Assembly: GCA_003225075.1 (NCBI GenBank)
Contig: QIAP01000018.1
Coordinates: 1-33,647 of the forward strand
Length of the DNA: 33,647 nucleotides
Source of the DNA: Acidobacteriota bacterium
GTDB lineage: Bacteria; Acidobacteriota; Terriglobia; Terriglobales; Acidobacteriaceae
Direction of reading: 5' to 3'
Shown one piece after another: positions 1 through 33,647 of this stretch (positions are counted from its first letter, which is position 1; every line of letters starts with the position of its first letter). Under the pieces are notes generated by a model that saw only the letters and a program-made list of their open reading frames with translations, was not told where the DNA came from and did not search any database. The position numbers were made by a program, and so were the translations under genes.

Positions 1-151
1 TGCCGCGCGTTCCCATTTCTCCCTGGGTAAGATCGAGGATCCCAGTCCGCTGACCGAGCTGGGCCATTTTCAGCAACGTTCCGCCGCAGGTTTGCTCCAC
101 ATCGTCACGATGGGCGGCAATGGCCAGGATGTCCAGGGGAAGCGAAGGCAT
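1..151 (-). CDS. bshB1: BshB1-like LmbE/PIG-L family N-acetyl deacetylase (5' part only)
   Basis: The first 50 codons of a gene that leaves the window on the left. The N-terminus reads [19 protein letters not shown], followed by a CGGTLLK segment and a [12 protein letters not shown] segment. This is the hallmark of the bacillithiol-biosynthesis deacetylase BshB1, a zinc-dependent LmbE-fold enzyme that removes the acetyl group from GlcNAc-malate. The family's zinc motif is usually AHPDD(V/A)E; here the Pro is Arg (AHRDD), while the His and both Asp are kept. The ATG at 149-151 is separated from the upstream ispA stop by 12 bases, so the two genes are probably co-transcribed. The specific BshB1 assignment rests on the GEMGTRG segment. 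The rest of the protein cannot be seen, so a different LmbE deacetylase is possible. Confidence 0.8.
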
Positions 152-163
152 GTCAGTCGAGAA

Positions 164-1045
164 TTACTTCTTTCTCTCCACCAAGAATCGCGCCAAGGAT
201 TTCAGCGTATCCGCGCGAGGACCGAAGTCGTCCATCTCCGAAAGAGCTGCTTTCACGAGCACGTCAGCTTTCTTCACTGACTCGTCCACCCCGAACAGAG
301 CTGGATAGGTGGCTTTTTCCGCAGCGCTATCTTTGCCCGCGGTTTTGCCCAACTGATCGGAGGTTTGGGTGACGTCAAGAATATCGTCGACAATCTGGAA
401 TGCGAGTCCAATATTTTGTCCGAAGGAGCGAAGTTTGGCGACGGTTACATCGTTTGCCTCGGCATAGAGTCCGCCGCTCACGACACAGGCCGTGATCAGA
501 GCCGCGGTCTTGGCACGATGAATGTATTCCAGCGTTGTCGCGTCGGCCCGGGTGTGTTCGGCTTCGAGATCGACTACCTGACCGCCGATCATGCCATCTG
601 TCGTGCCAGTCGCACGGGCAACCTCCTTAATTATTTTCACTCGCCATTGCGCATGGCAGTGGAGACTTGCGAGCACTTCATAGGCCTGTGTCTGCAATGC
701 GTCCCCCGCCAGTATCGCGATCGCCTCGCCGAATACTTTATGGCAAGTAGGCCGCCCGCGTCTCAGATCATCGTTATCTAACGCCGGAAGATCGTCGTGA
801 ATAAGGGAGTAGGTATGGAACATTTCGAGGGCTGCGCCCAACTCGTCAATGCCATAAGGAGTAGTATCGGCCACCATTCGCCCCGCTTCCATGCACAAGA
901 TCGGTCGCAATCTCTTGCCTCCGGCAAACACACTATGCCTCATAGCTTTGTGAATGGAGACGGGGTGCTGCGTCTCTGGAGGCAACAATCGTTCCAGCGC
1001 CGCATCCGTAGCTGTGCGGCCCTGTTCGAGCACGTCCTTGAGCAT
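164..1045 (-). CDS. ispA: Polyprenyl synthetase, farnesyl-diphosphate synthase type
   Basis: Trans-isoprenyl diphosphate synthase condensing IPP with allylic diphosphates in the cytoplasm to make FPP, or GGPP, for quinones and undecaprenyl carriers. Seen: the substrate-binding segment GGKRLRP, the first Asp-rich motif DDLPALD (about residues 84-90), RRGRPT just after it, and the second motif DDILD (about residues 220-224). The first motif has four residues between its aspartates, with Tyr five positions before it. In this family that pattern is typical of bacterial (type II) FPP synthases. The frame extends upstream to a TTG at 1063, but the ATG at 1043-1045 gives a normal 293-residue protein and is preferred; neither start has a strong ribosome binding site. 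The neighbours xseB and the LmbE gene are common in bacterial isoprenoid gene neighbourhoods. Product chain length is inferred, not proven. Confidence 0.92.
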   Translation of the reverse strand: MLKDVLEQGRTATDAALERLLPPETQHPVSIHKAMRHSVFAGGKRLRPILCMEAGRMVADTTPYGIDELGAALEMFHTYSLIHDDLPALDNDDLRRGRPTCHKVFGEAIAILAGDALQTQAYEVLASLHCHAQWRVKIIKEVARATGTTDGMIGGQVVDLEAEHTRADATTLEYIHRAKTAALITACVVSGGLYAEANDVTVAKLRSFGQNIGLAFQIVDDILDVTQTSDQLGKTAGKDSAAEKATYPALFGVDESVKKADVLVKAALSEMDDFGPRADTLKSLARFLVERKK

Positions 1046-1189
1046 GGAGTGTGAGTATAACAATCTGTCGATGACGGTTGAAATCGAGCACCAATGACCG
1101 CACGCACGGATATCAGATCGGTGAGTGTGCAGTTCGCAGGAAATGAACGACGACGCCCGCAGGCGTCCTCGCAGGAATCCACGTTTTGC

Positions 1190-1561
1190 TTAGGCGGCGG
1201 CCGAATGGGAAGTCGCGGTACTGCGCAGCGCAGAACTGAGAATACCTCGTGTGTCCCAGGCAGGGCAGATATCGGCGGCCCCTGCAGCCAAGGCCGCTGC
1301 CCACATCTCTTCATCCGCGAGTCGGTGGGTGCATACGATCGAAACGCATGGGAATTCGTGGTGCAATTTTTCTACCTCGGATAGACGGGATAGTTCTACA
1401 TCCAAGACTGCGACATCTGCCCGGTGCTTCGCGATCGCGAGACGAAGATCGTCTAGTGATCGCGCCACATGAACGGACTGAAATTGACTGTGCAGGCTGG
1501 AGGCGAGAGCCTGAGCGATTCTGGAATCGCTCTGAAAAAGGACTACACTTAAGGCTTGCAT
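1190..1561 (-). CDS. Small degenerate response-regulator receiver protein
   Basis: A single-domain protein of 123 residues with the alternating beta/alpha pattern of a CheY-like receiver. Start chosen at the ATG at 1559-1561, which has a good ribosome binding site (GGGAG five bases upstream); the longer frame to 1630 lacks one. Candidate phosphoacceptor Asp54 lies in ADVAVLDVE, an acidic residue Asp12 follows strand 1, and Thr78 follows strand 4. The conserved Lys of strand 5 (normally in a KP pair) is missing: the position reads ICPAWD. There is no output domain. It is probably a pseudo-receiver, or a receiver with altered switching. It sits between xseB and ispA, all transcribed leftward. 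No partner kinase is visible nearby. Confidence 0.65.
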   Translation of the reverse strand: MQALSVVLFQSDSRIAQALASSLHSQFQSVHVARSLDDLRLAIAKHRADVAVLDVELSRLSEVEKLHHEFPCVSIVCTHRLADEEMWAAALAAGAADICPAWDTRGILSSALRSTATSHSAAA

Positions 1562-1652
1562 ACTTACTCCCTCGGGTTCGCCGTTCCCGCGGCGAACTGA
1601 GCAAGTGACAGCCAAGCTGACTGCTGTCACGAAAGGTTGATACCAGCGAGCA

Positions 1653-1907
1653 CTACGATTTCACGCGCCCGGTTCTTTCCGACACGTTTTCGTTCAAGTG
1701 CTCGAACGGCTGGGCCTGGAGCTTCCCGTTCTGCTTCAGCAGAACCTCCACTTTACCTTCAGCATTTTCAAGTTCCTTCCGGCAGGCTGAAGAAAGTTGC
1801 ATACCCTCTTCAAAAAGGGTTAGCGACTTCTCTAGAGGAACTTCGCCCTTTTCCAACTCCTGAACGATTTTCTCTAGCCGCTGGAGACACTCTTCGAACT
1901 TAGGCAC
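1653..1907 (-). CDS. xseB: Exodeoxyribonuclease VII small subunit
   Basis: Small subunit that assembles with XseA to form exonuclease VII, which degrades single-stranded DNA into oligonucleotides in the cytoplasm. The core FEECLQRLEKIVQELEKGE followed by a VPLEKSLTLFEEG segment is the diagnostic XseB helical hairpin. A GTG at 1905-1907 starts VPKFEE and gives 84 residues, close to the usual family length. GGAG lies about ten bases upstream, so I prefer it to the GTG at 1961, which would add an atypical 18-residue tail. The C-terminal tail after LLKQNGKLQ is not conserved. XseA is not in the window. The gene lies about 150 bp downstream of the methyltransferase gene and leads the xseB-receiver-ispA-bshB1 run. 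Confidence 0.88.
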   Translation of the reverse strand: MPKFEECLQRLEKIVQELEKGEVPLEKSLTLFEEGMQLSSACRKELENAEGKVEVLLKQNGKLQAQPFEHLNENVSERTGRVKS

Positions 1908-1934
1908 CTGGGGTCTGCTCCGAGCTTCTATTTT

Positions 1935-1950
1935 ATGCAATTTCTTGCAT
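1935..1950. repeat. Palindrome ATGCAA-N4-TTGCAT upstream of xseB
   Basis: Perfect inverted repeat with 6-base arms and a 4-base spacer (TTTC), lying 28 bases upstream of the preferred xseB start. The size suits a dimeric repressor or activator site, but it could be chance in an AT-rich stretch. If xseB actually starts at the GTG at 1961, this palindrome would be inside the coding region. Confidence 0.35.
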
Positions 1951-1965
1951 ACTGTGTCCACAATT

Positions 1966-1987
1966 TTTTAAAGCGCCAGGTTGGCGC
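1966..1987 (-). terminator. Possible weak terminator after the methyltransferase gene
   Basis: On the minus strand GCGCC-AACCT-GGCGC forms a 5-bp GC-only hairpin, followed by TTTAAAAAATT. It lies about 70 bases after the stop of the 2057-3931 gene and before xseB. The uridine run is broken by adenines, so efficiency is doubtful. Confidence 0.35.
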
Positions 1988-2056
1988 CCCGCTTTCGAAG
2001 GTTGCTTCTCATATAGGGACCAAATCGTGCGAGAAAGACTGGGCAGAGCGCCGAGT

Positions 2057-3931
2057 TCACCTGCTTGCAGCAGGCCGGGCAGAGGCGGCGGACCCTAAGG
2101 CTTCCAGGACGTCCACCGCAGAGGAGTACCTTCCCATCGGCGCACTGATCTGAGCGCCTTGGACCATGTCGCGTAGCGCGGTGAGCATCTCCCGAGCAAT
2201 GGCGACCCCTTCGGCTCGGGCGGCGTCGGGAGTGGCAGCTCGCCCCATGCGCTCCAGAATGGAATCGGGTACGGAGACTCGCAACTCATTCTTCATGAAC
2301 TCAGCATTGCGCACGCTTACAAGCGGCCAGATACCGGCCACTACAGGTATGCGGCAATGTTCGATTCTGCGCAGAAAGTTCTCCAGCAACGCCAGATCAA
2401 AGACCGGTTGAGTGACGGCATACTCGCCGCCTGCCCCAACCTTGAATTCAAAGCGGCGAATCTCCTCGTCAATGTTTGGAATGCCGGGGTTCGCGCCCAC
2501 CCCTATGACGAAGCCTGTACCTTGCCCGATAGGGTTGCCGCCGATGTCGAGCCCGCGATTCAGATTGTGTACGATGTTCACCAAGCCAATCGCATCCACA
2601 TCGAAAACAGCGGTTGCGTCGGGATAATTCCCCATCTTCGGCGGATCGCCGGTGATGCAGATCAGGTTGCGGATCCCCGTGGCTGCCGCGCCCAGCAAAT
2701 CGGATTGAATGCACAAAACGTTACGGTCGCGGCAGGTGTAATGCAGGATTGCCTCGATGCCAACTTCTTGCTGTACAAGCAGTGAGAGCGCCTGGTTACT
2801 CATGCGAGCGGAGGCGCGCGGGCTATCAGGAATATTGATCCCATCCACACCGACTGATTTTAGAAAACGTGCGCCTTCCACTTCTTTACGGATATCGGTG
2901 CCCTTGGGCGGAACGATCTCCACCATGGTGACGAATTCGCCCCTCGCCAACTTAGCTCCGATACGGGAACGCTCCTCGAGCGGAATGGTCGGACCGGCAG
3001 AAGGCGCGGGTGGAGTGCTCACGCCGTGGGAGCCGGAAGCTTTCGCTCGGGCTCCCCCCACGCGAAGCGCTGCTTTCATGACACGGATATGTTCAGGGGT
3101 AGTACCGCAGCATCCGCCAACGATACGCACGCCAGCCGCGACAAACTTCCGCGCATAGCTGGCCATGTATTCCGGCGAACACAGATAGATATTCCGGCCT
3201 TCGACTGATCGCGGGACACCGGCATTGGGTTGCGCTGCAAGGGGCAGGGAAGTGGCGGCGTGCACGCGCTCGATTGCATCGAGCATGGCGACTGGACCCA
3301 CGCTGCAATTGCACCCGATTAAGTCTGCTCCCCACTCCTCCAACTTAGCGGCGAAGGTCTCAGGATCGGCGCCATCCAGACAATTGCCATCTTCATCAAT
3401 CGTGACCTGCGCTACGACCGGAATCTTTGGATTCACGTCGCGAGCTGCCAATATCGCCTGGTGCAGTTCTTCAAGATATCCGAAGGTCTCCAGAATGAGG
3501 AGGTCAACGCCGCCTTCCACCAATGCTTCGATCTGTTCGCGAAAGGAATCTCGTGCTTCCTGGTAAGAAGTCTTGCCAAGGGGTTCAATAAGAATTCCCA
3601 GTGGCCCGACCGAACCAGCTACCCACAGATCAAAGCTCTTGGCAGCTTCTCGCGCCAGGCGGGCGCCTGCCAGATTGATATCGCGGGCACGATCGGCCAG
3701 ACTGTGGCGGGCGAGTCGGAAGCTGTTGCCGCCGAACGTGTTGGTCTCGACAATTTCCGCGCCGGCTTGAAGGTACTCGTGGTGGATATTTCGAATCAGA
3801 TCGGGCTGCGACAGGTTTAGCTCGTCGTAACAACGATTTAAGAAAATGCCCTTGGAGTAGAGAAGGGTGCCCATAGCGCCGTCACAAAGCACCGCGGAGG
3901 TTTTCAAATGGGCAAGCAGGTCAGAAGGCAT
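2057..3931 (-). CDS. Bifunctional homocysteine S-methyltransferase / 5,10-methylenetetrahydrofolate reductase
   Basis: Two enzymes in one 624-residue cytoplasmic protein. Residues 1-290 are a betaine-homocysteine methyltransferase/MetH-N-like barrel: CDGAMGT near the start, ETNTFG at about 62-67, the zinc ligand Cys209 in GCNCSVGP and the Cys274-Cys275 pair in GGCCGTTPEH. A Pro/Ser/Gly-rich linker follows (about 291-320). Residues 330-600 form a methylenetetrahydrofolate reductase barrel (MVEIVPPKGTD, DGINIPDSPRAS, ICITGDPPKMGNYP). The same fusion is known from Bacillus YitJ. It would link one-carbon folate metabolism with methionine regeneration without cobalamin-binding domains, since none are present. 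No clear ribosome binding site precedes the ATG at 3929-3931; the short upstream region does not show a recognisable SAM riboswitch. Confidence 0.93.
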   Translation of the reverse strand: MPSDLLAHLKTSAVLCDGAMGTLLYSKGIFLNRCYDELNLSQPDLIRNIHHEYLQAGAEIVETNTFGGNSFRLARHSLADRARDINLAGARLAREAAKSFDLWVAGSVGPLGILIEPLGKTSYQEARDSFREQIEALVEGGVDLLILETFGYLEELHQAILAARDVNPKIPVVAQVTIDEDGNCLDGADPETFAAKLEEWGADLIGCNCSVGPVAMLDAIERVHAATSLPLAAQPNAGVPRSVEGRNIYLCSPEYMASYARKFVAAGVRIVGGCCGTTPEHIRVMKAALRVGGARAKASGSHGVSTPPAPSAGPTIPLEERSRIGAKLARGEFVTMVEIVPPKGTDIRKEVEGARFLKSVGVDGINIPDSPRASARMSNQALSLLVQQEVGIEAILHYTCRDRNVLCIQSDLLGAAATGIRNLICITGDPPKMGNYPDATAVFDVDAIGLVNIVHNLNRGLDIGGNPIGQGTGFVIGVGANPGIPNIDEEIRRFEFKVGAGGEYAVTQPVFDLALLENFLRRIEHCRIPVVAGIWPLVSVRNAEFMKNELRVSVPDSILERMGRAATPDAARAEGVAIAREMLTALRDMVQGAQISAPMGRYSSAVDVLEALGSAASARPAASR

Positions 3932-4009
3932 TCTGATTGAGAATACAAGATAGAAGCCATTTTTGCATCAGCACCACCCTCGCCGCTTACGAATAAGGGA
4001 AAACTGCTC

Positions 4010-4018
4010 TGCTATAAT
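4010..4018 (+). promoter_or_regulatory. Extended -10 promoter for the beta-propeller lipoprotein
   Basis: TGCTATAAT is a perfect extended -10 element (TGn plus TATAAT). No good -35 is seen at the usual distance, as expected for an extended -10 promoter. Transcription would start near 4025, giving a leader of about 45 bases before the preferred start at 4070. Confidence 0.6.
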
Positions 4019-4069
4019 CCGTTTTTCGCATCTAAATCTCCATCCAGCTTGCAGTTCGGAGTGCCAGGT

Positions 4070-5320
4070 TTGAAACAAGCTTTGACCGCTGCTCTCGTAT
4101 TTTTCTCGACTAGTGTGTGCGTGTCCTGCAGCGGATATCGGGCGCCTTCTACTCGGACGACTACTACTACCGGCGTCCAATTTCGCGCTTTCGTCTCGCA
4201 GGATGTGTCATCCGTCTTTGCCAGCGCAGGTCTGTTTCTAATAGACGCTGCGAAGGACGCAATTGTGCGCCAGCCACCCATTCCCGCGGGTAATGCCCCG
4301 GGACTTATGACGCTCTCGCCGAACAAGAAGCTAACACTAGTGTTCAGTGCATCGAATAATTCAGTCGCTGCCATCAGTAACGCGACCGAAAGCTCAATCG
4401 GAAGTGTTTCCTTGCCAGGTCCGACCGAAAGTATGGCAGTTTCTCAGGACGGTTCCACTGGATATGCCGCTGTAAGCAGCGCCCCGGTCGCGGGTCAATC
4501 CCCAGGCGCGGTTGAAGTGCTTAATCTAACTGGGGGAAGCACCATTGAAATAGGTGTCACCAGCGCCCGTTACCTGGTGGCAAGTCACAACACAAATCGA
4601 CTTCTCGTGTTCAGCGATAACTCTGATGTAGTGACGGTAATTGCGCCCAGCAATATCGGAACCTCTACCGACCCGCGAACGTTTGTCCCCGGCTTCGACC
4701 GGCCAGTCTGGGGTGTTTTCAGCACTGATGACACCACCGCGTACATCCTGAATTGTGGTCCAGAATGCGGGGGGCAAGCAGCTAGTGTGCAAACATTGGA
4801 TCTCACGCAGAACCCGCCGGTTGCTGGTCCAGCCTTGCCGGTTCCGGCCGCCACGGTTGGTCTGTTGACGGGTTCTACACTGTACGTCGCGGGCACTCCT
4901 CTCGGGACAGCTTGTGATTCTTCCACTGCGGCCACCAGTTGTGGAGTGTTGAGTGTCGTCGATGTGGCCTCCATGACCCTGACCAACCCTAGTCCCATCA
5001 TCATCACTGACGGGTATCACAAGCGGATGGGTATGGGAAGCAACGGACAATTATTCGTCGGCGCGCGCACCTGCACCGAAATAAGCACGGCTTCCGAGGT
5101 CAGAGGCTGCCTTTCAATTTTTAACACCGCGAACTCGAGTGTCGTCGTTCCGCCTGAAAATGGCGATGTTACCGGCTTGGAGCCGATAGCTAACCGGGAT
5201 GTCGTTTATGTGGTTCAGGGCGGAGAGTTGCGTATCTTCAATACGACGACAGACAAACTCGGAAGCAATCAGGTTGATATTGCCGGCCAGGCAATCGATG
5301 TGAAAAGCTTAGACTTCTGA
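4070..5320 (+). CDS. Secreted YVTN-like beta-propeller lipoprotein
   Basis: Start chosen at the TTG at 4070, because GGAG lies eight bases upstream and the protein then begins MKQALTAALVFFSTSVCVSC, an ordinary signal peptide with a possible lipobox Cys at residue 20 (the -3 residue, Cys, is unusual). The upstream in-frame TTG at 4049 is less likely. The mature part, about 395 residues, is Thr/Ser/Gly-rich. It repeats a four-strand blade pattern (for example GLMTLSPNKKLTLVFSASNN, ESMAVSQDGSTGYAAV, PVWGVFSTDDTTAYIL), like YVTN/YncE-type seven-bladed propellers. Four extra cysteines in short loops (NCGPECGG; the ACDSS/SCGVL pair) could form disulfides outside the cytoplasm. Function unknown; a binding or scaffold role at the cell surface is inference. 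It is convergent with the acylase gene. Confidence 0.75.
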   Translation: MKQALTAALVFFSTSVCVSCSGYRAPSTRTTTTTGVQFRAFVSQDVSSVFASAGLFLIDAAKDAIVRQPPIPAGNAPGLMTLSPNKKLTLVFSASNNSVAAISNATESSIGSVSLPGPTESMAVSQDGSTGYAAVSSAPVAGQSPGAVEVLNLTGGSTIEIGVTSARYLVASHNTNRLLVFSDNSDVVTVIAPSNIGTSTDPRTFVPGFDRPVWGVFSTDDTTAYILNCGPECGGQAASVQTLDLTQNPPVAGPALPVPAATVGLLTGSTLYVAGTPLGTACDSSTAATSCGVLSVVDVASMTLTNPSPIIITDGYHKRMGMGSNGQLFVGARTCTEISTASEVRGCLSIFNTANSSVVVPPENGDVTGLEPIANRDVVYVVQGGELRIFNTTTDKLGSNQVDIAGQAIDVKSLDF

Positions 5321-5370
5321 TCGGCGGCGAGCTCCGAGTCGCAGCATTTGCGTACGCCTGCAATCCCGCT

Positions 5371-7833
5371 TCATTTTCCCGGCTCAAGTTCTAACTGATG
5401 CTTCCTTGCCGTCTGCACTGCCGTCCGCGAAAACGGCAGTAGGAAAGTAAAACCTTCAGACCAGGAGCGCCACTGGTCCATGTAGTAAGGGCTGAGGAAG
5501 TTACCAGATTCCCCGGTGACGAGATTTAGCCTCGTTTGGTCGAGGTCTGAAAGATCAACCGTGAGCCTTTCTGATGGACCAAAAGTTCGGCCAACTTGCT
5601 TCACCGTGTAACCACCGCCCGATTGATCGTGAAGGCCGGGCCCCGTCCAACGGCCGATGATCGGAAGCCGGCTCAGAATCGGATGCTCAATTTCAACCGG
5701 CGAAAACTTTCCCCAATGCCAGTTGCTTAGGTCCTTAGGCGCTAAAGAGTCGCTCACCGCCGCCTCCACCGCCGCCGCCAGAAGTTCGTCGTAGTTTTCG
5801 TATCTCTGTGGCAGCCACCGCTTGGGCTGTTTCAGCAGAATATTCTCGATCCAGATTGAAGCCATCTCCCATTGATAGCTCTTCCAGCCGAATGTTCCCT
5901 CGGCTGATTGGTCATCATTTTTCGCGGCCCCGAGTCTTGCTTCCAATAATAAGCGCGCCAGTTCGCGTCGCGAGACCCTCTCGATAGTAGGGGCAGCCGA
6001 ATCGATCGTGAGTCTTCCATCCCAGTCACGCATCAGTTCACGCGCCTGGCGGGCCCGTCCGGAGAGGTCTTTGGTGTGATCTAAAGCGTAAACAAAGCGC
6101 TCGGTGCAGAAGCGATCGTAGGCGGAATAGATATCATTCTGCAGTGCCAGCATGTCAGCAGCCTCAAACTTCTTGCCTGATTCCAGCACGCGATAGATGC
6201 GCTCGGTGCGCCACGGTGCTCCCCATTGGTTGCTAAGGCTATAGAGATACCCATCCGGCGTTATGCGTCCATTGGCGGTGGCTATTATTCCCGAAGGAGG
6301 GTCGTACACGCTGGGCAGCTTTTCAAATGGCACGTAACCAGTCCACTCGTGATAATTGTCCGTGCCGCTCACCGGCACACTTCCGTCCCCAGCAGCCCGG
6401 ATTGGAATGTGTCCTGTCGCTTGATACCCAATGTGTCCGTCCACATCGGCATACGCCGCATTCTGTGAGGGGGAATCCCACGTGGAAAGCGCCCGACGGA
6501 ACTCATCCCAGTTCTGCGCGGCGTCCACGTCAAAGAACGGGTCATGCATCGAGTCGTAGAGTGTCCAACTCAGCGCAAGCTTCCGCGACTCGCCCGGAAC
6601 CAGCTCCGTCATGATTGGACCGTGTCGCGTCAGGGCGACATCCACCGTAACGTCGGGTCTGTTCTTGACGTGAATCACCTCTTCACGATGCTCCAGAGGG
6701 CGCCAACCTTGGGGAGTCAGATATTGACCAGAGCCGTTGAAGGTCTCAACATAAACGTCTTCGACAGTCGGACCTACGTTGGTAAATCCCCAGGCAATCC
6801 TTTGATTGTGCCCCACCGTCACAAACGGCATTCCGGGTAGCGTCACACCGGCGACGTCGAACCTCCCGCATCGCAGGTGAGCTTCATACCACAGATTGGG
6901 CATCTCATGATTGAGGTGCATGTCATTGGAAAGCAATGGCCTTCCTGTCACCGTGTGCTGCCCGGAAACGACCCAGTTATTGGAGCCGGGCACGAGCAGG
7001 AGATCATCGCCAGTTTGCTGAGAAGAGTAGGTGGGGGATTGTAAGGTTTTATGCTCCGCGGAAGCTTTATTACCCGAGCGGCGATTCTCCTCGTAGTCTT
7101 GCCGCTTGCGCTCCACGCGCCGCGGGTCGGCGGAGGGTGGCCGGTCTCGCCAGGAAGAGTTAACGTATAAATCAGCGGTAAGCTCCGGGCCAAGCTTGCC
7201 GAGGATCTTCTCTCGCGTCAACGCTTCTCGATACGGTCCATGGTTTAGGTCCTGTACCAACCGTGCGCCGATTAAAAGAGTGTCCTCTATCGTCCACGGA
7301 TGCGGCGAGTAACGAAGGATGCGAAATTCAATCGGCAGGCGGTCACGGTGTGAGTCGATGAAAACGTTCACCCCTCGTGCGTATGCTTCAAAGAAAGAAC
7401 GATCGCGTGGCGAGGTCGTTTCCCCTGCGCGGCGGGCGACGGCGCACAGACCCAGAATGCGTTGCTCGCGATCGTGCTTGATAAAGTCCGGGCCAAGAAT
7501 CTCTGCGATCTCTCCGGCTGCAAATCGCCGCATGATGTCCATTTGCCAAAGCCGGTCTTGCGCGGTTACATAACCCTGGGCGAAGAAGAGATCTTCGAGA
7601 GATGCCGCCTCGATGGTGGGTACCCCGTGGCTGTCGCGAGTAACGGAGACGGGGGCAGAAAGTTCCTGAACGACAATCTTGCCGTCCAACTGGGGAAGTG
7701 CAGACCGTGCCTCGAAATAGAGCCACGCAACGACGATGAGAATTATGGCGAAGAGCAGCAGGACTGCTATCAAGATACGAAGGAACCAACGAGGACGTCT
7801 GGAAGCGGAGATAGCAATCGCGGTAGTTGCCAT
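5371..7833 (-). CDS. Membrane-anchored penicillin acylase family (Ntn) hydrolase
   Basis: 820 residues. A short basic N-terminus is followed by one transmembrane helix (about 17-40), so the catalytic part is probably periplasmic and tethered rather than released. The alpha part includes RDSHGVPTIEA and FAQGYVTAQDRLWQMDIMRR. The autocleavage site and nucleophile are in VPGSNNWVVSG: Ser284 would become the N-terminus of the beta subunit after self-processing. The beta part has LLSNDMHL, VTLPGMPFVTVGHN and QNAAYADVDGHIGY, all family landmarks. Relatives cleave penicillins, acyl-homoserine lactones or other amides; the substrate cannot be read from sequence. A charged, low-complexity segment at about 229-275 precedes the cleavage site and probably is the removable spacer peptide. 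Confidence 0.92.
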   Translation of the reverse strand: MATTAIAISASRRPRWFLRILIAVLLLFAIILIVVAWLYFEARSALPQLDGKIVVQELSAPVSVTRDSHGVPTIEAASLEDLFFAQGYVTAQDRLWQMDIMRRFAAGEIAEILGPDFIKHDREQRILGLCAVARRAGETTSPRDRSFFEAYARGVNVFIDSHRDRLPIEFRILRYSPHPWTIEDTLLIGARLVQDLNHGPYREALTREKILGKLGPELTADLYVNSSWRDRPPSADPRRVERKRQDYEENRRSGNKASAEHKTLQSPTYSSQQTGDDLLLVPGSNNWVVSGQHTVTGRPLLSNDMHLNHEMPNLWYEAHLRCGRFDVAGVTLPGMPFVTVGHNQRIAWGFTNVGPTVEDVYVETFNGSGQYLTPQGWRPLEHREEVIHVKNRPDVTVDVALTRHGPIMTELVPGESRKLALSWTLYDSMHDPFFDVDAAQNWDEFRRALSTWDSPSQNAAYADVDGHIGYQATGHIPIRAAGDGSVPVSGTDNYHEWTGYVPFEKLPSVYDPPSGIIATANGRITPDGYLYSLSNQWGAPWRTERIYRVLESGKKFEAADMLALQNDIYSAYDRFCTERFVYALDHTKDLSGRARQARELMRDWDGRLTIDSAAPTIERVSRRELARLLLEARLGAAKNDDQSAEGTFGWKSYQWEMASIWIENILLKQPKRWLPQRYENYDELLAAAVEAAVSDSLAPKDLSNWHWGKFSPVEIEHPILSRLPIIGRWTGPGLHDQSGGGYTVKQVGRTFGPSERLTVDLSDLDQTRLNLVTGESGNFLSPYYMDQWRSWSEGFTFLLPFSRTAVQTARKHQLELEPGK

Positions 7834-8083
7834 GAGAAGGCTCGATTCTATGGGTCCTCAGCCGGTAAAACAATGACTTGAAATGACGGCGGCGGAAAAA
7901 CGCTCCATTCGAGTAACATCTTTGAGCAGCTTGTTATCATGTGAAAGCTGCGCGAGACAGCCGCTAGTACTGTTCTCCTATGGCTCGTTACACCTTCCAC
8001 GGGTTTGTGAAAATTGCCACAAGAGAGACAGTGCCCGACTAGTCGCCGATTTGCCGCACTTTTGAAGGCCGTGAGGAAGGGTG

Positions 8084-8545
8084 ATGCCGATTTCCTGTCC
8101 CCAATGCGGTGCGCAAATGCCAGACAACTCGATTTTCTGCCCAGATTGTGGTCGAAATGTTTCCGGACCGGCGCCGGTATCGGACAAAGCACCAGCGCTT
8201 AATGACAGGCTTGTGGGCATGCTTGCCTACATCACTTTTCTTCCTGCCCTGGTGTTCCTGTTGATCGAGCCATTTAAGAAAAATCGCTTCATCCGCTTTC
8301 ACGCGTTTCAGTCCATTTTTTTGACGATTTCGGCTCTTGCTCTCTGGCTAGCGTTGCGGGCGTTGTTTTTCGTGTTTTCATTGATCCCGGTGATCGGACA
8401 CCTGCTGGTGCTGTTGTTTTCAATGGTCTTTGCGGTAGGCTTGTTCATCCTTTGGATTTTGCTACTGGTAAAGGTGCTGCAGGGCGATAAGTTTAGAATT
8501 CCTTTCGTTGGTGCTTTAGCAGAACGCCAGGCGGACCTCGTTTAG
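8084..8545 (+). CDS. Zinc-ribbon plus DUF4870/Tic20-like membrane protein, copy 1
   Basis: 153 residues. An N-terminal zinc ribbon (CPQCG ... CPDCG, residues about 5-24) is followed by a short linker and a hydrophobic domain with about three membrane segments. It carries the motif EPFKKNRFIRFHAFQS, typical of the DUF4870/Tic20-like family. The ATG at 8084 is preferred over the GTG at 8081; AGGAAGG lies just upstream. No biochemical role is known for the family and none is assigned here. A homologous gene follows 148 bases downstream, so this is a tandem pair. Confidence 0.8.
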   Translation: MPISCPQCGAQMPDNSIFCPDCGRNVSGPAPVSDKAPALNDRLVGMLAYITFLPALVFLLIEPFKKNRFIRFHAFQSIFLTISALALWLALRALFFVFSLIPVIGHLLVLLFSMVFAVGLFILWILLLVKVLQGDKFRIPFVGALAERQADLV

Positions 8546-8692
8546 TCACTGGTCCGCGTGTATCAACCTCATCTTGATTCCGTTTGCTTTGGGCACTTGA
8601 TTCTGATAACTTCCCGCGCGACCACGGCTGGGGAAATGCGGCTGGCATCTACCCGGCATCGTTCGCAAAATCCAATGTTTGAGGGGGGACGT

Positions 8693-9139
8693 ATGGCTTT
8701 CTGCAGCGCGTGTGGAACGCAAGTTCCTGAAGGATCTTCGTTGTGTCCGGCGTGCCGATCAGCCGCACCGGCGGCAGCAGCTTCCGTGCAAGGGACGGTC
8801 GGCGGTATGAATGAGAATATAGCTGGCATGCTAGCCTATGTGACCATTATTCCCGCCATCGTTTTCCTGGTGGTGGAGCCTTTCAACAAGAACCGTTTCG
8901 TGCGCTTCCATGCCTTCCAAAACATTTTTTTTGTAGTGGCTTGGATCGCACTCTGGCTTGCGCTTGGCATCGTTGTCCACATTCCATTTCTGGGTTGGGC
9001 TACCATTCTGATTTGGCCATTGATTAGTCTGGGCGGATTAATCCTTTGGGTCGTTCTTGTGCTCAAGGCCTATCAGGGTCAGATGTTCAAACTGCCTGTG
9101 ATCGGAGATATGGCAGAGAAGCAGGCTGGGGTGGTCTAG
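8693..9139 (+). CDS. Zinc-ribbon plus DUF4870/Tic20-like membrane protein, copy 2
   Basis: 148 residues, same architecture as the preceding gene: zinc ribbon CSACG ... CPACR, Ala-rich linker, then AGMLAYVTIIPAIVFLVVEP, the motif EPFNKNRFVRFHAFQN and two further hydrophobic helices. The open frame reaches back to 8558, but the ATG at 8693 has a purine-rich site (GAGGGGGGAC) and starts exactly where the domain does. The two copies have diverged clearly outside the conserved FNKNRFVRFHAFQ region, so the duplication is not recent. The fourth zinc-ribbon position is CPACR rather than CPxCG. Function unknown. Confidence 0.8.
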   Translation: MAFCSACGTQVPEGSSLCPACRSAAPAAAASVQGTVGGMNENIAGMLAYVTIIPAIVFLVVEPFNKNRFVRFHAFQNIFFVVAWIALWLALGIVVHIPFLGWATILIWPLISLGGLILWVVLVLKAYQGQMFKLPVIGDMAEKQAGVV

Positions 9140-9353
9140 CCCGTGCGCTTGCTATGTGCTACCAAGAAATGCCTATGAATGGGGCCGCCTGAGTCTTGTT
9201 GAATCCCCATTGTGGTGCAAAGAGCATTGGTGTGCCCGCTTCGTGCTTGACAGAACTCTTCTGAGATGGCATCTCTATTTACTTTTGCTCTTTACGCGTA
9301 AGTATTCAGGCCGGAGGAATCAGACGGTGCCAGGGCGTCAGGAAGGGTATTGA

Positions 9354-10346
9354 GTGCGGGTCCGCGTGTTCTATCACGATAAGTGCTTTGATGGAGCGTC
9401 TTCCGCTGCGCTCTTTTCCCGCTTTTACCGGGAGCGCATCCGTAATGATGTGGAATTCGTCTACACCGGACTGCTGCACCGTGCCGGAGCCCTCTTCAAC
9501 GAGTCAGATTTTGATGGCGCCGAGAATGCTATTGTGGACTTTAAGTATTCCAGTTCCCCGAAAATAACCTGGTGGTTCGACCACCACGAAAGCGCCTTTC
9601 TTACACCGGCCGATGCTGCTCACTTCGAGCAGGACCAGAGCAATAAAAAATTCTACGATCCGGATTTCAAGTCGTGCACCAGTTTCATCGCCGCAATCGG
9701 CGAACAGCGGTTTGGATTCAACCCTGCGCCGGTGGCGGATTTAGTGCACTGGACTGACATTGTCGATGGTGCTTTGTATCCCGATGCCAAGACGGCGGTG
9801 GAGATGAAAGCGCCCGCAATGAAACTGACTATGATCATCGAGTCAACGCAGGATCCGAGCTTTATTCCACGCCTGATCCCGCTACTGGTGAATGAATCAC
9901 TTTCGCAGATTCTGGAAGAGCCATTTGTCGCCTCGCTGCTGCCGCCACTCATGAAGCGCCATGAGGCATCGGTCAATATTCTGGAGCAGAGGACAGAAGC
10001 GAACGATGGCGTCGTATATTTCGATGTGACGGACCAGGATCTTGAGGGCTACAACAAATTCATCCCTTACTATCTGCATCCCGACTGCGTCTACAGCGTG
10101 GGACTGAGCAAGAGCAGTTTCCGTGTCAAGGTTTCTGTCGGCTCCAATCCATGGGCGAGGGCGGATCGTCTGGTGAACCTCGCCCGGATCTGCGAACGCT
10201 ATGGTGGCGGTGGTCACGCTCGCGTAGGCGCTATTTCTTTTGACGTCAAACAGAGCGACGCCGCCCGCAAAGCCGCGCGAGAGATCGTAGACGAACTGCG
10301 CGCCAGCGTACGTGAACAGCGGGCCGGGATTCCGCGGCAGCAGTAA
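9354..10346 (+). CDS. DHH-family phosphoesterase
   Basis: 330 residues. N-terminal DHH domain: YHDKCFDGASSA (residues 7-18), the metal-binding DHH motif in WWFDHHES (Asp76-His77-His78) and a further Asp in VHWTDIVDG. C-terminal DHHA1-like substrate domain with GGGGH at 284-288. This is the RecJ/NrnA/GdpP superfamily of Mn-dependent phosphodiesterases acting on short oligonucleotides or cyclic dinucleotides. There is no membrane segment, PAS or GGDEF domain, so a soluble NrnA-like or related enzyme is likeliest, but the substrate is not decided by sequence. The start is GTG at 9354 with GGAAGG upstream. A TTGACA hexamer sits about 100 bases upstream (9247-9252) without a good -10. Confidence 0.85.
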   Translation: MRVRVFYHDKCFDGASSAALFSRFYRERIRNDVEFVYTGLLHRAGALFNESDFDGAENAIVDFKYSSSPKITWWFDHHESAFLTPADAAHFEQDQSNKKFYDPDFKSCTSFIAAIGEQRFGFNPAPVADLVHWTDIVDGALYPDAKTAVEMKAPAMKLTMIIESTQDPSFIPRLIPLLVNESLSQILEEPFVASLLPPLMKRHEASVNILEQRTEANDGVVYFDVTDQDLEGYNKFIPYYLHPDCVYSVGLSKSSFRVKVSVGSNPWARADRLVNLARICERYGGGGHARVGAISFDVKQSDAARKAAREIVDELRASVREQRAGIPRQQ

Positions 10347-10450
10347 CGCACTTCCACCACGTCCGCAAGATCAGCTATCCTGAGATGCGAGGACCCCTGC
10401 GACCAGCTAATCCTTGGGGCACGGGTAACTAGCCAGAATTTTTAATTGCC

Positions 10451-10969
10451 ATGCGCCTTATTCCCCGCTCTCAAACCCCCACGATTCATGACCCTCACTG
10501 GAAAGGGTTGCGGGCAGTCGCCTTGCTGGAACTTGCCAAGGGAGTCCTCGTACTGCTGGCCTATTTCGGGTTCATCTCATTGATGCATCGCGATCTGTGG
10601 GAGGTTACCGAAAGTATGCTGGAGGCGCTGCGTATCGATCCCGACCGCTACGTCGGACAAGCCTTTCTCCATTTAGCAGACCGAATTACGGATATGAAGT
10701 GGTGGACCATCGCGGCTGTTGTGGCCGCGTACACCAGCTTGCGTTTCATCGAAGCCTACGGCTTATGGAAGGCGCGGGCGTGGGCAGAATGGATAGCTCT
10801 TGTTTCAGGAAGCCTTTATCTACCCTTCGAGATTTATGAACTGGCCCGTAAAACTACTCTTATCCACGGTGCCGTTCTTCTGATAAACATTGTGATCGTC
10901 CTATATATGCTGTACTTACGCACTTGGGGGCGCACAGAGGGACGTCCGGAGTACCAGCCAGGAGACTAG
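10451..10969 (+). CDS. DUF2127-like integral membrane protein
   Basis: 172 residues with about four hydrophobic segments (around LLELAKGVLVLLAYFGFISL, WWTIAAVVAAYTSLRFIEAY, WIALVSGSLYLPFEIYEL and AVLLINIVIVLYMLYL). The pattern GLRAVALLELAKG near the start, RFIEAYGLWKARAWAEW in the middle and LPFEIYEL later is characteristic of the DUF2127 family. Function unknown. The gene lies about 100 bases after the DHH phosphoesterase and ends 30 bases before the convergent pntB stop; no terminator hairpin is obvious in that gap. Confidence 0.75.
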   Translation: MRLIPRSQTPTIHDPHWKGLRAVALLELAKGVLVLLAYFGFISLMHRDLWEVTESMLEALRIDPDRYVGQAFLHLADRITDMKWWTIAAVVAAYTSLRFIEAYGLWKARAWAEWIALVSGSLYLPFEIYELARKTTLIHGAVLLINIVIVLYMLYLRTWGRTEGRPEYQPGD

Positions 10970-10999
10970 AACCGGCTAGATAAAGTGCGCCGCGAAGAC

Positions 11000-12391
11000 T
11001 TAGCCTTGCCCGCCCAATTCCCGCACGATGTTACCCACGAACGATTTGACGTCACCGAACAACATTAACGTTCTATCAAGATAGTAGAGAGGATTATCGA
11101 TTCCGGCGAATCCTGGGCTCATGCCGCGCTTAATGACCATTGCGGTACGGGCCTTGTCCACATCCAGAATCGGCATACCGAAGATGGGGCTGTTGGCGTC
11201 GGTGCGGGCAGCGGGATTAGTCACATCGTTCGCGCCGATGACCAGAGCGACATCGGTTTGGGGAAAATCGCCGTTAATCTCGTCCATATCCAGTAGCCGG
11301 TCGTAAGGGATGTCCGCTTCGGCAAGCAGAACATTCATGTGACCGGGCATGCGGCCCGCTACCGGATGGATAGCAAACCTTACGTCCACCCCGCGTTTGG
11401 AGAGAGCGTCGTAAAGTTCTCGTACCTTGTGCTGCGCCTGGGCGACGGCCATGCCATAGCCGGGTACAACGACAACCTTGTTCGCTGCCGACAAAATCGC
11501 GGCCGCTTCTTCCGCCGTCGCGCTGCGTACCGTCTTCGCTTCCTGATCCGTTGCTGCTGACGTCTGCACCTGACCGAAAGCTCCGAAAAGAACATTGGTG
11601 AACGAACGGTTCATCGCCTTAGACATGATGACCGAGAGAATGAGACCAGAAGATCCGTCGAGCGCTCCAGCGATGATGAGGAGCTTGCTGTCGAGTACGA
11701 AACCCATCGCCGCAGCGGAAAGTCCGGCGTAGGAGTTAAGCAGAGAAATGACGGTCGGCATATCTGCGCCACCGATTGGGACCACCATGAGAATGCCGAA
11801 TAGTAGTGGGATGCCGATCATCCCCGGAAACAGCTGTTTGGCGCCGGGATGTAACACGAGATACGCTGCCAGCCCGATAGAAATCGCCAGCAGTGACAGA
11901 TTGACGAAGTTTTGTCCGCGATAGGTGAGCGGGCGCTGCGGCAAGACCTCTTGCAGTTTGCCCGCCGCCATCAGGCTGCCAGTAAACGTCAGTGAGCCGA
12001 GGATCACCTCCATGGAGAGAACCGCCATCATGAAGCGCGGCACGTCGGGCGTTCGCAAATAAAACTCTGCTGTTCCCACCAGCGTGACGCAAAGTGCGCC
12101 AAAAGCATGACTCAGCGCCGTACGCTGCGGGACAGCAGTCATTTGCACCAGCCCGAGCGGAACGCCGATACCCGCCCCCAGCACGAGCGCGACGGCGATC
12201 CACTTGTAGTCGACAATGCCGTGATGCAACAGGGTGCCGGCGATTGCAAGCACCATGCCGATCTCTCCTGCCCATACGCCGCGGCGCGCGGTGGCGGGAG
12301 AACTCATCCATTTCAGCGAGAAAATGAACAGGGCGCTGGCAAGCAGATAGATGACTTCGATGATTTGCTGACTTCCGGCGAAGGTCATCAT
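11000..12391 (-). CDS. pntB: NAD(P) transhydrogenase subunit beta
   Basis: 463 residues. About eight hydrophobic helices make up the N-terminal half (membrane domain II). The C-terminal NADP(H)-binding domain III shows VVVPGYGMAVAQAQ, HPVAGRMPGHMNVLLAEA, VIGANDVTNPAA and KRGMSPGFAGIDNPLYY, all diagnostic of PntB. With PntA1 and PntA2 it couples hydride transfer between NADH and NADP+ to proton movement across the inner membrane. The start ATG overlaps the pntA2 stop as ATGA, so the two are translationally coupled. A second ATG follows at once (MMTF), so the start is uncertain by one codon. Confidence 0.96.
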   Translation of the reverse strand: MMTFAGSQQIIEVIYLLASALFIFSLKWMSSPATARRGVWAGEIGMVLAIAGTLLHHGIVDYKWIAVALVLGAGIGVPLGLVQMTAVPQRTALSHAFGALCVTLVGTAEFYLRTPDVPRFMMAVLSMEVILGSLTFTGSLMAAGKLQEVLPQRPLTYRGQNFVNLSLLAISIGLAAYLVLHPGAKQLFPGMIGIPLLFGILMVVPIGGADMPTVISLLNSYAGLSAAAMGFVLDSKLLIIAGALDGSSGLILSVIMSKAMNRSFTNVLFGAFGQVQTSAATDQEAKTVRSATAEEAAAILSAANKVVVVPGYGMAVAQAQHKVRELYDALSKRGVDVRFAIHPVAGRMPGHMNVLLAEADIPYDRLLDMDEINGDFPQTDVALVIGANDVTNPAARTDANSPIFGMPILDVDKARTAMVIKRGMSPGFAGIDNPLYYLDRTLMLFGDVKSFVGNIVRELGGQG

Positions 12392-12684
12392 GGCTTCGTC
12401 GGACGGCTGGTCTTGAACATCTTGAGCATGCGGTCAGTGATCAGAAAACCGCCAACCGCGTTGCTGGTGGCGGCGATCACAGCGACTACACCCAGTGCGG
12501 TGGAAAATGTGCTCTTGTGCTCGCCGACGAGGATAATCGCGCCCACCACAGCGATGGCATCCAGTGCATTCGTCAATGACATGAGCGGGGTGTGAAGCAA
12601 GGGGGAGATACGCCTGATGACTTCGAATCCAATGAAAGCCGCGAGCATGAAAATAAAAAGCGCATCAATCAGGTTAGAACCCAT
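12388..12684 (-). CDS. pntA2: NAD(P) transhydrogenase subunit alpha, membrane part (alpha2)
   Basis: 98 residues with three to four hydrophobic helices, including the conserved hinge SPLLHTPLMSLTNALDAIAV. This is the membrane-spanning C-terminal part of a PntA chain encoded as a separate gene, as in Rhodospirillum-type split transhydrogenases. The ATG at 12682-12684 has GGGAG eight bases upstream. It lies between pntA1 (74 bases upstream) and pntB (4-base overlap), giving the three-gene order pntA1-pntA2-pntB. Confidence 0.95.
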   Translation of the reverse strand: MGSNLIDALFIFMLAAFIGFEVIRRISPLLHTPLMSLTNALDAIAVVGAIILVGEHKSTFSTALGVVAVIAATSNAVGGFLITDRMLKMFKTSRPTKP

Positions 12685-12758
12685 CTGTTCTCCCAGCGCG
12701 CATTGCTAACTCTTGTCGCCAACTCAATAACATCGAGACTGATGGCATAATGAAACAA

Positions 12759-13937
12759 CTACGCACTGCTTTGCGTGACCAGAGCCGACAGCGAGAAAAA
12801 CTCTCGCACCCTTTGATTGACTATTTCTCCATCACGTGTCACCAGCGTCTCGCGAATGATTTCATCCTCCAGATTCAAATTCAATCTGCCATCCTTGGCT
12901 AGGTGTAGAAGAAACGCTGTGATGTTGCGCGCATACATTTGGCTGGCGTGGTAAGGAACGCCGCTGGCCATATTAATCGCCCCGATGATGGTGACACCGT
13001 GCTCGACTATGGTTTGACCAGTGTGCGTCAGTTCGCAGTTCCCACCACGTTCGGCCGCTAAATCCAAAATTACTGAACCCGGAGCCATGCCTCTAACCAT
13101 TTCTTCGGTGACCAAGACAGGAGATTTCTTGCCGGGAATTACAGCCGCAGTGATCACCACATCGCTCTCGCGCACCACACGACCCAGAAGTTCGCGCTGT
13201 CGCTGGTAGAAACTCTCGTCCTGAGGCCGCGCGTAACCGCGGGCGTCTTCGGCGTCCTTTGCCTCGATGGGAAGTTCCACGAACCGCCCTCCCAGACTCT
13301 GCACCTGCTCTTTCGCCGCTGGACGCAGATCGTACGCAGAAGCCACTGCGCCCAATCTACGGGCGGTCGCGATGGCTTGCAGCCCGACTACGCCCGCGCC
13401 AATAACGAAAACCCGTGCGGGCGTGATGGTTCCGGCTGCGGTCGTGAGCATGGGAAAAATTCTGGGTAGCCTGTCAGCGGCGATCAACACGGCTTTGTAA
13501 CCACAAATGGTCGCCATCGAAGAGAGCGCGTCCATACTCTGGGCCCGTGTCGTCCGTGGAACCAATTCTACTGAAAAAGAGGTCACCTTCGTGTCCGCGA
13601 GCTCCTGGAGCATTTCAAGTGATCCCAGAGGCCGCAGGAACCCAATCAGAATTTGCCCCGGCCGGAACAGCGAAAGATCTGCTTTGCCGGTAACGTCATT
13701 CGATCCGTAACACAAAATCTGAACAATGATGTCCACCGTAGCGAAAACGCCAGCACGTTCAGCAAGAACCTTCGCGCCCTTCTCGATGTAATGAACGTCC
13801 GGATAACCGGCTTCCCGTCCTGCGCCAGCTTCCACAACAACTTCAAAGCCAGCCTTCAGAAGAGAGGGAACAACCATCGGAACCAAGGCAACGCGCCGTT
13901 CTCCCGGATAAATCTCCCTCGGAACACCGACAATCAC
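12759..13937 (-). CDS. pntA1: NAD(P) transhydrogenase subunit alpha, NAD-binding part (alpha1)
   Basis: 392 residues, homologous to alanine dehydrogenase/PntA domain I, the cytoplasmic NAD(H)-binding part of transhydrogenase. Seen: VPREIYPGERRVALVP at the N-terminus, the conserved loop TTRAQSMDALSSMATICGY, the Rossmann motif VIGAGVVGLQAIATARRLGA, and near the C-terminus INMASGVPYHASQMYARN. The GTG start at 13935-13937 is supported by AAAGGAAAG about eight bases upstream. Being split from pntA2 and lacking membrane helices, it is the soluble alpha1 subunit rather than alanine dehydrogenase; the following pntA2-pntB genes settle this. Confidence 0.96.
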   Translation of the reverse strand: MIVGVPREIYPGERRVALVPMVVPSLLKAGFEVVVEAGAGREAGYPDVHYIEKGAKVLAERAGVFATVDIIVQILCYGSNDVTGKADLSLFRPGQILIGFLRPLGSLEMLQELADTKVTSFSVELVPRTTRAQSMDALSSMATICGYKAVLIAADRLPRIFPMLTTAAGTITPARVFVIGAGVVGLQAIATARRLGAVASAYDLRPAAKEQVQSLGGRFVELPIEAKDAEDARGYARPQDESFYQRQRELLGRVVRESDVVITAAVIPGKKSPVLVTEEMVRGMAPGSVILDLAAERGGNCELTHTGQTIVEHGVTIIGAINMASGVPYHASQMYARNITAFLLHLAKDGRLNLNLEDEIIRETLVTRDGEIVNQRVREFFSLSALVTQSSA

Positions 13938-13992
13938 TCAGTTCTTTCCTTTACAGTTGAGTTAAAAGTACAGATGATTCATTTTAGCGAAC

Positions 13993-14012
13993 GGCATGTA
14001 AACTCGCATGCC
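13993..14012. repeat. Inverted repeat GGCATG-N8-CATGCC in the pntA1/receptor divergent region
   Basis: Perfect 6-base arms around an 8-base spacer. If one bulged base is allowed, the arms extend to ACG-GCATG against ACGGGCATG. It lies between two divergently transcribed genes (pntA1 leftward, receptor rightward), where an operator for either could sit. No regulator is identified. Confidence 0.35.
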
Positions 14013-14136
14013 CGTAGAATGCAAAAGCCGTATATTTTAATATCTGATCTCTGGGAGATGAAATGGATTGATGCGGCGGTTCAATTGCGATTGCCGCGGT
14101 AAATTCAAACACCGCTAAGCGTCTTTTTTGCTCAAT

Positions 14137-17100
14137 ATGCGAACAAAGGGCTCCTTTTACACGCTGGTTCTATTTACCCTGCTGCTTTTCATCTTTCCAT
14201 GGAGTGAACTCTCGACCGCCCAAAATGCCGAGGGAGCTTTGACTGGCATAGTCGAGGATACCAGCGGCGCGCGCATTGCCGGCGCGCGTGTCCTGCTTTC
14301 TGTTCCCGATTCACCATTTCAACGGCAGACCGTCACCAGTTCGGTTGGGGAGTTTCGCTTGGAAGCGCTGCCGCCTGGCGACTACCGGGTCGAGGTGTCA
14401 GCCTCCGGGTTCGCTGTTTCAAATCTCAAGCTACGTGTCGCTGTGAGTTCTAGTCCCACAATAATCGTGAAGCTCAAGCCGCAGGCTAGTGAACAAAAGA
14501 TAGACGTAGAGGGAGTAGGAAAAACTTTAGCGTCCCAGCCCATCGAAACTACCAGCAGTGTCCAGAAGACGACGGTCTCGCGCCAGGACCTTTCAGAAAT
14601 TCCGCTCGCCCACAGAAGTTTCGCCAACATCGCTTACCTGGCGCCAATGACTCAGCCGGTGGAACCATCGGATCCGACCAAGGCACGAATAACAGCCGTA
14701 TCGTTTGCCGGCAGTTCTGGATTGAATGTCGATCTTTCCGTGGATGGTGGGGACAATAGTGACGACTACATCGGCGGCTTCCTGCAGAACTACTCGCCGG
14801 ACGCGATGGAGGAATTCTCCATCCGGAGCGCGCAGTTTGATGCCGACACGTCGCGCACCAACGGCGGATCAGTGATCATCAGCACCCGCAAGGGCAGTGA
14901 CGCATGGCACGGCAGCGGGGATTTCTTCTACCGAGGCAGGAACCTGAATGCCCGCAATCCCCTGGATAACCCCGAGCCCAATCCCAAGCAACCATTTTCC
15001 CGGGAGAACGAAGTTTTCACGTTCGGCGGCCCGCTGCGGAAGAGCAAATTGTGGTTTTTCTCTTCGTTGGAGTATGTGCGGGAAAATGCCAGCGTCGCCT
15101 ACAGCGCGAACAGCCTTAAGGAGTTCTCTGCACTTTCGCAGCTTGCGGCCGCAGGACTGATTGCCATAAACGGGATCAGCGTGAACTCGATCAGCGTGCC
15201 AAGTTCGGTTCCCGTGCCGTTCCGCGACACCTTGTTCTCCGCGCGAATCGATTGGGCCCAGTCGGCGCGCTCGCAATGGTTCTTCCGTGCCGCCTTGGAC
15301 CGCAACCATACGCAGAACGACTTGATCCAGCAATCCACCTTGCCTTCGACGGGTGCGACCACCACATCGAACTATGGGAACTTCCTGATCAACAATCAAT
15401 TCCAATTCAGTCCCACTTGGCTTGCCTCCTTTACGCTCGACGCCGGCGGTTTCCATCATGGGAAGGACCGCAATTCGCATTTGGGACTATCACTGGCATT
15501 TCCCTTCAGTGCGACATTCCACACCACGTCCGGCTTCGAAACATTCGGCGATAACCAATTCGTGACATCGATTACGGCCTTTCCGATATTGCGCGACCAA
15601 CAAAAATATCATTTCCGTTATGACCTCTCGCATGTCTCGGGCTCGCATGCGCCAAAGTTTGGGGTGAACTTCATACATGAGCCGGTGCTAAGCGGCAAGT
15701 TGTCCAATGATCCCGAAACGCTGGTGCAATTCCCGCAAGACCCCAGTTTTTACGTAGCTCATCCCGTCCAGTTCTCACAGGATCTGGTAGACAATGCGGA
15801 ACAGCTAGGCTGCCCGCCGAGTCCGCCGCCAGCTTCCTTCTGCCCAAGCGGCAATTTTTCGCAAAATATACAGCGACTGGGCCTATATGCCGAGGATTCA
15901 TGGCGCATTCTGCCTAAACTGACGATCAACTACGGGCTGCGCTACGACACGACCTTTGGACTTTTCCGCGCCGAAGGCGTCAACCAGGACCACAACCCCG
16001 CGTTCTTAACGTTGCGATCCTTGGGAATTCCCTTAGTGGCGGGCACTCCGCACGACTATCGGGGCGCGTTTGCGCCCCGGCTCGGTATCGCTTATGCGCC
16101 AGGGAGTTCAGGAAACACAGTCATTCGCGCCGGCATCGGCATGTACTACAACGATCTGACGCAGAACGGCTGGGTGGACGCATTTCGCTCCGTCAATGCT
16201 CCTAACACAAATGCCTTACTGCCCAGCGACCAGGGCTTCGTGATCGATCCGCATTACCACACTCCCTATGCGCTACAAACCAGTTTGGGGGTGGAACATC
16301 AGTTCGGCAACGATTGGCATATCAATGTTTTTTTTGAACACCATGGAGGTGTGCACCAATACCGTCGCTACGAGTATGCGAGCGGATTTACGCTTCCCGC
16401 GACGGCGCCCAACATATCTCTGTTCAAGACCGATAACCGGTCGAGCTACAACGGGATTTCGTTTGTAGCTCAACACCGGTTGGTAAGCAACTTTGAAGTC
16501 ACTGCGCACTATACCTTCGCCCGCGCCACGACTTGGGGAGCGGGAGTAGGTGAGCTTTTTGATTATGTGAATGGCGTCACCGACGTACGCAATCCGTTCG
16601 GACCTGGAGATCACGGACCTTCGGGGGAAGACGTGCGTCACCGCTTTGTGCTTGTGGGGACGCTCGAGCTTCCCTATCAGTTCCAGGTCTCGACGCTTTC
16701 CCAGTTCGAAAGCGCGCGGCCGTTTACCATCACAACGCCGGTGGATCTAAACAACGACGGCATCACGGGCAATGACCGTGCCGTGATCAATGGCGTCCAT
16801 ACATCACTGGATCAATTTCGGGGCACGCCCTACATGCAGGTTGATCTGCGCGTCAGCCGCGCTTTTGATATCCGAGACCGGATCCATGTCATGCCATTCG
16901 TCGAGTTCTTCAATCTATTCAACCGTCAAAACCCCGGTAACAACTACGTGGGTGATATCTCAGCGCTCCCGGTGCCAGTTAACAGCCTGAGCAACGCCAC
17001 TGCATTTTGCCTGGACACCGCTTGTACACTCACCCAGCCGATTCACCGCATTAACGACGTGCGCTTCCCGGCAGGTGCGCTAGGAGATTTCTTTGGACCG

Positions 17101-17157
17101 GGCACAAGCGTCGGCATTCCATTTGCCGCGCAATTAGGGATAAGGGTGACATTCTGA
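14137..17157 (+). CDS. TonB-dependent receptor with carboxypeptidase-regulatory-like N-terminus (Oar-like), first copy
   Basis: 1006 residues from the ATG at 14137 (an in-frame TTG lies nine bases upstream; neither start has a clear ribosome binding site). Signal peptide up to LSTAQ. Residues about 30-110 are a CarboxypepD_reg/Cna-B-like beta sandwich (GALTGIVEDTSGARIAGARV, LPPGDYRVEVSASGF). A plug-like region follows (NVDLSVDGGDNSDDYIGGFL, EEFSIRSAQFDAD, GGSVIISTRKGSDAWHGSGD). The remainder is a large outer-membrane barrel with NYGLRYDTTFG and RAGIGMYYNDL, ending QLGIRVTF with the expected terminal Phe. This Oar-like class is greatly expanded in Acidobacteriota; ligands are mostly unknown. 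No TonB box could be identified with confidence. Confidence 0.9.
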   Translation: MRTKGSFYTLVLFTLLLFIFPWSELSTAQNAEGALTGIVEDTSGARIAGARVLLSVPDSPFQRQTVTSSVGEFRLEALPPGDYRVEVSASGFAVSNLKLRVAVSSSPTIIVKLKPQASEQKIDVEGVGKTLASQPIETTSSVQKTTVSRQDLSEIPLAHRSFANIAYLAPMTQPVEPSDPTKARITAVSFAGSSGLNVDLSVDGGDNSDDYIGGFLQNYSPDAMEEFSIRSAQFDADTSRTNGGSVIISTRKGSDAWHGSGDFFYRGRNLNARNPLDNPEPNPKQPFSRENEVFTFGGPLRKSKLWFFSSLEYVRENASVAYSANSLKEFSALSQLAAAGLIAINGISVNSISVPSSVPVPFRDTLFSARIDWAQSARSQWFFRAALDRNHTQNDLIQQSTLPSTGATTTSNYGNFLINNQFQFSPTWLASFTLDAGGFHHGKDRNSHLGLSLAFPFSATFHTTSGFETFGDNQFVTSITAFPILRDQQKYHFRYDLSHVSGSHAPKFGVNFIHEPVLSGKLSNDPETLVQFPQDPSFYVAHPVQFSQDLVDNAEQLGCPPSPPPASFCPSGNFSQNIQRLGLYAEDSWRILPKLTINYGLRYDTTFGLFRAEGVNQDHNPAFLTLRSLGIPLVAGTPHDYRGAFAPRLGIAYAPGSSGNTVIRAGIGMYYNDLTQNGWVDAFRSVNAPNTNALLPSDQGFVIDPHYHTPYALQTSLGVEHQFGNDWHINVFFEHHGGVHQYRRYEYASGFTLPATAPNISLFKTDNRSSYNGISFVAQHRLVSNFEVTAHYTFARATTWGAGVGELFDYVNGVTDVRNPFGPGDHGPSGEDVRHRFVLVGTLELPYQFQVSTLSQFESARPFTITTPVDLNNDGITGNDRAVINGVHTSLDQFRGTPYMQVDLRVSRAFDIRDRIHVMPFVEFFNLFNRQNPGNNYVGDISALPVPVNSLSNATAFCLDTACTLTQPIHRINDVRFPAGALGDFFGPGTSVGIPFAAQLGIRVTF

Positions 17158-17225
17158 GCGGCTGGTAGTTCTGCGTGTTGTCCTACAGCGCGGACCTTGC
17201 AGTAAACTGAGTATACGAAGTGAGT

Positions 17226-17265
17226 GGCCCCGTAGCTCAGATGGATAGAGCAGCGGTTTCCTAAA
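17226..17265 (+). pseudogene. 5' half of a tRNA-Arg(CCT) gene, truncated in the anticodon loop
   Basis: The acceptor 5' strand GGCCCCG, TA, D-arm GCTC-AGATGGATA-GAGC, A, anticodon 5' strand GCGGT and loop TTCCTAA (anticodon CCT) follow the standard tRNA-Arg(CCT) layout base for base. The 3' strand of the anticodon stem, the variable loop, the T arm and the acceptor 3' strand are missing. After the loop the sequence turns into GGGCTGCTTTTTTT. No matching 3' half (GGTTCGA arm plus CGGGGCC) was found in the following 480 bases. It is a remnant and cannot make a tRNA, unless the break is an assembly error. Confidence 0.8.
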
Positions 17266-17279
17266 GGGCTGCTTTTTTT
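17249..17279 (+). terminator. Terminator-like hairpin formed across the tRNA break
   Basis: AGCAGC (17249-17254), inside the tRNA remnant, pairs with GCTGCT (17268-17273). The stem extends by a G-U and an A-U pair, encloses a 13-base loop and runs straight into seven T. This is a plausible intrinsic terminator for rightward transcription, including read-through from the receptor gene. Half of its stem comes from the tRNA D and anticodon arms. Confidence 0.5.
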
Positions 17280-17280
17280 A

Positions 17281-17722
17281 CGCCCGGTTGCATTTCAGTT
17301 ACATAGGATGCTCTTGGGATTACGCTGACGCTTCCTCGTGTCTCGCAGATTCCGTTGATTCTGCGCTGGAAAATCAGGACTGGCGAAGTTCTTGAAAGAC
17401 AATCCAGGCGCAAAAAGACGAAAGGACTGAGAATCCGAAGCAATTCATGGCTAACGAAGAGCACTACGCGACATGAGAACTCTGTCCGATGATTGTGTGA
17501 TTCGATGCGACCGGATAGAGCCAAAAATCTCACTTTCCGTCCACACCGAATGTGGCTTCATCCTGTGCAGGACGGTGAGCGCGCCTATAGCCCTCATGCT
17601 CCAAAGCACACCCAGCGAGGCATCGAAGTGCCGGTGCTTCTGTCCCCTTCTTGAAGCCCTAGCATCCGGCGGACGGGCTGCCTTCCGCCACGCCGAAGCA
17701 CGCTCTTTGATTGTAGATGTAA
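17281..17722. other. Gene-free stretch with small hairpins
   Basis: About 440 bases between the tRNA remnant and the TPR protein gene. An 88-codon open frame on the plus strand (17473-17739) shows no domain, signal or ribosome binding site and I do not accept it. Three small inverted repeats are visible: CGCAGA/TCTGCG at 17344-17365 (with two more paired bases inside), CCACA/TGTGG at 17541-17555 and GGCGGA/TCCGCC at 17668-17689. The last could serve as a weak terminator of the leftward TPR gene, but no T run follows. Nothing else recognised. Confidence 0.4.
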
Positions 17723-18739
17723 CTATTGTGGGCTGTTAAGAGCCTGTTGAATTTTATCCACCATTGACTGTGCTCCCCCCGCCATAGGACCCTTCGGGTC
17801 CAGCCTAAGATACTGTTGAAATTCTTTCAGAGCTGTTTGGGGATCGCGCTTCCTCAAGGCGATGTTACCCAGAATCACGTGCACCGGTGCCATGCCTGGC
17901 TGCAGAGCTGCGGCTTTCATGGCGTGCGGTTCCGCGTCCTGCCACCGCCCCATCGCCCAATAGGTTTTGGCCAGTTCATAGTGTCCCTGGGGAGATTCTC
18001 CGTCCAGTTTCAGTCCCTCGGTCAGGCTCTTCTCCGCGTCCGCGTAGTTCTTTTCGGAGTTTTGCAGGTTGCCGAGAGTGAATCGTGCTTCCGGTAGCCG
18101 CGGATCAATCTCTATGGCTTGATCCAATGCAGATTTCGCATCCGCCGGTTTGCTCTGCTGGATATACACCGTCGCCAGCAAGACGTAAGCATCGGGAAAA
18201 CGAGGATAAAGCTTGATGGCTTTTTTAAGGTGGTCAACGATGCTTTGCGGGTCTTTGGCCTCTTCCCAAAGTTCGCGCGCCTTGGTGAATTCCTTCCGAG
18301 CCTTATCTGGAACTGCGGCAATCCGGGCGTTAAGGCGAGCGTTAGGCCCTTCCGGAGGTACAACAGACGGCGCATTACCCGGCTTGGGCCGCAACTCGAA
18401 GTTGAGATAGTTGCTGGAAGCAACCGTCAGATCGACTGGTTGGGACATTTCCTCATAGCCGGGCAATCGGACCCGGACCACATACACGGACGAAGGAATT
18501 CCCTGAATGCCGAATTTCCCCGAGGTATCGGTCTGCGCCTGGCCAGAGTAGCCCGAATCCGCGGACTCCACCATAACCACTACGCGTTCCAGGGCACGAT
18601 GTGTCACCGCGTCACGAACAGAGCCGGTAATCGAGGTGCGAAAAGCGGGAGCGTTTTTTTGCGCCCCCACCGGAAAGCAAAACAGCCACCAGCAAATTGT
18701 TGCGACCAGAAGCAGACTAATTCGGGTGGGAGGTCTCAT
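17723..18739 (-). CDS. Secreted carboxypeptidase-regulatory-like / TPR protein
   Basis: 338 residues. A signal peptide ends near FPVGAQ (residue 26). Residues about 35-118 are a CarboxypepD_reg/Cna-B-like sandwich (SITGSVRDAVTHRALERVVV, GKFGIQGIPSSVYVVRVRLP). A linker rich in Pro/Ala leads to about five tetratricopeptide repeats (150-330), for example AYVLLATVYIQQSKPADAKS and GHYELAKTYWAMGRWQDAEP. The ATG at 18737-18739 has an excellent site (GGAGG six bases upstream). The gene follows the second TonB-dependent receptor in the same direction, across a strong terminator. Its N-terminal domain type matches those of both receptors, so an envelope role connected with them is possible, but this is inference. 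The TPR part probably mediates protein contacts in the periplasm. Confidence 0.85.
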   Translation of the reverse strand: MRPPTRISLLLVATICWWLFCFPVGAQKNAPAFRTSITGSVRDAVTHRALERVVVMVESADSGYSGQAQTDTSGKFGIQGIPSSVYVVRVRLPGYEEMSQPVDLTVASSNYLNFELRPKPGNAPSVVPPEGPNARLNARIAAVPDKARKEFTKARELWEEAKDPQSIVDHLKKAIKLYPRFPDAYVLLATVYIQQSKPADAKSALDQAIEIDPRLPEARFTLGNLQNSEKNYADAEKSLTEGLKLDGESPQGHYELAKTYWAMGRWQDAEPHAMKAAALQPGMAPVHVILGNIALRKRDPQTALKEFQQYLRLDPKGPMAGGAQSMVDKIQQALNSPQ

Positions 18740-18820
18740 AGATCCTCCGATAGCAGCACTACACCATGCAGGTCAGAAATGGTTCGCTTTCCGTTTCATT
18801 AAACAACTCAATATCCAAAC

Positions 18821-18848
18821 TAAAACGGGAGGGCACGTTCGCCCTCCC
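18821..18848 (-). terminator. Intrinsic terminator after the second TonB-dependent receptor
   Basis: Perfect 8-bp stem GGGAGGGC / GCCCTCCC with a 6-base loop, followed on the minus strand by GTTTTAG. It lies 19 bases after the receptor stop (18868). It separates the receptor from the downstream TPR gene, which must then rely on read-through or on its own promoter. Confidence 0.8.
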
Positions 18849-18867
18849 TAATCCCACAACGGAAGAT

Positions 18868-21800
18868 TCAGAACACCCACTTCACATTGAGGCGAGCGTT
18901 AAAGGGCCGCTGGAACGCCGGCGGAACGCCGATGTTGCCGTTGCCGCGCGGATGCTTGAAGTCAAAGTTCGGCGTTCCCAGTGACGCGTCGTGAAGCTGA
19001 TCGACACGAAGCTGGGTCTTCTGGTTGGCGACATTAAACAGATCAGCGCCGAAGTGCAGACTGTGCTTCTCGCTCAACTTGACCATGTATTCGGCATGAA
19101 TGTCGCCTTCGCCCAGGGTTGCCGTACGGCCCAGTGCTCCCCGCCCGCCGACCGGGATTTCGCCGCCATTCTGGTAAACCGGATGTGCCCGGAGATCATT
19201 GATCGGTGTTCCGCTTTCAATGCGGACGCCCGTTCCCAAAGTCAGATTTCTCAGGAATGAACTCGAGAAAGTGTAGCTCAGGAAGCTGTTGAAGATGTGG
19301 CGCCGGTCGGTGTTAAGAAAGCCGACCGCGAACTGATTGCCCAGCAAGTTCAATGAGCCCGGCGTGAAATCGAAGAGCGAGCTGATGCTGGGGTCGCTCT
19401 GGCCGTTGTCGTTACGGAACGCACCTTCATAGTTTCCGGCAAGAGTTGACCAACGGTAATTAGTGCGCATCTGCCAGCCCTTGCTGAAGCCCTTGCTGAT
19501 TTCCACTTCCACTGCCTTGTAAGTGCGAACCGGGGTGACAAAACCATCTGGTATGCCGTCCGAAGCAACGTTTCCAGCGGTGTCGGGATTCGTGATGCAA
19601 ACATCAGCCAGCCCTTGAGAGGTGTTATAGGGATTGAAAACCGTTCCTGCGTAAGGTTGTCCAGTCGCGGACGAAATAGGGCAACCCGGCGGGAGCCCTC
19701 CCACAGGATAGATCTGCTCGATCGGGTTAATGAAGTGATCGAGCGAGCTCGTCGGGTTCCCGATATCGAATTGTTGAGGAACACCCAGAAGCGCCGCCTC
19801 GGGTGAGACACCGGACATGTCCTCAACAATCCTGCGCAGTCGGCGTTGTTGATACCGAATACTTGTCACGATTCCGTGACGGAATTCGTGCTGCACGCCA
19901 CCAACGTACTCTTCCAGATACTGCATCTTGGTTCCTTTGTGGATGGCTTCCCCGGATTGATAGGATGTGTAAAGAAACGGCGTGAGCACGTGCTGATCAT
20001 CCAGGGCGGGCGTGATCGTTCCATCCGCGTTAGTGGCTAATTGGCAAGCACCCGGAACTGTGCAAGCCTGGCCGGAAGGATCGGTAAACGGCGGCTGGAA
20101 AAACGCGAATTCAGCATCCTCTTCGTTGCTTAACGAGCGAATCGCCAAGTCCAAAGGGATGGCATAGCTAGTACGAGCGTAATTGCCGTAGATCTTGGTT
20201 TTGCGGTCACCTAGTGGATCAATGGCGAGCCCAAAGCGCGGAGACCAGTTGTCCGTGAACGTGTAGTGCACCTGGGTTTTCTGACCGGTTAACGCATTGG
20301 TATAGTTCGAACCCTGCAGCATCTGCTGCTCCCAGCGATAGCCGGCATTAACGACGATATGCCGCCCAATCGCCCAGGAATCGCCAACGTACGCAGAGTG
20401 GTACCGGCCATAGGTATTGAAGTTCGGCGTGCTGAAAAATCCGCGATTTTGCAATAGCACAACTTCGGTCAGGCCATTGCCGGGTACATTGTTGTAGACA
20501 CCTACGCTCCCTGGGCTGAATCCCCAACTCGCGGCAGTATCCAGCTCAAACGTGTTTGCGTAGTCAACAAGCCCATGTGGGAGTCCTGAGGCATCGGCTA
20601 AACCGTTGGGAACGTTGAACCCACCGCCGGTTGCCTGCCGATTACCGCCGTAGTCGTTCCATTCGAAGCGATAGCCGATCCCGAATGTGTGCTGCCCCAG
20701 TTTGTTTACAACTTTCTGGGTGTCAAAGCTCAGGGCGTGATTATCACCAAACGTGTTCTCGTAATATCCGAGACCTTGACGGTTATAGATACCGGTCAAC
20801 GGCGTACCCAAGGTTCCAAGATTACTGCTGCCATCGCCAGACCCAGTATTGTCGAAAACCTGGAAGACGTTCGGCGAGCTGGGCGTTTCGTTCAGGTAAT
20901 TGTGCCCCCAGGAAAACGAAGCGTTAGCCAGCCAAGTCGGCGAAAGCGTGCCGTTATAGCGCAGGACCCAGTTCCGCGTTCCGTTCGACAGCTTGCTGAA
21001 GGTCGTTTTGCTGAACGTGTTCAACCAGCCGTTGGGCGAGTCGCTGGTCTCGCGGGTCGGATCGCCGAAAACTGAACTTTCAACCACATGGTTGTCGCTG
21101 AGCTTGAAAGTCAATTTAGCGGCATAGTCATAGCTGATTTGGGGGATCGTCGCGTTTCCAAGAACCGGAAATCCGCTCGCGCCGTGCAGATTCGACAACT
21201 GGTCATACAACCGGTTCCACGAGGGGTTGAAGGAACCGAAGAAGAAAAGTCGATGTTTCAGTCCGGGTACGTATCCGCCTAATTCCGCGGCAATGTCCCA
21301 CTCTCCCTGATGGATAGCGGCGCCCTGCTGATTCAGTCTGCCGAAGTTGTCGGGATTTAAGTGCTCGACTTCGAATCGCTGCGGCCCAAAATAGGCACTC
21401 ATTCCGCCATGGAATTGGTCGCTACCCGACTTGGTAACGATCTGCACCACGCCACCCGTGGTCTTGCCATACTGCGGTTCATAGCCCCCGGTCTTTACAT
21501 CCACTTCCTTAACAAAGGAAAGATTAATTCCGGTTGCCAGCGCGCCATAGCTACGCGAGAACACGCCAATACCGCCAAAGGCGCCGTCAGTGATGTTCAC
21601 ACCGTCCGCAATATATTGATTTTCCAGCCCGCTGCCTCCCGCAATGGAAGGATTCGCTGCGCCGGTCCCGCCACCCTCGTTTACTCCCGCCGCGGCATAG
21701 AACAAGCCCGTAACGTTTCGGGCCACCGGCACCTGCGAGTAAAAAGTATCGTTCAAGCTGGTCTCAAGCTTGGTAGCAGCTTCGTCCACCCCAACGGCAG

Positions 21801-22155
21801 CGGCTGTCACTTCCACCGTTTCGTTGGAACCCCCTGGTTCCAATGTCAGGCGGATGGCTGACGCCCGGTTCGCATAAAATTCCACCTGTTTGATCTCAGT
21901 CGCCTTGAAGCCGGTCTGCTCAGCTTTCACTGAATAGAAGCCCGGCGTCAAAAGGTCGAAAACAAAGCGACCCTCGGAATCGCTCATCGTGCTCCTGTTG
22001 CCAATCGGACCGGTCAAAGTAACCTTGGCTCGCGTCACCACCGCGCCCGAACTGTCGAACACGGTTCCACGCAAATTGCCTTTGACGGTCGATTCTTGTG
22101 CCAACATCCCTAAGCTGAGAAATAGAATGGTGATCGGGACAAGGAGTCTTTTCAT
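18868..22155 (-). CDS. TonB-dependent receptor with carboxypeptidase-regulatory-like N-terminus (Oar-like), second copy
   Basis: 1095 residues. The start is the ATG at 22153-22155, preceded by AGGAGG at ideal spacing; the 13 extra codons upstream are not needed. Signal peptide MKRLLVPITILFLSLGMLAQ. Residues about 22-110 form the carboxypeptidase-regulatory-like sandwich (LRGTVFDSSGAVVTRAKVTL, LLTPGFYSVKAEQTGFKATE). Plug region with NQYIADGVNITDGAFGGIG, VKEVDVKTGGYEPQYGKTTG and GVVQIVTKSGSDQFHGG. The barrel follows and ends FNARLNVKWVF, with terminal Phe. It differs from the receptor at 14137 in length and sequence, so the two are old paralogues rather than a recent duplication. Loops contain paired cysteines (GQACTVPGACQ). 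The ligand is unknown; outer-membrane uptake or surface binding is inferred from the family. Confidence 0.92.
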   Translation of the reverse strand: MKRLLVPITILFLSLGMLAQESTVKGNLRGTVFDSSGAVVTRAKVTLTGPIGNRSTMSDSEGRFVFDLLTPGFYSVKAEQTGFKATEIKQVEFYANRASAIRLTLEPGGSNETVEVTAAAVGVDEAATKLETSLNDTFYSQVPVARNVTGLFYAAAGVNEGGGTGAANPSIAGGSGLENQYIADGVNITDGAFGGIGVFSRSYGALATGINLSFVKEVDVKTGGYEPQYGKTTGGVVQIVTKSGSDQFHGGMSAYFGPQRFEVEHLNPDNFGRLNQQGAAIHQGEWDIAAELGGYVPGLKHRLFFFGSFNPSWNRLYDQLSNLHGASGFPVLGNATIPQISYDYAAKLTFKLSDNHVVESSVFGDPTRETSDSPNGWLNTFSKTTFSKLSNGTRNWVLRYNGTLSPTWLANASFSWGHNYLNETPSSPNVFQVFDNTGSGDGSSNLGTLGTPLTGIYNRQGLGYYENTFGDNHALSFDTQKVVNKLGQHTFGIGYRFEWNDYGGNRQATGGGFNVPNGLADASGLPHGLVDYANTFELDTAASWGFSPGSVGVYNNVPGNGLTEVVLLQNRGFFSTPNFNTYGRYHSAYVGDSWAIGRHIVVNAGYRWEQQMLQGSNYTNALTGQKTQVHYTFTDNWSPRFGLAIDPLGDRKTKIYGNYARTSYAIPLDLAIRSLSNEEDAEFAFFQPPFTDPSGQACTVPGACQLATNADGTITPALDDQHVLTPFLYTSYQSGEAIHKGTKMQYLEEYVGGVQHEFRHGIVTSIRYQQRRLRRIVEDMSGVSPEAALLGVPQQFDIGNPTSSLDHFINPIEQIYPVGGLPPGCPISSATGQPYAGTVFNPYNTSQGLADVCITNPDTAGNVASDGIPDGFVTPVRTYKAVEVEISKGFSKGWQMRTNYRWSTLAGNYEGAFRNDNGQSDPSISSLFDFTPGSLNLLGNQFAVGFLNTDRRHIFNSFLSYTFSSSFLRNLTLGTGVRIESGTPINDLRAHPVYQNGGEIPVGGRGALGRTATLGEGDIHAEYMVKLSEKHSLHFGADLFNVANQKTQLRVDQLHDASLGTPNFDFKHPRGNGNIGVPPAFQRPFNARLNVKWVF

Positions 22156-22421
22156 TGGTCCTCCTAGCGGAGATCGGGGGTCTCGTAGGGTCAAGGTGAA
22201 TGCCCTGATGCTTCAGCGAAGGCAGCATTCGGACGAGATCAAATACAGAACAACAGAAGACGGGAGATGTTATTTGCATTCTGTGATCCATTGTAAGACC
22301 AGCTCTGATTGTTGACGATACAGGTACTTACGTTGAGGCAGGTTACAATCTCGCGTAGCCGTGTGATCCTAATCTATGAAATTGCATAGACCGGGGGAAG
22401 GGAAGGGACACGGTACGGGAC

Positions 22422-24494
22422 CTAGGACTTCGGACCGATGCTCAATTTTCTTCCCTTTTGTTCGGCGGCTGCCGCTTTCTGCAGGTCTCCGGCTTTGCGG
22501 TAATAGTCGGCTAGGGTCAGGATCAAGGGTCCGCTGGAAGGTTTAACATCGGTGGCCGCTTGCATGACAGCAAGAGCAGTCTTTAGATCTCCGGTCCTTT
22601 CAAAACTGTCGGCGATCCGCAGAATTGTCTGTTCGTCGCTCACACTGCTGATTTCCTTTGGGGAGTAAAGCAATGTGACTTTGCCATACAGCTGCTGAGC
22701 GTAATAGAGCTCCACGAGCTTATTTCTGAATCGATCATCATTGGGGTTTTTCCTGTGTGCGTCTTCAACTTTCCTCAAAGCATTCGTTTTGTCCCCTAGC
22801 GTTAAATAGCAGAGAGCCCGCTGGAAGTCCTCAAATCCGTTGCGGGAGCTGTCAACCAGAGTGCGGTCGTAAACGTCCCAGGCGGCGATCGGTGTGGCTG
22901 ACGGATAAATGCTGAATGAAAGAAAGCCGAAAACCTTAGCCTGGCTTTCGGGATCGCGCAGCGTCATCACCAGCCGGTAATTCCCGGGCGGTAAATCGGC
23001 GGTCGCCAGGCGTTTGCCATTTATAACCGAGCCGCCTGCATCGAACTGATCCAGGGGAATTTCATCATGAATCGTTTGCGCATCGCCCGCGCCCATTCTT
23101 CCGTAAGCGTAATCCACCGCAAGCTTCTTGTCTGAATGGGCAGCCTTCACTGTGGGCAGGTCCCAAACCTGATAAAAGAAATTGAGGTTTTCACCTTGTG
23201 CCAGTTCCAGCTCCTGTCCGGCCAGAGGAGTAAACTTCACGCCCGCGCCGCTGAAAGGCAGGTCCGAGTGAGCAATCATCCGGGCCTCTGCAAAAGGCAC
23301 CAGGTTCGAGACCTGCAGGTTGTCGGGCTGAACTGCTGGAACCGTGACCTCCACCTCCCGCCGAAACGCGGTACCGCGCAGCAGGTTCGTAAGCTGGAAC
23401 TCAATTTTGTACTGGTTCGCGGGGAGGGGGAGCCAGCCTTCGACCCCAAATACCTTCTGCTTCATCTTCTCGAAGTCATCACTGTCCACATTATTTGCGA
23501 TTTTCTTTTCGTCGCTAAAAATCAGCTTTCCATCGGGTGTGTGGACCTTTACCGCAATCAGAACCGAGTAGTAATAACCTCCTTTCGAGGCCTCCCCAAC
23601 ACTGAAATCCTCGGGTTTCTTCAGGCGCAATACATAGTGCAGGTTCATGTCGCCCGCCGCATCACGCAAAGGAACGGTCAGCACGTCCAGAAATTCATCA
23701 CCAAGAACAATCCGGTGCGAGACGTCTTCGAGCAGATGGCGGCGGGTCTCGAGCGCGCGCAGTGAAACCGGATTGTTTGCCAAATCCTTGATCGTGGCCA
23801 GCATTACATCCGATTGTAGGCTTACCCTTCCGGTCTGCATATCCACCGGTTCATCAGGAATTAAACTTAAAGTCTCCCGGGCAACATCACGGCCGGCGCC
23901 GTCAGACAAAATCTTGAGCGCACTCATGCGAGTCGGCCCGACTTCGGCTGTAATCAATTTTTCCGGTCCGTCGCTCGAAGGACTATAGAGCCGGAATTCG
24001 TCGGTAGCTTCCCGCTGGTAGAAGATGACATAGAAGAACGGCGGCAGAGCAGGATTGGCATTGGAATAAAACCATACCTCCATGGGAGTGACCTTCTGCA
24101 GGCCGAGCAGGCGCTGGCGTTGCGCGGGCTCTCCCAAGGTGATGTAGATGTGGCCCATGTCAGTCCGCCAACCTTGAGTATGGGAAACCAGGCCGAAGTA
24201 CTGATTCGCATGCTCGATGCGCCGATAATGCTCAATCTTATAGACATTATCGGGCGAACCGGGCGTGGGATTGCGAACCTCCCAGAAACGCTGAATGAAC
24301 AGGTCCCGCGCGTCATCGCTGGCAAGCTGCAGGAAAGCTTCCTTTTCCTGCTTGGTGACGATGTAAGCGACGTCTTTCGTCAGCCAATCACGAAAACGCG
24401 GCGGCAGCGATTTGATGGTTTCGCTCGCCGAATTCAGAGCGCTGCTTACGACGATGGCCAAGCAGCAAATTACTCGATAACATCTTTGGCGCAT
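22422..24494 (-). CDS. GWxTD domain protein with C-terminal TPR-like repeats
   Basis: 690 residues from the ATG at 24492-24494. The frame is open further up to a GTG at 24584, but the chosen start gives a clear signal peptide (MRQRCYRVICCLAIVVSSAL). The GWxTD motif is GWRTD at residues 108-112, preceded by FWEVRNPTPGSPDNVYK, the classic N-terminal part of this family. Then come a beta-rich middle section and two or more TPR-like repeats from about 560 to the end (ALCYLTLGDKTNALRKVEDA, LTLADYYRKAGDLQKAAAAE). GWxTD proteins are common in Acidobacteriota and Bacteroidota, exported, and mostly uncharacterised. It lies 86 bases downstream of the SDR gene and probably shares its transcript. No enzyme activity should be assumed. 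Confidence 0.88.
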   Translation of the reverse strand: MRQRCYRVICCLAIVVSSALNSASETIKSLPPRFRDWLTKDVAYIVTKQEKEAFLQLASDDARDLFIQRFWEVRNPTPGSPDNVYKIEHYRRIEHANQYFGLVSHTQGWRTDMGHIYITLGEPAQRQRLLGLQKVTPMEVWFYSNANPALPPFFYVIFYQREATDEFRLYSPSSDGPEKLITAEVGPTRMSALKILSDGAGRDVARETLSLIPDEPVDMQTGRVSLQSDVMLATIKDLANNPVSLRALETRRHLLEDVSHRIVLGDEFLDVLTVPLRDAAGDMNLHYVLRLKKPEDFSVGEASKGGYYYSVLIAVKVHTPDGKLIFSDEKKIANNVDSDDFEKMKQKVFGVEGWLPLPANQYKIEFQLTNLLRGTAFRREVEVTVPAVQPDNLQVSNLVPFAEARMIAHSDLPFSGAGVKFTPLAGQELELAQGENLNFFYQVWDLPTVKAAHSDKKLAVDYAYGRMGAGDAQTIHDEIPLDQFDAGGSVINGKRLATADLPPGNYRLVMTLRDPESQAKVFGFLSFSIYPSATPIAAWDVYDRTLVDSSRNGFEDFQRALCYLTLGDKTNALRKVEDAHRKNPNDDRFRNKLVELYYAQQLYGKVTLLYSPKEISSVSDEQTILRIADSFERTGDLKTALAVMQAATDVKPSSGPLILTLADYYRKAGDLQKAAAAEQKGRKLSIGPKS

Positions 24495-24580
24495 TGCTGG
24501 GAATTCTCGCGGGACGCAGACAATCTTAGAAAAATTGCATCGTGCTTGCAAGGCGTTGTCATCGACTGGGCCGCTAGATA

Positions 24581-25609
24581 TCACGCTGTTTTCGCAAACG
24601 CGGCGTCTTCGGCTGCATAGTCGAATTGCTCCTTGTGAATACTGCTTGGCGGGTTCTGCTGCTCCCAGGCTATCGTTCGTCGTATTGCTTCATCACTTTC
24701 GACCGGCTCGCGATAACCCAGTTCCGACCGAATCCTCTCCGAGCTAGCGACTACGTGCTGCGCCGCGTTGCCGGGTAGCAACAGGTGCTTTGGCACCCGC
24801 TCCCGTGCTAGCACGACGAACCTTCCTGCCCACTTCATTTGCCCTGCTATTTTCCTTTGCCATTCAAGCTCTGGCAGAGTTGGCTCCTCACAAATGTTAT
24901 AAACGCTCCCAGCGGCACGATCTGATGTCGCAGCAATCGCGATCGCGTGCGCCACGTTCTCTACATACCCTCGTGGACCGCGCCACGCGGCGAAATCATC
25001 GGACAGCAATATGGAAGATCTGCCATCAGCAATGCGTTTCAGTAGCGGGAAAAATCTATGGAGAGGATCTTTGGGTCCGTACACCATGGGCAGCCGTAGA
25101 ACAGTCCACTGTACCTGAGGATCGCCTCTGATGGTTTCCTCCGCTGCGATCTTATCGTAGCGGTCGTCTAGCCACGAAAATACCCTTTGCATCATCTGTA
25201 CGGTTTCAGCCGGATAGAGCTGGCGCGTCGTGCGGAGCGGAGAATCCTCCCTCAGGGGCAACGGCTCCAAGGGTCCGGGCTCGACGCCGTGGAGCACGCC
25301 CCATGCGCGATAAACGTCCATACTACTAATTGCCACTAAACGCGCCGCAACATCGCGCACAGTGCGCATCAACTCCCGCGCCTGATCGCCTGAGCTCAGG
25401 ATCAAGTCCACGATGACCTCTGGCGCAAATCGGCTGAGCTCGTTTCGGTACTCCACAAACCGATTGCGGTCCCCCTGGATCTGCTCCACATCGCCAAGAC
25501 CAGCATCATGACGGCGATGAAACACGGCGACTTGATGGCCAGAATCGCGCAGCTCCCGCACAAGCGGTGAGCCGATGAATCCGTTTCCGCCAATCACCAA
25601 GATTCGCAT
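24581..25609 (-). CDS. NAD-dependent epimerase/dehydratase-like SDR protein
   Basis: 342 residues from the ATG at 25607-25609, which opens directly with the Rossmann strand and the nucleotide-binding loop MRILVIGGNGFIGSPLVREL (GGNGFIG at residues 7-13). Further family signs are LVAISSMDVYRAWG, WTVLRLPMVYGPKDPLHRFF and SVYNICEEPTLPELEW. At the place of the catalytic Tyr-x3-Lys it reads DDRYDKIAAEE: the Lys is there, but the residue four before it is Asp and the Tyr is only two before. Catalysis may therefore be altered, or the tyrosine supplied differently. The open frame to 25645 adds 12 unlikely residues. Substrate unknown; sugar-nucleotide epimerases and NAD(P)-binding atypical SDRs share this fold. 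Upstream of the GWxTD gene in the same direction. Confidence 0.8.
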   Translation of the reverse strand: MRILVIGGNGFIGSPLVRELRDSGHQVAVFHRRHDAGLGDVEQIQGDRNRFVEYRNELSRFAPEVIVDLILSSGDQARELMRTVRDVAARLVAISSMDVYRAWGVLHGVEPGPLEPLPLREDSPLRTTRQLYPAETVQMMQRVFSWLDDRYDKIAAEETIRGDPQVQWTVLRLPMVYGPKDPLHRFFPLLKRIADGRSSILLSDDFAAWRGPRGYVENVAHAIAIAATSDRAAGSVYNICEEPTLPELEWQRKIAGQMKWAGRFVVLARERVPKHLLLPGNAAQHVVASSERIRSELGYREPVESDEAIRRTIAWEQQNPPSSIHKEQFDYAAEDAAFAKTA

Positions 25610-25724
25610 AGCACTCTGGGTGAGCACTGACCCGTTGCTGAGCACTCAGTGTATCCGGGAGCATAGGTCGTAGAGTAAGTTGGTGTAATCGCGCCAACGA
25701 CTTCACTGAATCATCTCATGTCAA

Positions 25725-26153
25725 GTGCGTACGGCTTACTTGGCGCTGTTTTCCGTAGAAGTGGCCCCGCTCGGCATTTCGGTTCGAATAAGGGCTCGAG
25801 AACTTTCACGGTGTCCGATCCCACCAGTCTTACCGCAATGTAATGCAGAACCGCCACCTTTCACGGTACTTCAAGATGATCCTTTATCTATTATCTATGT
25901 GATCAGCTACTCACGAGCGTGGGTGGATCAAGCTCACAATTTCGACCCTGCGAGCAATTGCGACGATTGGACCGATATCACGCTTCTTCGGTATGCGGGT
26001 GATGGCGATATCATCCTGACCGCGGACAAGAAGCTTCAAACTGCGATTGGGATGGTCGAGCCCTCCGGTACGGTTCAAGTAAAAACCACCGAGGAACTCT
26101 ATCATCGCGGTTTTATATTTGTGCCGAAAACCCCTCGAAATAAGCGTTTCTAA
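25725..26153 (+). CDS. Hypothetical protein with PIN-like C-terminal segment, possibly a remnant
   Basis: Open frame of 142 codons from a GTG at 25725. Only the second half looks like protein: WTDITLLRYAGDGDIILTAD followed by KKLQTAI resembles the last acidic-residue region of PIN-fold ribonucleases, where an Asp after a hydrophobic strand (LTADK) helps bind the metal. The N-terminal PIN acidic residues cannot be recognised, and the first 45 codons are unusual in composition (many Pro/Arg/Cys). It may thus be the 3' part of a degraded PIN toxin or nuclease gene; no antitoxin is adjacent. A shorter start at the GTG at 25898 is possible. It sits directly before the decayed IS91 element, in a region consistent with gene decay. 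Confidence 0.35.
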   Translation: MRTAYLALFSVEVAPLGISVRIRARELSRCPIPPVLPQCNAEPPPFTVLQDDPLSIIYVISYSRAWVDQAHNFDPASNCDDWTDITLLRYAGDGDIILTADKKLQTAIGMVEPSGTVQVKTTEELYHRGFIFVPKTPRNKRF

Positions 26154-26338
26154 GTCGCTGACTCCAACAGAGGAACATGGTGCGATGCGGGCGGGTCGAA
26201 ACCAGATGGTTTTCAAACGCGAGGCTCAGTTTCCGGATGCGTCGTCAGAACTAAGCCGCTGGTGCGGCGGATTGAGAGTAGTGGTGTAGCGAGAGGAGTC
26301 GACTGGCGCTAGCTTGGGTGGTCATAGGAGGGGTTCCT

Positions 26339-27083
26339 ATGACCCGACTGCGTCAACGCATGCTGGACGATCTCCGGCGGCGCAACTATTCTCCCGACAC
26401 GATCCGCGGCTATATCCGAGCCGTACAGCAGTTTGCCGAGTACTTTGGGCGCTCTCCAGAACAACTGGGGGGCCGCAGAGTTACGGCGCTATCAGCTTCA
26501 CCTGCTTCACGAGAGGAAGCTCGCTCTCGGCACGGTGGAGAACAACATCTCGGCCCTGCGCTTTCTCTACAAGAAAACGCTAAAGCGGCGCGATCTGGCC
26601 TTCGACGATCTGCCCTTTCCCAAGCAGCCGCGCACGTTGCCCACTGTTCTCAGTCAGGATGAGGTGACGCGACTGATCGAGGCAGCACCGAACCGCATGC
26701 ATCGCATGCTGCTGATGGTGCTCTACGCCACCGGCATGCGCCGCACCGAGGCATCTTTGCTGAAGGTGAGCGATCTCGACCGCCAACGCATGGTCATTCA
26801 TATCCGTCGTGGTAAGGGCCAGCGCGATCGCGACGTGCCGCTGACCCCCAAGTTGCTCGAAGCCCTGCGCGAGTACTGGCGTTGGAAGAAGCCCCGCGTC
26901 TATCTGTTCCCCAGCAAGATGAGCGATCCCGGCGTCGAACAACCCATCTCCGACAAAACGGTGTGGAACGTCTGCCGTGCGGCCGCCACTCGCGCCGGCA
27001 TTCAGAAGAAGCTCGGCGCGCATACGCTCCGGCATTGCTTCGCCGCGCATTTGCTGGAGGCAGGGACCGATCTATCAGCGAGG
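26339..27083 (+). pseudogene. IS91-associated tyrosine recombinase/integrase, frameshifted and C-terminally truncated
   Basis: Begins at the ATG at 26339 (AGGAGGGG upstream) with [20 protein letters not shown], an N-terminal SAM-like core-binding domain. The frame is lost in a run of six G at 26467-26472: removing one G restores [20 protein letters not shown]. The catalytic part then reads ATGMRRTEASLLKVSDLD (Arg I), IRRGKGQRDRDVPLT (Lys region) and HTLRHCFAAHLLEAGTD (His-x2-Arg). The protein should go on to a GH pair and the catalytic Tyr, but it stops matching after LEAGTDL and passes in frame into the transposase start. The nucleophile is therefore missing, and strand exchange by this copy is not expected even if the frameshift is suppressed. 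Confidence 0.82.
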
Positions 27084-28265
27084 ATGAGTCGGCCACCCTT
27101 TGAGGTGGCCAATGTAATCCGCAAAGCAGGTGACAGTTTCCGCCAACGCACGTCGTTGACCTGGCCGCAGCGCAAGGTGCTCGTTGCCATTGCGCGTTGC
27201 CGTACCGCCGCGCTCGGCGGACATCGCGATCAGTGCATGCGCTGCGGTCATCAAGCCATCTCTTATAACTCGTGCCGCAACCGGCACTGCCCCAAGTGCC
27301 AGACCAACGCTCGCGAGAAGTGGCTCGCGAAGCGCCAGCAGGAACTCCTGCCGGCGAGCTACTTCCATTTGGTCTTCAGCGTGCCGCACGCGCTCGTGCC
27401 GCTGATGTGGCAGAATCAGCGGCGGCTGTTCTCGCTGTTGTTCGAGAGCAGCGCCGCCACGCTGCTCGAAGTGGCTGCCGACCCCAAGCATCTCGGCGTC
27501 GAGATTGGGTTCCTCGCCATCCTGCACACCTGGGGACAAACCCTCCAGTCGCATCCTCATATCCACTGCGTTGTGCCCGGCGGTGGTCTGTCCTTCGATC
27601 ACCGCCGCTGGCTCTCCTCGCGCTCCAGCTTCTTCCTCCCCGTCACAGTCCTCAGCCGCGTTTTCCGGGGCAAGTTCGGGGCGGGACGGGATTGCGGCGT
27701 GCTTTTCGCAACCACCAACTCGTATTCTACGGTGAGTGCCGGGCACTCGCAGTCGAGAAGAACTTCGTCGCCTTTCTGCGCACTCTGTTTCAACAGGACT
27801 GGATCGTCTATGCCAAGCCCCCCTTCGGCGGACCAGAACACGTCCTTCACTATCTGGCCCGCTACACTCACCGCGTCGCCATCTCCCACCACCGGTTGCT
27901 CTCGGTCTCCGACTCCGCGGTGAGTTTTCGCTGGAAGGATTACGCCCATGGCAGCAAGCCCCGCACCATGACGCTTTCTCCGCAGGAGTTTCTGCGGCGC
28001 TTCCGGCAGCATGTATTACCCAGAAGCTTCCCCCGCATCCGCTACTTCGGCTGGTTGGCCAACCGCAGCCGAAAAAACCTGCTGCCACTCTGCCGTCTTC
28101 TGCTCCACCAGCCGCCGCCAGCAACCCAAGGCTTCGTCCTTGAACCAGCCTACTACCTGGCCGTGCCCTCTCTGCCAAGGCCCCATGTACGTCATCCAAC
28201 GACTCACCGCTGCCCAGATCCTTTTCGCCGAAACCACACTCGCATGTGCTTATGACTCGTCCTGA
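27084..28265 (+). pseudogene. IS91-family HUH transposase, frameshifted
   Basis: Starts MSRPPFEVANVIRKAGDSFR at 27084. The N-terminal zinc finger is intact (CMRCGHQAISYNSCRNRHCP plus KCQ). The HUH metal site is HPHIHCVV, and the region RVFRGKF is conserved. The frame breaks inside a G-rich tract near 27677-27692. The next frame then gives LRRAFRNHQLVFYGE, FLRTLFQQDWIVYAKPPFGG and YLARYTHRVAISHHR, which carries the expected tyrosine. A third change of frame near 28118-28165 is needed to reach the usual C-terminal CPLCQGPMYVIQRLTAAQ. IS91 transposases move DNA by rolling-circle replication; this copy is inactive unless the shifts are sequencing errors. Confidence 0.85.
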
Positions 28266-28652
28266 TCGCTCGCTGAACCCGGCCACTCTCGCAGGCATCT
28301 CGCCATGCTCCCTGAACCTGCGCCCCGCGCTTCAGAACAAACCTTCTTGCGCTGCAATCGGCCTGCCCTCCCTGGTTTGGGTGCCGGCCCGATGTGCACT
28401 CTCCATGTCTTCGCACCTCTATCTGTGGCGCTACTCACCACCATTTACCGATGATCGACGCGGTTGAAAACCCATAGCCCCAAACCTCCTGCTCCGACCG
28501 CACCACCGGCTTCCTTCTTACGGCTCTATCCGAACCGCTCCCCGAAACCGATGTGCCTCGTTGGGGATCTTCCGGTGGAGCGGTTCCGATAGAGTCCTAA
28601 CGTCATCCGCCTGCAATCGGCCGCAATTCTGCGTGCAGTCGATTGACACTTT
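28266..28652. other. Non-coding right part of the IS91 element and junction
   Basis: No credible gene. The stretch is rich in C, as IS91 flanks often are, and includes the long inverted repeat at 28522-28597. Short open frames here on both strands are antisense or composition artefacts. The boundary with chromosomal sequence is probably between 28597 and 28652. Confidence 0.5.
28522..28597. repeat. Long imperfect inverted repeat at the right end of the IS91 element
   Basis: Left arm 28522-28541 (GGCTCTATCCGAACCGCTCC) pairs with the right arm 28577-28597. The match is perfect except for one extra base and one substitution over about 20 positions. Just inside, TCCCC and GGGGA can extend the stem. 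The loop is about 35 bases. This is large enough to form a cruciform, or a hairpin on the single strand that a rolling-circle transposase would process. Confidence 0.75.
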
Positions 28653-28958
28653 TCAACGGCGCAACAGATTGGGCATGCCGCACTTGTCGGCGATCTTGCG
28701 GAGGATCTTCACCCCCGCGGCCTTGGCCGTACCCACCGATCGTTCCGCTTGTTCTTCGGCGAGTTGAGATTCGGATACGGCAGTTATGGCAATAATTTGC
28801 CGGGCGTGATCTAACTTCACGTCCACGGCTAGTCCCGGCGTGGGAGGCATTTGAGACTTCCAGACGCCTTCGAGGCAAAACCAGTATTGCCGACCCTCGA
28901 TCATGAGCAAGCCAGGGCCGGTGCGGGGATCACGCAAGACTTTGCCTCGCTTTATCAT
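28653..28958 (-). CDS. Small protein of unknown function, possibly truncated
   Basis: 101 residues from the ATG at 28956-28958 (GGAAA upstream); an in-frame TTG at 29012 would add 18 residues. The N-terminal part, RGKVLRDPRTGPGLLMIEGR followed by QYWFCLEGVW, resembles a cold-shock-like OB-fold beta strand pattern, though the RNA-binding aromatic motifs are not present. The second half (ESQLAEEQAERS, AKAAGVKILRKIADKCGMP) is helical and ends abruptly NLLRR close to the IS91 right end. A longer ancestral protein may therefore have been cut by the element. I do not recognise the family. It is divergent from the sigma-factor gene. Confidence 0.5.
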   Translation of the reverse strand: MIKRGKVLRDPRTGPGLLMIEGRQYWFCLEGVWKSQMPPTPGLAVDVKLDHARQIIAITAVSESQLAEEQAERSVGTAKAAGVKILRKIADKCGMPNLLRR

Positions 28959-29164
28959 GTCTGTTTCCGGCAAATCAGGAAAAACGAAAACAGTTGTAGG
29001 AGTGCGCTTCAAGTGCTAGGCTCTTCCGCATTGGAAGCCATGCTTTCGCCCTGCCCTCCTCATTTGGCTTCCCGTGCTCTTATTTCGCATTGCGCAAAGA
29101 GTGAGGAAAAACCGTCGTGCCGCTTCGAAATTCTCTGCACGCGCCTGCGTTCGGGCAGAGCGCA

Positions 29165-29701
29165 ATGGGTCAGACAGTCAAGGAGCGACAAGCTCTCGAC
29201 CAACTATTCAGCCTGGCCTACGAGGAGTTGCGCCGGCTGGCTTGGAGCGTCAAGCGCGGCGATCCGAGCAACACGCTTAGTGCCACAGCTTTGATCAATG
29301 AGGCATGGCTAAAACTGGCAAAGTCGCCCCGTCTTGCGGCCACCTCTCGTCTACACTTCAAGCGCATCGCGGCCCGTGCTATGCGCCAATTGCTGATCGA
29401 GGCAGCGCGCCGGCGCAAAGCCCATAAACGGGGCGGGGACGGGGACGCAATCTTCGTTTCTTTCGACGATTCTTTCGACCGCGCAGCGACACCCAAGGAA
29501 AGCCTGATAGCGCTGGACACGGCCTTAACCGAACTTGCTCGCTTAGAACCGCGCCAGGCTCTAATCGTCGAGAGCCGGTTTTTCGGAGGCCTCGAAATCA
29601 GCGAAATTTCAACCCTGATTGGCGTGTCGGAAGCCACGATCTTGCGCGACTGGCGAGCGGCCAAGGCATGGCTGGGGCAAGCGATTCGCCGGGCCGAGTG
29701 A
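29165..29701 (+). CDS. ECF-type RNA polymerase sigma factor (Sigma70_ECF / TIGR02999-like)
   Basis: 178 residues from the ATG at 29165; a GTG at 29117 would add 16 residues and has GAGG upstream, so the start is uncertain. Region 2 includes LFSLAYEELRRLAW, SATALINEAWLKLAKSP and HFKRIAARAMRQLLIEAARR. Region 4 is LEPRQALIVESRFFGGLEIS followed by EISTLIGVSEATILRDWRAA, a helix-turn-helix for the -35 element. This subclass is abundant in Acidobacteriota and Planctomycetota and is usually found beside Ser/Thr kinases rather than anti-sigma factors, as here: the kinase starts 34 bases downstream. Phosphorylation by the kinase could control it, but this is inference. The gene set it directs cannot be read from this window. 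Confidence 0.92.
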   Translation: MGQTVKERQALDQLFSLAYEELRRLAWSVKRGDPSNTLSATALINEAWLKLAKSPRLAATSRLHFKRIAARAMRQLLIEAARRRKAHKRGGDGDAIFVSFDDSFDRAATPKESLIALDTALTELARLEPRQALIVESRFFGGLEISEISTLIGVSEATILRDWRAAKAWLGQAIRRAE

Positions 29702-29735
29702 CTTTGCATTCCGCAACGTGGGTACGAACTGAATT

Positions 29736-32414
29736 ATGGACAGTGCGCGCTGGCAGCGAATACAGAGTTTATTTCATGACTCGGCAGACATGCCCCAGGC
29801 CGAACAGAGAGCGTGCTTAGAGGCGGCATGCGGCGGCGACGAGGAACTCATCGTCGAGGTGCTGGCCATGCTGGATCAGGACGTACGCGGCCACTCGCTG
29901 CTCGATCGCAATATAGCCGACGTTGCGCAGGAGACGCTTGAAAAACCCGTTTCCGCTTCCCTGATTCTCAAAGAGGTCGGTCCCTACCGAATCCTAAAGT
30001 TGCTCGGTGAAGGCGGAATGGGAGTCGTTTATCTTGCTGAACGTAGTGACCTTGGCACTAAAGTCGCGGTCAAGATCCTCCGCGACGCGTGGCTTTCGCC
30101 GGCACGCCGCGAACGCTTTGCCAGCGAACAACGAACGCTGGCGCAACTGAATCATCCATCGATCGCCCGGCTCTACGACGCAGACACACTAGATGACGGA
30201 ACTCCGTGGTTCGTGATGGAGTACGTTGACGGCATTCCGCTTACTCACTATTGCCTAAAGCATGAGTGCTCGGTTGAGCAGCGTCTTCACCTGTTTCGGT
30301 CAGTGTGTGAGGCAGTGCAGCACGCGCACAGTCACGCAGTCATTCACCGTGACCTTAAGCCCTCCAACATCCTTGTCAAGAACGATGGCTCGGTCCGGCT
30401 GCTCGATTTCGGTATTGCCAAACAACTGGAGAGCCTGGACCTGCAAGTGGACCAGACCATGACTGGGCTGAGAATGATGACGCCGGCATATGCGTCGCCG
30501 GAACAGGTTCGCGGCGATCGTGTCGGAATCAGTACTGACGTTTACTCCCTCGGAGTCATTCTTTACGAGCTGTTGACCGGTCAGCATCCCTTCGACTTGT
30601 CCGGCCTGACGCCCGCAGAAGCCGCCACCATCATTGCGGAGCATGATCCGGGCAAGCCATCTGCAGCAGTTAAGCGGACCGACTCTGAGCCCGACTCCCA
30701 CGTCCTATCGTTGAGCAAGATCGCCTGGGCTGATCTCGACGTGCTATGTCTCAGCGCCATGCGTAAGGATCCTTTGCGTCGCTACCGGTCGGTGGAAGCT
30801 TTCATCCGCGACGTTGACCATTACCTGAATAATGAGCCTTTGGAGGCACGGCCCGACGCGTTGCAGTACCGGATCGGCAAGTTTGTCCGGCGGAATCGAC
30901 GCGCGGTTGCAGCAACCGCCCTGATCTTCGCCGTGATCGTTGGATTAGTCACCTTCTTCACTGTGCGGCTGGCTAAGTCACGCGATATTGCGCTCGCTGA
31001 AGCGGCACGCACACAGCGCATTCAGCAATTCATGACCAACCTCTTCGAAGGCGGAGACGCGGCGGCCGGCCCCTCCGACTCGTTGCGTGTGATTACCATC
31101 GTTGACCGAGGCGTACAGGAAGCAAAGAACCTCAACAATGATCCCAAAGTGCAAGCTGAGCTCTACCAGAACCTCGGGAGTATCTACCAGAAACTCGGCA
31201 AGTTCGAACAAGCAGATTCGTTACTGCGTTCGGCCCTTGATCAACGCAAGTCATTGTTCGGAGCGGATAGCCCGGAAGTAGCTGAGAGCCTTACTGCACT
31301 AGGTTTGCTGCGATCCGACCAGGCGCATTTAGAGGAGGCCGAGCAACTGGTTCGGCAGGGCCTGGCGATGACCAGGCGGCGCTTACCGCCGAAGCATCCC
31401 GCGCTTGCGAAAGCCACTCTTGCCTTCGGAAAAGTGCTGGCGGAGCGCGGCTCCTACGATCAAGCCGTCGCTGCGCTGGACAAGGCGGTGCGACTGCAGT
31501 CGGCGCCAGGCGTGGCGCCCGCCGACTTGGCCAACAGTCTCTCCGCGTTGGCGGACGCGCACTACCGCGCTGGCCACTACGATATTTGCAAGTCCTTGTA
31601 CACTCGCGTCCTTGAAATGCACCGTCAAGTCTATGGTGCAGGCCACCCGCTGATCGCCGATGATCTCGGGAGTCTCGCCGCGGTCCAGCGCGATTTGGGT
31701 TATTACAGTGAAGCTGAACGGTTGGACCGGCAAGCGCTCGATATGGTTCAGTCCTACTACGGCAATAACCACCCCAAGACGGCCGGCCACTTGACCGCCC
31801 TGGCGGAGTCTCTCACGTATCAGAAAAAGTATGACGAAGCCGTCTCCGCTCTGGAGCAGGCTCTTGCCATTCAGGAACGAGTTTATGGTCCGGCGCATCC
31901 CTCCGTGGCTGAAACCCTTAACGAGTTGGGAAACGTGGCTTCAATGCGCGATAAGCTTGATGAAGCGGAGACGCGATTCCGCCGTGCGGTTGACATCTAT
32001 CGTGCCGTCTATGGCGACCACCACTATCTGGTCGCAATAGCCTTGTCTAACGTGGCGGGAATCTATATGGACAAGAAAGACTACCCCCGGGCCGAGCAAC
32101 TTTTTCGCGACGTGGTCCGCCGCTATGCGGAAACGCTCCCCGCCGACAATGTCAATACCGCCATCGCGCATATTAAGCTAGGTCGCACTCTGCTCCGCCA
32201 GAATCGTTATAAGGATGCAGAACCCGAGACCCTGGCCGGCTATGAAGTCCTGACCAGGCGAAGCAGCCCCTCGACGAGTTTCATTCGCGCCGCGCGAAAA
32301 GACCTCGCGGCCGAATATGAAGGTTTGAATCAACCGCAGCAGGCCGCGCGATTTCGCGCTGAGCTGGCGGATGCAACAGCAAATCCCTCCAACGCCACAC
32401 CTAAGCATCCCTGA
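29736..32414 (+). CDS. Transmembrane Ser/Thr protein kinase with TPR tail
   Basis: 892 residues. After an N-terminal helical stretch, the kinase domain runs from about 84 to 365: glycine loop LGEGGMGVVYL, Lys113 in VAVKIL, the catalytic HRDLKPSN (Asp206), DFGIAK (Asp224) and PAYASPEQVRG. This is a Hanks-type active kinase with all key residues. One transmembrane helix at about 390-412 follows. Residues 440-880 contain about nine tetratricopeptide repeats of the long 42-residue type, each with an xxYGxxHPxxA signature (VYGAGHPLIADDLGSLAAVQ, VYGPAHPSVAETLNELGNVA). The kinase would face the cytoplasm and the TPR tail the periplasm, as in many Acidobacteriota Pkn kinases. Adjacent to the ECF sigma gene and followed by a secreted BACON-like protein. 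Confidence 0.94.
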   Translation: MDSARWQRIQSLFHDSADMPQAEQRACLEAACGGDEELIVEVLAMLDQDVRGHSLLDRNIADVAQETLEKPVSASLILKEVGPYRILKLLGEGGMGVVYLAERSDLGTKVAVKILRDAWLSPARRERFASEQRTLAQLNHPSIARLYDADTLDDGTPWFVMEYVDGIPLTHYCLKHECSVEQRLHLFRSVCEAVQHAHSHAVIHRDLKPSNILVKNDGSVRLLDFGIAKQLESLDLQVDQTMTGLRMMTPAYASPEQVRGDRVGISTDVYSLGVILYELLTGQHPFDLSGLTPAEAATIIAEHDPGKPSAAVKRTDSEPDSHVLSLSKIAWADLDVLCLSAMRKDPLRRYRSVEAFIRDVDHYLNNEPLEARPDALQYRIGKFVRRNRRAVAATALIFAVIVGLVTFFTVRLAKSRDIALAEAARTQRIQQFMTNLFEGGDAAAGPSDSLRVITIVDRGVQEAKNLNNDPKVQAELYQNLGSIYQKLGKFEQADSLLRSALDQRKSLFGADSPEVAESLTALGLLRSDQAHLEEAEQLVRQGLAMTRRRLPPKHPALAKATLAFGKVLAERGSYDQAVAALDKAVRLQSAPGVAPADLANSLSALADAHYRAGHYDICKSLYTRVLEMHRQVYGAGHPLIADDLGSLAAVQRDLGYYSEAERLDRQALDMVQSYYGNNHPKTAGHLTALAESLTYQKKYDEAVSALEQALAIQERVYGPAHPSVAETLNELGNVASMRDKLDEAETRFRRAVDIYRAVYGDHHYLVAIALSNVAGIYMDKKDYPRAEQLFRDVVRRYAETLPADNVNTAIAHIKLGRTLLRQNRYKDAEPETLAGYEVLTRRSSPSTSFIRAARKDLAAEYEGLNQPQQAARFRAELADATANPSNATPKHP

Positions 32415-32622
32415 GCAAATTGTCTGGCTTGTGTGCCCGGCACGGCCTGACGGTCAGCTCCCAACCGCACTCTCTTTAGCTATTAAAAAATCGCATGACG
32501 GTTCTTGATAGCGGTTTGCGCAATGCGAAAGTGAGTACAAACAGGCGGAGCAGCGGCATAAACAGGCTGGCTCCCCTCCGCGCTGCTTCGCAACGCAAAT
32601 CGCAAAAAAATGGAGCATTACG

Positions 32623-33647
32623 ATGAGTAATCGTGCCTCGAAATCTGATCAGCTGCATGTCTTCTTCGCCACTATCACTTTGGCTTTGATCGTCGGACTG
32701 CCGAGCCCGCTCCATGCTCAGACATTCCAAAAAGTACCCGCTCTGGCCTTTACCAAGGCGTTTGCCGGCGCCGAGCCTCTGCGCCAGGTTCTCACGATCG
32801 CGTATACCAACAACTCGACGGTTCGCTTCGGCGCGACCGCATCGACGACTAGTGGAGGCAGCTGGCTGTCGGTTTCTCCCAGTGGCAACGGCTGCTGCTT
32901 CACGCCACTGGCCATTTCGGCCATCGTGACTGCCGGTAACCTGGCGGCCGGTAACTATCAAGGACAAATCGTAATCACCAACTTCTCCAATGGCAGCATC
33001 AAACTGACGATTCCGGTGACGCTCACGGTAGCGGCGTCGGGCGCGACGTTCTTCGACGATCTTCCGGGAAAGCTGAGTTTCTCCTTTAAGACCAGCGGCA
33101 CCCCAATCTCGCAGTCGATTCAGATCCGAAAACATGGGTCCGGAACCTTGAACTGGAGCGCGACGGCCAGTACTGCGGTTGGTGGCAGCTGGTTGACCGC
33201 CTCTGCTTCGAGCGGGACAGCGCCATCAACCATCACCATCGGCGTTAATAAAGCTGCCCTGCCTGGAGGAGGCGCGTCCCCTGGCACCTTCATAGGCCAA
33301 TTGCGATTCCAGACGTCAGGTGACAGCATGACCATTCCGGTGGCGGTTACCGTCGGCCCCGCCGTGTTTACCCAGATCAACCCGCTCAATTTCACCATGC
33401 CGTTCGGGGGAGCCAATTCTCTGGCTCAGGTAATCAACATCGCCACGAACAACAACTCCGCCATCCGCTACGGTGCCTCTGTAGCGACCGCGAAGGGTGG
33501 CAACTGGTTATCCATTTCCCCCGGTGGGAATGGCTGCTGCTTTGCGCCACTGGCGCATAGCGTCAGCGTAAACGCGAGTTCGCTTCCAGCGGGCGCCTAC
33601 ACGGGAGAGATCATCATCACCGAATTTGCCAACCCCGGCAGGGCGAT
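32623..33647 (+). CDS. Secreted BACON-like beta-sandwich repeat protein (5' part, runs off the window)
   Basis: Open to the window edge: 341 complete codons and no stop. The ATG at 32623 has GGAG seven bases upstream. A signal peptide ends near LPSPLHAQ (about residue 33). Three successive repeats of about 90-105 residues follow. Each has a Trp-containing strand (GGSWLSVSPSGNG, GGSWLTASASSGTAPSTITI, GGNWLSISPGGNG) and a G-x-Y/F-x-G-x-I/L strand (GNYQGQIVITNF, GTFIGQLRFQTSG, GAYTGEIIITEF), as in BACON-type domains. Repeats 1 and 3 share the rare motif GNGCCF(T/A)PLA; repeat 2 lacks it. Such domains bind glycans or act as spacers in surface proteins. It follows the kinase gene by 208 bases and may belong to the same signalling unit. 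Confidence 0.8.
   Translation, partial: MSNRASKSDQLHVFFATITLALIVGLPSPLHAQTFQKVPALAFTKAFAGAEPLRQVLTIAYTNNSTVRFGATASTTSGGSWLSVSPSGNGCCFTPLAISAIVTAGNLAAGNYQGQIVITNFSNGSIKLTIPVTLTVAASGATFFDDLPGKLSFSFKTSGTPISQSIQIRKHGSGTLNWSATASTAVGGSWLTASASSGTAPSTITIGVNKAALPGGGASPGTFIGQLRFQTSGDSMTIPVAVTVGPAVFTQINPLNFTMPFGGANSLAQVINIATNNNSAIRYGASVATAKGGNWLSISPGGNGCCFAPLAHSVSVNASSLPAGAYTGEIIITEFANPGRA

Follow-up and report, generated by a model that had tools for sequence, protein, structure and literature searches.

The locus analysed here raises a simple question: what is a tRNA-Arg(CCT) gene that stops inside its own anticodon loop? It lies in a window of 33,647 bases, which is the whole of contig C7 in a draft genome of 4.79 Mb and 259 contigs. 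The sequence is that of an exact tRNA-Arg(CCT) from base 1 through the anticodon loop and changes thereafter. Compared with the intact tRNA-Arg(CCT) of the same genome, there are no mismatches over 41 bases, which include one T common to both copies immediately upstream of the half. A control search with the reversed pattern gave no match in the genome even when three mismatches were allowed, so the 39-base exact match is not due to chance. ARAGORN found no tRNA in the window and no Rfam family reached its gathering score there; therefore, no 3' half follows the 5' half. A sequence-only reading of this DNA had described an exact 5' half through the anticodon loop with its 3' half absent, and that description is confirmed. 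To the right of the break come GGGCTGC and then seven T; these bases have no second match in the same genome, and the first ordinary-looking genes stand about 460 bases away from the half, no gene being recognised in between. Beginning at tRNA base 1 and breaking at the anticodon loop, the fragment has the form of the one that bounds a 5'-fragment island. The half is very probably the footprint of an island that inserted at the anticodon loop bringing its own 5' half, with the displaced chromosomal half left at the far end.

A search of the whole genome found a single intact tRNA-Arg(CCT), on the + strand of another contig (C139:2697-2773). The half and this copy have nothing in common further upstream than the shared T, which rules out tandem duplication of a longer stretch. 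A 3'-half pattern, allowing up to three mismatches, matched once in the genome, inside that intact gene; no orphan 3' half was found by it, and the option of a split or circularly permuted tRNA is rejected on these grounds. C139 starts inside the same kind of BACON-repeat gene that is cut by the end of the window, again on the + strand. Because a search of the whole genome with the BACON protein matched only these two ends, on the same strand, C7 probably runs on into C139 across a gap that falls within the repeats; the contig ends have no sequence overlap, and the adjacency rests on the broken gene. If the contigs join, the half (C7, +) stands upstream of the intact gene (C139, +) in direct order, with 16,383 bases, the gap and 2,735 bases between them. 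The contig order is consistent via the BACON gene, and the length would then be at least 19.1 kb, for a criterion of 2-200 kb in islands of this kind. Half and intact gene thus most likely bound one island in direct order. Compared with the earlier suggestion of a scar left by an excised element, it is more likely that the element is still in place and that the half is its left end, since half and intact gene appear to flank one island.

The proposed sequence of events is as follows. A tyrosine integrase, formerly carried by this island, would have exchanged strands in the 7-base anticodon loop; that tyrosine recombinases act in this loop had been stated in the sequence-only reading, and the locus fits. 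The chromosomal 5' half, with its old promoter, would have remained at the left end of the island, in the window, while the 5' half brought by the island, together with the sequence upstream of it, would have been fused to the chromosomal 3' half, restoring the intact gene at the right end, on C139. The sequence to the right of the break would then be the left attP arm of the island, in which a core site forms a dyad with the tRNA half and an arm-type-like motif follows (Table 1). The sequence upstream of the half, GTAAACTGA, carries TAAACT at -23. Among 27 distinct intact tRNA-Arg(CCT) genes of relatives, 5 have the same hexamer 24-48 bases upstream. Any -10-like hexamer at -36 to -18 was found in 6 of the 27 intact upstream regions, compared with 1.15 in shuffles, and before 12 of 48 halves, compared with 3.6. 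The 60 bases upstream of the intact gene on C139 contain no such hexamer. The -10-like element is a weak fit with the half being the old chromosomal 5' end.

Table 1. Features of the tRNA half and of the putative island in the window
Feature	Position	Strand	Remark
-10-like element TAAACT	17203-17208	+	23 bases before the half
5' half of tRNA-Arg(CCT); putative displaced chromosomal half, island left end (attL)	17226-17265	+	Sequence match
Dyad AGCAGC-N13-GCTGCT; probable integrase core sites, also the hairpin stem of the sequence-only reading	17249-17273	+	Centred on the middle anticodon base
TTCCTAA, 7-base anticodon loop; putative crossover (overlap) region	17258-17264	+	Viral orphan 3' halves begin here
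Putative island part in the window, 16,383 bases, probably continuing after a contig gap into C139:1-2735	17265-33647		BACON link
Seven-T run after the dyad; possible terminator tail	17273-17279	+	
Arm-type-like motif TTTCAGTTACATAGGA	17293-17308	+	11/16 to a motif found about as far from the break in some other 5'-half elements
Putative island genes: TPR protein, outer-membrane beta-barrel protein, GWxTD protein, epimerase	17723-25645	-	
Broken IS91-like element: own tyrosine-integrase domain (PF00589) running into Zn_Tnp_IS91 and Y2_Tnp	26344-28260	+	Not next to a tRNA
Putative island genes: ECF sigma factor, protein kinase with TPRs	29117-32414	+	
BACON-repeat gene, N-terminal part, cut by the contig end	32623-33645	+	Only other genome matches at the start of C139

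The cargo genes have no specifically mobile look. The sole integrase domain in the interval is that of the IS91-like remnant, where it shares one frame with the zinc-binding transposase domain; as the cognate enzyme it was rejected, being broken, part of an IS91-like element and without an adjoining tRNA. A cognate integrase was found neither in the island parts on C7 and C139 nor beside the C139 tRNA. Since none was found, what the window holds is probably an immobile remnant and not a working island. On a rival reading, an old 5'-type island was mostly deleted, leaving the left attachment half and a few hundred bases, with C139 lying elsewhere on the chromosome. Such a lone relic would suit the gene-free stretch passing into ordinary-looking genes and the missing integrase, but it is improbable, given that the broken BACON gene links the end of the window to the start of C139 and yields the expected direct order of half, island and intact gene. 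Across this genome, 28 integrase matches were found, and 9 of the 20 loci checked (L130-L149) have a tRNA gene within the stretch examined (Asp, His, Val, Ala, Ser, Arg or Leu); the genome seems rich in tRNA-targeted elements.

The island reading was compared with a near set of 61 genomes, namely the window's genome plus 60 relatives. Five of them have clear 5' halves that are not part of an intact tRNA: the window's own, G009, G010, G021 (two halves) and G025, that is, in 4 of the 60 relatives. Among 24 further 5'-half matches inspected, 21 lie at intact tRNA-Arg(CCT) genes, two at other tRNA genes, and one, on contig C27 of G053, is a degenerate 5' half. This last copy (L413, about 145-180, - strand) stands outside any tRNA gene. 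G004 and G036 have short 5' pieces beside intact genes. In G025, 18.4 kb with phage-like genes separate half and intact gene, which stand in direct order; a tyrosine integrase of 422 aa ends 54 bp before the intact tRNA and a second integrase lies near the left end, and either of the two may be the one that acts. The corresponding distance in G021 is 6.6 kb, also in direct order, and the integrase, of 418 aa, ends 30 bp short of the intact tRNA. G009 has an integrase of 401 aa, ending 26 bp short of its intact tRNA. The integrases of G021 and G025 are only distantly related (25% identity over 135 residues), so that more than one integrase lineage has probably developed or acquired the 5' mode. 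On contig C90 of G009, half (20842, +) and intact gene (44107, -) are 23 kb from each other and on different strands, which a simple island would not show; an inversion or a misassembly, the only explanations we offer, may account for this.

Comparison of the region itself, a check named in the sequence-only reading, found no homologue of the bases right of the break in the 60 relatives. Nor do the 398 other genomes of the class contain a clear homologue, only matches of 38 and 35 bases having been found in two genomes. Relatives of the outer-membrane gene of the window were found at E <= 1e-100 in 8 of 25 relatives, with no adjoining tRNA in the seven compared; in G037, a tRNA-Arg(CCT) lies about 11 kb from such a gene. 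The genes that follow the tRNA-Arg(CCT) on C139 are kept only in G011 among seven genomes compared. An ancestral left flank or empty site was not identified by synteny among the relatives compared.

A wider survey used as its pattern the 5' half followed by a base unable to form the Watson-Crick pair of the intact stem; the window, whose next base is A, is itself missed by this pattern. Matches were obtained in 4 of the 399 genomes of the class, in seven viral contigs and in 49 genome contigs spanning Acidobacteria, Nitrospira, Dehalococcoidia, Planctomycetes, Alphaproteobacteria and others. The 49 contigs hold 50 matches, from which two that are intact tRNAs according to ARAGORN (L238 and L242) were dropped, leaving 48 halves. 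An intact tRNA-Arg(CCT) on the same strand was seen at five halves (L201, L219, L229, L233 and L239) and is downstream in all five, as a displaced 5' fragment requires, which supports the 5'-fragment reading. Three halves (L199, L217 and L237) have an intact copy on the opposite strand, and the stretch examined around the other 40 contains none. A small layout is that of L233, in which a stretch of 2.4 kb contains half, partial integrase frame and intact tRNA; a further integrase frame follows past the tRNA. Immediately before the 5' half of this locus (3388-3624, half on +), an integrase C-terminus was matched, which suggests two elements in tandem at this tRNA. At four loci an intact tRNA-Arg(CCT) lies on the other strand about 75-200 bases past the 5' half: L057 (G010; 1688-2003), L126 (69-294), L199 (about 2855-3092) and L237 (about 6701-6890), the last two read with the half on +. 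The opposite-strand tRNA of G010 has a different anticodon stem, and these four elements may carry a complete tRNA of their own. The viral contig L127 has an integrase frame (2199-3335) that extends into the 5' half of the tRNA; the integrase gene and its attachment site thus share bases.

The position of the crossover can be read from 3' halves as well. Viral contigs contain at least 121 matches to a 3'-half pattern; the 121 listed, sorted by ARAGORN and a simple motif, comprise 64 intact genes, 50 orphan 3' halves and seven matches at an edge. Each of the 50 listed orphan halves has TT before CCTAA and so starts at or before TTCCTAA. With 3' halves starting and 5' halves ending there, the break in either kind falls at the 7-base anticodon loop, which would be the expected overlap region of a tyrosine recombinase. 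The survey pattern fixes the break position and is uninformative on its precision. In the less constrained set of relatives, the window, G010, G021 and G025 break at CCTAA or one base after it, and G009, the second G021 copy and the degenerate G053 copy break elsewhere. Orphan 3' halves of tRNA-Arg(CCT) are present in 6 of the 61 near genomes (G001, G018, G019, G033, G036 and G039), a count from which a copy cut by a contig end (G004 C105) was left out; 18 of the 61 genomes had no match to the pattern. An integrase lies near the orphan 3' half in G001 and G019. The 3' half beside the integrase in G001, which belongs to the same genus as the window's organism, has an internal tandem duplication of about 20 bases (L193, 1546-1610).

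The sequence-only reading had also proposed that the break creates a terminator, a hairpin followed by seven T. Pairing between AGCAGC (17249-17254) and GCTGCT (17268-17273) and the T run are indeed there, but the hairpin is weaker than that reading held: 145 of 200 shuffles of the 56-nt piece fold equally well or better and a terminator scan of 301 bases returned one site against 0.3 expected. The stem probably represents paired integrase core-binding sites around the overlap. A set of 17 halves has 63 symmetric pairs out of 170 around the middle anticodon base; shuffles average 41.8, and 1 of 5000 reaches 63. This centre was the best of 13 tried, with two others, inside the tRNA part, close to it (58 and 57). 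Taken by itself, the window shows 7 of 10 symmetric pairs (52 of 20,000 shuffles). A further 43 halves, from which L238, L242 and five loci of the first set were excluded, gave 141 of 430 against 112.2 (4 of 5000 shuffles; best of nine centres), the arms of both sets being unweighted for relatedness and identical arms having been removed in the 43-half set only. When right arms were swapped among the 43 halves, the mean was 135 and 141 was reached in 229 of 5000 trials; therefore, most of the dyad signal is a property common to the arms. GCTGCT occurs at the same place in L119 (G295) and L199.

The first 45 bases right of CCTAA agree with those of the half in G144 at 28 of 45 positions in register, the best of 16 arms, and 20,000 shuffles gave at most 23. 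Several 5'-half elements have a motif like TTTCAATAACTTACGG at +27 to +29 or at +17/+18. At +28 the window agrees with 11 of its 16 bases, and 11 or more were found in 1.3% of shuffled windows, for a motif that was composed by eye from the other arms and was not meant to use the window, but was composed after its arm had been seen. On another reading, the half was kept for a function of its own, as a tRNA-derived terminator or the source of a short RNA consisting of the 5' tRNA half. To the hairpin, the seven T and the one terminator-like site this idea adds the -10-like element upstream, but the folding is no better than that of shuffles, the stem falls on the dyad that integrase core sites would form, and none of the matches listed in the 60 relatives extends more than 5 bases past the half. 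We regard it as very unlikely to explain the half, although it is compatible with island origin, the two not being mutually exclusive, and the dyad with its T run is a possible terminator. An assembly chimera made through the 41-base repeat shared with C139, which a draft of so many contigs and the exact repetition of the half might lead one to suspect, is barely credible: nothing else in the genome matches the sequence right of the break, so that a real truncated copy would still be needed, and the same architecture lies inside long contigs of other genomes (G021 C23, 297 kb; G025 C15, 384 kb).

Islands bounded by a 5' fragment are known. The sequence-only reading had called a 5' half the less usual product, and the Islander collection (PMC4383910) bears this out: of 3919 islands, 159 have a 5' fragment and 3760 a 3' fragment. 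The 5'-fragment islands are bounded by an intact tRNA and an upstream 5' fragment on the same strand, with the break in the anticodon loop (site A); the window's case has that break and, if C7 joins C139, the same bounding pair, and differs in that its island has its ends on two contigs and no cognate integrase was found in it. Among archaea, integrases of the pTN3 type use the 5' half, and the tRNA is then expressed from the integrase promoter, according to a review (PMC8371274) that, citing Williams 2002, describes such use as seldom met in bacteria. These elements are like the putative island of the window in supplying the 5' half and in giving the regenerated tRNA the upstream sequence of the element. 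Integration of the pTN3 type splits the integrase gene, whereas the integrases of G021, G025 and G009 end before the tRNA half (with an overlap in L127). Ordinary 3'-fragment islands and prophages use the same tRNA and the same 7-base crossover region and are the mirror image: the 3' half comes with the element and the tRNA gene retains its original promoter, again by the account in PMC8371274. A literature search on integrase or attP use of the 5' half of a tRNA gene at the anticodon returned no match.

The G021 integrase allowed polarity to be compared within one subfamily. A search across 298 genomes of the order returned 30 loci, or 29 with G021 itself left out, whose integrases are 40-57% identical to it. 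At 22 of the 29, a tRNA of opposite sense follows the integrase (20 Met, 2 Asn), which places the integrase at the 3' end of the tRNA; the stretch examined at the other seven contains no tRNA. A same-sense tRNA was found only at G021, where the integrase lies at the 5' end of tRNA-Arg(CCT). With 22 of 29 relatives at the tRNA 3' end, use of that end is the rule and G021 the mirror-image case. No viral relatives of this integrase were confirmed. It is conceivable, if doubtful, that one integrase subfamily of this order can use the anticodon-loop site in either polarity, because that site is nearly symmetric.

For tRNA-Arg(CCT) in the 61 near genomes, the 5' type is about as common as the 3' type (five and six genomes, respectively), compared with about 4% of 5' fragments in Islander; this ratio is a lead and not a rate, as the set is small and the search started from a 5' half. 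The viral contigs point the other way, with seven 5' halves against at least 50 orphan 3' halves, counts obtained with patterns of different strictness. The case in the window is probably a further, immobile example of a known but uncommon 5'-fragment arrangement. An orphan 5' tRNA half may be read as the left end of an island and the intact gene as its right end, even when the two lie on different contigs. In the 5' mode the host tRNA gene would swap its promoter: if the either-polarity use suggested by G021 is true, insertion in the 5' polarity would remove the host tRNA promoter, and the regenerated tRNA-Arg(CCT) would depend on the upstream sequence of the element.
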